Shown: in pieces, positions 1-64,000 of the stretch | Layout of the letters: each line of letters begins with the position of its first letter | Position numbering within the stretch: the first letter of the stretch is position 1 | NCBI GenBank assembly: GCA_030374765.1 | Contig: JARGXX010000025.1 | Coordinates: forward strand, 496,001-560,000 | Direction: 5' to 3' | Source: Agarophyton chilense | Taxonomy: Eukaryota; Rhodophyta; Florideophyceae; Gracilariales; Gracilariaceae | DNA: 64,000 bases | Made by a program: the position numbers and the translations under genes | The notes under the pieces: model-generated | What the model was told of the DNA's origin: nothing | Seen by the model: only the letters and a program-made list of their open reading frames with translations | The model's database searches: none

Positions 1-3000
1 ATTGACGTTGACCACCGAAAAATACTTGGTATCGTGGAGCAGCTTCCATTGAGTTTATGTGAATAGTACCTCAAGCGCTGCGTTGGAAATTTCCGAGAGT
101 TCCAACGCATTCTTGAAATGAGGAGGGTGGAAACAGTGAAAATTTAGAGTGGCACAAACAAGAACGGGTCGTCTGAGAGGCGGCAGAACCGCATGCGTAG
201 CGCATATTAGTTTTATGGTATGAATTCAGATACCCGCTCGGCGTTCTTTAATACATCTTGTGATAAACAACCCATTTCTAGTACTTCGTTAAGCTTCCTC
301 TACATGATTAAGTTGCGCTTAGTCAATTTATCAGCTAGCTTTTGAGGACCACGTATCCACTGATATTACAACGGCTACAAATGGGTCCCTAAATTGCCCC
401 ACTGTAGGGCCCAGCCTTTAGTCTTTTTTTCGTGTAGAATAGTGATGGTTGACTAGAGTCTATCTGACTCAACAGTTAAAAAAATGGAAGGTTACTTTTC
501 GAACCGTAAACTTCCTTGATACATGAAAGGAGGAGGGTACCTCGGTCAGCGGAAAATGAAGCAGCCAGAATCTGGGCGCCAATGGCAATAAAAGACACTC
601 GTGCTTGTTTAGAACTCGACTAGTCCAGTGCTTGGTACACAGCCGGTTCACCCCATACCGGCAAGGATATTTTGGACATATACCCTGTCTGTCCATAAGA
701 CTTCTTATCTTAACTTGCTTCAGAAAATGCCAGAAATATTGGGGACTTATCGAGGCTAAGCGGATGAGCGTAGAGTAATACTGGTGTGAGAGTTTTGAAC
801 TCTTTCAACACCGAATTTGCAAACATCAAATCTGAAACGCGGAGTACTCCAGCATGCTGCTGCAGATAGCTTTCCGCAAACGCTGCGTGAAAAAGTACAC
901 CATGAACAAGGTAATTGAGGGCTTCCGTTTATCCCAGGAAGAAAGATAGTTGTTCAGGGTTGCATAATTCATTGGCTTGCTTTCGGCGAGCTCGAGTGAT
1001 GTCAAGAGGGTTTATGGTTCTTGGATACTCATCCATACTCACTGAAACCGAACCGATGGGATGACTGGGGATGTGAAGTCAATTGAAGGTCAGCTGTGGT
1101 TCTTATTTGAATCTGCCAATATCAAAGCCGGAAGATAACTCTTTATGAAACCAGCTGATAGAGATCAAAGAGCCAGCAATAAGAATTTCATGTACAACTT
1201 CGGCGGGCACCAGTTCAATCCTGTCGTTCTCCGCACGTAGTAGAAAGATATGTGCCAAACCTCACACTGCTTGAAACTGCTTTTCGAAACTTTTTCTTTC
1301 GTTCCGTCCAATACCGATCCTAAAAAAGAGCGACATTTAGGGGCGAAGCGAGCACTGGAAGTTTAAAGAAAAGAAGCGGCGTTGCATAGAAGAACAATTG
1401 GAATTGAGAAATAAGCAGAAGCCTCAAACAAGCGTGCGAAGGTCGTTGAATATATGTAACTAATTGAAAAGCAACAGTCTATGATATCATATTCTTAGTG
1501 TAAGGCACCGATCTTGCTGTTCAACAACTTTTCCTGAATTTGTCACAGCTCAAGTCGTTAAAAGATTTATAGAATGAGGTTTCTTCCAATAGAGATGGAC
1601 CCCCTACCTCTAATCAACACGAAGTACAAAACAAACATGCGTCTGAAACTGTATCTACCGCAAAAGGTGGGCCTTTAGAAGTTACTCTGATTTCTTATCT
1701 AGTAAAACATAGGTGTCCAATTTTGCAGCCAGTATCTCGAATGATAACTGTTTAAAAAACAAAGTTTGACACACACTCCATTACCATGTGTTTCCCATGT
1801 GTGGTATACAATAGCTGACGTCAGGGCCCTCTGCAGACTTTTCAATTTGATTTCATCACTATCATAATGCTTTGTAGATAAACTAAATGGGGTAGGGCCA
1901 GGTTCGCAGTTATAAAATGTAATATCAGTAAGATCCTCATTTAATGTATAAACTGTACTCATTCCGCCAGATCTGTCACTAGAATAGAAATATCTTCGAT
2001 CATAAACGATCATATTTTGTGTCGGGGTACGTCAAAACTAATGTAAAGCAGGTAAAGTCGTGATGGAATAATTTATTTGATTATTTGCGCATGTACGTTT
2101 CTGAATGTTGAAAACCCCGCGTACTGTACAGCAATTTAAGTGCTGCGCAATGAAATAAAATGTGAGACATCCAAGGAGCTCCTGTGATTGCTAGACAGGA
2201 TTTTCTAAGTTATATTGCGTCAAATGCCGTCATGGCATACTGCGTTGTTAGGACTAGTGAGATACAAGAAGAAGAATTTACTAATAGGCTACACAGTTAA
2301 TGTTTACAAAAGAGAGAGAATGCCGAGGAGACACAAGTCAATGACTTAAAAAGTCAGCTTCAACGCTCCACTTTTGAGAACAATTTTAAACAATTTGCAT
2401 GCACAAGCATTCAGTTGCGATCGACTTCATTTTAGACACCGTCAGCTATTCAAAAGCGATAAAGAGAAGTTTGAAACTCCGAATCAACACGCCAAAATCC
2501 CGCTTCACACATTTACGCAGTCATTTCTGTGACTGACAGAAGTGCGTTGCCTTTTCGTCCCCCTTTCAAGTAAAGCATTGACTAATATCTTCTAGGAAGG
2601 TTATACTCCGTTTGTCGGATAATAGAACCAATTAAAGGTATTTCAAGCAATTGTGTAACTCAGCTAGATGGGTGAAAATGCAAGACACAGTTTTTTTGAA
2701 AGTGGCTGCTCACTCCCAGAATATTGAGATCATTAAAAGCTCTAAGAAACCCTAATTTAAAGGACCATATCCACAAATCCAAAGAACATATTACTTCCAT
2801 TCTGACAATAGGCTTTCCATCCTTTCCAATCAATATCCCCTGTAGCGCTTTGGGACAGTTTTCTATCCCGACGCCACACAATCCAGACATCCTATAAAAC
2901 ATGACAAGCCATCCTAAAAGACTCTCTCTCGGTGCGCTGTACGTTATGTGCTGTGGGCTGTCGCAGGTAGTCGGTTATGAAACAGTGCTCAACATCTTTA

Positions 3001-5450
3001 AAAGCCCTTCCAGGCAGAGCGACGCAGTAGTTCCGGATACATCAAAATTTATCATCAGCAATATCGATAATTAAACCGTTGGCTAGTTGGCATAAAGCAC
3101 AAATTACTTTGATCAAAGGGGATACACCTAGTGTACCGGTCCCGTCCGGACGTAAGACTTGGCTCATATATGTAAAACAATATAGAACACCTGTAGAAAT
3201 ACGGTTAAACAAGTCCTACACATCCTTTAATGGCGCTCAAATGACGCTTCACGCTGCTCTGGTCTACGTTGATTAGTGCCCGGACGAAAAAGGGTTCTTG
3301 GCCAAAAGTACTTCACAATGTAGTGCATTTGGGCTTATGCATATTCACGTGACATATTCAGAGGTTTGCATTTTTCAGAGCCTCCATGCACTCTTTCGAT
3401 ACTTGTTAAAGTCGTCAGGGTTGCAATTTGAGTCCAAAAAGTGACTGCAAATGGTTCATCGACATCAGCGGGAGCTTCATTGGAAAGCTGTCGAAAAATG
3501 TTTATAAATGGTATTTGACGTTGTAAATGTGTGATAAGACGAAGATGGGGGTGGATGCAGGGAGAGAAATCAGATGCCGTGATTGAGGAAAATGAGAAAG
3601 GGCGAGAAGCACAAACGCGGAGGAAGATTTTTTTGGTAGAGAGAATGGGATGTTGGTGTGCAGGAATAGATATGGTATTTCCAAAACATCTCCTGTTGAA
3701 TATCACGGAGTCCAATAGCGACATTCCGTAATTAAAATTGGACAGATTTCCAAAAAATGAACTACACATTGGCTTTGGCCAAGTGTCGAGATTTGTATTA
3801 GAATTTGGGTCAAGGATAAAGATATTCCTAGAAACGCTACATCGAAAAAGTACAATCCAGGAACCTTGAAGACATCAAAAAGACAACAACTAGTGAGAAT
3901 AGCTTCGGTCGATAATAATAAAATGATTTGAAACAGGGAAACAAATGTAAAGAGGGATAAGCAAATTTCAAACCTTACTAGATCAAGGGTAGTTTTTTCC
4001 GTTGCAACTGCTCTATGGCCAATCCCATTGTTTTCTACGTCTTGTTTATAAAGCAACGGAAAACGAGCCGTGATTGATCGAAACGAAAGACATTACGCTG
4101 CCAACGGGTGCCTCCAAGATTGTATGCAATCATTGCAGTAATATCGATCTCTAATACAATACCTCCGCAGATGTACCCTTTGGTGTGTCGAAACTATGGA
4201 GTACTTCCCAACTTCCATTAATTCCTCTTCGAAAACTAGTTCCACAGTAGTGTATGTGAATATGTGTTATGTAACAAAGTCCATATATTCAACAATACTG
4301 CAACAAGACGAAAACCGGAGTGTTCTAGGTCGATCAATTGAAATAAAACACTCATTCTGATAAGCAATTATAAATATGAGTATCACATAGCTCATGTGTG
4401 TTCAAAAGTTATCTACAGAAGAGTATTATTGTTCACGGCTTTGATTGACGGCTCTCTAATTTTGTCAATGAGTTTGAAATGTTTGTTCTTTCAAGAACCA
4501 ACAGAAGTGAATTGACAATCTGAGTTCAAAACTCTGATCAAATCTCATTCACGTTGTTTCAAATGGATCAGTCAACAGCGATTCGGTATTGGGGCAGCGT
4601 TTCGTAGATTTTTTTGGGTTCAACTTCGAACATTAGTTCTATGTCAACTTGAAGTACCGTAGTCATTGGTTTCTTCAAAACTTTTCCTTCATCTATAGTT
4701 TTCACTGCTGCGAATACTTCCGCAGCTCAAATTGACTTTAAAAGGCGACGCAACTCCTAATAACTCCTTGATGACGAGTAAAAAAGGGTTTAAATTTTTA
4801 AATCTCAAAATAGATCTCCAATAAGATACACCAGTTGTCTTTAGTCGGTGGCGCAACTTAAATACGCAAAAACTGAAATTGAGACCATGTGAACATCTGA
4901 AAGTGATCGTGCAAAGGTTTTGCCCATTCTGATTTTGAAAGACGCAAAGAGTGTCGATGGGCACGTCAAGACCTTTCAAGATTGCTCTAAGTGCTTCTTT
5001 CTGAAATAGCTGGCGGGAGTATAGAAAACAAACAACATTGTAATACTTAATCAGCTCATTGAACTCTTTAGGAAGCCAAAGGATCACATTTCTATTGTAT
5101 TTAGTTTTTTTCGAACTGCTTTAGAGGGGACCGTCAATTTGGTAAGATGTCGTAAAACCACTTCAAGAGATTGTTTTTTCTTGTCTTCGAGAGCTCGTCA
5201 GGGCTTGATCGTAGAAAGTAAACAGAATCATAATCTATGGTAGCAAGGCATCGTGAAAACCCCACAGCGACAATTAATAAGACAACTAGTCTATAGCGAG
5301 TTAGTACTCAGTGGTAGAAGTCGAGAAGCGGTTAACCCAAAGTATGAAGTGCAAGTTCATGGTCAATGATTTTCTGAGACTTAAGTATTTGAAGTGCAAC
5401 CTTCAGAATCGTGTTTTCCTATGACGAAGGAATTTAATCGCTTGCTCGTT
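1..5450. other. AT-rich stretch without a recognisable gene
   Basis: I see only short open frames (the longest about 144 codons, at 3335-3769 on the minus strand). None has a recognisable domain, consistent codon use or a neighbouring partner. No terminal repeats, tRNA or long tandem array was found. It most likely consists of decayed mobile DNA at the edge of the repeat island, but no part of it could be assigned to a family. Confidence 0.5.
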
Positions 5451-5459
5451 TTACATATC

Positions 5460-6120
5460 TTGCTTGTACAAGCGGAGCATGAATGCCCGACGATGTGGTT
5501 GTGTACGCGGAAATTACAGGTGTGCACCCGGCACTGCAGGTGAAGTAAACATATTTCATCTGCATTATTTCTAATAAGATATAGAGTTTACTATAGTATT
5601 CCACACTATATAGTGGCTCGGTGATCTCGCTTTGCAGCTCAGTTAATCTTCTCCAAGCAAGACTTTGTGGCTCTAGGATTTTTCATCTTTTGGATGCTGC
5701 TAATCTTTTCAGTGGTTAGGCCGCGTTACTTACGGTAGACTTACCCACCCCGTTTCTTAAAGAGGACTATTCCCGCCTTTTGCGCCTGTTGGTTATGTCG
5801 TGTCGTATTCTCGCCCCTGTATAGGATTGTTTCTTTTTTGTTCTCTTTTACCTCGTACCCTACGTCTTGTTTGCTTCACTGGGTGACACCCCCTTCTCTT
5901 TCCCCACTCTCCTGGCTTCCTACACTTTTGAACCAATACCCGTGGACCAAGCCTTCTTCATGTCCTCTCCCCCCTTTTCGTACCGCTTGGTGTTGGACTT
6001 ACACCCCGACTTCGTCTTGAATTCCCAGAGAGATTCCGTTGATATCCTAGCCTCTAGAAAGGAAGATCTCGAAAGTCTTCGCTTCACTTTGTCTTCTGGC
6101 TATGCAACACAATTTATTTC
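5460..6120 (+). repeat. LTR-like block, Ty3/gypsy family B
   Basis: This block aligns by eye with the minus-strand block at 13564-14221. Shared landmarks in the same order are a GCGGAGCAT motif near 5475, CTATATAGTGGCT near 5606, a CTCGCCCCTGTATA stretch near 5812, and a pyrimidine-rich tract followed by a Pro/Phe-rich open frame at about 5867-6110. The similarity is patchy, so it is an old copy. No gene of the same family follows directly, so it is probably a solo LTR or an LTR left by a lost element. Confidence 0.6.
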
Positions 6121-6125
6121 GCGAA

Positions 6126-9100
6126 TGTCAGAGTTATGGAAAATAACGCCTTAGGCGGAGTATCATTGCCCATTATGCAGGCGCATGCGTTCTACATGAA
6201 TGCATGCGCCGTGGCCAAATCAGATGGAGATAATGTAAACACGTGTAGCATTGATAGTTGGTAAGGTAATACCCGCATTGCTGGATAGTATAGATAATTA
6301 TCCTAATATTTTACTCTTACGGAGGGTGATTAACCTCCGTACTTTTTTAACCTCCGTACTTCATTAGCCTCCGTACTTCATTAACCTCCGTACTTCATTA
6401 ACCTCCGTACTTCATGCTATATAGTTCCTTTAAATTTCGCGGAGACACCAAGTAACTTTACTAACAAAGAGTTGTTGGTTCTAGATCTGTTCCTCTTCCC
6501 CAGTACTCACAACTCCGAGAATACAGTCTGCGTATATTACGACCTGTCTATCGCCATGCTTCAATATAATTTTCACCAACACTGTCGTTGGCTCATCAGA
6601 CACACCATCTGTGGCTTTTACCCCAGTTTTGCGTTTCTTTCCGTCTCTTTCTCGTTTTCTACTTTCTTTTTTCTTCTACCCCACTCTCGTTGTTTCGTTT
6701 TCATTTTTTAGTTGGTGGTGGGTTTATTGCTCTCGTAGCGCCAGGCATCCGACACCTTTTAGATTCAGTCACCACAACAATGAACTCTTGACCTCACCGA
6801 AGGATATCCTAAACGAGTTTCGTAGTTTCTATTTTTTATTCTCTAATTTCATCGTTTGTCGTGAAGGTGGTCTAGAAATTTACTTTCCGACTTAATCATA
6901 TTTAGCTGTAGAGGCTCCGTTTTTAGGTAAAACCTCTTGAATGGAAGATCCGAACATATGTGTGATTTTCATGCCTCCCAACATTATCGAAGATCTCCGC
7001 CTATTAAAAGGGTATTTAAGCACTGTGTTGGATTGCTCTGGTGGACCAGCCGGTTATATTGAAGGCATGAAAATCATATTCTATCGCATAAATTTTTTTT
7101 TCAAGACGATTGAGCAAAACATTGCAAATGAGAAAGAGATTACAAACCAGCTCGAAGCTATATTTCGTCAAAAAAGCACGAAAATGTTAAATACATTAGC
7201 CGTCATAGGCGGACGAAGCATACCAAAAACTATGGGGTTCCTTGATTCAAACCGACCCCTATCAAATATCTCACTCCAATAACTCGGATCAATGTAGTCG
7301 GTATCCTCTTACTCATTGTCTGAGGATAAACATCATGGTCATCGCAGACGCTAATTCTGATTTGAACGGTCATCAGCCCCTAGAGGTATGATTTGTACTC
7401 GAGAGAAAAGAAAAAAACCCAGGTCTAAAGCAACTGAAGTGCACGATCCTGTTGTATCGCAATTATCGAGGGGAGGATTCCTTTTTTGGATCGTATCCCC
7501 CGTGACACGAGTGAGGTGAAAGATTGCATCAATTCATTGCATCTTTCACCGAGAAAACCGAACTTTTCGGGAGAAGACCCCATAATTGTGTTAAATCATT
7601 TCACACACTTGTGCGCAGCCGACGTCTTCCGAATGAATGAGGGTCAGGAATACTTGTCTCTTGTGTACTTTTCACGAGGCCTGGCTGGGGATCAATACAA
7701 ATCTGAAAGAGGTTCATCACGTACCTCGGAAGGGGGAGTGAGGTTCTAGCCCAAAATGGCACAGCATCTTCTGCGATCTTACTAGACGATCCACACGTTT
7801 CAAGATCTTATTATCGCTCTTCGTAATATACGCCAGAAGTTTGTAGAAACTGAAACCGAACTTTCACTACGCCTAAATAAGGCTTTCCAGAGATATGGTA
7901 ATATTTACACCGCAAGAGAACGCTGGGCTATGCACATCGATGGCTTGGATCCAGACCTCCGTACCTTGGTTTCACGTTACCAAAGCTAACAGCGGAAGAC
8001 TACCTGTTTGAATTTGACACAACACGTGCAAGCAAAAGGTTTTGAACTATGTGCTCGTAGGCCCAAGTCAGGGGTTTGGTCCGCCAGGTTGAGGATGATG
8101 TAAAAAAAATCTTCATTATAATGGCAGGCAACGAATGAACAGCCTTGAAAGAACTGAAACAACGTACACCTCGCTCACAGCGATATATTCTCGGTTCTAA
8201 CCACAGATCTTCCATTCACGACGGATGACTATTATGACACAGAACATGAATTATCCCTGCTTTATGCAGACGCCCCCCGTGTTTACGGACTGAGATTTCC
8301 CTACGAAAATGCGATTCTATGACGATTACTTTCAGGATGGAGAGATACCCACTCAGAGGTAAATTTTGAAAAGCCTCGTCCGGCTCTCGCTACGTCACTT
8401 CGAAGCCTCATTTTTTACATATGCTATGATCACGGTCAAATACCATCCGACAGTAACGTCACGCTGAGATAAGTGGCCAAACTCACTGCTAAGTATGACG
8501 CCCTCTCTTAAAAAGAGAAGTTAACCGTTCCTATATCGCCATAATTGCGCCCAAGAACAGAGTTTTCTCGGAATTATCGTAATCTTTAATGGCGTAACGA
8601 TTTACTTTATACTGCATCGTGTGCCATCAATCTCCTTTCTCCCCCTACTAACGACCATTTTGGCTCAATGCTCCTGGATATTCAGGATTCTACTAACTCG
8701 ACCCAGGCGGAAAAGACCTAGAAACACTGACAGGGAGAATCTCCATTACAAAAGAGTAATTCTCCAAGCCAAGGTTCTCAGTGCCTCATACGTGGCCACC
8801 TCGATCCCTAGTCACCACCAAAAACAAGGAAATCGAGCGTATTAGACGTGGATTCCAAACGTTTTGGGGTTTTGCCTCTACCATGAAACCAGGATCGTAC
8901 TAACCTGATTCCAAATCGATTCATGGATATTGCCAAGCGAAATACAAATTTATCACTGCCCCTAGCCTTTCCAACCAGTTTATGGTGTGCATTTTAACTG
9001 TTCTTAGTACATTTGATGGTCCAAACTTCATCGTTAAAGACCATTTACTGCCCCCAGTGAGTTCTCGAATCCAGCATGGAGTCATCACTGACGTTTATGA

Positions 9101-10250
9101 CGCGAATAGCAATCCGTCCAAATCAGTAGTTATGATCGAGCTAGTTGTTTGGACCTGGATGTTTCCCGTGATGTTCAACTTTATTGTATGCCAATCATTG
9201 GCCACTCTATTTCTATTGGGTTATGACTTCTGTAACAGATTCATGGGTGCGATTAGGCTTCGCATAAAGCGGGTTTGTATGGACGACAGTTCATCAATCT
9301 CCATCGTTCATACTTAAAGAAAGAGGACCTCGAAGAATTATGTGCAGTTTCCTGCTGCACAAAGACCACCACCCGCTTCGCAGGAATCAAAAGAGCTTTG
9401 AGCCACGGCTTGAATACAACCACCAGCGTGAGTGTAACTACCCTTCCACACCGTCTTCGCGATGTAAATTCTTTAGTATCCCTGTATATAAGATGTCATC
9501 TCGACTGGGAGAGTTGGATGATTCAGATAAAATCTGACAAACCCTTCAAATTTTTAATTTCCAATCTTGGCTCAACACCCCTGTTCCTCGTGAAAACCCA
9601 ACCCAAGTGATTGGTTCTATCATGCCGAACCACATCGCAATGGTTCCTACTCATATATCCGCAGCAAAAATACTCGGTCTAGTTTACTTTAAGGTAAGAA
9701 AGAGTCTGTAACTCAATCGCCGAATTATTAGGAAGCGATATCTGCCACTGAAGAGAAGGAAAAAATTGTTTCAAATAGTTATGGCCAACTTAATCCTGTG
9801 AAGTAACTCGTCGGACTCGACCTCGGTCATATACAAGATTCATACCGTTAAGAGTTTAGTGAAATGATACTGATATTTTCCACAATATAGTACAGCTCTC
9901 TTAGCGATACAATCAAAATGGAACACGGGCTTGGTCTGTTTCCAGACGCAAGTTCAGTCATTTTAAACTCGTACAGGTCATATCCTAAACATCGTGAAGT
10001 GGAACAGTTCCAGATGCACAAAAATATGCTCCACGCCGGCTTGATAGAACCGGGTCAGTAGCCCTGGCCATTTTTAGTTGTACTTTCTGTTACATACGAT
10101 AGCTCGTGGCGTTTCTGTATCTACTATCGTCACCTTAACTAATTAACCATCAAAGATTTTTTTCCTATTCCCAATATTGATGAGTACATCGATTTGCTCT
10201 GTACTGCTACCATTTTCAGGGCAGTGAAAGTAAATTTCGTGAGATTGGCT
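6126..10250 (+). mobile_element. Old Ty3/gypsy element, family A (broken)
   Basis: This is a fossil retroelement in plus orientation. Parts in order: an LTR-like leader (6126 to roughly 6800) whose first 120 bases resemble the start of the family-B LTR; gag remnants at about 7486-7990 matching the gag of the younger element at 33.2-35.2 kb; a zinc-knuckle region near 8400; a retropepsin region at about 8960-9320; and the first part of reverse transcriptase at about 9920-10230. RNase H, integrase and a 3' LTR were not recognised. It is heavily decayed, with many breaks, and clearly older than the copy at 32-42 kb. The right end is approximate because it runs into the oppositely oriented element. 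Confidence 0.7.
6318..6414. repeat. 17-bp tandem repeat with adjacent hairpin
   Basis: About five copies of a 17-bp unit (cctccgtacttcattaa and variants) run head to tail. Just before them, ACGGAGG at about 6319 faces CCTCCGT across a short loop, so the first copy can pair with an inverted partner. It lies inside the LTR-like leader of the old family-A element. There are no spacers of the kind seen in CRISPR arrays. Confidence 0.8.
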
Positions 10251-12512
10251 GCTATCTGTAGTATCCACTTTTATGGTAAGAGCCGACACCTGCGATACAG
10301 ATCGGACTGCCAAAGTGGTGCATGCGGCGAACGAAAAAAGAGGTCGTAGAGCTACAACATCAGCGAGCTGGAAGTGCGTTGTAAGGCCATTACTCGCCAA
10401 TGAGGGTGAGCAGTTCAAGTGTAGGACGTGGATCGAATGTGAGGTACTAGACGGCTTGAGAAGTAGTTGTTGGCTCACATATTTAATATAGCTCGTTCGG
10501 ATCCCTGGATAATAAATTCATGGCGAAGAATACGAGAGCCATGATATACATGTTGTCTCCTTAACTTGAAGTCGGCGCTCTTCTCTGGTACCTTAAATAC
10601 TGTGTAAAAGGGTAAGTGCCCAAACAATTTATAAATAATACCCAGTGATCAGTCACATAGCCAGACCACTGTAAGTGTATGGTCTCTAATGTACTTCTAG
10701 CTCTAAAGGGTTTTAAAAACAGACACTTAGATCGCCGCTACATGTTACGTTCCCAGTATCTCATACCTTTAGGAAGGGTTGCAAATTCGTGTGCTCCGGA
10801 GTGTCCAGCAGTATCTTCATCATGATGAGCCTTCACCAATTCTTTGCGATAACCAGCTTGCCATGGAACACGCAATTTGTTTCGAAACCAGAGGTAATCT
10901 TCATCATGAAGGGTATAACCTTTATCCCTCCGCAAATCTTCGGGTTTTATTAACGGTTCGAAATCCGTGTCAGCCGCAAGTTCGTGCGTCGGGTCCTTTT
11001 CACAACAAAGCCGAATCATCTTCAGGTTTGCATGTTTTGGTTAGCTTGTTAATTTCTTCACACATTCTATGTGCTTCACGGTCATTCTTAGATCTTTTAC
11101 TACGTCCAAATGATGGGCCAGTCTCTCACTAAGATTCTTTCGAGACATCAGATATTTCAGCGCATGATGGTCGACACGCAAGGTTATGTGCGATTGAAGG
11201 TCAACTTTCTACTATTCATTACATAAATAATAGCATACATTTTACGATTGTGCGTGCTCGTACGCATCTACGTGAATGAAGGCTTACACGACTCATTCGA
11301 TACTGGGGGCTTTCCACCATTAAGCATTTCTAATTAAACCGAACCCTTGACGAGCTTACTAGCATCAGTTTTTAAAACAAATGGCCGACCAAAGTGGAGT
11401 TGCTTCAAAAAGATTCCAGGTTCATGCAGTTATTCAAATCCTTGAACGCAGATTTTAGGTTCTCATTCCAAACGAAATTTTCCGAGTTCCGGAGCATATT
11501 TTACAAAAGAGCCCTTCTTGCGAAGTTCTTCAAGAAAATTCGGAAATATACCACGAGCCCTAGAAATATACGAAGCTCCTTCGTGCATCGTGGAAGCTTC
11601 CAACTATATGTACAAAAGTTTTTATCCACATTTCGTTTAATCTGATCTCTTAACGTCCGATAATGTGGCCAAAAATCTCCGTATCACGGCTGAATAGCTC
11701 CCATTTTGAAAGAATCGCAAAAAGCAATACATCCTGTTGTCGTCGACAGTCCTCATTCAGGTGAAGTATATTCTTTTTCTCGTTCTCGGAGTAGATGAGT
11801 ACATCATCTGAATATTTGACGACTTATTTGTAAAACAAGTCGTAGGAGATGCTTTCCATGAGCCGAACAAACGTAGAGGGTGAATTGCAAAAGCCAAAAC
11901 CGAATCACTATAAAATCATACATACCTTATTCGGATTGTAGTCGTTTTGATATCTTCCTTGCAAACATGAACTTGATTGTAGCTGGAATTCAAATCAATT
12001 TTCAAGAAAACTAATGCTTTTGACATATGATTAATCATTTCGTTCTCTCGCGGTACCGGAGTGCTATTCTTCACTTGTACTTAGTTCAAGGTCGATTATC
12101 GATTAACATCCAGAGTGCTCCGTTCTTTTTCTTCACAAAGAAGACAGAGGCACCAAAAGGTGAATACCTCTAAAGAATATGTTCTCTCAAAATGATATTG
12201 AACAGCTTACGTTTCAGTTCTTCCAGCTCAGCTCGGTTTTATCTAATAACCCCTCTCGAACGCGGAGGAGACCCAGGTTACAACTGGATGGCGTGCTTTG
12301 CGGAGAGTGCATGAGGCAATATTTCTCATGACGATGTGTCGAACACAGTCGAGAATCTATTTAGAGTTTATTCCTTCAGTTACAGGTTCCCGATATTTTT
12401 ATGATGGTCAGAATGTGCTTCAGGGGTCTCAATTAGCCCAAGTACGAGTTCATCTCTCTTTTCCAAAGATTTACTCCCTTCTCTCATCATAATAATGCTT
12501 TTTAGAACGACT

Positions 12513-12830
12513 GAGCTATCAGTAATTGCTCTTGTAGTGATGCAGGGTGGTCTAGTCTATTTAGAACTTCCAACAAAGCCCCTCGATCTGTAGCCATAAC
12601 TCAAGTCGAGGTCCCAAGCTAACAGTGTAGTCTTGTCTCTCCCCTGGACACCTCCGCACTGATTTATACCTGTACAATCTCTTGGTCTGCAATCAAACAT
12701 CGGGATTCGAACCTGCAACTACAGCAATGAAGCTGGGTCCATAACCAGGTAACACGATTGAGCTTTTATTACTTGCTCTTGTAGTGATGCAGGGTGGTCT
12801 AGTCTATTTAAACCTTCCAATAATGTTTAG
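12513..12830. repeat. 247-bp tandem unit containing a tRNA-like sequence
   Basis: The stretch starting at 12513 (gagctatcag...) recurs at 12760 (gagctttta...), including a nearly identical run of about 45 bases beginning cttgtagtgatgcag. The repeat period is therefore about 247 bp, with one full unit and a partial second. On the minus strand the unit holds a GGTTCGAATCCC B-box (12713-12702) and an AGCTCAATCGTG A-box-like sequence (12764-12751), about 50 nt apart, as in a tRNA promoter. The acceptor ends do not pair and the T stem is imperfect, so it is not a working tRNA. A tRNA-derived SINE with a duplicated end fits best. Confidence 0.55.
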
Positions 12831-13563
12831 CTGCATTCTCATAGGATCTTATTTACCTACAATTGTAATTCTTTCGAGGATCTTTATCTCATCAATTTCC
12901 AAATTGACACCGGGAGTGATGGCTCTCAGCCATTCTCGTCCCAAAATTACGTCGTGTGACGACATTTTCACAAGAGAGTAATTATTCGTAGGCTACCGCA
13001 AACCTCAAGAACTGCACTCATTGTTCCAAATGTCTCAGTAATATCTGCTTCCATTGGAAATTGAGATTCCGTTTTCAACGATATTAATGTTACCAGTTCA
13101 TTTGCACTCTTGACAGACAGGAAGTTACCTGTAGCTCCCCAATCAACAAGAGACGTGAATTTCGCTAGAGTACAGCTTCTATTACGGTTCAAGAGCAATA
13201 AAACCGGTATATTTCCGATGGAGCTGTTCACAGGTCCCTGTGATGTGAGGTATGGAGAACGAAAATCAGTCTCCTTTCGAAGGTTCAGAGCCTAATGTTG
13301 GCGATATCTTGCTCTGTTGCTGACGGTTTTAGTTTCCCGAGCTCTGTGGTTGATCCGAACATTGCTCTTCCGGTATACTGGAACAGCAGGGATGACCTCG
13401 TATAAAACCGAGTGCAACACAATCTCAACAGGATTAATTCTTTCGCATTATGCGTAGTTCCCGAGCTTTGTGCTCCATTCCACATCGTTCCATTGGAATC
13501 CAACCAGCAAAAAGACTGAACTTAGGTACTAGATCGAGGAACCAATTCGTTACGACGGATTGG

Positions 13564-14221
13564 TGCAAGGCCAGAAGAGCATGAGACACGAAGGCGTTCA
13601 TGATCTTTGTCTCTGCCCGGTAGCACAGAAATGGAGCCTCTCTGAAAATGCACGACGAATTCGTGGTGTAAGTCCGAGGCAAACATTAATGACAAGCGGA
13701 AAGAGTGGGTGAGGAATGATGGGTTCACGGGAATTGGTTCAAGAAGGTAGGCAGCCGTGAGTGTTGGGGAAAGGAAAGAGGTGTCACTCAGTGGGGGGAA
13801 CGGATCGTAGCACAGGAAAGCCAATAGAGCGAAACAGAAACAGCCATATACAGGGGCGAGAACTCGACAAGTAATCTAGAAGAGACGTCAAAGACGGCAG
13901 TAGTACTCTAGAAGACATGGAGAGGGTAAATATACCGTAGGTTATGCGGTGTAACCCCCGAAGAAAGTAGTAGCACGCAAAAGCGGAAAAGACAAAGAGC
14001 CACAAATAAACCCGTTGAAAAAGAATTACTGTGCTGCAAGGCGAGATCTTGAAGCCACTATATAGTTTACAACATTAGAGTTAACTCCCTGCCTTAGTAG
14101 AAATAATGCGTATAGAATATGTAACCTAAACAGAAGTGCTGAGATGACACGTGTCCAACTCGCGTGCACGGCCAGTCGGTCTGGCAATGATGCTCCGCTA
14201 ATAGAGCCAAGATTCATTACA
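13564..14221 (-). repeat. 5' LTR of the family-B element
   Basis: About 658 bp reading on the minus strand from TGTAATGAATC at 14221 to a TGCA near 13564. It shares ordered landmarks with the plus-strand block at 5460-6120. The inner boundary is approximate, because no clean primer-binding site starts right behind it. Confidence 0.55.
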
Positions 14222-14289
14222 ACGCGGAATTGGTAAAATGAGTAAGTCGTAAGAAACCACCCTGACGAACGACGCACTTCATATCTTTC

Positions 14290-14990
14290 TCCTCAGCTGC
14301 GAGTACGACATCCAAGATGGAGAGAAAAGTAGCAGGCACCCTGCACATAAGAACATCCAGGTAGCTGGTCTTTTATCTTAGTCGGAGTATCACACGCGTG
14401 ACAGCATGACCAGAGTATACCATCAGTTCACACTCTCTATCTTTGGTTTCTACCACTTTCGCGCCTTTGGGGTTAATCGCTTTTATTAGTCGGCCTTTAT
14501 CATCGATATGCATGCAGCTCTTTCTAATTTTCGGGATATATCCCATGCGATGGAAAACAGCAACCAAAACGCCAATCGTACTAACTACATCCCACAGGGG
14601 AATTATTTGGATTTCGTTCCGTGGAATTTCGTTTTAAGGGATTTCGTTCCGTGCCCCTGCCACAGAGCAGTAGGGAAGCTGTATCGCCTTTAGCAGTGGT
14701 AACGAACGCGGGCTTTGCTCCTTTGGAAGATTTTCCGTCGGTGGTGTGGCCGTCTGATGACATGTGCGCAGGACTTGAACGTACTATTTCAGCTTCTATC
14801 CTCCGGCTTTCGCCGTAGTTCCACCCAACTGCGGTGTCTAATGAAACGCTGTTGGCCATGTATACAGATTGAAGCGAAATGCTTCTGGGAGATAGTCCGG
14901 GCCTTGCAAACACTTTGTAGGATTGGCGTAACAGTGTGGTGGTTCCCCTTTTTACAATAAGTCGTCGAGGGAGCGATTAAGTGCCTTCCG
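14290..14990. other. Unassigned stretch between two gypsy fossils
   Basis: Several overlapping open frames exist on both strands, the longest on the minus strand at 14581-14913, but none has a domain I recognise. A weak resemblance of the minus-strand frame at 14373-14567 to the segment before a Ty1/copia integrase was noted but is too short to rely on. This is probably retroelement debris. Confidence 0.35.
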
Positions 14991-16105
14991 TGCATGCGGC
15001 TTTTGTGTTCCTTGGTCATCAACAGCTTGGTAGAGCTCGTTTTTAATATCCCATTCCCGATGATATGTGCACTAATGTCAAACTGTACCACACCCAAGGT
15101 TAAAATTGGATATCTCGACCGCCTTGCCGGTTTGGAAACCTTCCTGTTGAGGGGATTTTCCTTTGTGCGCCAAAATGCCTGCTGCTAGGTCCGGCCGATC
15201 ACTACAGGTGGATTATAATCAATGAGATGACTCGGGCCAGCGAACTTCTTGGCGATTATACGCTTCAAGCGGCAAGCGCGATTCTCGTTCGAGTACATGG
15301 TCCGGTACCATAAAGTAGAAAAAGAACGCATTCGCAAAGCCAAATGAAGCGGGTACATTCCCGTTCTATCTTTTCAGGTCTATCTCTAAGCTTTTCCAGG
15401 CTATTACATCGAGTTACCTCCGGACATCACGCATTACAGGTCGTCACGCACTAAGGATCCATAGTCTGGGCTTTGGTATGTTGTCATCACCGAGTGGGCT
15501 ATCAGCACAGTCTTTTCCATTCGTCGAAAGTTTTAAGCCCAGGTTCTGACCTTAGTTCATTCCATTGCGAGTTCAAGCCACCATGCATTCCTTTGAATTG
15601 CGCATCCTACTAAGTGATGAAACCAACGCCCAACGGATAGCGATACTTCTCGATTTTATCGACCAGGCTTACTGGGCCTCAGTTTGTTTTTCACATTCTG
15701 AACGTGGAACCGGTGACCCGGCCCAGAATCTGTCCGCAAGACTTTCAAATCCGTTTGCGAGTGACTTCATCGATTCAAATCCCTTAGAAAGAAATAAGCT
15801 CACTCCTGAGGAATCTTATTGGAATTCAGTTGGCTCTGCGGTATATATTCGAGAGGCATTTGACCAGTTTCGCCGACGTGGACGATTATTGTAACGTCTA
15901 CAACGGTGAGGGACCGATTTTCGATAGTGGACCCGCCCTTATGGTTAAATTAGCTGAGATAAATGGACTTCAAGTTATGGATGAGCCACACAAACCTGAT
16001 AGCCCTGTCGGGAAATATTCGGACGTAGTTCACCATTCATGGGGTGCTTCTGGCAAGACAGATGGTCTTGAACATCCGGCTCCACCATTCGGCTTCCCAG
16101 ATTAG
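14990..16105 (+). pseudogene. Remnant of the family-A antisense-strand gene
   Basis: The plus-strand translation of about 15270-15500 follows the middle of the antisense protein of the young element: a basic KVEKERIRKAK-like run, an ELPP motif, and an aromatic W-x2-V-x3-EWA segment in the same order and spacing. The segment at about 15570-15720 follows its next part, an ILxxID stretch and a D-P-x-Q/S-P-like stretch. It is a broken fossil with several breaks. The adjacent minus-strand LTR at 16248-17040 has the matching orientation, since the gene is again antisense to the LTR. No gag or pol was recognised between them, so only LTR and antisense-gene remnants of this copy remain. Confidence 0.55.
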
Positions 16106-16247
16106 AATGCAACCGTTCCAGGCGAAGAGAGTACCGACTGGGCGAAACAGGCGAGTGTGTTCTCTCATTTCATCTACGAGGTGGAGCTGGCGACTAGCAC
16201 AGTCAGTGGTGAAGTTTTGGAGACGCGAGTGGCTTTGAATTCCCATC

Positions 16248-17040
16248 TGCAAGGCAGCCACTAAGATGGTAGACAAAATAATTCGTAAAATGGTATTCCA
16301 CTGATGACTGTAGTGGTTTGTAGCAGAGTGGATGTCCACAAAAAGCATCGCAGGAAGCGGGTGGAGCCTTGCGAGTAAGTGTCCTGGGAAGAAAGAATGT
16401 GTGAGGGAAATGGCCAAGGAATGCTGATAAAGGAAATGATACTTGTAAAAACGAGACGGTATTCTAAATCTTGCACTACGAATGAAACATGAGATCAGTT
16501 CGACCAGTCTTTGCAAATTAAAGAATAATAATAATAACAAAACACACAAAAAAACACCCGAAAACCATTGAAGAACAAGGGAAAATGGCGCAATAATGTA
16601 GGAGATCCTCGAAACAATAACTATGGCTCAGATGAGGTTGGAACTGATGCTATAGGTACTCCTTCGTCGAGAACAAGTTTAGGATTCTTAGCGATCACCA
16701 AGATGGTTGTAAGTTGGTTGTTGGTTGGCCTCTGCCTTCTTCACTCGGGGCCAAGCGCCGTTTATTGTGCCAGGATAAGAAAAAGATACTGTACTAAAAT
16801 GTCTACAATGTGGTGTGCTACGAAATAATTTCCCTAAAAAAAAAAATTTTGGCACACTGTGAAGGCGTACAGCAGTACAGTCTTATTAAATTAATCGAAA
16901 TTCCTAATTTTTCCATGAAGTATTCTTCTCATAACGTGTCATTATCGAGTACAGTTGTAAAACAACAAAAAATGGTTAAGCGATATTAATTAAGCGAATG
17001 CAAGGAATCCGGTCGTCGAAAGGGTGAATGTCTGACTACA
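16248..17040 (-). repeat. LTR of family A (older subfamily), minus strand
   Basis: About 793 bp on the minus strand, starting TGTAGTCAGA at 17040 and ending near TGCA at 16248. It aligns over its full length with the split LTR at 31728-32095 plus 42235-42654. Shared landmarks include a GTTATGAGAAGAA run, a GTACTGTAC region, CACCAAGATGG, a TTGGTTGTTGGTTGGCC run and CTCGCAAGGC. No purine tract precedes it on its own strand, so it is a 5' LTR or a rearranged copy, not a 3' LTR. The flanks show no matching 5-bp duplication. Confidence 0.7.
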
Positions 17041-18910
17041 AGCATAAGCTGAAAAGAGACAGAAGGAGGAATGCTGAAGATGACCGAACGCGAAAGAAAC
17101 AAAAGGCAAATCCCAAAAAAGGGAACGCGAAAAGGCAAAGCCAGTGCAAGTGCAACCAGAAGCCAGGCAATAAGCATAAACAAAGCTAGACGAAGCTAGG
17201 AAGAGATGGAAACGGCGAACGGGCGAATACGCAGAGTATAGAAGAACGGTAGTCTACTTAAAGCAGCGTAGAACGGCAACCAGCAAAGAGGAGAGAGAGG
17301 GAGAAATAAAACTTGAACTGAAAACTTGAATTCTCCGGCATTGCCGAATCCTCGTATTTTCATAGAGAAATCCCATGGCCCACTTTTTAGGCGAAGCGAC
17401 AAAAGTGAAGAAATAGATTACGAATGCCGTTTATGGACTCTGATGATTTTCGATCATTCGAATCAATATGCTTTTCAAATGACACATGTAAGAGGGTGAT
17501 GATTCCAAAAAAGACGTTTAAGCTTTCTAATTTAGAGTGGTTTCCGACTTTCTGATACTATACCGATATAAGCCAATAATACCAATTTGTCCGTGCATTT
17601 TTCTTGCTTTATATTTCAATTGTTAGAACACATCCGTTCTTTTTTTCGTTTTATATTTTTTTCTTACTTTTCCACGATGGTGGTTGAACGTTTCCACTTG
17701 GACGTTAATTATTGTAATATAGCATTCTAGATGCGTCTTTTGGTGATATAAAACAACTATGAAACGTATAACATTCTCAATCGGTTCATTCTAGTCAGTT
17801 TTGGGACCATATAAGTACCAAAGAATAGTAGACTGGATTAAATCCTCATAATAGCATGAACTCTACAATGTGGGAGATAACGAATTCTTGATCGTAAAGT
17901 TTCAAAAGTGGCCGCGTTTGTAACGCAAACACTTTTCGGAAATGAAAATCTCGGCTGCGTCCCAAGCATATACGGGCTAATCTCTGTCTTAGAGGTTTAG
18001 AAGTTGACAACAGAGACATGTGTGCCAGAGTGTTTTGTCAACCAGAGAGTTAACCGTCTCGAGCGCTTATTGGTCTATTATTAGATTTGAAGGCATTTTT
18101 GTCACGAAAAAGTTCTATTTGGTGGCTAGGAGCGCTTTGAGCCATGGCATGTTCCATATGTTCAACTTGTAGCTCGCGCAGTGGCTTTCTTGGAGATTCA
18201 GAACGCTCATTTGTAACAGCACAAGTTCGTTGTGTTTTGCCAATGTATGGGTACCAATTTTTTTCAATTGTAATGAATCTGAATGTATTTCATCTTTCGG
18301 AGAAGAAAATCTTTTGTGGATATTCTAACTTTATTTGACAACGAGTTAATTTAGACTACAGTGTTAGTGTTGTCTGTGTCCGAGGCGTTAGAAACGGGTT
18401 CAAGGTCTACGTTTGCCCTCTACTTTCTCTTCGTAGACAAAACGTCGAGGATGCTGTAGAGATTTCCAATCAAGGCCGGGAGAAATCACGCAGCGGCATG
18501 AGAGAAGGATTCTTCTGCTTAGTATTTGACAAGAGCTGCAAATCAGAGTATCTCCAGGGTAGGGTATAGCAAGACAAAAGGTAATGTAACCACTGAAGTG
18601 GGCTGAGCCATGTATAGGATAAACTGAAATAAGACCAATTATAAACGAGAGACGTAACTCGAGTCGCACCTGAACCACGTGGTAACCCACCTCCGAAAGT
18701 CTGTAGTCCCGCATTTGCGCTACAGGCATCAGAGCTCTTTCTTTCACACCCTTTCTCTACCCCCCCCCTCCCAATGAGAACCAAGGACCCACTTCGAGAT
18801 CTCCTGCCAAGTCATTCTTCTCATTTCAACCATTTGGCGACAAATTCAAACTGGCGTAAATACACATGACGCTTCGGCTCGCTGGTCATCGAATAATTGG
18901 CCACGCTATA
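17041..18910. other. No gene seen
   Basis: AT-rich, with short frames only. Poly-T and poly-A runs occur around 17640-17670. The minus-strand frames at 18400-18784 overlap one another in two registers and show no recognisable domain. No repeats matching other parts of the window were found here. Confidence 0.45.
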
Positions 18911-20894
18911 CAGTGTTCCCTTGCTATGAGCATAGCTCTCAGGAGACGCTCATTTTATGTGCATAGCGAAGTTATGAAGTTACCGAGAGAGATTTTTATT
19001 GTGTATGAAAATGGTCAGCAATGGTCGTCTGATTCCAACGAACCTTTTTCACGAGTCTCAGCACCCTCTGGAAAACTAAAAAGACCTTTTTGAAGTTGTT
19101 ATTCATTCTGCCGAGGCGATCCAAGACAGCTTCTGCCACTGCGGGACCATTTAACTGCTCGTCAATCTGTACCCACTGTGCGCCTTCTCATATTCAGTTT
19201 CAACTGCGTCCGCCGTTCCCACATCAGCAATTAATAGACCTCGATTCACAATAGAAACCTCCTTTCGTGATATTTTCCTCTTCCTCCGGGTTCAATAAAA
19301 TTTCTATTCCCATTTTACTGTGCTGAAAACCATGTTCCGTAACATCTCTGATAAGTTGAGAACGAGGGTCATCTTGGATACTGTTCTGAACAATACTGCT
19401 TCGAGCATCACTCTCTTTAAAGCAATGATCGAAGCAGTTTTTTATTGTAGAAGCCGGTATAACATCCCACTCCTCTCGAACCCAACGCATTGCTGTTAAT
19501 ATGTCGACGTTGTAAATTGATTTCCGTCCTGCATCGATATTGTCAAACACTCTGAACAGTAATCGACGGCGGTATTTTGCTTTCAATGGAGCGATAATCC
19601 CTGCATCAAGCGGCTGTACGCGGCTCGTTGTGTTCGTACGAAGGAACTTAATATTCACATTCCGCAGTTCAGAAAGCATTTCTGCAACCCCATGCGCAGA
19701 GCATTTATCGAGAAACAACATAGTTTTGCGCCCTACAGTCCTTCCAATATACACATCCAGTCGCTTCAGCCAAGAGAAGAATAAAACATGCGTCATCCAA
19801 GCCATGCTGTTGACATGGTAGTCAAATCCATGCTTGCGACCTGATTTTTTTCTAAATGCACGGGCTTCAACGCGCGACCGACAAACATAAGAGCGTACTT
19901 TTACGTGCCGTCCCCATTACAACAGGCTAGAATTGCGATCCCCGTTTTATCCTTCTTTAAGCATGCCGTCGGCTTGCTTGAAAGTGACCATCCGGGCGGC
20001 TGTCTGTGAAAGAGGCCAAATCCATCCGCATTCCAGACATCGGATGCGCTGTATGGGGCGATTATTTCTCGTATGTCCGATATGGCAGCAGCCAGGCCAT
20101 TTTTATCTGCACTCAAAGCTTCCCCGTGTATATGAAGAAGCCGAACGTGGTAGCGCTTCTGGAAGCCGTTCATCCAAGCGTGGGAGAATTTTAAAGAAAG
20201 AAGTTCATTTGACGGGAGATGTAAGTTCGCCTCAGTTTGTAGTCTCTCGGCGTTATGCAGAACAATCGGTCCATTCAGTTGTAATCTATGAGCTTTTTTA
20301 CCACAGAGCTAAGTATAAATCGCTGCTTCAAGGCGTGGAACCGTCTGAGCACGATTTGTTAAAAAGAAGTGCACACCGTGTTAGGGAATGATTGAAGTGA
20401 GGCGGCCGAGGACGAAATGCGTGAAATTGTTGATGGGTTTGGAGTTTCTTTAAGGCGGAATTGTTGCTTTGGCCAGGCAGAAAGTGCTTTCTGTGAGAAT
20501 TTTTGACCTAGATCGACACGTTTTTTGTCTTCGGCTACGATTCGTCGTCGTTGTCGAATGGTCAGCGCTTGCACCATTTTGGGACCATGCCAGTGGAAAG
20601 GAGGCTGGGAATGGCGAGACTGGAAGCAAAGCTTAGCAAGTGGGAATAAGTTAGATCCTGGTAGTGACGATTTCAAATCTCAAATTTGAAACCTATGCAT
20701 TGATGTCGGGGTCAACTAGCGAAAATTTGAATGAAAATACAGAATTACTTCCAAAAGCAGTACGCATGTATGTATCATGCATTATGGCGTCGATCAAAGC
20801 TCGGAATCGACGTCTTTCACCCCGAAGCCGAGAGCTGTATGCGCATATCCGGTTAATGCACACAACGGTATATGACCATAACGGGGGAACACTG
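18911..20894 (-). mobile_element. Pogo/Tigger-like DNA transposon (Tc1/mariner superfamily)
   Basis: The two ends are inverted repeats: CAGTGTTCCC at 18911-18920 and its complement GGGAACACTG at 20885-20894, with weaker similarity continuing inward. Each end is bordered by TA (18909-18910 and 20895-20896), the target duplication expected for Tc1/mariner elements. The 1984-bp interior carries one transposase gene on the minus strand. The ends look complete, but the transposase is disrupted, so this copy is a decayed autonomous element. Confidence 0.85.
19224..20577 (-). pseudogene. Pogo/Tigger-type transposase, disrupted
   Basis: Reading on the minus strand from an ATG at 20577: a psq/CENP-B-type N-terminal helix-turn-helix (LTIRQRRRIVAEDKKR, residues about 5-20), then a second CENP-B-type DNA-binding part containing an FLTNRAQTVPRLE stretch near 20370, then the DDE catalytic domain. 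The catalytic aspartates are visible in order as NADGFGL (near 20030), LFLDKCSAHG (near 19710) and QPLDAGI (near 19610). The frame changes between the first helix-turn-helix and the second part. An in-frame TAG lies near 20310 and a TAA near 19900, and the frame changes again near 19810. At least four lesions make it a pseudogene. In intact relatives this enzyme cuts and rejoins the transposon ends at TA sites. Confidence 0.85.
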
Positions 20895-21616
20895 TAATCC
20901 CTTCGTGGCGCCTGACTCAATTTATTTTGTCTCGAAGCTTCACTCACTTAATAGAATAATGATTTTGAACGCCATTACGTAGATAAAGCACTGCAACGCA
21001 GTTCTTTATCCTGTAAATGGTCATAGGTACGCTATCCGCGCATCTGAAATTGTGCTTCGCGAGGTTCAGCCTTTTTTGTCGGCAAATACGTCCGTCATCC
21101 TCATTGCCCAGATTATTCTAAAGTTTCTATTTCTAGAGCCATTCCCTCGATATAGCGCGAGGGGGGCATTGAGTCTATCAGGCATGCATGGAGGCTAAAA
21201 TATACTGATGGTCTCATCTTTATCGTGTGTTTAATGTGACTGCAGCACTTTGCGCGGTCAAAGAACAAATATAGCAACCCGCAGGCGTTGTCTCCCGATT
21301 ATTTTCCTCTTTGACAACAAGTGGTGGCAATATCGTTGCTGTGGCTCGAGGCTGATCAGAACATAGTAGTTCTGTGTTTGTGGAAGTCAAGAGCGAGAGT
21401 CGAGCGTTTAAAGCAGCACACGATTCGTTCTACCTTTCGGCCCGGATTGTATCGTTAGGGCTCATGAGCCCAAAAGTTGTCGGACCCATTATTGGAAGAA
21501 AGCATCACGCTTGTACAAACCTGAAATAGGTAAGTGAATCTATACTTATTCTGAGTATTTACAATTGCTAACTCACTCTCGATGTACACTTTCAATGATG
21601 TCTATTGCCATTGCAT
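20895..21616. other. No gene seen
   Basis: This spacer lies between the Pogo-like transposon and the dispersed repeat at 21617. Only short frames without recognisable domains are present. Confidence 0.5.
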
Positions 21617-21872
21617 GTGCTACGTCTACTTAAGAGGCAAATGACGAATCGACGCGACGTCGCCGGCGTCGCAAAAGTGACCAGCCAGAGATCTAGGCTC
21701 AGCCATTAATCCCCACTACCATTGCACCAGGAGGCCGATTCTCCCTCTGCAAATGGCTGTGTAGTATTTTAGAATTTCGACCAATAAAAAATGTAGGCTC
21801 AAACATCGTTGCTGTTCTGGCCAATGATTCCAGTCCAAGTCCTCTCTTTGTCAGTCATTATCGCCAAGTTAA
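21617..21872 (+). repeat. Dispersed repeat R, copy 1
   Basis: About 255 bp aligned along its whole length with the reverse complement of about 43700-43950, at roughly 85-90% identity by eye. Shared landmarks in order are CGACGTCGCCGGCGTCGC, GCACCAGGAGGCCGATTCTCC, AGTATTTTAGAATTT and CCAATGATTCCAGTCCAAG. On the minus strand it contains a TGGTGCAATGGT stretch reminiscent of a tRNA A box, but no convincing B box. The family is unknown; a short non-autonomous element or SINE is possible. Confidence 0.75.
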
Positions 21873-24850
21873 AAAATTGGCGCGCTTTCCAACCGTAACA
21901 CCTTGTGCTTTTGTTATCTGCGTCACCACTGCTGCCATATCCGTGACGCCGATCACCCCAACTTCCGATTTGTATGTCGATGCCGATGCAAACCGCACCG
22001 CGACCGGCCCCAAAACGTCCCACCAAAATGCTGCGAGCTGCTCGTTGCTGTGGATACCGCCGAGCATACATGTTCTTCTCATTGCTTCGTGGCATCCAGA
22101 GGTTTTGGCGATTATTTCTAGATAAAGGATGGCGGGTCATCACTCTGGTTGTCGACAACAACCTTAGCCACATTTCTGAAGTGCACTCCTTTTTCATCAC
22201 CGACAATTTCTCCGTTTCGCTCAGTATCACGACCATCTTAAATTCCACCCAAGTGGACATGTCGTCGTCCGCTCCACCTCAAGAAAAGGCCCAAACCTCC
22301 TGCCCTCATAAGTACTCGACCTCCCACCGCTCTTCCTACAAAAGTAGGAAATGCTCACATAACTCCCTTTGCTTCCCCTGCCCCCGACTGCCCAGAAGCG
22401 CGTGCAGTTTGTTCCACTTTACGTTCTCGCCGTGATGTTATTATCACTGGCCCGGGTCTCAAAGGGGGAATTGTAACTGCACTTGCTGGGCGGGAACGTG
22501 CTGAAAATGCATTTATCATAGTACCCACGCGGGATGCCGAGTTGCTTGCCACGGCGGAAGCAGAGTTGCGAGGCAGATTTAAAGTGATTGTAGCAGAGGG
22601 CTTTAGAAGTTGAAAAAAAGCCGCGGATTTACCTTTGTATTCTCGTCTTCATGATTTTCAGTCCCAGTGCTTACTAACTCCTCTTTGGGACTGACTCACT
22701 TCTTTAAAACCGATACGTCTACGCCAGATGCCACATTTTTAGCCACGCCCGAATGAGTCGAAGCCTTTTCAACTGCAGTGGATTTCGGGCGAAATGCCAG
22801 GCTTAGTCTCCCTAAAACACGGCGGAGACATTGATTACTGACGGGGGTGCATCATTCCTGGAACACGATACTTCGATTTTGAATCTACTTTGCCCGCTCG
22901 AGTTGCAGGTCGAAAGGAACGATGGGAATCATGAAGTGCTACCGGCTTTGAAGGGATCGCGGGAATATTGGGATTAGCTACGGGATTGGTGTGGGTTTTA
23001 AAAGTTGGCATGGGCGGAAAGGCTTCCCCTGAAATTTTTGCAGAGCTAGGTATGGAAGCGAGCTATTATTTTCTTGGAAGTTTGGCTATCGACGCGATAG
23101 AGTCGTTTTGATTCACATGAACTCTACCAATAGGAGGATCGCTCTTTGGGGTCGCATTGCTATTCAACCACATAGATCGCGGAAAATAACTTGCCTTTTG
23201 AGGTGGTGTTCAATGGACAGCAAAGTCAAATCGTGGCCTGTTCTGCTTGGATGCTCCATGAACAATTGCTTTGGGTGGTTGGGCAGCTTGGAAAAGAACA
23301 TTCACTTATAGTTGTTATTGACGTGTATATTTATTCCTTTATTCGTAGGACGGAGAATATTACAGGGGAGGACCCTAATCCGAGTTCACCGACCATCACC
23401 CTTTTCAATAATATCAAAGGCCATCTTCTTCGCTGCTTTGATTGCTTTTCTGGTAAGTTGTGATTGAGAATCATCAGCGGAACCTTGTGATGATTTCAGC
23501 CCGTCTCTGTTTGCGTCCATCTCCACGCGTTCTTTCTCCTTGTTGCTAAGTTTGCTCTTCTTTGCCTTTAATCTTTCGGTAAAGCCTTTTTTTTGTTTTG
23601 GTGATCCTCACTCTGGACGGATTCGGAGGCAGTAGAGTTAGTGTACTGTAAATAGTTCCTTTCTTTGTTTTGTGAAATCTCTCGTTATTCTTATCTCCAG
23701 TGCCGACAACTGTTGGAAAGTCATCAAGCATTTGTGGCATCACCATAATTCCTTTACTTAGTCTTCTTTTCGCTTCCTTCAGAAGTTCGCCAAACTCTTC
23801 CACAGCGACAGGGCCCATCCCTTCTACAAGCCGATGTACTTGATTAGACCGAGAGTTGTTATCGGACCATTTCACACGCCTTCTCACTTCTTACTCTGTA
23901 GATTTATGGATAAATAGATTAACGCCTATGTCTGTATGAAGTTAATTACTGGTAAACGATTCCATTTTTTTTGCAACGAATACATATCAATAACACCGCA
24001 CATGTTCATAACATTGCAGATGTCATTAAAAGAATAGAACTCACGGTTGAACCTCTAATATGGGTCGAAGAACGATTCGAATTCAATGTGTTCGTCTAAG
24101 ATCTCTTCCAATATATGCTCAGTGAGGACGTAGTCATTATATGAAAACGCACACTTCATAATGTGCCGACAGGGAAATTCAGTGATCCCGTGTTCTTCCA
24201 ATCGCATCGTATGAATATATCTTTTTCTCCTTCATCTTCGCTCTCCACCTTTTGACGTGCAAATAGAACTCGTAGTGGTTCAGTTGAAGGGAGAAGTGTA
24301 TTTGATTTAAAAGAATCATGCTTTCGGATGAAATAAAAGCTCCAAGTTAAATCAAAACACGCAACGAAGCCGGTTCTTTTACTTCTTACAAAAGCAGCTC
24401 AGACCAGTGCATGTTTTCCATGTTCGTGGCAAACGCGCGACGAACAGCAAAGTTTCTCGATGGTTCTATACTTTTTTGCTATAAACTTCTTCAGTGAATA
24501 GCTGGTGTATTCTGCAATAAGTTCATCGAGGATCTCGGGGGGGACAGGCAACATATAATTCCGTAAAGCACGATATCTAGAACTGAGAGGGGACATGGAG
24601 CGTATACGTGATTATTTGCGCTCCTCAGCACGTCTGTGAGTCATCACTTGCAGTTGTCTTGGAATGTCCGAAAAAGAGACTTTCTTAGATAGCACATAGG
24701 CGCGATATCCAGGATTGAAAGCTTTGTTATATATGGTCCTTTTGAAGCGGTATCGCCTTGGAACTGCGATGATTCGAAAACATTTAACAACCAATTGTGG
24801 TCTGCGTACATAAGTATAAGTAAAACACATAGGTAATTTGTTTGTGAAGG
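21873..24850. other. Region without a supported gene
   Basis: Many short frames. The minus-strand frame at 21799-22260 and the plus-strand frames around 21974-22435 cover the same bases and cannot both be real. A Lys/Arg-rich minus-strand frame at 23546-23887 has no recognised domain. One short stretch at 22436-22615 looks protein-coding and is listed separately. I found no 5' LTR or gag for the retroelement that begins at about 24860. Confidence 0.4.
22436..22615 (+). pseudogene. Short coding-like remnant, unidentified
   Basis: One plus-strand frame reads about 60 codons of balanced, ordinary composition with alternating hydrophobic and charged residues (a DVIITGPGLKGG stretch followed by an RDAELLATAEAELRG stretch) and ends in TGA at about 22613-22615. 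The codons upstream in the same frame are Pro-rich. I do not recognise the family. It may be a fragment of a host gene or of a mobile element. Confidence 0.25.
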
Positions 24851-27800
24851 GCTTTAAGTGCCTTTCCTGGAAGTCATGGCGCCGTTATATGAAAATGGGC
24901 AGTGACTTAGACCTACGAATATTGAAGAAATCTCTGGACGTGTCCTCACACTAAATACTTCGTCCGATTTGGGCCCGAACTTTATCAGGTTGTCTGAATT
25001 GCGCGAAGACGAACGAGATCGAATACAACAGGCATATATACCGGATATCCGGGATGCGAACAAGAGACCGATAAAGTCTATTGGAACAATAAGGCTTGTC
25101 ATTCGCTTGGGAAATCATGTTGTCGTGGTAACGTTTATTGTATTTATCACATTGGCTGCATCGGTTGTGACTACTGTGACAAGTTTTTCGAGTCGATTCG
25201 TCCGAAGAATCGGGAAGTAGAGCTGGAAGATGGCTCTACAGTGCCAATCGTGCGCAGACCTCGGCGGCGTTCCGCTTCATTTGCCCCATTACCACCGCCA
25301 TTAGAATACGAATCCCGACTGGGCAGAACATCTCCGAATATTCGGGTGTGTAAACTAACGGTTATATCACCAAAAAGTCAACCATGGGTATCAGTCGTTA
25401 CTAAGAAGCACGAACTTATCGTTATTCAGCCGAACGCGGCACTGTTTCACACTAGTGAATTGCTAGTCGCTAACGGCATTGCACAGGTGAGCCCGAAGAT
25501 TCTTTTCAGGATATTGGTGAGCAATGATGGCTCGGAAGAGCGTCGCTTGCACAAGCATCAGCTCTTGGGCATGGCGCTGCCACACCCTTCAGTTGTGATA
25601 CCGCCACACATAATGACGGCAGACGTCTTAGAAATAACGCCCACAGACGAGCAGAAGTCGACAGCGACAGAAGCGGTCGAAAACATGAAGAACATGAAAG
25701 AAAAGAGTGTCTTTGAAGAAGAGATGGAAGAAGCCCTCGAGGGCGTGAAAATGGAACACGTTCCTGAGGAGTATAAATGAGGATTGCGCAGATTTCTGCT
25801 GAAGTTTTCAAATATGTGGAGTGGATACATTGGCCAGATCGCGGCTACAGAACATCATATTGACGTTTTACCGGGTACACGACCCCTCGCTCATTTACCG
25901 TATCGGGCAGGCCCGCGAACTCGTCAGATCGAACAAGAACACGTGGAATACATGTCGGAGAAGGGAATCATTGGGCCAGCTCCATCAGCTTTGGCGTCCG
26001 CAGTGGTCTTTATTCTCAAAAGAGATAGTTCCTTACGCTTTTGCGTTGACTACAGAAAACTGAATGCAGTAACTGTGAGGAATACGTACCCATTACCGCG
26101 TATGGATGAATGCATCGATAGTTTTGGAGATTCCAATGATTTTACTACGCTTGACGCAAATGAGGGATACTGGCAGATACCAGTCGCCCTAGAGGACCAA
26201 GATAAAACTTCATTTGCGTGTCACGCAGGCCTGTATCGCTTTGCGCGAATGCCATTTGGTTTGACCAATGCCCCTGCGACTTTTCACCGTGCTATCGATA
26301 TAATATTTTCTCAGTATAAGTGGAAAACATGTCTTGTTTACTTGGATGACATCATCATTTTCAGTAAGAACATGGAGGACCATTTCCGGAATGTTGAGGG
26401 AATCCTCGAGAAGTTACAACAAGCTGAAAGTACCTTGAAGATCAAGAAGTGTGAATGGTTCATGGACCAAGTGAAATAACTGGGACACAGGATAAAGCCA
26501 GGGAAACTGGAGATGTAAGAAGTGCAGACCGCTGCGATTGGTGAGATCAAACCTCCGCGAACGCAGACGCAATTGAGATCTTTTCTCGGACTTTGTAACG
26601 TCTATAGACGATTTGTGCCGCGCACTCGCATATTGCTGCACCCCTTAATATTTTATTGAAGAAGGGACAACCCGTTCACTTGAAGGAATTCGGAGAAGCC
26701 GAAACGGAAGCTATCGCAAAGCTAAAACACGTGCTGACTACAGCTCCTGCGATATCTCTCACGAAAACCGATCTTCCTTACTCCGTCGATACGGACGCTA
26801 TCGATAATCAGATAGGGTGTGCCCTTTTTCAAACGCACGAAGACGACATATGACATCCTATTGGATACTGTTCGAGAACACTGCACCAGGCAGAAAAGAA
26901 CTACTCTGTGTCAGAAAAGGAATGCTTTGCTATTGTTTGGACCCTCACGACCCTCAGACCTTACCTAAAGGGTGCTCACTTTACGGTCAATACCGATCAT
27001 TCATGCCTCAGATGGCTCATGTCGATTACCGACCCGTCGGGACGCTTAATGCGATGGCGTCTGCTCCTTTCAGACTTTGATTTCACAATCAACTACAAGA
27101 AGGGAACTTCAAACGTACAAGCCGAAGCGTTACTGCGACACGAAGTCTTGAGAGAGACCCAATTGGAAATCGATGATGAGATACCATGTTTGGTAACGGA
27201 AAATTCGAGAAAGAAAGAAGAAGAACTAGAACATCTAGAAGAAGAGGATTATCAAATGGAGTTACTGGTAGCCCAGACAACGGAAACTGATCCAGAAGAT
27301 CAACTCGAACGAATCTCTCTTGAAGAGCTATTACGTGAACAAGTCATAGATGCCTTCTGCGCGGCTATCCACTCTCATCTTAACGGGGGGAGTGGTGTTA
27401 CCTTTTCGTCTCGATGATCGAGCAATCTTTGTTCGAACTGCTGAATTGAATAACTAAATCGTGATATCACGCGCCCTAAAGAGCAGAGTACTGCATTTGG
27501 CACATTATTAGCAAATGTTTGGTCATCCAGGAGGTACGAAGCTGTATCTGGCCCTCAAAAGGGACTTTTATTGGCCAACTTTGGTAATGGATTGTCATGA
27601 AACAGCTAAGATATGCTTGACGTGCGCGAGGAGTAGAGTGAAGCTCTGGAAAAAGAAGAAGCCACTGAAGCTGTTCCCAGCATTCGCACCTCTACAGTAT
27701 GTCAGTATTGACATATTTGGGGAATTGATCCGCTCGAAGCGGGGAAACCGATACCTTTTGGTAATAGCTGACCGCTTCTATAAGCTGGTTACGACTGTTC

Positions 27801-29652
27801 CGCTGAAACGGATTACTGCTACCGTGATAGCACGAGCGTTTACCCACCATCGGGTTTATTACTACGGACCACCGGATACTCTGCTCTCAGATAATTGAAA
27901 GCAATTCGTTGCACGCTTCTTTCAAGATGTATGAAAGATACTTGGAGTTAAGAACGTGGTCACCACGACGTATCATTCGCAATGTAACGGGCAGGTGGGA
28001 CGGTGCAATCGTCCACTACTCGCCGCAATTCAGCACTTCATCGGAGAAAACCCCAAGGACTGGGATCTGTAAACAGACACGCTTAGCTACGCGTACAATA
28101 CGCAAGTGTATTCGACGACGAAGCTAACACCCTTTGAATTGGTACTATCTCACGGACCAGCGGCTTTTCCAATCAAGGTAGACTCGGACAGAACCTTAGA
28201 AGAATCAATGGCAACGACGGCTCAGTTTCACCTACGCTGGAGGAATGAGTTGGGCAAACGCACTACACAGGCTGCAAAAGAGATGGGAAAGGCCCAAGCG
28301 CGTTACAAACGTAATTACGACGCGTCAATGTGACGTGCACTCCCGGATATCCGAGTCAGAGGACATGTTTTCGTGAGAGTGGAAAGGAAAGATAGCCGGA
28401 AGACTGGAGAGGAACAGGAACGGAAACGCCGTCATAAGTTAGAACCGATCGCTACAGGACCACATGAAGTTGTAGAATTCGACGAATATACCGTGGTAAT
28501 ACGGAGAGGTACAGAGGTGGAGCGCATTTATCGAGAACGAGTAGTTGGTGCGCCAGATCGAGAAGCTGACGTACAGCGAGAGGAGCCAACACGTGAAGAT
28601 ATTGAGGTGCAGGAGCCACCACAGCCACCAGTGGTACAGGAGTTTGCCGACGTACCGCCGCAGGCCAAAATAATTCCAAAACTGCCACGTGGTGGAAAGA
28701 GTTCGGAAACCCAATTTGCAGCGCTGAACAACAGTTCTGCGACAAACGGTGCATCCGCCCATGACATAATCATAGCTCTTACTGCAGCAGTGAGAGGAGA
28801 CACGGAGATCCGCACTGTGAGCGCGCAGCAAAATGCAGTCTCTCCCTCAGACCACGCGGTGCAGGCGAAAGAAATTGAGGATGAAACCTTACATATCAGA
28901 AGTCTTGAAGGCTCCACAGGGAGTCCTGATGACATAACAGAATCGCCATTTGGGGTAAAACCAGAAGTAACCGAAGCTCAGATCAGCAAGCCAATTCCGC
29001 AAGACGGATTGAAGAGCATAAATCTCCCTGAGAAGCGCAGAAGGTCTCAAGAAAAGGAGAAGTCCAGAAGGGACACCGCAGTTGTGGAGACGTCACATGG
29101 AGACAGTATGACTGTATCGGCTGACCCACTTGCGGCGGATACCGAGCATTTGAGGAGACCCCAGAACATCCGGACACCTTAAATCCGGAAGAGAAGAAGC
29201 CCAACGGGCAAGCCTAAGGCATACAGTGGAAAGTAAAGTCGAGTTTTCGCCGCAAGGTTCGGAAAAACCGAGAAGGAAGTTGTAAGCACCGGCCAGGACG
29301 GAAAGATATAGGGAAACCAGACGACTGGCTTTGAAAACCCCGAAGGTGGATGAGACGACAGAACGTGATGACACGATTCCGAACGCTATCGCGAACGCTA
29401 CGGAACCTGTTGACGGGAGTGTGACCCCGACTGAGGATTCCGCAACTGAGGAGATGGAATAAATCATCGAATGCATTATAGATCATGGTTGGCATGCAAA
29501 GGACAACAGTTTACTGTTTAAAGTGCGTGGGTATGGGTATCAACCCAAAGAAGATACATGAGATCCCGTACGCAATCTATAACGATCACACATGCTCGAG
29601 TACTGTCGACTTACTAAACTGGATGTCCCAGACAGTATTGATGACGCTCTGG

Positions 29653-31548
29653 TCAGTTTGGTTGCGTCAGGAGAGCCTGATCGAAGCTGACCCCTACAGA
29701 AGTATAAAGAAACTTCAGGAGAAGGAAAAATGAAGTGGAGGTCGTGAAGCAAGAAGAGAAGAGGCCTCGCAGAAAGAAGAAGAAGCAACGAACTTGCAGA
29801 AGATCAAAGCGTCTTATTTTGGTTATCTCAAGACTACCGCTAGTCGGTTGTGACAGTGCCCTCAGGCAAGAAGGTTTGGGATTCGGGTGATCCGAGTGGA
29901 TATCAATCGAGGAGCGCAAGAGATTCAGCATCTGCTGTCCATTTCCTTGAACAAGGTGGTGCGGAATCCCAGCGTCTTCGAGGAACTGCCTCAGATTACC
30001 AAGCTCGGCATCGTGGGAAGCCACTGAGGGTTGAACAGGCTCAGGTACAGCGCTCTGCATCGCTGCAGGGACCACCGGCTCTATGCGATCGTTCTCACCC
30101 AAAGCGGGATCCTCGAGGATGACCTTTTCTGGCTCTTCATCGTAATCGATTTCTTGCATCTCGCCAACGAGTGCGTTGTAATTCTGAGCAGTTGGCTCGT
30201 GTATGTAACCAGTCGGCTGGGTCGGAGGCATTTCTCGCGGAGTTTCCTGCAGAAATTTGGAGTGATCGCCGTCGATATGCTGGTTATTCCGGCGGTCGTA
30301 CCATACAAAGTCACCGCCGGGACCGGTTCTTCCGGGTGAAGAGTCGCGACAAGGACGTCCTCTAGCCCGCTTTTCAGAAGGAACAAGGGTCGAGTCAATC
30401 TGGTCAATGACATTCATCAGGCGCAGAAATTCTTCGTGATTGGCACGTGAGCCCAGGACGAGCGACAGATCGAGTTCTCTCGCAAATTGTCGAGCACTCT
30501 CGCAAATTGTCGAGCAATCCGGCTCATATACCACAAACGATATGTGTCGTATACATCCCAAAGGATGAACACGGCCATCTTCGCGATGAATTCACTGTTG
30601 ACGACTACACAATAACCAGAAAACGGATCATTCGCGAGTAAGGAACCTACTTAGGTGAATGAAGGAGGAAGCTCCACAGGACGGCCGCAAGGATTCTCGA
30701 TCTCATGCCAGAATTGAGGAATCTGAACGTAGCGCCCGACGCGCGAGCTATACCGAACTCGCACCACTTCGAGCATCTGGTGTGGAACCAAGTATCCCAG
30801 TCAAGATCTGGTACGGCGTTCCCATTGGGGGATTTCCCAATATGGATTATCGCGTTTGCGGAGATAGCGGAATTTCGCGCGTAATTGAGGACTGTCAGAA
30901 CAGAGGGCTCCGTTGGATACTCCAGGAACACCGCGCCACCTTTGGACATCAAAATCCCTTAGGTTCTCGACATACGAGTAGGCCCCGCCATTTGTTCTGG
31001 CGCACCAGGTATCGAATTGCCAATCCTTATTGAGAGACACCCAGCCGATAAAGTGGCGTAATCGCTGGTACACCAGACGGGAGAATCGTTCGCGCGCCTC
31101 GAGCAAGCTCTCGTTTCCGAAGCGGCTAGTCGCATTCTTTTGGACTGCGCAATGGCTCAACCAATCTGTTGTAAACAACGCATACCATGGGATACCATCG
31201 GGAAGGCGACGGACGACCACATACTGATTCATCAGAGTTTCGTCGCCGACCGCCGCAGGAAAAAAACCAAGGTGATCGCGCGTATAACGCAGAGTGCTGT
31301 AGGGGTTCTAGGCCGACGAAGTCCCCGTAATGTGGGAACCTCTGTACAGAGGAGAACGCAGGTTGCAGAACAGCTGCTGTGGAGGAAAGGTATGCAGGAC
31401 TAGGAATGGAAGCCGGCTGCGGCAAAAAGACAGTTCGGGAGAGTGGAGCGAAACCCCTAGGCGGCGCAGAAGTCTGCTGAAACGGAGGGTTGTCGAGATC
31501 GTCATAGGACGTCGGTGGGTTGACCACGTAAGACGGAAGGTTGCTCAT
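29653..31548 (-). pseudogene. Antisense-strand gene remnant of the old family-A element
   Basis: Overlapping minus-strand frames at 31126-31548, 30801-31232, 30647-30952 and 29653-30561 follow successive parts of the antisense protein encoded at 39377-41233. There is a Pro-rich head, a YARSPWF segment, an LVYQRL segment, a W/Y-rich middle, and a tail with a D-S-S-P-G-R motif followed by PTGYIHEP and an acidic stretch ending in EDPAL. The order and orientation relative to pol and the 3' LTR are the same as in the young element. It is a broken fossil with several breaks. The similarity is moderate, so the two copies separated long ago. Confidence 0.75.
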
Positions 31549-31727
31549 CGCGAGGTGTCGGACACAAGAAAAGCTTGAAGGATGGAATAGCGAGATGATC
31601 GCAAGGTGGAGTGGGAAAACACAAAGTTATGATACGAAAAGAAGAATCGGAATGTCCGAGAAGCGCGCTGCGATTTCTTTTAGAGACAATGCGTCGCAGG
31701 GGCTCCGCTCTTGACGGGGGGGGGGTA

Positions 31728-32095
31728 TGTAGCATTCTGGATGCACCTGAGTTCGACCGATCGAAATACTACAAAGTCGCGATACGGCATTCATAAGCTA
31801 TTGCTTGGGCTATACTCGATTACGAGAAGTTATGAGAAGAATTACTTCATGGAAAGATTGGGACAGGAGAAATTTCATTACGAAGTGCTGTATTTAGTGT
31901 ATACTGTAAGGTGCCATCACGAAATTTTTTATTTGGTAGTATTTAGATAGTTATTTAGTGGAACGCCACGTGTATGCATTACTGTACAGTACTTGCTTTT
32001 CCTCTTGGCACATTAAAAGACGCAAGGCCCAGGTAAGGACGGCGGAAGGCCAACCAACAACCAACCAACCTAAACACCATCTTGGTGAGTCCTAC
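31728..32095 (+). repeat. 3' LTR of the old family-A element, first part
   Basis: It begins TGTAGCATTC directly after a G-rich tract and matches the minus-strand LTR at 16248-17040. It is interrupted at the duplicated pentamer CCTAC (32091-32095) by the younger element and resumes at 42235. Confidence 0.8.
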
Positions 32096-32981
32096 TGTAG
32101 AGCAACGCCCAGTTAGGGGATACTTGAAGATGCAACTCATAGAATGAGGATTGAACCCTCCGAGGGTTATGACTATGATCCCCTCTAAGGTGTGCTGAGG
32201 TGGCACTGTTTTCTGGTTAGAGTTCGCCTATGAAGGGAAGATTCGGATGGCCCATGGTTGGATTGGCCCCGTGATACAGGTGGCTTAATTTCGGCACCGA
32301 TTTTCGGATATTTGTGAGAACGTTGGACTTTTGGGCCCTGACAGTGGGATCTCCACGTGTATGGCCCTGAGCAGGTGTGCACTACTGTAGAGTTTAGTTA
32401 GTGGGCCCTACTTAGGGAGACGAGATCTGACAGTCCGAAGCTCAGAGTAAATGGGAACCAAGGTTGGTCTTCGATACCTTTAGAGGTTCTTCGTCGCCAT
32501 CGTTTCGGCCTTACAACCCGGAACGGGCTCTGGTTAGCAACGCCTGCGTAGGGACACGACTCCACTTGGAGAGTGCCTACGTTTGGGTTCCGGGCAACCA
32601 CCCCCTTGGGACCGCTCAGACGACCTGGGTGCACGATACCCCGTGGGGGTTCTGCTTACTTGTTGCGTGCTTTTTGTGTTTCCTTTCGAGGACAGGTTTT
32701 CGCCCCTTTTCTGGTTCTCGGGTCCGGTGCATGTTAGTGCCCGACCCTCGCCCCGTTTTTCCTCTTCGCCGGATTTTCCCCCATTCTTTAGGATACCCAT
32801 ACCCATTCCCGATCCAACGGTTTCTACCCCTCACCTCCGTCGGTACTGGCGGAATCCCCCGTGGGAGTTACACCCCATACTACGGGTGGAACGGAGGGCT
32901 CTGTCTTTGAGTCTGCCTCCCCCAGGGAGCAAGGCTTCGAACACCTTGAGAGCACTTCCCGTCGCCGGGTTTTGCTCCACA
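32096..32981 (+). repeat. 5' LTR of the young family-A element
   Basis: 886 bp, starting TGTAGAGCAACG and ending TGCTCCACA. It is preceded by the target duplication CCTAC and followed two bases later by a TGG-initiated primer-binding region. It is near-identical to 41315-42229. The U3/R/U5 division could not be placed. Confidence 0.92.
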
Positions 32982-33208
32982 AGTGGTCTCCCGACTTAGA
33001 ATCCGTTCTCGGACTTTTGGGTTGGTCATCCACGTGTTGGAATATCTCTTGGAAGAGGAAGCACCGTCGTGAAGATTTGTTGTAGTGGTCCCCTTTGGAA
33101 AGGGTGGAATTGGTTTTTATTTTTGTTTTGTGTTACGTCATCCATTCTCCGGCAATCTCCTGATCGAATTTCATCGTTACCCCGAATCGTCGGTGTCGTG
33201 TCTGCAGC

Positions 33209-35239
33209 ATGTCGCCGCCTACCCGTGGTTCCAGGACTGGATCGAACCGTCAAGCGGATTCAGTGCCCCCGGCCCCGCCTAGGTCGAGGAGCTCAATTCC
33301 CGAAGATCGGAACGATTCCGGTATCGATCCGGACACTCGGAGAGCACCCTCAGTGGTTTCAGGTCCTCGAGAGGTCGTGGCTGTGGGCCCAGCTCCAGTC
33401 GTGGAGACCCCCTCAGCAGCACCCCGAAGTCGGGCCGACCCTGAATTACAGCGCCTGGACACTCGAATCGATATCGCCAACGCGGCTCACGTCGAGCTCC
33501 TTCAGGAGGTTACTACCCTCCGCCTCAAGGTGGAGGACGCCCCGGTGCGGGGAGTCGCCGATGACCTTCGTACCCTGTGGAGGGATGTGAACTCCCTTTT
33601 GGAAAGATTTGGTACCCCTGGGGTCTTTATTCAGGAGTACCGGAGCCTCGTGGAGGAACACCGCGTGCAAGCGGAACGCTTCCGAGCTCGGCTGGACACC
33701 CTCGAGGCCATTATCCGTATGGACGGAGACACAGAAGCCTCGAAGGATAAACTCGACGTTTCGGAAGACGAAGAACACCGCTCCGCTAAACGGGACCGCC
33801 GCAAGTCCAAGAAGAGGGTTCACCTCCAAGAGGATTTATCGAATTCCGATCCCAATCGCTCGTCATCGAGTTCGTCCTCCGAATCTTCGGATAGTGAAGA
33901 TAGACGCCGGTCATCCCGGGCGACTCGGTCGAAGGCTACTTACACCTCTCAAGGGGCAATCCGTACCCGGAAGAATGGTAGGAAACACCTTGGATTAAGG
34001 GAGCTGAAGCCGACGAATCCTCTCTATCGGAAGCTGCTATCGTACCGCTATTACCGGTTGGATAACCCTTCGGGAGATCAAACATCCCGCGGAACGGGTA
34101 GGGTCAAGGACTACATCAAAAGGCTGAGCATCACCCTACAGAAGAGGGAGTTCACAGGAACAGACCCAATTCTGGTGCTCGATTTCCTTGCGAGGTTCGT
34201 CCAGGAGGCTGACATCCTCGGTATGAGTGAAGCGCAAGCGTATCTTGCATTACCCTATTTCTTAAAGGGGATGGCTGAAGACCAGTTCAACTCCGTCCGT
34301 GGATCATCCCGAGCCTCGGAAAGGGGAGTCACGTGCTGGCCCGAAGCGGTGCAGTACCTCTTGAGGTCATACGCTACTGGAAATGCGATTCACGAAGCAA
34401 TCCTTGCATTAAGGGATACGCGGCAGAAGCCGATGGAAACCGAAACGGTGTATTCAACTTGCTTGAATAAAGCGTTTCACCGATGCGGGAATGTATTCCC
34501 CGCCTACGAGAGATGCACCATGTTTGTGGATGGTTTGGACCCCTCGATAAGGGCATTGGTTGCCCGACATCGGGAAGAGAAGCGCAAGCTGACCTACTTG
34601 GAACTGGTTCAGTACGCCCAGGCTGAGGGGGATACTCTCCGTGCCCGGCAGAACCGAAAGAGTCGGCCGACACATGCACTCCTCGCCTATGGAGGTAACT
34701 CGTCTTTGTCACTCGCAGGAGGCCCTGCCCCTGTGGGGGTCAATGATAACATTCACTTCATGGGAAGTAATCCCGAATCTATGGGTACGTCTGAGTTGCC
34801 GTCGACATCCGCTCCGACTACGGATGAAGACCCTGCGCTCTATACCCAAGAACGGAGGGTGCCAGCCGCATCGCTACCTTTTGCGAATACCGCTGCTCGG
34901 TTCTCTCGCCCCGGATGGAGGGATACAGCACCACGTCGCGTGGATTCACGTCCACAACCGAACCCGGCAGAGCTGATTTGCTATTTGTGTTACCTCCGTG
35001 GTCACAAAGCACCAGACTGCACATTTCCCCTGCGGGAGGGTTCACGAATTATCGCTCAGTACGAGGCTCTGACCCCTGAGGAGAAAGCTCGAGTCCCGAG
35101 TAGGTGCTATGAGGAACAAAGGATACTCCGAGCTCACCTTGCTGACAGGGATACAGAACCTGTACCCGCGAACGGGGAACAACCGGTCCCCTTCGAGGCA
35201 GCTGCACCGAATTCGGTGGGGTCCGCTTCGAAAAACTAA
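33209..35239 (+). CDS. gag: Gag of the young family-A element
   Basis: Retroelement structural protein of 676 aa, forming the particle in which reverse transcription takes place. Residues 1-100 are Pro/Arg/Ser-rich and look disordered. About residues 175-245 hold a basic and Ser/Asp-rich stretch. The conserved capsid-like region lies at about 280-470 (it includes YLALPYFLKGMAEDQF and GLDPSIRALVARHREE) and is shared with the fossil at 7.5-8.0 kb. A single CCHC zinc knuckle of the form C-x2-C-x4-H-x4-C lies near residue 592. The pol region is in a different frame, which Ty3/gypsy elements commonly bridge by programmed frameshifting. The start is the first in-frame ATG about 230 bases after the 5' LTR. 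Confidence 0.88.
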   Translation: MSPPTRGSRTGSNRQADSVPPAPPRSRSSIPEDRNDSGIDPDTRRAPSVVSGPREVVAVGPAPVVETPSAAPRSRADPELQRLDTRIDIANAAHVELLQEVTTLRLKVEDAPVRGVADDLRTLWRDVNSLLERFGTPGVFIQEYRSLVEEHRVQAERFRARLDTLEAIIRMDGDTEASKDKLDVSEDEEHRSAKRDRRKSKKRVHLQEDLSNSDPNRSSSSSSSESSDSEDRRRSSRATRSKATYTSQGAIRTRKNGRKHLGLRELKPTNPLYRKLLSYRYYRLDNPSGDQTSRGTGRVKDYIKRLSITLQKREFTGTDPILVLDFLARFVQEADILGMSEAQAYLALPYFLKGMAEDQFNSVRGSSRASERGVTCWPEAVQYLLRSYATGNAIHEAILALRDTRQKPMETETVYSTCLNKAFHRCGNVFPAYERCTMFVDGLDPSIRALVARHREEKRKLTYLELVQYAQAEGDTLRARQNRKSRPTHALLAYGGNSSLSLAGGPAPVGVNDNIHFMGSNPESMGTSELPSTSAPTTDEDPALYTQERRVPAASLPFANTAARFSRPGWRDTAPRRVDSRPQPNPAELICYLCYLRGHKAPDCTFPLREGSRIIAQYEALTPEEKARVPSRCYEEQRILRAHLADRDTEPVPANGEQPVPFEAAAPNSVGSASKN

Positions 35240-35241
35240 AC

Positions 35242-38200
35242 TTGGGAGTCTCCCCTGCGGGAGGGGCGTCTTCTAAGCCGGAGTTGAAGACGCCCGAGGC
35301 GCTCCAGCTTCGCTCCCCAGCTGTGACTATCCTTTCAAGGAGAACGGCTGACACCGACGTTAACTCGGGATACTTTAGTGTCCTTCGTTGCCCGTGGATA
35401 CGGTCCCGTAATCTCCGTATTCCGGATCGAGTTATGGTAATGGCCAAGCGGAATTATAAAGTATTCGCCGACTTCGGCCTGTCCAACCAGTTTATGGTTC
35501 GTCAAATATCTGTCCTGGATACAGGAGCCGCTCCTAACTTAATTCATGTGGAATTGTTACCTCCGCTGCTCCGGGTCCAAGTTCGTACAGGTCCACGTTT
35601 GGATATCGCCGATGCGAACAACAACCCACTACGGACACTTGGTACAATTTCCCTCATGGTGAGGTTAGGCTCCTATCTCGTTCAGCTAGAGTTTATTGTA
35701 TGCAAGTCACTTGCAGCACCAGTCATACTGGGTTGTGACTTTTTCGACCGCTTCGTGGAAGCCATCCGTCCTCGGAATAGGACTGTGGAACTCGAAGACG
35801 GGTCTACGATCCCAATCGTTCGTAAACCCTTACAGGGAACAGCGCGAACACGCGTCCCTCTCCCTGTCGCACAGGAATCTGTGAAGAAGGACCCGGTGTC
35901 TACACGGGTAAAGGTTGCGAAGTCAGTGGCTATCCCGCCAGAAACCCAGGTTTAGGTCACAGTTGTTACCAAGCAAATTGGTGTGTATGTGGTACAACCG
36001 AACCCGTCTCTGTATACGCGGCGTCAACTCGCCCTCGCGAATGGGGTTGCCTCCGTGGAACCGGATAAACCTTTCAAGGTTTTGGTAGCCAACTTTGGAA
36101 AGACAACGCAGCATTTGGTCAAACACCAGATCCTGGGTTCTGTTCTTCCACACCCGCATGCGGTCGTACCTACAAAGATCTCTATCGCAGAGGTCCTTGG
36201 TGTGGCAGACCCTAAGGAGGGGGAGGACACTGCCGAAATCGCGGAAGACGGTGAGCATACGACTGCAGCTCCACACGCTGAACACTTTAAACCTCAGAAG
36301 GTTACGGCCCCTATCACAGGAGCAGACCAGACGGATCCTATTCAGGAATTGGAGAAATGGGATCTCAACCATGTACCCCCATCTCATCGGGAGAAGCTGA
36401 GGCACATGCTTCGTGAATTTACCCCCATGTGGGATGGTTCCCTTGGAACTATTGGGATTACAGAACACCGCATCGACTTGTTACCGAACACTCGGCCTAT
36501 TGCCCAACACCCTTACAGGGCTGGACCGAAAGCTCGGGAAGAGGAGAAATCTCAGGTGAAGAAGATGCTTAAAGCGGGCGTAATTGAACCTGCCCAGTCC
36601 TCTTGGGCCTCACAAGTGGTGTTAGTTCCGAAACCGGATGGATCGTGGCGTTTCTGCATCGATTACAGACGCCTGAACGAGGTAACCATGAAGGATGTGT
36701 ACCCGATCCCTCGGATGGACGAATACATCGACTCCCTTGGGAGCGCTACTGTTTTCTCTACCCTCGACGCCAATTCGGGCTACTGGCAAGTCCCTATTAG
36801 GGAGGAAGATCGAGACAAAACGGCTTTCGTGTGTCATCAAGGACTTTTCCGATTCCGGAGGATGCGTTTTGGGTTGACAAATGCCCCCGCAACGTTTCAA
36901 CGGGCGATAGACATTCTGTTGGCTCCCTTCAAGTGGAAGACGTGTCTAGTGTATTTAGACGACATTATTGTCTTCTCCAACAACCTGGATGACCACCTCG
37001 AACACGTCGGGGACGTAATGAAGATACTCCGCGACACGGGAATCACCTTGAAACTCAAGAAGTGCGAGTTTTTCACCGATTCGGTTAAGTATCTGGGTCA
37101 TATCATCCGTCCCGGACAGCTTTCAATCGATGAAGTACGAGTGGAATCCTTGAAGGAAGCAAAACACCCGAAAACTCAAACGGAGTTGCGATCCTTCTTA
37201 GGTCTGTGTAACGTGTATCGCCGATTCGTCCCGAACTTTGCGGATATTGCCACCCCCCTCAACAGGCTCCTGACGAAGGGACAACCAGTTGAACAGGAAC
37301 CTTTAGGCGACGCGGAAGCGTCTGCCTTCACGGCACTGGTGAATGCCGTAACATCACCGCCAATCTTGGCTCTACCCAATCCTGGGCTCCCTTACGAAGT
37401 GGACACCGATGCTAGTGCAAACCAAGTAGGGTGTGCACTGTTCCAATCCTCTGGGGATGGTGAACGTCACCCTATTGGGTACTGGTCACGTTCCCTGAAT
37501 GTCCATGAAATGAACTACTCGGTCTCCGAGAAAGAATGTTTAGCCGTTGTGTGGGCCTTACCTACACTTCGCCCCTATCTGATGGGTACTCGTTTCAAAG
37601 TCCATACGGACCACGCATGCTTGCGTTGGCTCCTGGAGATCTCCGAACCCTCCGGCCGCCTTATGCGCTGGTGTCTCCGACTGTCGGAATTCGACTTTGA
37701 GATCCTGTACAAGAAAGGGAAGCTGAACACTCAGGCTGATGCACTATCCCGCTTGGGAAGAACAGCGGAAACGGAACCCTACGAGGACGATGACATCCCA
37801 TGCTTTATGGTATCGGACCTCGAGGGAGGAGCTCAACCGCTGACGGATGATGTTTGTGACGATATACTCGTCAACGAGAGTCTGGATTCGCCGACCGGCT
37901 CTTTTTTACCTATCTCTCCAGAGGAGATGATACGCGAGCAACAGCTCGACCCATTCTGTACACGGATTCGGGCTCGTCTCAACGGAGGATTTCAGTTACC
38001 TTTCGAGGACGACGATCAGGGTTACCTAATCAGGACCGTTGGACCTCGCCCGAGGATAGTGGTGCCGCACACCCTACAACAGAGGGTATTAAACCTCACT
38101 CACTATGTGAAGGTTGGCGCCCACCCCGGGGGAAGAAAACTGTACCTCACGTTGAGAAGGGACTTTTACTGGCCGGCAATGGCATTCGATTATTACGCCG

Positions 38201-38973
38201 TCAGACGGGCCTGCGCCAATTGCGCCAAGAATGACGTCAAACTTCGGAAGCGCTCTAAGAAGTTGACGCTGTTCCCGGCACGGGCTCCACTCGAATTCGT
38301 GGCCATAGACATCCTAGGGAAGTTTATCAGGACGCCCCGAGGTCATCGGTATCTGCTTGTCATTTCTGACAGATTCTCTAAGCTAACGAGAACTGTGCCG
38401 CTGAAGCGGATCACCGCCGCTACCGTCGCGCAAGCGTTCGTGACCCATTGGGTGTTCGTATATGGACCGCCGGTGCAGTTGTTATCCGACAACGGAGGGC
38501 AATTCGCATCAAAGTTCTTTCAGGATGTATGTCGAATCCTTGATGTAAGGAATTTATTTGTTACTACGTATCACCCTCAGGGGAATGGCCAGGTGGAGAG
38601 GTTTAACCGCACGATACTCAACGCTTTGAGATCGTATGTTGCGGATCACCCCAAAAATTGGGACTTGTACACAGACGCTATCACGTATGCATACAACACC
38701 CAGGTACATCGGGTTACATCGTTATCCCCATTTGAACTGGTACTGTCGAGAACACCGCCGCCGGTCGCCATCGAGGCTCAACGGACGCTGTCGACCTACC
38801 CGTCACCGGGATTGTACGGAGAAGCCTGGTACCAAGTTCGATGGTACGGATTCTCGCCTGAGGAGGATACAGTGGAACCCATTGAGCACCTTCCGAGGTC
38901 TAAGGTTTTATCCTATCACCGAGGCGCTCGGGTAACCTTGCCTCCAAGTCTGGGTCGTGCCCAAGTCGGGTAA
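35242..38973 (+). CDS. pol: Pol region: protease, RT, RNase H, integrase, chromodomain-like end
   Basis: Polyprotein region of the young element. In order: an aspartic protease with a VLDTGAAPNLI active site (near 35515) and a VILGCDFF motif; reverse transcriptase with WRFCIDYRRLN, LDANSGYWQV, FGLTNAPATFQRA and the catalytic YLDDII (near 36955); and RNase H with an EVDTDASANQVG start and a TDHACLRWLL segment. Integrase follows, with an HHCC-type finger whose two cysteines appear as CANC near 38215 and a core containing SDNGGQF and a TYHPQGNGQVERFNR stretch. The last about 45 residues (YQVRWYGFSPEEDTVEP) resemble a chromodomain, which in chromoviruses directs insertion to particular chromatin. 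It copies element RNA to DNA and inserts it. Confidence 0.9.
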
Positions 38974-39129
38974 GCCACCACGGGAACTGTTGTGGATGCG
39001 ATCTCGAAGTGAGGAAGATGTTGGACCTCTGAAGAGGAATTGAGGAGAGTATCCCGAAGAACACGTATTGAGAGGGAATGTTTACTGGCCCTCAGCCTAG
39101 CGCCGTTAACCGGGGAACACAGCACCGGT

Positions 39130-39315
39130 TATCGGGACAGTTTATGATGAAAAAAGGAAAAGAAGACCCACGAAGTGGAGAAGAAGATTAAGAAGAAGAT
39201 TGGACCCTAGGAAGGGAAGAAGTTGAAGACGAAGATGAAGAAGATCCTAAGAAGAAAGAAGAAAAGAAGTAGAAGTTAAGATCCTAGGAAGGAAGAAGAA
39301 AAGAAGTTATGAAAA
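39130..39315. other. Purine-rich spacer between pol and the antisense gene
   Basis: A run of almost only A and G on the plus strand, built from loose repeats of a 'gatcctaggaagg-aagaag' type unit. It separates the 3' end of pol from the 3' end of the minus-strand gene, so convergent transcripts would meet here. On the antisense transcript it would be a pyrimidine-rich 3' region. It might serve as an extra priming tract or as a terminator; the sequence alone does not decide. Confidence 0.6.
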
Positions 39316-39376
39316 TAATATCAGAAGTTTACTATTGTCGCCAAGCTATGGACTCCAGAATTGCCCGAAGGCGGAA

Positions 39377-41233
39377 CTACGGAAAGCCCGAGGAGAGACC
39401 CGCCCCACCGTTGGGATTCTGACCCTGATGGTACGCCGAGGCGAAAGCCAACATCTGGCTCACATCCGTCATACCCGGGGGAATCGGAATGCCCGCGTTT
39501 ACGAGGCCTTGTCGCACACTATCCGCTTGCGGAGTGGCAACCGGCGCCTGCGCAAGGGTGTTCACACCCCACCCGGGGGGAGCAGATGGACCGCCACCGG
39601 ATGCATTCGCCGCCGCAGCTGAGGTCGTTCCCACTGGTTGGAAGGGTGCAGATGGCTCCACAGGGAGTACTCCACTAGGAGCTGGCATGTCGTTATCCAA
39701 CGCTGGATCGTCCAGGTCTACTGGAGGCTCGTACTCGTAATCGTCGGTATAAATGAACCCCGTCGGGTGTCCCACCGGCATCGGTCGAGGCGAGTCAATC
39801 AGCGCCCGTGCTTGCGCCGCGCTGATGCGAACCCCTTCGAAGGGATTGTAATAGACCCAGTTACCGGAGCCCGGATCGTACCGGCCAGGAGACTTGTCTC
39901 GCGCGGATCCTTCCCCTGCGGGCTGATTTTCCACTGGAACTCGATCCCATTGGGTGTTGTCGATCACGTCCAAGATTGGATACAGGTCCTGCACGCTGCT
40001 GGCCGAACCCAACGCTGGGACAAGGTCGATCTGACGCATGATGGTCCGTAGCATCGGAGGAATATACCAGATACGGAAATGGTCATGAGCATCCCAGAGG
40101 AGGTGCGCCGCTACGGGGGCTGCCCACTCGGCTGCAACGAGGGCCCAGTATCCCGAGTTCGGGTCGTGCATCAAACGAGACCCGATATAGTAGATGCACG
40201 GAGGCAGTTCAGCAAAGCACCCTCGGGGAACCTCGACCTTACTCCACCAAGCTGGAAGGGGCACGAATCGCCCAACCTTCGCCGTGTTACGGATACGCTC
40301 CAGTTCCACGTGAGGATACGGGACAAGGAACCCGAAACGGGAGCGCGAGCGGCGCTCGAAGCGCACGCGTCGATCGAACCCATACTGGGTAAACTGCCAT
40401 TGAAGGTACCTGAATTCAGCCCGAAGGATGGGACGACTCCATTGGAGCATATCTTCTCGGAGAGGAAAACCCGGTCCGCGGAACTCGGCTTCGGGAAAGG
40501 CTGCCAGATTATCCCCGTAGGAGACCTCACCGTACGTGCGGTAATAGGCGACATCGAACCCGTACTCCGGGGGAACCAGATGGTCAAAGCGTGACCTCTC
40601 CAAGCGCTGGTAGGCCAGAGCCGCCATCGCTGCGCGCGCCTTGTCCAGGGACTCCCCGCGACCGCGGTATAGATACTGAGGCTCTATGGCTACCCGCGCC
40701 CTCCAATCGGGAGAACGTACGACCTCGACAGGTAGACCACCCGGCAATAAGCCGTCCTCCACGTAGGAGTCGATGAGCTCATCGTCGCGAACCGCTGTCG
40801 GATGGAACCACGGAGCGCGGGAATATATCACCGGATCGGTAAGGAGACTCCACCTTCGAAAGGATTCGTTTGAGATCCAACCTCTGGAGTTTGCTACCAA
40901 GGGCATCGCATGAGCAGAGTTCCACGCCACCGCGCTAATGTCCAAATCCTCCTGAGGATGTCGGTTGCTCGCCGAGGCGGAAGGTTCGGTACCTGACGGA
41001 GCCGCATCCAAACCGGAGAAATATCCACCCTGCTGGGGAGCTTCGTTGTCCGCCGGCGCGGAGGCCGATGGCCCCGAGAGTGGGTTGCGGACGTATGGGT
41101 TCATTCCCTTGAGAGGGCTGGTTGAGACTGCTGTTGCGAGAAGTTTCTTATCGCCGAAAGTCGGAGGAGTAGAAGAAAGTTGTACCGACGTGCCGGTTTT
41201 GTGGCGATCCTCAGAAGTGGTGAAGGACCCCAT
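39377..41233 (-). CDS. Antisense-strand ORF of the young family-A element, function unknown
   Basis: A 618-codon open frame on the strand opposite gag-pol, lying between pol and the 3' LTR. I do not recognise the family. Visible features: a Ser/Pro-rich head (residues 1-90), a basic, aromatic-rich middle of about 300 residues (with LAYQRLERSRFDHL, RRSRSRFGFLVPYPHVELER and ELPPCIYYIG stretches), and an acidic then Pro/Gly/Ala-rich tail. No signal peptide, membrane segment, zinc finger or known enzyme motif is evident. The first in-frame ATG is at 41233. A TATATATA at 41252-41245 lies only 12 bases before it, so if that is the promoter the next ATG (41104, 575 aa) would be used. Diverged copies at 29.65-31.55 kb and 15.0-16.1 kb support a real gene. 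Additional antisense ORFs at this position are known in some plant Ty3/gypsy lineages. Confidence 0.75.
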   Translation of the reverse strand: MGSFTTSEDRHKTGTSVQLSSTPPTFGDKKLLATAVSTSPLKGMNPYVRNPLSGPSASAPADNEAPQQGGYFSGLDAAPSGTEPSASASNRHPQEDLDISAVAWNSAHAMPLVANSRGWISNESFRRWSLLTDPVIYSRAPWFHPTAVRDDELIDSYVEDGLLPGGLPVEVVRSPDWRARVAIEPQYLYRGRGESLDKARAAMAALAYQRLERSRFDHLVPPEYGFDVAYYRTYGEVSYGDNLAAFPEAEFRGPGFPLREDMLQWSRPILRAEFRYLQWQFTQYGFDRRVRFERRSRSRFGFLVPYPHVELERIRNTAKVGRFVPLPAWWSKVEVPRGCFAELPPCIYYIGSRLMHDPNSGYWALVAAEWAAPVAAHLLWDAHDHFRIWYIPPMLRTIMRQIDLVPALGSASSVQDLYPILDVIDNTQWDRVPVENQPAGEGSARDKSPGRYDPGSGNWVYYNPFEGVRISAAQARALIDSPRPMPVGHPTGFIYTDDYEYEPPVDLDDPALDNDMPAPSGVLPVEPSAPFQPVGTTSAAAANASGGGPSAPPGWGVNTLAQAPVATPQADSVRQGLVNAGIPIPPGMTDVSQMLAFASAYHQGQNPNGGAGLSSGFP

Positions 41234-41244
41234 TGGGAGAGCAG

Positions 41245-41252
41245 TATATATA
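41245..41252 (-). promoter_or_regulatory. TATA-like box for the antisense gene
   Basis: TATATATA lies on the minus strand, 52 bases upstream (sense direction) of the polypurine tract at 41302-41314 and about 140 bases before the ATG at 41104 of the antisense gene. It is a plausible core promoter for antisense transcription out of the 3' end of the element. This is a motif match only. Confidence 0.35.
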
Positions 41253-41314
41253 GTGACCGGAACGCGAGACACCCGCGGCTCGGAATGTTCTTCCTCGTCT
41301 TAAGGAGGGGGAGA

Positions 41315-42229
41315 TGTAGAGCAACGCCCAGTTAGAGGATACTTGAAGATGCAACTCATAGAATGAGGATTGAACCCTCCGAGGGTTATGACTATGATCC
41401 CCTCTAAGGTGTGCTGAGGTGGCACTATTTTCTGGTTATATTTCGCCTATAAGGGAAAATTCGGATGGCCCATGGTTGGATTGGCCCCATGATACACGTG
41501 GCTTAATTTTGGCACCGATTTTCGGATATTTGTTAGAACGTTGGACTTTTGGGCCCTGACAGTGGGATCTCCACGTGTATGGCCCTGAGCAAGTGTGCAC
41601 TACTGTAGAGTTTAGTTAGCGGGCCCTACTTAGGGAGACGAGATCTGACAGTCCGAAGCTCAGAGTAAATGGGAACCAAGGTTGGTCTTCGATACCTTTA
41701 GAGGTTCTTCGTCGCCATCGTTTCGGCCTTACAACCCGGAACGGGCTCTGGTTAACAACGCCTGCGTAGGGACACGACTCCACTTGGAGAGTGCCCACGT
41801 TTGGGTTCCGTGCAACCACCCCCTTGGGACCGCTCAGACGACCTGCGTGCACGATACCCCGTGGGGGTTCTGCTTACTTGTTGCGTGCTTTTTTTGTTTC
41901 CTTTCGAGGACAGGTTTTCGCCTCTGTATTGGGTTTCTTTTGTTGTTTCGCCCCTTTTCTGGTTCTCGGGTCCGGTGCCTGTTAGTGCCCGACCCTCGCC
42001 CCGTTTTCCCTCTTCGCCGGATTTTCCCCCATTCTTTGGGATACCCATACCCATTCCCGATCCAAAGGTTTCTACCCCTCACCTATGTCGGTACTGCCGG
42101 AATCCCCCGTGGGAGTTACACCCCACACTACGGGTGGAACGGAGGGCTCTGTCTCTGAGTCTGCCTCCCCCAGGAAGCAAGGCTTCGAACACCTTGAGAG
42201 CACTTCCCGTCGCCGGGTTTTGCTCCACA
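41315..42229 (+). repeat. 3' LTR of the young family-A element
   Basis: 915 bp, TGTAGAGCAACG to TGCTCCACA, preceded by the polypurine tract AAGGAGGGGGAGA (41302-41314) and followed by the target duplication CCTAC (42230-42234). It is about 30 bp longer than the 5' LTR because of one extra segment near 41930-41960. Confidence 0.92.
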
Positions 42230-42234
42230 CCTAC

Positions 42235-42654
42235 AAATCCAAAAGTGTTTTACCAAAAAATGGGACTTATAGTATCAGTTCTTAACCGTTACGAGCTATA
42301 GCTCTTGTCCCCAGGATACCCTCTACTGTTGCGCGTCTACCGCCCTTTTTCTGTAGCTTTCTCTCTGTGTGTGTGTGTGTGTAGTTTTCTCTACTGTCAC
42401 CTGGTTATTTGTGTTGTCACAAGGTTTGTCGAGCCGATCTCGTGTGAATTACGTACCGCCGCATCTAGAAATCCGCTTCGTGAATACACGTATTTTCCCC
42501 ATTGTTCAGGCACACCTGGCCGCTTTCCGCGCCCTCATTTCTTATCTAAGAACCGTCGCTCGCAAGGCGACAACCACCCTTCGCGGTTATTTCTGTGGAT
42601 ACCCACTGCACCAAGACTTCTACAGTCTTTAGTGCAATAACAAAATAGTCTGCA
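42235..42654 (+). repeat. 3' LTR of the old family-A element, second part
   Basis: Continues the LTR interrupted at 32095. In the minus-strand LTR copy at 16248-17040 the two halves are contiguous, which proves that the young element was inserted here. It contains a short GT run (about 42366-42382), shares CTCGCAAGGC with the other copy, and ends near TGCA at 42654 (boundary approximate). Confidence 0.75.
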
Positions 42655-43504
42655 AGATGAAAATTCTTATAGCCATCTATCTGTACAATTCCAAGAGCTC
42701 AGGATTCATGCCAAAATTCATTAACTTCTTCGGCGCAAACCCAGTACCTTCTGCTAGTTCCGTCACCGATGCTAAAACGAAACAACCACAATCATACCCA
42801 TCCTACTGTTTTTTTAGTTGAGAACATCCAATATATAGTTTTTCTTGATATAGTGGCCTTAGCTTCACCATGGAGAATACAATAGTCAAATGCTTTATTG
42901 AAAAACCTCAGCATTTGAACAGGGCATTTACATACATAGTTGTCTTCGAAGTAAACTATAGGCTTCTCTGTCAAACCTGATTCCAATTAAGTGAAGCTTT
43001 TTTTATTTTAGTAAGAAACCAGAAAGACCTCTGTATTAAAGATGCAGTACTACACACCCGGAAGTGGTCTCATGTCCATAAAAGCTGCGGTTATGAGATC
43101 AGAACAAATATAAACTCCCGGCTTTGAGCTGTGGACAAACGATACCGGAGTGCTCTCACGTTTTTCAGATTCTACGATATCGTCAACGTGCTGGTGCTCT
43201 ACAACAAACCTTTTTTTGTTATCTTTGAGCTTTAGTTTTTCAAATTGCTGTAGCCCTTACTAAAAGCATCTGCATATATTAGAAATCTTTGCGTTAGGAT
43301 TGGCTTTTAGTAATTGTTAAAATATAAAAAGCTTTGATTCTGTAATGAACAAGAAAAGAAATCGTTTGTGTTCGCGTTGCAATATTTGAAAATGAATGAA
43401 GTAGAATTGAAAGAACACCGTACGGTTTACTGCATTCATTTCTCGTCAACAGTTGTAGTAATTGAAGAGTAAAGAATTGTTAAAACGCTGATACTGGTGT
43501 TATA

Positions 43505-43690
43505 CTGAAGGGAAAACGGGCGACGAGAGAATGTTCTGGCAACCTGATGGATACGACGGGAAACCGTGCAAAAGGAGAACGCTTTGGCGATAGGATATCA
43601 ACGATGGATATGGTACTGGCGACGGGAGAACGCTCTGGCGACCGGATATCAATGATGGTCACGCTCGGACGACGTCCGATGGTCACGCTT
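43505..43690. repeat. Imperfect minisatellite, about 50-57 bp unit
   Basis: Three degenerate copies of a unit containing gagaacgctctggcgac and ggatatcaatgatgg follow one another, with a short terminal duplication of a gatggtcacgct segment. The array abuts copy 2 of dispersed repeat R. Confidence 0.6.
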
Positions 43691-43699
43691 TGAAGACGA

Positions 43700-43950
43700 T
43701 TGAACTTGATGATAATGACTGACAAAGGGAGGACTTGGACTGGAATCATTGGGCAGAGGAGCAGCGATATTTGAGCCTACATTTTTTAATGGTCAAAATT
43801 CTAAAATACTATATAGCCATTGGCAGACGGAGAATCGGCCTCCTGGTGCAATGGTGGTGGGGACCAATGTCTGAGCCTAGACCTCTGGCTGGTCACTTTT
43901 GCGACGCCGGCGACGTCGTGTCGATTCGGCACTTGCCTACTTGAGATATG
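43700..43950 (-). repeat. Dispersed repeat R, copy 2
   Basis: Reverse-complement counterpart of 21617-21872, with the same ordered landmarks. In this copy the reading direction shows CTATATAG near 43813, which in copy 1 is altered. Similarity ends near 43697, where the minisatellite begins. Confidence 0.75.
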
Positions 43951-44553
43951 TGTAGTACAATTTGAGATTGGGAATTACTGTGCTGAGAGGAAAAATCACG
44001 ATTTGCGCCGTTGTTCTTTGTGGACTTCTTTTTTGTATCGTTGTCACCAATGTTCTGCTTTTTGCGGTCAAGCCTTTCAGTGAAGCTACTTTTGCGCTTC
44101 TCATCATCGATAGTAAATCTGGAGCAAAACGACAGTTTGGAAACAATGGGTTCAAGTTACATTTGAATCGGATGCTCCTCATTTACTTTCTGTGCATGTA
44201 TGGTCAATACGAATAAACACTGTGCTAACTCTATACAATAGTAGCGTGTGGCATGTACTAAAGAGGACCCAAGGTTGCAGTTTAACAATCATCACACTGC
44301 GGGCAAGAAAAGATCTTAACAGCAAGTTAAATCACAGGTGGTGGAGAACCTCCGCTTCGTCAACCTAATCAGGGGGAGCATTGAACCAATGAAACCGCAC
44401 AAACGTAGGTACTGGTCAGCGTTGCTTAGTTTAGAGAACCAAATCTCGCAAGAAAGTTAAAAGAGGTGAACTGCGCCCGTTGTAGGGGACAATAAACAGT
44501 TTTCAGGTATTGCATAGAATGCGGGGAGCGCGCATGATCGCGGAAAAGAAGCG

Positions 44554-46326
44554 TTATGGACGTACCGCTCTGCTACCCTCCAGCACCTTGAGAAAAACCT
44601 TTGACTTTCTGGTTTTGTCATACTTGGCCTGTCTGGAAGGAGGGAGATCTTCAATGGTGACCTCTGAAAAACCGCGTTCTTGGAACCAATCAAAGCTCTG
44701 AGTAGAAAGAATAAAAAGAAAGCGGACACCCATGTTAAACGCCATTCGTTCCGTGAAACCGAGCATTGCATCGCCTTTCCCAAGTTTCCGGTAATCATGA
44801 TGAACGGCTAGACAACCGAGTTCAGCCCACTCGGGATCATCTTCCATTTGCGACAGTGACAGGCAAGCAATGACCATTCCATCCCTCTCTATGACAACAT
44901 ATTCATGGATGTGCTGTTCAAGCATCCTCCTGGACCGAGGTTTGAGGATGCCTTGCTGCTCAAGCGGCCGGATAATTTCCTGGAGGCCGCTCACATCGGC
45001 TAGATTGGCTCGTCTAAAGCCTTCGTACAAGTCGCGAGAAATCATTAACCCCACGCCATCTCTGTGAAATATTTCCATGAGTAGTGCTCCGTCCACGAGG
45101 CGATTCAGCAGATGGGCACGGCGAACACCATTCTTCAGAGCGTCGACAGAGCACTCCAGGGCTTTTCGGAATGGAATCGGCAGCTCATGTGCTCTGGTTC
45201 GTAAGAAACGGGCGGCAGTCTTGAGCGAAAGATTGGGGATGGTGTGATCGGTGCGAATGTCAAACAGAGTCTCGCCGCTTCCCATGAAGATGAGCTTCTC
45301 AGCGTGCATTTGGCTAGCACAGGCGGCTGCAACTTCTTCGGACCTGCAGTTGAACATTTGGCCTGAGGGAGAAAAGCCGACGTTAGGAATAATGATGATA
45401 TCACCACTCTGCAATCGTCGATTTATAGCTTCCACATCGACGCGACGAACCTTGCCAGAATATCCAAAGTCCTGACCGTTAATGATTCCAACGGGCTGGG
45501 CTGAATAGAAGCTGCCGCTCACAATGCTGATTCGACTGGCGCTGGGCATGTTCTTAACGCCACGTCCAAGAGTGCTCTCAACTTCAAACCTCATACTGCC
45601 AGCAGCTTCCTTGACGAGCTGCAATGTGCGCAAGTCAGTTATACGAATGCCATCTATAAAGTAGGAGGGCAATTCCTCAGCTTTCATTCGACGGTCAATC
45701 TGAGCCTGTGGACCAAGAACAAGCACAATTTTGATGCCAACGACATGCATAAGCGCAATATCCTCCATAACAGCAGAAAAGAGACGTTCGTGCAACATGG
45801 CACCAGGTAGGTGAATGACGAAGACCAATCCCTGATGGGCGTTGATGTATGGCGAACTCATGCGAAAAGTATTCACAAAGTTTTGGTGAACGCGAGATGC
45901 AGAAACGTGATGATCTCCCTCACAAATGCGGTCTGGAAGCGAGTCGACAACATCGTGGTCACGGTGATGGGTGTGATGCGATTGGGATGAAAAGGAGTCC
46001 TGATCAGGAGCCGGTTGAAATGCCTCCGGGTTGGTGGTACACCACTCCAACACCTGGGTAGGGTATGAAAGGCCATCAAAGTAAATATCATCACCCTCAG
46101 GAAAAGAGCGTGAGGGTGGATTGGAAGCGGAGGAGAACTCAGAGGGCGACGAAATAGAACCTGCGTGGCCATTCCCATTTCCCAGCCCGTTCAACGACGC
46201 GCACGCATAAAACGCGGCAGGGGCGGCGGGGGCCACACAGCGCAGGCCAGGAGACAGCACGCGAAACGGCGAAAGGAAGAGAGAGGGCGGGACAAAAGCG
46301 GCGGGGAGCTCATGCAGAAGAGCCAT
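44554..46326 (-). CDS. N-acetylglutamate synthase (plastid-targeted, plant/bacterial type)
   Basis: Catalyses acetyl-CoA + L-glutamate to N-acetylglutamate, the first step of arginine synthesis. The 590-aa protein starts with an Ala/Pro/Ser/Phe-rich, acid-poor leader (about residues 1-50) that looks like a transit peptide. An amino-acid-kinase fold follows at about 140-400 (GLVFVIHLPGAM, IKIVLVLGPQAQIDRR, DIIIIPNVGFSPSGQMFNC), as in ArgA. A GNAT acetyltransferase domain lies at about 470-585, with the acetyl-CoA loop in HHDYRKLGKGDAMLGF and a FLFILSTQSFDWFQERGF segment. The fused AAK-GNAT order and length match the plant and bacterial enzyme rather than the animal one. The start is the first ATG, with no upstream in-frame alternative needed. 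The next enzyme, acetylglutamate kinase (argB), is plastid-encoded in many red algae, which would fit a plastid location. Confidence 0.92.
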   Translation of the reverse strand: MALLHELPAAFVPPSLFLSPFRVLSPGLRCVAPAAPAAFYACASLNGLGNGNGHAGSISSPSEFSSASNPPSRSFPEGDDIYFDGLSYPTQVLEWCTTNPEAFQPAPDQDSFSSQSHHTHHRDHDVVDSLPDRICEGDHHVSASRVHQNFVNTFRMSSPYINAHQGLVFVIHLPGAMLHERLFSAVMEDIALMHVVGIKIVLVLGPQAQIDRRMKAEELPSYFIDGIRITDLRTLQLVKEAAGSMRFEVESTLGRGVKNMPSASRISIVSGSFYSAQPVGIINGQDFGYSGKVRRVDVEAINRRLQSGDIIIIPNVGFSPSGQMFNCRSEEVAAACASQMHAEKLIFMGSGETLFDIRTDHTIPNLSLKTAARFLRTRAHELPIPFRKALECSVDALKNGVRRAHLLNRLVDGALLMEIFHRDGVGLMISRDLYEGFRRANLADVSGLQEIIRPLEQQGILKPRSRRMLEQHIHEYVVIERDGMVIACLSLSQMEDDPEWAELGCLAVHHDYRKLGKGDAMLGFTERMAFNMGVRFLFILSTQSFDWFQERGFSEVTIEDLPPSRQAKYDKTRKSKVFLKVLEGSRAVRP

Positions 46327-48360
46327 GTTGGAGCACGCGCAACGGAAGGAGACGGAGGACGCAATGGCGACACGGGCGAGGAGCTCCGCTGGCGCTCACA
46401 GGCGAAGGTGCGATGATGAAGGCGGCGAGAGGCGGCGGTGGGGGGCGAATCGGAGTTAAATTATGGAGTTGCGCAGAGACGACTGTGATTGGGTGAGGTG
46501 GTGCAGATATTTGGGCATACATTGGCAAAGCGTCACACACCTTCATACAGTATTGCGAAGCGCTGGCCTTGAGACATTGCCGACATGGTGTACCGAGTGC
46601 TTACCTGTCGAGCAGATTATCGATGCCAACCTCCCGCGTCCACTTCTGCACCGGGAACTTTAAACGCGCGCCGCCAATGGCAGTCTCCTCTTCCTGCGCC
46701 TCTCCCATGCGTGAGGCTCTCGTTGAGCCGCGTTGACACAGGGTAAGGGGTTTAGTCGTAGGCTTTGTGTGTTGTGATGTGATTACTCCGAACAAGTAAC
46801 ATGCAAAAAACATCATGTTATATAGAAAGCCGCGTGCAGATATCGGGCAAGTAGGCAGCCAAACTCGTAAGGGTTATTGTCTGTCTGTGAAGGAGAGACA
46901 GAGGTTGATTAAGTGAGATGGGGGTGATAACAGTTCACTTCATAAATAAACTGCAATCGCTTCTGATTACAGCTAGACGAGGGAAACCTTCGATATTCTC
47001 CCTCGAAACCGAACGACGAATGGTGAGAACGGTTGACCTCATAAGCAAACTGCAATCGCTTCTAATTACAGTGAGACGAGGGAAAACTTCGATATTCTCC
47101 CTCGCAACCGACCGACAAGGTCCATTGTCGTGTGCGAGGGTGTGATAGATAGCCAAGCACCGTTCAGATATCACACTCTTTCCAGGGCGATAAGCGCGTC
47201 AACAATCAGCGGCACACTGTGCTCTCCGCTACCAACGGAGTTCCATCAAAGCTGCAGTCATCATCGGTGGCAACTTGTTCGTGCTTTTCATAAGCAGCGG
47301 ACGCAGACGCCGTGATCAGGTGTACCGATTGATGGACACCAAGACAACTTGTAACAGTATAATGCTACCAACGGGTATCATGCCACTGTGACCGCTCGTA
47401 CAAAGGAATCGTAAGCCAAAACATGCCACGTCGATTCCAAGTCCATCGGCTGGAAAGGGGGCATCGAAAGCTCTCCTTCCGTCCAAGTAGAGCGAGCGCA
47501 AAGATCAAACCTTATTTGAAACCAGTGAGGTAAACAGTGCGCAATCCAATTGATACCTGTGCAAGTTGTGTACAGAAGCAGTTTGTCACCGCCTGCGATC
47601 CGAATCATCAAGCCATCACATTGACGTACGTCTGTACAAAATGCACCCCATGTCGTGGCAACGCATTATATTGGCACGTACCCTTTGTACACGCGTTTCT
47701 GCAAATCTACGTCCGGCACGACGGATCTCCATGCGCTCATCCCTCAGTGCGCTCTCGCCGTCACTTGATGCACCAAGGCTACGTCGGGCCAACACGCTTG
47801 TGCTGCTCAGTGCGCTGAGCACCGGACCGCTTTTGCTCTTCATGATGCGAGCTCACTCGTAACACCAGCATAGAATGTTACCTTCGCACAATGTAACCTT
47901 ACCATTAGCATCCGATTGGATCTACCAAGCGTAGGAGATACACGACACGAACATACACGACAACACGACCATAGTAGTCGCTTCCAGCAATGCCACACAC
48001 CATGCAAACCACGCAATCCCCACTTTAACGCGCCCAGTCTGTCATTCCGCGTCTCCTTCCTTTCAACTAGCACAGCAAAGCCCCAGAGGCAGCGCAACTC
48101 CCACATCCAGTTGGCCACAGCGGCGTGCCAGCGCGCTTCCCCCCTCCACAACTTCCCTTAGATGTAGTCGAGTCCAACTCTTGGCTCAAGCATTTGAGCC
48201 GCCAAACCTTCAACCCCTGTTGGCGCCATTTGACTCTACATTGACCCTTCCGCCTTTCAACCGTTTTCTTCATTAACACACTTGCTTCCGTCGGCCCTAC
48301 TGCAAACATAATTTCTTTAAACTAACACGCACTCGTTCTTCCCTTTCACTATCAAAACAA
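46327..48360. other. Spacer between divergent genes, no gene supported
   Basis: Two kilobases separate the start of the N-acetylglutamate synthase gene from the next start. Only short frames are present, several overlapping on both strands (47537-47862 plus, 47616-48309 minus), and none is recognised. The tandem hairpin repeat at 46926-47128 lies here. The last 150 bases before 48361 are pyrimidine-rich, as expected of a promoter or 5' leader. Confidence 0.5.
46926..47128. repeat. Tandem duplication, each copy with a CGAGGGA hairpin
   Basis: Two adjacent copies of about 100 bp share AAACTGCAATCGCTTCT, ATTACAG, a 'cgagggaaa..ttcgatattctccctcg' segment and an ACCGA(A/C)CGAC end. In each copy CGAGGGA pairs with TCCCTCG across about 14 bases. 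The copies differ at a dozen or so sites, but both keep the inverted repeat intact. Confidence 0.7.
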
Positions 48361-50250
48361 ATGGCTGACACGGACACCATACAAACGCTGGCGGATAGTC
48401 CCGAGCTCGTGCTTCCGGTTTACGCGCTCGTCCTCACTCCTCTTGCCCTGTACGTTTACCACGACATTCTCGACAGAAGATGGCGCCCCGTATGGCGCCT
48501 ATCCCGCTACCTCGTCGCCTACATTGTGCTGTACATCTTTTCCGGATCTGCCTTAGTATATTACATCATCATTCAAGCGCGCTACGGACACGACTTCAAA
48601 GAAGTGGGCGCATCCGCTCTCGCCTTAATTCTTGGCACGTACGGTGCATGGCGTCTCGTACGTCTCACACGCATCATCATCGCTCACCATTCGCTCGTCA
48701 AAATACTACAGCGCATCGACCGTTCTCTCGCCGCCGAGACCGGTTTACAACCAGTTGGGATGGAGTATCATCTCTTTAGACATCCGAAAACTGCGCTTCC
48801 GTCGAGACTAAAGTACACGCATTGGCGCTATGAGACGCGCCATGATTTTATATCGTCGGCCTTGTTCGATGATGACTACCCCGGCGACACAGCTGCGCGC
48901 ATTCGCTGGCTAGCCTTATTTGGAAAGCGAGTGGTGGTGCTGCAGGATGACGCAGAAGAGTGCGCATCAAGGGTAGCGTTGTGGATGCGGCTTGTGCTCA
49001 GACGCCCCCGCAGTGAACCATGGCGTTTGCTCACATCCACCAGCCCACTTGTGCAAGGCCAGCTCTATCGCCCAGGTCTTGGAGAGGCTCTGCGGGCGCT
49101 CATCACGAACGGCAGCGGGAAGCAAGCTCCTCCGCACGCAAACCTCAACCCTGCCGAGTTATTGCTCAACAAACTGGAGAAGGGTGGCTTGACAGAGACA
49201 GCAATCGGCTTCTTCTGGATCGGCTCTGAGATGGCGTCCGAAGAAATGGCCCAAGTGCTGGCCGAAATGCCGCCAAGGTGGATGCGCGGCGTTACGCAGA
49301 ACGGTAAGCAGCTCATGTTCGAATTGGTCATGTCGTTGATTCTGTGCGAGATGCCCGAACCTGAGGATACAGGCGTGCAGTGGCTTTTGTCGCTGCCCAT
49401 TCTGGAATGGAGAAAAGATGTGGCGAATATCAAAGTGTGGAGCGCATTGTCGGAGATATGTGCAGATGCGGTGTGCAGCGTGCTGCCAGAGTTTTACACA
49501 CAGACCAAACGATTGTGTGATGATGATGACGAAGTATATAGAATTGTTCGCGATGGGGTTTTTGCACTACAAGAGGCAACATCTAGTGCACATGGGTTTC
49601 AGGGCGATATCGTGGGGTTGAGCCTGATTGAGTTGGTACGGACGTCGTATCGGTCTGGGTATGTGGCCGAGCAGATCCTAGGGAAAGCGCTTGAGATGGA
49701 GTTGAGTCGGCAACACGTTGAGGACGTAGATGCACGCATTTACAAAGCCGAGGTCGCAACAGGATTGTTCTCCATTCTGCAACAACTCGGACAGGATGAT
49801 AGCGATGAATTCCGGGATAGCTTCAGCTCAATGAAGAGCAGTTGGGGCGTGGACGAAAGGATCGAGGACGTGTTCTTCGCTATTCGCGAAAGGGCAAAAC
49901 AGGAGATGCGCGAATCATTTCATTATGACGAGGTGGCGCAAAGCCGGTGTTGGTATCTGAGCGATCGCAGGTCGCAATGCGAAGATCCGGTGTCTGCGTT
50001 TGGGGCGGGTTACTCGACGGCGATGGAACTGGCGCCGCTAGTGGTACAAATGTTGCGACATTACTCTGAGCATAAGCCTGAGATCTGCGTGCAGAAGGGA
50101 CATTCCAACTCCGAGCGCAACAACGAACAGTGGATGCGATGGAAGCAGATACAGGCGTACGATCTGAGCGGGAGCGCGGAGGGGCTGGACGCAGACACGG
50201 CGAGAGGCGCATCAAATGGTAAAGGTAGTGTGGTTGTAACGTTGTGGTAA
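48361..50250 (+). CDS. Unrecognised 629-aa protein with N-terminal membrane segments
   Basis: I do not recognise the family. The start is the ATG at 48361, followed by an acidic ten-residue head. Three hydrophobic stretches likely to span the membrane lie at about residues 14-37, 50-71 and 79-97, with basic residues after each (DRRWRPVWR, RLVRLTRI), which places the following loops on the cytosolic or matrix side. From residue 110 on the protein is a long, mostly helical soluble domain with regular hydrophobic spacing, including a Glu-rich segment near 290-345 and an Asp/Glu-rich part near 430-520. The C-terminus after residue 590 is polar. The gene is intronless and ends 27 bases before the stop of the convergent Tim17/22-type gene. 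An organelle membrane protein is possible, but no function can be given. Confidence 0.85.
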   Translation: MADTDTIQTLADSPELVLPVYALVLTPLALYVYHDILDRRWRPVWRLSRYLVAYIVLYIFSGSALVYYIIIQARYGHDFKEVGASALALILGTYGAWRLVRLTRIIIAHHSLVKILQRIDRSLAAETGLQPVGMEYHLFRHPKTALPSRLKYTHWRYETRHDFISSALFDDDYPGDTAARIRWLALFGKRVVVLQDDAEECASRVALWMRLVLRRPRSEPWRLLTSTSPLVQGQLYRPGLGEALRALITNGSGKQAPPHANLNPAELLLNKLEKGGLTETAIGFFWIGSEMASEEMAQVLAEMPPRWMRGVTQNGKQLMFELVMSLILCEMPEPEDTGVQWLLSLPILEWRKDVANIKVWSALSEICADAVCSVLPEFYTQTKRLCDDDDEVYRIVRDGVFALQEATSSAHGFQGDIVGLSLIELVRTSYRSGYVAEQILGKALEMELSRQHVEDVDARIYKAEVATGLFSILQQLGQDDSDEFRDSFSSMKSSWGVDERIEDVFFAIRERAKQEMRESFHYDEVAQSRCWYLSDRRSQCEDPVSAFGAGYSTAMELAPLVVQMLRHYSEHKPEICVQKGHSNSERNNEQWMRWKQIQAYDLSGSAEGLDADTARGASNGKGSVVVTLW

Positions 50251-50277
50251 ATCAAAAGGGGAGAATGCTCCAAACGC

Positions 50278-51016
50278 TTAAAAGCGGTTAATGGAGTCGA
50301 AGACGAGGGCGATCATGGCGGAGGCGCCGGCGTTGGTGAGGATTTGCGACTGGTACGGGCGCCAGCGACCACGAAGCGACACGAGGGTAAGCACAGCGCC
50401 CGTGAAGGCGCCCGCCACAGCGGGGTTGAGCAGATCATCGCGACGGCGCGCGCGAAGCAAGGTGCAGCGCGAAAAGGCGTAGACCGAGGTCCAGGAGGCG
50501 AAGCCGGCGGCGTTGCGCAGCGCAGCATGCGCTGTGTGCGACAGCACAAGATGGCGCGGGTAGTGGCTCGACACAGCGGTGGAAAGAGCTGCGCGCTCGT
50601 CAAGGTACAGTCAGCACTCGTAGGACGGCGTGGGGGGGAGAGTGTTGAGCGCGCGAGTGGATGGCGGGAGGAGGAAGTGACGTACCCATGGCACCGCCGA
50701 AGACGGAGCCGACGGCGGCGCCGCGCACGGCGTGCGCGACGGCCAGCGAGACGCAGGATGGCGGCGACGGCGCAGCGCGGTAGGTGTAGGCGACGGGGCG
50801 CGGCGAAGCGCATAGCGCGGCGGCCAGCCCCGGGGCCGGGGGGTGCGACGGGGACGACGGGGACGACGGGGACGACGGGGACGACGGGGACGACGGGGAC
50901 GACGGCGGCGGCGACGACGCGAAAGCAGCGCGCAGCAGCGACGACGGCTGCGGCTGCGGCTGCGGCTGCGACAGGAAAGGCGGCAGGGCGTGCGCGCACG
51001 CACGGCACGTCTCCAT
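50278..51016 (-). CDS. Tim17/Tim22/Tim23 (PRAT) family membrane protein, one intron
   Basis: Spliced from two exons, 51016-50686 and 50588-50278 (about 213 aa). Family members form protein- or solute-conducting channels in mitochondrial inner or plastid envelope membranes. The C-terminal part shows four short Gly/Ala-rich membrane segments. It also carries the PRAT signature: R-x3-D, then six residues, then A-G-x3-G, in the stretch RARRRDDLLNPAVAGAFTG. The first part, HAVRGAAVGSVFGGAMA, is the usual first helix and crosses the splice junction. An unusual Pro/Ser-Ser repeat (about residues 36-57), coded by a 9-bp minisatellite, precedes the domain. The ATG at 51016 is chosen as the first in frame; the repeat head may be a targeting region. 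Whether it is Tim22-like, Tim17/23-like or a plastid paralogue cannot be settled here. Confidence 0.78.
50589..50685 (-). other. Spliceosomal intron, 97 nt
   Basis: On the minus strand the intron starts GTACGT (50685) directly after ATG-G and ends GCGCAG (50589). A TGCTGAC branch-point-like sequence lies about 25 bases before the 3' site. Removing it joins the two halves of a PRAT domain in frame. Without splicing, the exon-1 frame reads on into unrelated sequence. Confidence 0.85.
50846..50912. repeat. 9-bp minisatellite inside the PRAT gene
   Basis: About six or seven copies of gggacgacg run head to tail. On the coding (minus) strand they give the Ser-Ser-Pro repeat of the protein head. 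The unit is a multiple of three, so length changes keep the frame. Confidence 0.9.
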
Positions 51017-51125
51017 TGTGCGGGGCGGCGAGGGCGGTGCGCGAAGGGGGAGGGGTGGGAAGGGGGAGGGATGCATGGGGATGGAGATGGCGGGTACGAC
51101 GTTACAGGACGTGGTGCTTGGTGTG

Positions 51126-51129
<4 letters not shown>

Positions 51130-51179
<50 letters not shown>
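51130..51179. repeat. Poly(T) tract of 50 bases between divergent genes
   Basis: An uninterrupted run of 50 T on the plus strand, in the 280-bp spacer between the starts of the PRAT gene (minus) and the Rad1-like gene (plus). The exact length may vary with sequencing. As a stiff, nucleosome-poor dA:dT tract it could open a shared promoter; this is inference. Confidence 0.85.
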
Positions 51180-51296
51180 CGGGCTACGGTGCTTTCGGCT
51201 TGTGCTTGGCGCCAAAAAGCTACGAAGGTAAAGAAGCGCGAGATGAGACGGGCAAAACTCGAACGACAGACGCGCAAGCGCAAGGCGTGAAGGACG

Positions 51297-52385
51297 ATGA
51301 GCGCGGCGGGGGAGGAGGAAGGGGCGCAGACGGCGGCGCTTCGCTGCGAGCTGGCGTCGCTCAAGCCACTGGCCGACGCGCTGTCGTGCATGGCGTCGCC
51401 GTCGCGCGCGCACGACGTACAGCTGTGGCACAGCGCCGCCGACGGGCTGCGGCTGAGCACGACGGCGGAGTCGCACCACGCCAGCGTCATCCTGCCGCCG
51501 GCCGCCTTCACGCGTCTACACGCCGCGCCGCACCTACAGCAGCACCCCATCCGCCTCAACCTATCCGCTCTGCAGCATGCGCTGAGCGCGCTAGGCGCGC
51601 TGGGCGCGCGCTCCGCCCCCGTCCACCTCACCTTCTCCGACGCTACGCTACGCGCGCGCACCGCCCAGCCCGGCTGCGTCGTGCGCGTCGCCCTGGCTGC
51701 TCTTTGCGCCCCACCGTCGTCATCGCCGTCGAACTTGGCCACTTCGTGGCGCGTGGCTGATGCAAACGCCCCCCCGTTGGCCGAGTTCATTCTAGGCGCC
51801 GACGCGCTGCGCGACGCGTTGAACGACGTGCAGTGCGCTGGCGCGGAGCTCGTGCGTATCGCCTTTGAGCCGCACGCGCCCTGTGTTCGTCTTGTAGCGC
51901 CGGCGCACGCGCGTGGTGATATGGCGTGCGTCGCCGTCGAACTGTCGCGTTGCACCCCGCGCTTTCAGCTGTTGCAGTGTCGACGCTCATGCGCTGTTGT
52001 TGTTTCTACTCGCCTTTTGTTGCATACCGCCCCTGCGTTGCAGATCGCCGATAGCGTCAAGCTTGCGCTTAGCGACCATGACGTGCTCACCGTCGTGTGC
52101 AAGCTACGCGGCCTCACCGCCGAGCACCGCACTTTTGTCGAGTTTGTGCTGCTCCCGCAAGAGCGCCACTCCCATCACGACGAACATCATACTCACGACG
52201 ACGAGCGCCACCGCAACAGCGAAGAGCGCCACCGCTACGACGACGACCGTGACAACTACCAACACGAGCGCCACAGCTACCACCGCGAGAGCGACAGCCG
52301 CGATGACGCGCCCCGCGACCACCACCACAATCACGCCCTCGCTGAGGAATCCGACCCCGACCACCATTCGAGCTTCGTTTTCTAA
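51297..52385 (+). CDS. Rad1-like subunit of the 9-1-1 checkpoint clamp
   Basis: Predicted 362-aa protein of the Rad1/Rec1/Rad17 family. With Rad9 and Hus1, Rad1 forms a PCNA-like ring loaded at damaged DNA in the nucleus, signalling to ATR. Residues about 10-285 have the two-lobed sliding-clamp pattern, including an early helix followed by a short DGL-x-L-S strand (AADGLRLSTTAESHHASVIL). Near the end, SVKLALSDHDVLTVVCKLRG is followed by HRTFVEFVLLP, the last strand typical of Rad1. The remaining about 75 residues are an unusual His/Asp/Arg/Glu-rich tail. The intron-free frame starts at the first ATG. The next gene begins only about 30 bases after the stop. Assignment to Rad1 rather than another clamp protein is by pattern and is moderately sure. 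Confidence 0.72.
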   Translation: MSAAGEEEGAQTAALRCELASLKPLADALSCMASPSRAHDVQLWHSAADGLRLSTTAESHHASVILPPAAFTRLHAAPHLQQHPIRLNLSALQHALSALGALGARSAPVHLTFSDATLRARTAQPGCVVRVALAALCAPPSSSPSNLATSWRVADANAPPLAEFILGADALRDALNDVQCAGAELVRIAFEPHAPCVRLVAPAHARGDMACVAVELSRCTPRFQLLQCRRSCAVVVSTRLLLHTAPALQIADSVKLALSDHDVLTVVCKLRGLTAEHRTFVEFVLLPQERHSHHDEHHTHDDERHRNSEERHRYDDDRDNYQHERHSYHRESDSRDDAPRDHHHNHALAEESDPDHHSSFVF

Positions 52386-52416
52386 GGGGCGCGCAATCCC
52401 GCGACGTGCCCCGCAA

Positions 52417-53805
52417 ATGCACTCGAGGCGCGCTCCCCTGCTGTCGTCACGCTGTGCCATGCGTGTGTTGTCAGACCGACCAATGCACAACACCGCCCAA
52501 CCCCACCCCCCCCCCCCCCCCCCTCCCTCCCCCCCTCACACGCTGCACACTCTCTTCGTGTGCTCGCCCTTCCCCACTCCGTTTAACCACCACCACCATC
52601 ACATCCCTTCTAAACACCCTCCCTTCCCCCTTAATCCGCCCGGCTCGTCCGCCGTGCCTCCCACTTTCGCCACGACGGCCGTTCAACGTACTTCCCGTCC
52701 GTCCCCGGCGACGCACGATGCACTTCCTTCCAACGCCCACGTGACAGCCGTTGTCTTCAGCTATGGCCTGTCTTCTCTCGGCGGCGTCTTCGTAAACAAG
52801 GCCTGTCTTTCCGCCTTTCACTTCGGCCACACCATTACCCTCATGCTTTTGCAGCTGCTCGTCTCCGTCTCGGCCCTCACCTTGCTGCGCCTCATGCGCG
52901 TCGTCACCATCCCGCACCGTTCTACCGCACAGATTGCCGTCTTGATACTCCCCGCCGTCTTCTTCATTGCAAATGTCACCGTCGGCTTGCTCGCACTCAA
53001 ACTCGTCAACATTCCAATGTTCTCCGCCTTTCGTCGCCTCAGCGTACTGTCCGTCATGATCTTAGAGTACGTTGTGTTGCGAAAGAGCGCTTCCCACCCC
53101 GTTATTGCCACCGTCTGCGTCATGGTTGCTGGCAGCTTTCTCGCCGGTCTGGGCGATCTTGCATTTGACCCGCTTGGCTACTGTCTCGTCTTCCTCAACA
53201 ATTTTATAACCGCCGCCAACCTAGTGTCCATCAAGAAGGCCTCCCAACTCGTCCGTTTGGACGCATTACCCCTTTTTTACTACGTGTCGTTCATCTCGCT
53301 ACCCATCGTTTTTCTGCTTAGTTTTCTTTCCGGCGAACTCTCACAAGCCATTTCCGATGTTTACTCTCGCCCGCAGTTACACTCCCCCGCTTTCGTTTTC
53401 GCACTGTCTCTGTCAGCCGCTTCCGCCTTTCTCATCAACTTTTTCACAAACATGTGTACCCAACTCACTTCTCCCCTCACAACCGCCATCACCGGCCAGA
53501 TGAAAAATATTCTGCAGACCATCCTTGGCATTTTTGCCTTTGGGTACGTCGTCACACCGCTCAATCTTTTTGGTCTGGCTGTAGCATTGTCCGGCTCTCT
53601 TTTATTTGCCCGCCAGAAATATGTTGAGGCTCAAAGTGCCACCAATCGCAAGGCACCGGCTCCGAATGCTTCTGTTTCCCACTCGTCCGTTCCCTTGCCA
53701 CAGACCGCCAGTGAACAGGTGTTTGAAAGAAAAGCCTTGGAATTCCAGACTGCATCGCCGTTGTCGCGGCCAAACGGCAACGCGGTTGTCGCGGCCGCGG
53801 GATAG
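52417..53805 (+). CDS. SLC35-type nucleotide-sugar transporter
   Basis: Membrane carrier of the drug/metabolite transporter superfamily, closest by pattern to SLC35D/Vrg4-like proteins. These exchange UDP- or GDP-sugars for the nucleoside monophosphate across the Golgi or ER membrane. Around ten hydrophobic segments lie from about residue 105 to 405. Family-like stretches are FSYGLSSLGGVFVNKACL (first helix), NIPMFSAFRRLSVLSVM (fourth to fifth), FLNNFITAANLVSIKK and LTTAITGQMKNILQTILG (ninth). The protein ends in a polar cytosolic tail. Three in-frame starts are possible (52417, 52459, 52483), and all leave a Pro/His-rich head; I chose the first. It follows the Rad1-like gene by about 30 bases, so its promoter must overlap that gene. 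The substrate cannot be read from the sequence. Confidence 0.85.
   Translation: MHSRRAPLLSSRCAMRVLSDRPMHNTAQPHPPPPPPPSPPHTLHTLFVCSPFPTPFNHHHHHIPSKHPPFPLNPPGSSAVPPTFATTAVQRTSRPSPATHDALPSNAHVTAVVFSYGLSSLGGVFVNKACLSAFHFGHTITLMLLQLLVSVSALTLLRLMRVVTIPHRSTAQIAVLILPAVFFIANVTVGLLALKLVNIPMFSAFRRLSVLSVMILEYVVLRKSASHPVIATVCVMVAGSFLAGLGDLAFDPLGYCLVFLNNFITAANLVSIKKASQLVRLDALPLFYYVSFISLPIVFLLSFLSGELSQAISDVYSRPQLHSPAFVFALSLSAASAFLINFFTNMCTQLTSPLTTAITGQMKNILQTILGIFAFGYVVTPLNLFGLAVALSGSLLFARQKYVEAQSATNRKAPAPNASVSHSSVPLPQTASEQVFERKALEFQTASPLSRPNGNAVVAAAG
52506..52531. repeat. C-rich run near the transporter start
   Basis: A nearly pure C stretch broken by single T or A bases, coding for the poly-Pro part of the transporter head. 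Such runs are prone to length change, so the amino end is the least certain part of that gene. Confidence 0.7.
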
Positions 53806-54338
53806 TTTTGGCGTGTCTGGCGCATTTCTTGTAAGACTTTTTTTCGCCGTTTTCGCGGTTGCGGCAGAGGTAGTTTTGAATCTGTATGTACAATCATCGC
53901 GGTATATCGAACAAGGAAGAAAGTTGCTGCAGTGCTTTTATTCTGTTCACAGAAAGCCAGCGTTCACGTCGACGTCGTTCAATGACAATGCATTAGTTGT
54001 TTATAGCGGTGTGCGCTGAAAGAACCTCTTAAGGAAGATGTCAATCATGTCGAGAGACTCGCAACCAGCGGCAGTAGACAGCGACCAATTTCTTCACTAG
54101 GCGCGTGATCTATTAACTAGGTATTAAAGTAGAGATTCAAATTGGCATAAGCGTTTAAAACGTCCCAGTCGCTGCTCGAAGCGACTTGAGAAAATAGCAA
54201 TTACTACAACGCAATACACGAACTGGTTAGAGCGCAGCGAAATAAGTCTTAGCTCCTAAACCTTTCTTGCGGACATTCTGTGACATAATATATACAACTA
54301 AAACGAAAACGAACAAAAGACATGGCACAAATATACAT
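53806..54338. other. Convergent 3' spacer, no gene seen
   Basis: Lies between the stop of the transporter gene (plus) and the stop of the coiled-coil gene (minus). It holds only the 3' untranslated parts of both, with no recognisable RNA or repeat. Confidence 0.55.
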
Positions 54339-57300
54339 TCAGCGTTTCTTTCCCTCTGCGACGTTTGCGATCAGCTTCAGAGCGAGCAAGCCTACTCCAC
54401 TTGCTACTGCCACGACCACATTGTTCTTCAATTTCTGATGATTGTCCTGATGGGTGACCACCGGATTGTGACTCGTCGAAACCACAGTACTTCCTGCAGT
54501 GCGTTTCAGGTCCCCACTCATTCTCGGCTCAAACGATAACTCAGATCCCCTGCGAATCTCTTCAATCTCCAACTTGTGCTCAGCCAGTAGGGAACGCTTT
54601 TCAGAGCTGAACCGTTCTTGAGCGCTGTGCAATTTCTCAGCAAGACTTTCCTTCTCAATGAGCAATCGGGTCTTTAGAGTCGTGGACTCTTCTAACTGAG
54701 ATTTCAACCGTGACAGTTCCATCTGTGCTCCCGCACATTGGCCTTCAACGCTTCGAAGCCTGTCGACCTGGCCTTGTAGATAGTTGATCCTCTGACGATC
54801 CTCCCCTCCTCTAGTTTCGTACCTCATCAAGCTCTCTTCAACTTGCCTCGCTTTGCTTTTCGCTGTATCAAGAGCAAGATTCAAGTCTCGTATCTGAGCC
54901 TCGAGGGCAGAAACCCTTTCACCCTGGAATTTGGCATCAGACCGCGCCATCTCGAGTCTTCGCTCTGCTGTTTCCTTGTCGATTACAAGACGTCCCTGCT
55001 CGCTTTGCATGGTGGTAACCTGAGCACTCAATGTAGACGCTTGCTCCTTGGCAGACTTTACCTCTTCGTCCATCTCTGATATACGCGCTTCGAGTGCTAA
55101 AATTTCATCAACCTTGACCTGGACTTGATCTTCCGCTTCTGCGATCTTTTGCTCCGCTTCCTCACCGAACTCTTCAATTTGCGCGTATATCGATCGACCT
55201 TGCGTTCGAAGACCTTCAGCCTCTCTTTCCGCCTCATCCGCTCTGAGTGTCTGTTCATTCAATGCCCATTCAAGCTCGGTTACATCGTTCGCTACTCTCC
55301 CCAGCTCTTCTTCTAAATCTTTTGATTTCGCCTCTGTTTCTTCTACTTTCTCCTGAGCCTTCTCAAGCTCAGCCACAAGATTCTCGTTATCTTCATCAGC
55401 TTGCATTGTTTGCCTCTCTAGCTCCGTTCTGGCGGCTATCAGTTCGTCACGCTCAGCAACTAAATCATCACGATCTCCGCTGATTGCCTCAACCTTGGAC
55501 TCAGCCTCCTCTATCAACGCCTCGAGTTGTTGCTCCAATTTCTCCTTTTCCCCTCGCAGCAAAGCTGATTCCTCTTCGCGACGTGCCAAATTAGCCGAAA
55601 CGCTGTTGAGTTCATCAGACACTGACTTCATTTCAGCATACTTCTCAGAAATGGTTGCATCCATTCGGCTAACTTCTTCTGCATGTCGCGCTTCGGTGCT
55701 CACTGTCTCGCTCTCCAACTCCTCCAGTTTCTGTTTGATGGTATTGAGCTCTTGTATCAGATCCTCCTTTTCATTCTGAAGGACATGAATGTCCTCAATG
55801 TTCCGAGTTTCTTCAGCAGCTTTTTCCGTTTTCAACTGTTCCATTTGACGAAGTATCTCTTCACGTTCATTTAACATCGACTTGAACTCCTGAGTTTTCA
55901 CTTCCACAACGTTACACAGCTTTCTCACTTCGGCGTCAGCATCACTGTATTTCGTTGAAAGATCAGACACGGTAAGTTCTGTTTCCTGCAACTTCTGACT
56001 GAGCTCTTTTTCAGTTGCAGTCTTCTCTTTCAGTTTATCAAGAGCCTCTTCCGTGGACGACAAAGCCGCGTCTTTTTCACGAGATTCGGAGACTAGTTGC
56101 TCTCGTAGATCCTCGATGCTTTCCTGAAGAACAAATTTGCTTTGCACCAGTTCTTCCATCTCAGCTTTAACTTGCTCCATCTCCTTCTGAGAGCGTTCCA
56201 GAGCACGCCGAAGATCATCTTCATTCCTGTGTAACTCCTCTTTCGCAGCCTTAAGGCCTTCTAATTCAAGAGCCAAGGATGATGCATCGGCCTTTTCTTT
56301 CTCGAGCTCAAAGGAAACGTTTTCCAAATCTTCCTGTATGTTTTCGATAGAGCTCTCGTGATCACGTATAGCTTCCTTCAGTTCTTCAATAAGCTTGTCC
56401 CTTTCAATGATAACCCCTTGCATTGCAATCCGAGATCGTTCGCCTTCTTCCACAGATGACTCAGATGAGCGCAATTCGGCGTGCAGCTTCGCAACCTGAC
56501 CTACAGACTCCTCAAGGGACTTTTGTAGTTCCGTAGCCTTCTCATTTGCACTGAAAAGTTCTTCTTCCAATCGTCTCGTGTTCGACTCAGAACTTTCGCG
56601 CTCAAATTCAAGAGTGGATATGGTGCCGGCCAGCTCAGCACACCTACTCTCTAGCTCATCCCTAAGCTGGATTATTTCTGTCGTGTTACTACGATGCTTC
56701 TCAATTTCAGTTTCCAGCTCAGCTTTCTCCTCTTCCAACTTGCATATTTGAGTTTTAGTGTTTGAAATCTCGGCTTTCAATTTCTGCGCTTCTTGCTCAT
56801 ACCCCTCATTGCGCTGCTTCAAGGCTTTGTTCTCATTTCGGACATGAGCAAGTCCTTGCTCAACTGATTCAAGCGCTTCGCTTTTCTCATTGAGTTCATA
56901 TGACATCGCTGCGATCTTCTGATCTGCCTCGATGCTTCTCGAGTGTATGTCGTCGGTCTGTTGAGTGGTTTGCGAAACTTCAGTCTCTAATAATTCAATT
57001 GTGGCTTCATGCTCTTCCACAAGCATCTTCAGTTTCTGTGCATTTTGCGCTTCAGATCTCAGTTTCTCCAGTTCACTTTCTTGTTCGGCAAGAGTACTGT
57101 TTTTCTTGTCCAGATCACGGGACAGATTCGTCGATTGCTCCGTTAACTGCTTGTACTGTTCAGTTGCCTCGGCTACGTCATTCCTTGAAGTTGCAAGGTC
57201 TTTCTCTAAATTCTGAAGCCGGAGTTTTAGATCACTGCGTTGTTCTTCTACTTCTCGAAGCGTCTGTTCAGCTTCACGATACTCTTGTCGCATAGAAGAT

Positions 57301-59126
57301 AGCTCTTCACCATGCTTCTTTTTTTCTGAAAGGAGGCTTTCAATGCTTTTTTGCTTTTCATCCACATCAAATTGAACTTTGGTAATCAAACCCTTCGACT
57401 CTATTAGTTCTCGGGCCGAAGTAGCAAGTTTCTGGGCCAAGGTCTCAACCTCAGCCTTAAAGTCTTCGGAAGCGCTTTCGGCCAGGCGGGCTCGTCGCTC
57501 AGCTTCCCTTGTTGATGCTTGGAGTTCTATCTGCCTCCCTCTCATCTCCATGATTTCTTTGGTGAGCTCATCCTCTGCGTGCTTGGTGGCCTGCTTCAAG
57601 TCTGCGACCTTCGATTGCGAGCGCTCTAGGTGCCATTTGGCGTCATCGACGTCCTGCTGACTTGCCTCAACCTTGGTGGTCAAGCTCTTCACCTCCCTCG
57701 TCTTGGCCGCGAGTGAATTCTGCGCTTGCTCCAATTGAATGGCGAGATCTCGTCGTTCTTTGCTCCACGAGCACTTTGCCTCAGCATATTCAGACCTGGC
57801 CTGCTCCACTTTGCTTTCGAGTTGAGTGACTTCTCCAGCCTTGGCCGACTCCATACGTTCCTTCTCAGCTTCATATGCACTTTGTTCGCGCTCAAGCTGT
57901 TTGGAAAGGTTTTCGAGCTCCCGCTTCATGTCCAGGACTTTGTCATCAGATGATTGGGACAGCTGGTAAGCAATCTGCCTTCCCTTCTCCTCAGCTTCGA
58001 AAGCAGCTTTCTTCGCATCGTCCATCTGGTGATCAAGGAACAGCACACGCTCTTCGGCTTCATCCAATCGTTTCTGGGCAGTTTGTGAGGCGTCCTCGGC
58101 AGCCTTTACTTCTTCAGTACGAAGGCAAAGTTGACGCTCGAGGTCAGAAACTCTGGCGGCAGCATCGCTACCCTCTCCTTTGGCGCTCTGCAAGCCCTTC
58201 TCCAGAGCAAGCACCTCGCGTTGAACGCGGGCATTTTCCTGCTGTAGCTTACTCAACTGCTCGTTTGCTATGTGAAGTTCGCCAAGTCTTTCCGACGCCA
58301 GCGTCTCCACGCGTTCAAGTTGCGAAGTCTTGTTTGAGAGCTTAAGCTGCTCCTGTCGAAGCGCATCTTGTAACTTTTGCACCTGTCTAGCAGCCTTATT
58401 GGCGGATTTTTGAAAGCCAACCGAATCGTTCAAGGCATCTTTTAGTTTGCTCTGAATGGATTGCAGTTGAGATTTTAACTCAGTAATCTCACGGCTTTTG
58501 CGCAACATGGCACTCTCCGCGGCTTTTTCTCGCTCCATGAGCTCCTTGACGCTCTTCTGATCTCCGCTCTCTAGCTCCTTATTCAGTTTGGCAATCTGCG
58601 AGGTCTTGGCGGTTAACTCGGACTTGATGTCTGCCAACGAATTTTGCAATGCACGCACAGCATTGGCAGACACATCAGCGCGTTGCTTTTCCTTCTGCAG
58701 CGCAGCCTTGGCATCTTCCAGCTGATCGCTGAGCGTCTCTGAAAGTTGCCGCAATCGATCAGGCTCCTTGGCAGCGGAACTGAGTGAGTAGACCTGGGCC
58801 TTGAGTGCTTCGCGCTCCGTGGCCATTTGCTGAAAGGCACGTTTGAAGGAGTCAGAAACGTCGGTAGACATGGTACCGCCATCCTGCCACGGAGACGGGT
58901 GTGAGACAGGGACGAAAGGCTCGTGCACTATAGCCGAGGCAGAAAGCGAGCGCTTGCTTTTCTGCGGCGAGTCATCGGGGTCGTCCGTGGCGTAAGACAG
59001 CGTGGAAGACGTGGAGAGCTGCTCGTTGGACGGGCGCTTATTCGGCGCGTGCTTGCGCGTAGGCACAGAGCGCTCCTGGCGATGTCGCCTGAACGACCTC
59101 AAAATGCCCGAAGCGCCAGAGGACAT
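54339..59126 (-). CDS. Large tail-anchored coiled-coil protein
   Basis: An intron-free 1595-aa protein. A basic, Ser-rich head (residues 1-85) precedes almost continuous heptad-patterned coiled coil from about 90 to 1540, rich in Glu, Lys, Gln, Leu and Ala. There is no globular motor head, so it is not a myosin. Near the C-terminus one hydrophobic helix (NVVVAVASGVGLLALKLIA, about 1567-1587) is followed by a short basic end, the layout of a tail-anchored membrane protein. Golgins, some ER or nuclear-envelope tethers and certain plastid filament proteins share this layout, and homology cannot be decided because coiled coils resemble one another by composition. It probably forms a long rod tethered to a membrane. 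The start is the first ATG. DET1 lies 560 bases upstream on the same strand. Confidence 0.88.
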   Translation of the reverse strand: MSSGASGILRSFRRHRQERSVPTRKHAPNKRPSNEQLSTSSTLSYATDDPDDSPQKSKRSLSASAIVHEPFVPVSHPSPWQDGGTMSTDVSDSFKRAFQQMATEREALKAQVYSLSSAAKEPDRLRQLSETLSDQLEDAKAALQKEKQRADVSANAVRALQNSLADIKSELTAKTSQIAKLNKELESGDQKSVKELMEREKAAESAMLRKSREITELKSQLQSIQSKLKDALNDSVGFQKSANKAARQVQKLQDALRQEQLKLSNKTSQLERVETLASERLGELHIANEQLSKLQQENARVQREVLALEKGLQSAKGEGSDAAARVSDLERQLCLRTEEVKAAEDASQTAQKRLDEAEERVLFLDHQMDDAKKAAFEAEEKGRQIAYQLSQSSDDKVLDMKRELENLSKQLEREQSAYEAEKERMESAKAGEVTQLESKVEQARSEYAEAKCSWSKERRDLAIQLEQAQNSLAAKTREVKSLTTKVEASQQDVDDAKWHLERSQSKVADLKQATKHAEDELTKEIMEMRGRQIELQASTREAERRARLAESASEDFKAEVETLAQKLATSARELIESKGLITKVQFDVDEKQKSIESLLSEKKKHGEELSSMRQEYREAEQTLREVEEQRSDLKLRLQNLEKDLATSRNDVAEATEQYKQLTEQSTNLSRDLDKKNSTLAEQESELEKLRSEAQNAQKLKMLVEEHEATIELLETEVSQTTQQTDDIHSRSIEADQKIAAMSYELNEKSEALESVEQGLAHVRNENKALKQRNEGYEQEAQKLKAEISNTKTQICKLEEEKAELETEIEKHRSNTTEIIQLRDELESRCAELAGTISTLEFERESSESNTRRLEEELFSANEKATELQKSLEESVGQVAKLHAELRSSESSVEEGERSRIAMQGVIIERDKLIEELKEAIRDHESSIENIQEDLENVSFELEKEKADASSLALELEGLKAAKEELHRNEDDLRRALERSQKEMEQVKAEMEELVQSKFVLQESIEDLREQLVSESREKDAALSSTEEALDKLKEKTATEKELSQKLQETELTVSDLSTKYSDADAEVRKLCNVVEVKTQEFKSMLNEREEILRQMEQLKTEKAAEETRNIEDIHVLQNEKEDLIQELNTIKQKLEELESETVSTEARHAEEVSRMDATISEKYAEMKSVSDELNSVSANLARREEESALLRGEKEKLEQQLEALIEEAESKVEAISGDRDDLVAERDELIAARTELERQTMQADEDNENLVAELEKAQEKVEETEAKSKDLEEELGRVANDVTELEWALNEQTLRADEAEREAEGLRTQGRSIYAQIEEFGEEAEQKIAEAEDQVQVKVDEILALEARISEMDEEVKSAKEQASTLSAQVTTMQSEQGRLVIDKETAERRLEMARSDAKFQGERVSALEAQIRDLNLALDTAKSKARQVEESLMRYETRGGEDRQRINYLQGQVDRLRSVEGQCAGAQMELSRLKSQLEESTTLKTRLLIEKESLAEKLHSAQERFSSEKRSLLAEHKLEIEEIRRGSELSFEPRMSGDLKRTAGSTVVSTSHNPVVTHQDNHQKLKNNVVVAVASGVGLLALKLIANVAEGKKR

Positions 59127-59685
59127 GGCGAAGGCACAAGGAGCAGCGCGAGGGCGAGGAAGGACTGCCGCCCTTGTACACGAGAGTGCGGGTGGGAAGA
59201 TGCGGGGTGATGATACAGCAGCGGCGGGGCGGCGTGCGCGGCTTTATGCGCAGCGCCACCACGTGCGGATCAAGAGCGCGCCAAGCGCAGCCAATAGCGT
59301 ACGTTTGCGGGTGCGCTGTAAGCAAGCGTGGCAGCTGAGCGGCGCTCAGCAGCGGCTGCGCGCAGCGTAACGGGCCGCGCTGGCGCGCAGCCGTTCATGC
59401 GCCTTCCAGTCAGAAGGTTCCGCGTCGTCTGGTTCACCAACCTTGCCGTCTATCTCTCTACGTACAGATAGGTCACCTTCCCTGCGCTGGGCCTTATTAG
59501 TAGCAACCTTCACTTCGCTTGCGTTGCACTGCCTACCTCTTGCTTTATGCGCCGCCAGCAAAGCACCATTCCACAGCCTCCACCCATACATTTACATTGC
59601 TCCAACCAACAGCCAACACTCCTTTGAGAGGAAAAAAAAGAACCACACGCCAATACGAGTAAGCCACGCTCCCCAGCAACACCAG

Positions 59686-61704
59686 TCATTCCGCATGCCC
59701 GTATACATGAAAGTTAACAGGGCGATGCTCTTCCATTGCCAAGACAAACGGCAAGAGAGGGTGAAAAAGAAACATTCGTCTCCGTCGCCCAGCCTCCCCC
59801 ATTTCTACCCCCTCGCGCTCCCCATCTGTCTCTCCACCCAGGAGGCTAAACTCCGTCGCCAGCTTAAATCTCAATCCCCCTGTTTCCGCGCTCATAAACT
59901 TTATGCTTCCCAAGTCCTTCGCAGCCACAAAACGCCTCGCAGTCAGCACGCTGCTTCTATCTGCATTATACGAGAACAGCGAGCGATCCAAATACGGCGA
60001 AACCATGCGCACCTGTCTCGACACAGGAAGATGTGACAATTCCAACCTCGTCCGCCGCACTCTGTCCCCAAACCCTCGTCGATTAACCGTGCCGGACCAA
60101 GTCCAGTCCGCGCGTTCATTGTTTCTCTCCCTGCGACCCACACTCTCATCGTTACTTTCGTCACCCCTGTTTCCATCATCTAACACGCTACTTCGAGGAG
60201 GCGGTAAGGATGCTGCCTCCATCTCATCGCCCACAAAATCTTCTCTGTACATATGAAATGTACGCAACAACTGCGTTGACCTGTTCTCAAAGAGGTTCAC
60301 CACACGAGTCGAAGACATGCAATACACCACAAAGAAACACGTCTCCCTCGCTACTACACTCTGTTGTTGCAATCCATGTTCACTACCGTTACACGACCCT
60401 AAACGAATCAGCAAGTGATCGTCGTCCAAAAACTGTGCTTTTCGCATCACCAACAAGCTGTATTGTCCAATCACACGATAAAACAAAGAATCATTTCCCT
60501 CCGAATGCATTCTTCGGTAAACATATACCAGCAATCTTTGCATCAGTCCTGTGTAAAATGCTTCCTTGCGCATTCCGTTTCCCAAGCCGGTCTCCTTTTC
60601 CGAGCCTGGCTCCACGCCATGATGGCCGTCTTCGATGGCAGCGTTCGCATCCGCGGCATCAGCAGCATCAGTAGCATCTGTCGGATTGAGTTGTTTCTGA
60701 TCTTGCTTTCTGCTCTGAGGCGATGTGGGCTGATTTGCTGCAGGTTGCTGTCGAATAAAGGCATTCTGCGCCTCCCTCGCTCGAGCAATGACCTGATAGT
60801 CATCTCTATTACACATGGCGCCAATGCATCTCTCTTCAGTAAACTTTCCCAACGCCTCTTGTATCTTGACTATATGCAACAACTGATGCCTCATGGACAG
60901 AATGCATAGCATATCGCCATAAAAATGAACACCGTCATGAGAATCAAACTTGACGTAGTCATCCAAAAGAACATAGCGATCTGCAACGAGACCAGTGCGC
61001 ACCTCAACAAGATAAAGGGTGATGGCCAAGGAAGGAAGCCATGAGACGGCAGGCAAACCGGTTTGCGGTGGATCTTGGGGTTGGTACGATGCAAGGATCA
61101 AGTACTTGCCACTGGTCGTGCTGATCGAAAAGTCCCTCGCTACGTGCGCGGCGCCAGTAGCTATGGGCACGGTATACATGTGGGTGAAAAACTGAGCAAA
61201 GTGGCATGTATATGTTGGACGTTTCTGTGCCGGGGAAGGCGATTGAAGTGGGGACGGCGGAGTTGCGATAGGGACAGGTAGTGATAGCAACAGGGAGGGG
61301 TTGCTTGAACGCCGGGTGAGCGAAGTGGGCGGTGGGGACAGATCAAAATGGTGGTAATCCTCTTGATGCGAGGAGGAACGAGGCGAAAAGGCAAAAGTAT
61401 CGTACAGCTGGGCATCAGAAGGGTGTGCAGATGTCACGGCGGCAGTCTTCCTGCCGCCCGTTTCAAAGCGAAACACGATGAGACAATTATTGGGGTCGAG
61501 AGCAGTGAGATATTGGCCGCACGACGTGAAGCGACGAAAGTAGAGATTCGGAACGGACTGCACGCTGACGAAGGTGGAAGAGGGAACCAAAGCCGAGTAG
61601 ACGGCGCGCGAGAAGGGCGCCGCACCGAGGCGGCCGGCCTCGCGGCGGCGAAGCGCATGAAGCACGCCGCGACGACGACGACGACGACGACGAGGCCGCG
61701 TCAT
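59686..61704 (-). CDS. DET1: DET1 homologue (de-etiolated 1)
   Basis: Predicted 672-aa nuclear protein. DET1 works with COP10 and DDB1 at CUL4 ubiquitin ligases and represses light responses in plants; it also occurs in animals. Conserved parts in order: ALVPSSTFVSV followed by FRRFTSCGQYLTAL (about residues 36-65); a YVLLDDYVKFDSHDGVHFYG stretch and LCILSMRHQLLHIVKI (about 250-285); a LMQRLLVYVYRRM helix and FLDDDHLLIRLGS (about 395-450); then VVNLFENRSTQLL and a C-terminal block ending FHPLLPFVLAMEEHRPVNFHVYG. The Arg-rich head encoded by CGA repeats and the Ala/Asp/Gln-rich insert near 320-370 are lineage-specific. It is intron-free and starts at the first ATG. It is divergent from the zinc-finger gene, with about 400 bases between starts. 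Confidence 0.9.
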   Translation of the reverse strand: MTRPRRRRRRRRGVLHALRRREAGRLGAAPFSRAVYSALVPSSTFVSVQSVPNLYFRRFTSCGQYLTALDPNNCLIVFRFETGGRKTAAVTSAHPSDAQLYDTFAFSPRSSSHQEDYHHFDLSPPPTSLTRRSSNPSLLLSLPVPIATPPSPLQSPSPAQKRPTYTCHFAQFFTHMYTVPIATGAAHVARDFSISTTSGKYLILASYQPQDPPQTGLPAVSWLPSLAITLYLVEVRTGLVADRYVLLDDYVKFDSHDGVHFYGDMLCILSMRHQLLHIVKIQEALGKFTEERCIGAMCNRDDYQVIARAREAQNAFIRQQPAANQPTSPQSRKQDQKQLNPTDATDAADAADANAAIEDGHHGVEPGSEKETGLGNGMRKEAFYTGLMQRLLVYVYRRMHSEGNDSLFYRVIGQYSLLVMRKAQFLDDDHLLIRLGSCNGSEHGLQQQSVVARETCFFVVYCMSSTRVVNLFENRSTQLLRTFHMYREDFVGDEMEAASLPPPRSSVLDDGNRGDESNDESVGRRERNNERADWTWSGTVNRRGFGDRVRRTRLELSHLPVSRQVRMVSPYLDRSLFSYNADRSSVLTARRFVAAKDLGSIKFMSAETGGLRFKLATEFSLLGGETDGEREGVEMGEAGRRRRMFLFHPLLPFVLAMEEHRPVNFHVYGHAE

Positions 61705-62108
61705 GGAAAGCGAGCGTCAAACGCGGCGCCATATCTCCTCGCTCGCAAACACGGTGTTGACGTGCGCGCCCCAGAAGCAAACCGAATCTGATGGACGACA
61801 AGACGCCCACGGCGCACACAGGGTGCTGACAGTGGGAGCACGCGAAGCCGTTGCCCGATGCCAACGCTGACACCAGACCCGCGCCGCAGCACTCAATCAC
61901 GTGAGAAGTGCCACTTCTAGTGTCCCCGCAGAGTCGCCATCCCCCTCGCCAATCGCGGCTGCAACTTTCCACGCTCTCTCCTTTCCTAGAGCCCTCTCCC
62001 CCTCCTTCTTCCGCTCTTTTGGCGGCTCTCGCCACCATCACGTCGACTCCCAATGCATGCCCCGCGCCGACTGCCACGGCGCCACTTCCATCGCTTGCGC
62101 CCGCCGCA
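61705..62108. promoter_or_regulatory. Shared upstream region of DET1 and the zinc-finger gene
   Basis: About 400 bases separate the two divergent starts. It carries a CGA/CGT-rich end adjoining DET1 and pyrimidine-rich stretches toward the zinc-finger gene. No TATA box is obvious in either direction. Because it is the only upstream space for either gene, a bidirectional promoter is likely. Confidence 0.4.
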
Positions 62109-62786
62109 ATGACCTCGCTTTCCACCCAAGCCACCCTCGCATCCTTTCAGCGCGCCTCAATAATTCAGGCGCTTCTCTCGCAGCTTGATGCGCCTTCTTC
62201 CTTGGCGCCTCACTCATTGCCCAATGTCCAACCTCTTGACGCCATGTACAAGGAGATTATAACCAATTTGCAAACATCAACCGACTCGCATGCTAAGACC
62301 TTCCAAACCGAATTACAGTCAGCAAAAAACTGCCTTAATTCTCTGCTGCGCTTCCTCACCCAATCTTCGCCGGTGCAGCAGAGAAGAAAGCGTTATCATC
62401 GAGCAAAGCCCTCATCGCATTGTCATATTTGCTGTCGCCCCGCTCTTGCCAAGCCAGTTGTGGTGTGTGCAAACATTCGAGAAGGAACCTGTCGCAAAGT
62501 TGTTTGTGAACGATGTGTAAATGACATAGGGTGGCCGTGGAATGAAATTAAGAATGATCCGTCATGGATATGCCCCCATTGTAGGGATGCTTGTGCGGGT
62601 CTTACTCGCGCTCAATGTTGGGTGTACATGAGAACTAATACAAGACGACGTCTTAATTCCATTAGAAAACGAAAGGATTCCCGAGCCAATGCTCTCAAGT
62701 CTTCTTCCTCTTCCTCTCAACAACCGCCTCCTCCAACCAATCGGCCGTCTTCTTCGGCCGCCCGCTCCTCCCATATTGTAGAGTAG
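62109..62786 (+). CDS. Cysteine-rich zinc-finger protein, CDCA7/4CXXC-R1 type
   Basis: A 225-aa protein from the ATG at 62109, the first ATG in frame (two ATGs at 62053 and 62057 are out of frame). Residues about 105-175 hold a dense cysteine pattern: CHICC, a distant C, VVCERCVNDIG, then WICPHCRDACAG and a final C. This resembles the zf-4CXXC_R1 domain of CDCA7-like proteins, which bind hemimethylated or otherwise marked DNA and help chromatin remodellers. A basic linker precedes it, and a Lys/Arg then Ser/Pro-rich tail follows, consistent with a nuclear protein. The normal CL-x2-RYG core is replaced by a CVNDIGWPW stretch, so the domain call is moderate. A PHD/RING-like metal-binding protein is the alternative. 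Intron-free; divergent from DET1. Confidence 0.68.
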   Translation: MTSLSTQATLASFQRASIIQALLSQLDAPSSLAPHSLPNVQPLDAMYKEIITNLQTSTDSHAKTFQTELQSAKNCLNSLLRFLTQSSPVQQRRKRYHRAKPSSHCHICCRPALAKPVVVCANIREGTCRKVVCERCVNDIGWPWNEIKNDPSWICPHCRDACAGLTRAQCWVYMRTNTRRRLNSIRKRKDSRANALKSSSSSSQQPPPPTNRPSSSAARSSHIVE

Positions 62787-64000
62787 ATCGCGTACTTGAA
62801 CAAATACAACTCACTTTTTTCTTCTTGTGTCCTTCCATTGCCTTTTGCTATCGTGTCAGCTTGTGCTCAGTAAATACGAGTCAAGTGTGCACAATCGAGC
62901 ATTCATTCGAGACAAGTTCTTGTATCTTTGCCCAACTGGCAGCAAGGCAACTTTCCGTTTTTTCGATGGCAATTTTACTAATCCCTTTCTCGCTCCGATT
63001 CTAATCCGTTACAGAACCAATGATGTCACTCAGATTCGCAGGGCTGGCAATCAACACGCGATAGATGCCTTAGGGCTTGTCGAGCCCTCCAAAAACGAGC
63101 ACATGCCTCTTTGTCCGAGCCGCAGTGCCATCAGAAAAAGCACGTCGGATATTACAGCTATAATACTTGTAAGGGTAGCCTATAGAAGTGATCACAATAT
63201 TCCTCCAAACCATAACTGAATCACTCAAATTCGAGGAATACTAGGGTGTCGGGGCACGCGGAAAAGGATTTCCTTGAAGATTCAATCGCGACTCTGATCG
63301 GATCCCGACGATCGCTGTCGAAAAGCTCGACATCCCATCGCGATCGATCAACGTCGCTCTTTAACGCCGCATGCTTTTGACAGATGCTTTTTGGCTATCT
63401 CTCATTTTTTTCCCAGCCCTCCGCTCCCTACACTACGGCTACAGCTTGCTCTCTAGAATCCGAAAGGTTCTCGCCCTAAGCGGAGCGGGAAGGCAAAACA
63501 GAGACGCTCAGCTTTGTCGCGTTCCCGCGCCCTGCCTCTCTCCTGGAACGCATGAAAGCCCTTGCTGCCAAAGCTTGAACCGTATTAAATAAGCATCCAT
63601 TGCATTTCGGCAGTTCGATGCTCGTGAAGTGTATTTATCACGGGTATGGATAGCGTAAACTCCATCACTTTTACTTATGTCACTAACCAAACCCGTTACT
63701 ATTAGACAAAGGTGCTCGCACTGGCTTCGGCTCGGCAATAAACTAGCTAGAGGTCCTGCATCATCAAAAATTGCAAAAATAAACGATCAGAAAACCACGA
63801 GTGCAGTTTTTCTTGAGTGCTTTTATTTCAGTATTCTCGATCTTCCCAACGGTTTCGTCTTTCATAGCTACCAGGTAGAAAATGGCAACACCCCATCAAT
63901 TGCGAAGTGCCTTTAGTTTCAAGTACGGCTCGGCGCGCAAACTAACAGTTGTTCAAGGCTTTTCGCTGGAAAAGTGGCGTCCAGGTATTGGAGACAACGT
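62787..64000. other. No gene supported at the right end
   Basis: Short frames only (the longest at 62827-63219, 130 codons), without recognisable domains. The first 100 bases are probably the 3' end of the zinc-finger gene. The GC level falls again toward the right edge, which may mark the start of another repeat-rich stretch. Confidence 0.5.

Follow-up and report, generated by a model that had tools for sequence, protein, structure and literature searches.

Chromodomain-bearing Ty3/gypsy elements of the red alga Agarophyton chilense carry a protein-coding gene on the strand opposite gag-pol. The gene lies between the end of pol and the chromodomain on one side and the polypurine tract on the other, occurs in at least two families with intact frames as well as in older relatives, and has been under purifying selection. 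We describe it from a 64,000-nucleotide stretch of contig JARGXX010000025.1 (positions 496,001 to 560,000; hereafter, the window), which holds the older relatives, and from its copies across the genome. Telling an antisense gene of an LTR element apart from a chance frame is difficult. In this genome, young copies are numerous and diverged families exist, so that selection can be tested for, and the outcome was positive. We regard it as very probable that the frame is a selected antisense gene.

Organization of the carrier elements

The young element is a damaged plus-strand Ty3/gypsy copy at 32096-42229, delimited by its LTR pair (blastn) and the flanking letters. Its 5' LTR (32096-32981) and 3' LTR (41315-42229), the latter a putative site of the antisense promoter, differ at 27 of 886 sites and are bordered by a 5-bp target-site duplication, CCTAC, at 32091-32095 and 42230-42234; together with a polypurine tract, these features identify it as a Ty3/gypsy carrier. 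A putative gag of 676 aa (33209-35239), named by position only, has no Pfam match. It is followed by a protease (35242-35955; weak gag-asp_proteas match, E 0.0058, below the cut-off) and by pol (35983-38973), in which Pfam identifies reverse transcriptase, RNase H, and integrase. Apart from the protease match being below the cut-off, this is the Ty3/gypsy domain order. A stop at 35953-35955 splits protease from pol, while in several sister copies both form one long open frame of up to 1542 codons without stops.

In comparison with its sisters, the young element is missing about 1.58 kb of its pol around 38818-38830, comprising the part beyond the integrase core and a spacer; about 12 nt are common to both ends of the deletion. 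The chromovirus feature of a chromodomain after the integrase was found in sister L013 as a separate 120-codon frame (L013:2724-3083; PF00385, E 2.2e-8, above the cut-off), which begins about 430 nt past the stop of the long pol frame. In the window, the deletion fuses a chromodomain piece with a weak Pfam match (38827-38973) to the integrase. The region between pol and the 3' LTR contains repeats of a 52-nt unit in some copies.

The preliminary description of the window had reported a 618-codon antisense frame opposite gag-pol, between pol and the 3' LTR, and we located it on the minus strand at 39377-41233, inside the young element. We annotate it as a gene on the basis of the open reading frame, its genome copies, their alignment, and selection tests. 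At 618 codons it is far above shuffled expectation, as the longest frame in any of the six frames of 300 base shuffles of 39000-41313 had a median of 149 and a maximum of 295 codons. The start codon is uncertain: the frame runs from an ATG, alternatively as 631 aa from a GTG at 41272, and the homologue P0001 starts at the equivalent of residue 44, where M44 (41104) is a possible alternative start. Between the ATG and the LTR edge lies an 81-bp leader on the same strand (41234-41314), which contains the polypurine tract of the element.

A second family is represented by locus L049, which encodes a 645-codon relative of the antisense frame; 219 of 551 aligned residues are identical between the two proteins. 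Just upstream of its antisense ATG, on the opposite strand, L049 has a polypurine tract and an LTR edge, the latter 35 nt away. A 500-base probe set at the predicted position of pol, 3.3-3.8 kb beyond, proved to be RNase H/integrase, again in the orientation opposite to the antisense gene; compared with the window pol, 102 of its 141 codons encode the same residue. Judged by these sequence features, the layout of the L049 family is the same as that of the young element.

The window also contains an old element, in which antisense remnants had been noted at the same position and orientation. This holds for the full layout, with protease and pol remnants at 24972-28240 (plus), a decayed antisense gene at 29926-31548 (minus), and an LTR edge at about 31728. 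The old and young pol share 492 residue-identical codons among 947 aligned, and the minus-strand remnant at 29926-31265 matches the young antisense protein at 36% and 31% identity (E 1e-52).

A third, L049-like element in minus-strand orientation carries a decayed antisense gene on the plus strand at 14317-16261. The young protein detects this copy at 14798-15500 (plus; 32% and 39% identity) and the L049 protein at 14633-16261, with 50% and 53% identity over residues 94-383 and 37% and 32% further on. The gene start upstream of 14633 derives from a DNA match to L049: a 67-nt stretch (14254-14320) corresponds to L049 308-374. By this match, the LTR edge falls at 14281 and the position of the start codon, 35 nt from the edge as in L049, at 14317. 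The antisense copy near 15 kb stands as previously described; the LTR assigned to it, of the old subfamily, does not. The adjacent LTR, identified by an inverted match to 5387-6109 and by the L049 edge sequence, is at 13561-14281 (minus), and the LTR remnants resembling the old LTR (16695-16954 and 17408-17462), probably those intended earlier, lie on the far side of the antisense gene. As the interval from 16261 to 24972 yielded no pol remnant, this copy supports the LTR side of the layout only.

Elsewhere in the window, a plus-strand L049-like LTR at 5387-6109 is followed by gag, protease, and pol remnants at 7480-10235. These apparently belong to a fourth element, which is truncated and points in the opposite direction to that at 13561-16261.

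Genomic copies and selection on the antisense protein

We searched the genome (79.8 Mb in 135 contigs; 1876 first-look candidates) for copies of the antisense protein and scored at least 71, including the window copy, with 95-100% identity and all spanning residues 1-617 or more. The 40 best-scoring of the 71, ranked by antisense-protein match, were fetched with their flanks. Within this set, 25 antisense frames, that of the window included, contain no stop; an LTR is present in the expected orientation in all 40 copies and pol in 37. Conversely, among 46 loci retrieved through pol, at least 20, including the window's own locus, have an antisense match listed in the position and orientation predicted. 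With the L049 protein as query, at least 68 matches were scored at 91-100% identity (25 of 68 without stops), and with the homologue P0002 at least 68 places at 29-37%, among them open frames of 611, 652, and 681 codons. As far as can be read from the sequences, further families carrying an antisense relative exist in the genome. Three fetched loci (L027, L035, and L038) lack a matching pol stretch yet retain LTR and antisense gene, the frame being fully open in L027; these are possibly non-autonomous or truncated derivatives.

The preliminary description had argued for selection on the protein, as opposed to a chance frame, and its proposed comparison of synonymous and non-synonymous changes bore this out within and between families. 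Between the young and L049 frames (551 codons), the three codon positions differ at proportions of 0.47/0.40/0.66, with a pN of 0.44 and a pS, near saturation, of 0.72. The antisense frame is stop-free in both, while each of the other five frames contains 4-21 stops. Similar profiles were obtained for two pieces of the old and young genes (0.48/0.39/0.69 and 0.41/0.37/0.70). As a yardstick, 141 pol codons of the young element and L051 gave 0.20/0.12/0.60. The antisense proteins of the young element and L049 are 40% identical and their pol proteins 72%; since the antisense protein evolves faster than pol, its constraint is moderate. This between-family result is independent of the choice of the 40 copies, although the families themselves were found by protein similarity.

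Within the young family, we calculated omega over the 40 copies against an expectation by base and CpG. The 576 singletons gave an omega of 0.77 (p 0.001) and the 121 shared variants one of 0.59 (p 0.002); for the 64 shared variants that fall in the core, it was 0.46 (p 0.0007). These values are lowered, for singletons most, by a copy choice based on antisense match, which favours intact frames. The contrast between singletons and shared variants is weak (Fisher p 0.14 for the whole frame, 0.025 for the core). LTR controls ranged from 0.85 to 1.27 across 12 tests (lowest p 0.115), and omega of the pol sense frame was not significant in 33 copies (0.93 and 0.67; p 0.24 and 0.10). We further counted no indel event in the 1854 bp of the antisense frame, compared with 5 events for pol (1387 bp), 21 for the LTR (916 bp), and 25 for the spacer (377 bp), a deficit inflated by the same copy choice. 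The sense frame that shares its third codon positions with the antisense frame shows a similar within-family omega (0.80 and 0.60); however, over the 551 codons it is interrupted by 21 stops in the window and by 18 in L049, and it has poorer protein similarity. Thus, it is closed, in agreement with the earlier view that no sense gene forces the antisense frame open.

The antisense protein family

The protein had been said to match no recognised family, and profile searches agree. Even with E values of up to 1 admitted, none of the seven proteins matched a Pfam family, PF04195 and bZIP included; PHROGs (four proteins) and NCBIfam gave no match, and PDB no significant sequence match. Predicted structures, for which the antisense core was taken as 39674-40846, were poor and yielded no fold match. 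Protein-database searches, with about 8000 candidates scored in each, returned five relatives (P0001-P0005), the named ones being hypothetical proteins of Gracilariopsis chorda (44% identity) and Gracilaria domingensis (42%). Both genera belong to Gracilariales. An alignment of seven relatives, two of which are shorter, contains 28 invariant columns. Invariant W, Y, R, G, and P are among the conserved core residues, and P, A, and G are enriched in the tails. Hydropathy averaged over 19 residues peaks at 1.08 in the window protein and at 1.57 in that of L049, the peaks of the seven proteins ranging over 0.95-1.57; by this hydropathy scan no transmembrane segment was found, L049 being borderline.

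Expression, possible role, and known antisense genes

Taken as a whole, our observations are best explained by a selected antisense accessory gene that has its own transcript from the 3' LTR region and a regulatory product, an account to which we give somewhat better than even chances. The antisense start codon lies close to the LTR edge, at a distance of 35 nt in the L049 type, 81 nt in the young element, and about 180 nt in the old one, so that a transcript of its own would start within the 3' LTR or right beside it. Expression from such a transcript is, in our view, probable. No antisense promoter motif common to the elements was found: L049 has TATA-like strings 154 and 333 nt upstream of its antisense gene, whereas the young and old LTRs have none. 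A TATA-like string in the 81-bp leader of the young element falls in a variable stretch and is present in only 17 of 40 copies, and we therefore claim no promoter there. Past the antisense stop, AATAAA is found about 100 nt downstream in the L049 copy; in the window copy none occurs in the approximately 480 nt read.

The product would be a soluble, non-envelope accessory protein that could regulate the life cycle of the element, through transcription, nuclear steps, or escape from silencing. A regulatory accessory protein appears likeliest because of the location of the gene, the lack of a clear membrane segment, and the analogy to the antisense ORFs reviewed in PMC7264820 and PMC11963269. A regulatory role has been proposed for the antisense genes of plant Retand/Grande elements. 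By this analogy, a regulatory rather than structural role can be put forward tentatively, at a little less than even probability. That the antisense protein has been kept suggests that the elements use the gene to control or assist their own copying.

Several other readings deserve weighing. The protein might be a counter-defence factor, if antisense transcription across the 3' portion of the genomic RNA gives rise to double-stranded RNA and the silencing that this triggers is suppressed by the protein. The overlap with the genomic RNA on the opposite strand and the high copy number agree with such a function, and evolution faster than that of pol would suit an arms race; the protein, however, resembles no described family, and we consider this reading unlikely. 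We see rather little likelihood, too, in a particle factor, whether structural or serving assembly or nuclear import, that happens to lie on the other strand: while the long conserved core with its invariant residues and the P/A/G-rich tails would fit, antisense expression would be a poor route to large amounts, and there is no similarity to gag. That the gene was captured from the host, or belongs to a second mobile element nested in the first and carried along, is improbable given its constant position and orientation in young, L049-type, and old elements, even though the named red-algal relatives are annotated as hypothetical and known from proteins alone, and antisense divergence tracks that of pol only loosely. 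For pol, identity is 72% between young and L049 and 52% between young and old; the corresponding values of the antisense core by tblastn are 44% and 31-36%, or about 40% for both on gap-free aligned codons over different spans.

For membrane stretches, the usual hydropathy cut is 1.6. The L049 stretch comes near this value, and the interval from pol to the 3' LTR is also where env-like ORFs sit. An antisense protein of envelope type is nevertheless highly improbable, as the L049 stretch holds charged residues and the window protein reaches a lower mean. We give a probability close to negligible to a frame that is open by chance, or as a side effect of either a sense gene or an antisense RNA that functions without a protein. 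Such an origin would accommodate the equal within-family omega of the third-position-sharing sense frame, but the stops and poorer protein similarity of that frame speak against it, as does protein-level similarity extending to other species, and the six-frame comparison between families largely refutes it unless the alignments are wrong.

In deltaretroviruses, genes such as HBZ of HTLV-1 lie antisense to gag-pol, have a promoter in the 3' LTR, and are regulatory; a bZIP domain is the defining feature of HBZ. The gene described here is likewise antisense to gag-pol, and the HBZ promoter may serve as a model for its possible expression. Unlike HBZ, its protein has no bZIP or other Pfam domain. 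The HTLV antisense genes are mentioned in PMC7264820 and PMC11963269, which also substantiate the earlier statement that antisense ORFs with other domains occupy the place between pol and 3' LTR in plant Gypsy lineages. The Retand lineage has an antisense ORF with a TRP28 domain, PF04195 (PMC11963269, PMC7264820). Retand resembles the present elements in being a Gypsy element with an antisense ORF between pol and the 3' LTR and a long region there, often with tandem repeats; it differs in being a non-chromovirus of flowering plants, whereas the elements described here bear a chromodomain and reside in a red alga. A further difference is the lack of a PF04195 match in our seven proteins; a genome-wide PF04195 search gave no signal, but control genomes gave none either. 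Position and strand also correspond to those of maize Grande gene23, rice RIRE2, and bean PvRetro13 aORF-3R (PMC7264820), which differ in host group and whose sequence relation was compared through Pfam only. According to the same review, gene23 is transcribed from a promoter upstream of the gene and its product is nuclear (PMC7264820).

The preliminary description knew of no such gene in an alga, and the best matches listed among open-licence PMC texts likewise include no report of one; the excerpted text of an Ectocarpus transposable element paper (PMC12477816) mentions none. Hence, the arrangement is known already, while the protein family is unmatched and the host group is new. Whether a whole red-algal Ty3/gypsy clade obligatorily carries an antisense gene of an undescribed protein family, invented independently of the retroviral and plant-Retand arrangements, is in our estimate evenly poised. 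If this clade-wide reading is true, antisense accessory genes would be a recurrent solution for LTR elements and not a plant oddity. If they arose independently in red algae, plants, and deltaretroviruses, an opposite-strand gene driven from the 3' LTR would offer a general advantage. Because the family is unmatched and the elements are abundant, the long-unexplained role of antisense ORFs in retrotransposons becomes testable outside flowering plants.

Around these elements, the window contains an inverted pair of 239-nt sequences, 90% alike (21635-21873 and 43700-43938), which flanks the old and young elements, and a frame for a transposase-type DDE_1 endonuclease (19224-19805; E 1.6e-25). 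The host genes of the window, such as Det1 and an AA-kinase/GNAT protein, form long uninterrupted frames, which fits an intron-poor red alga.
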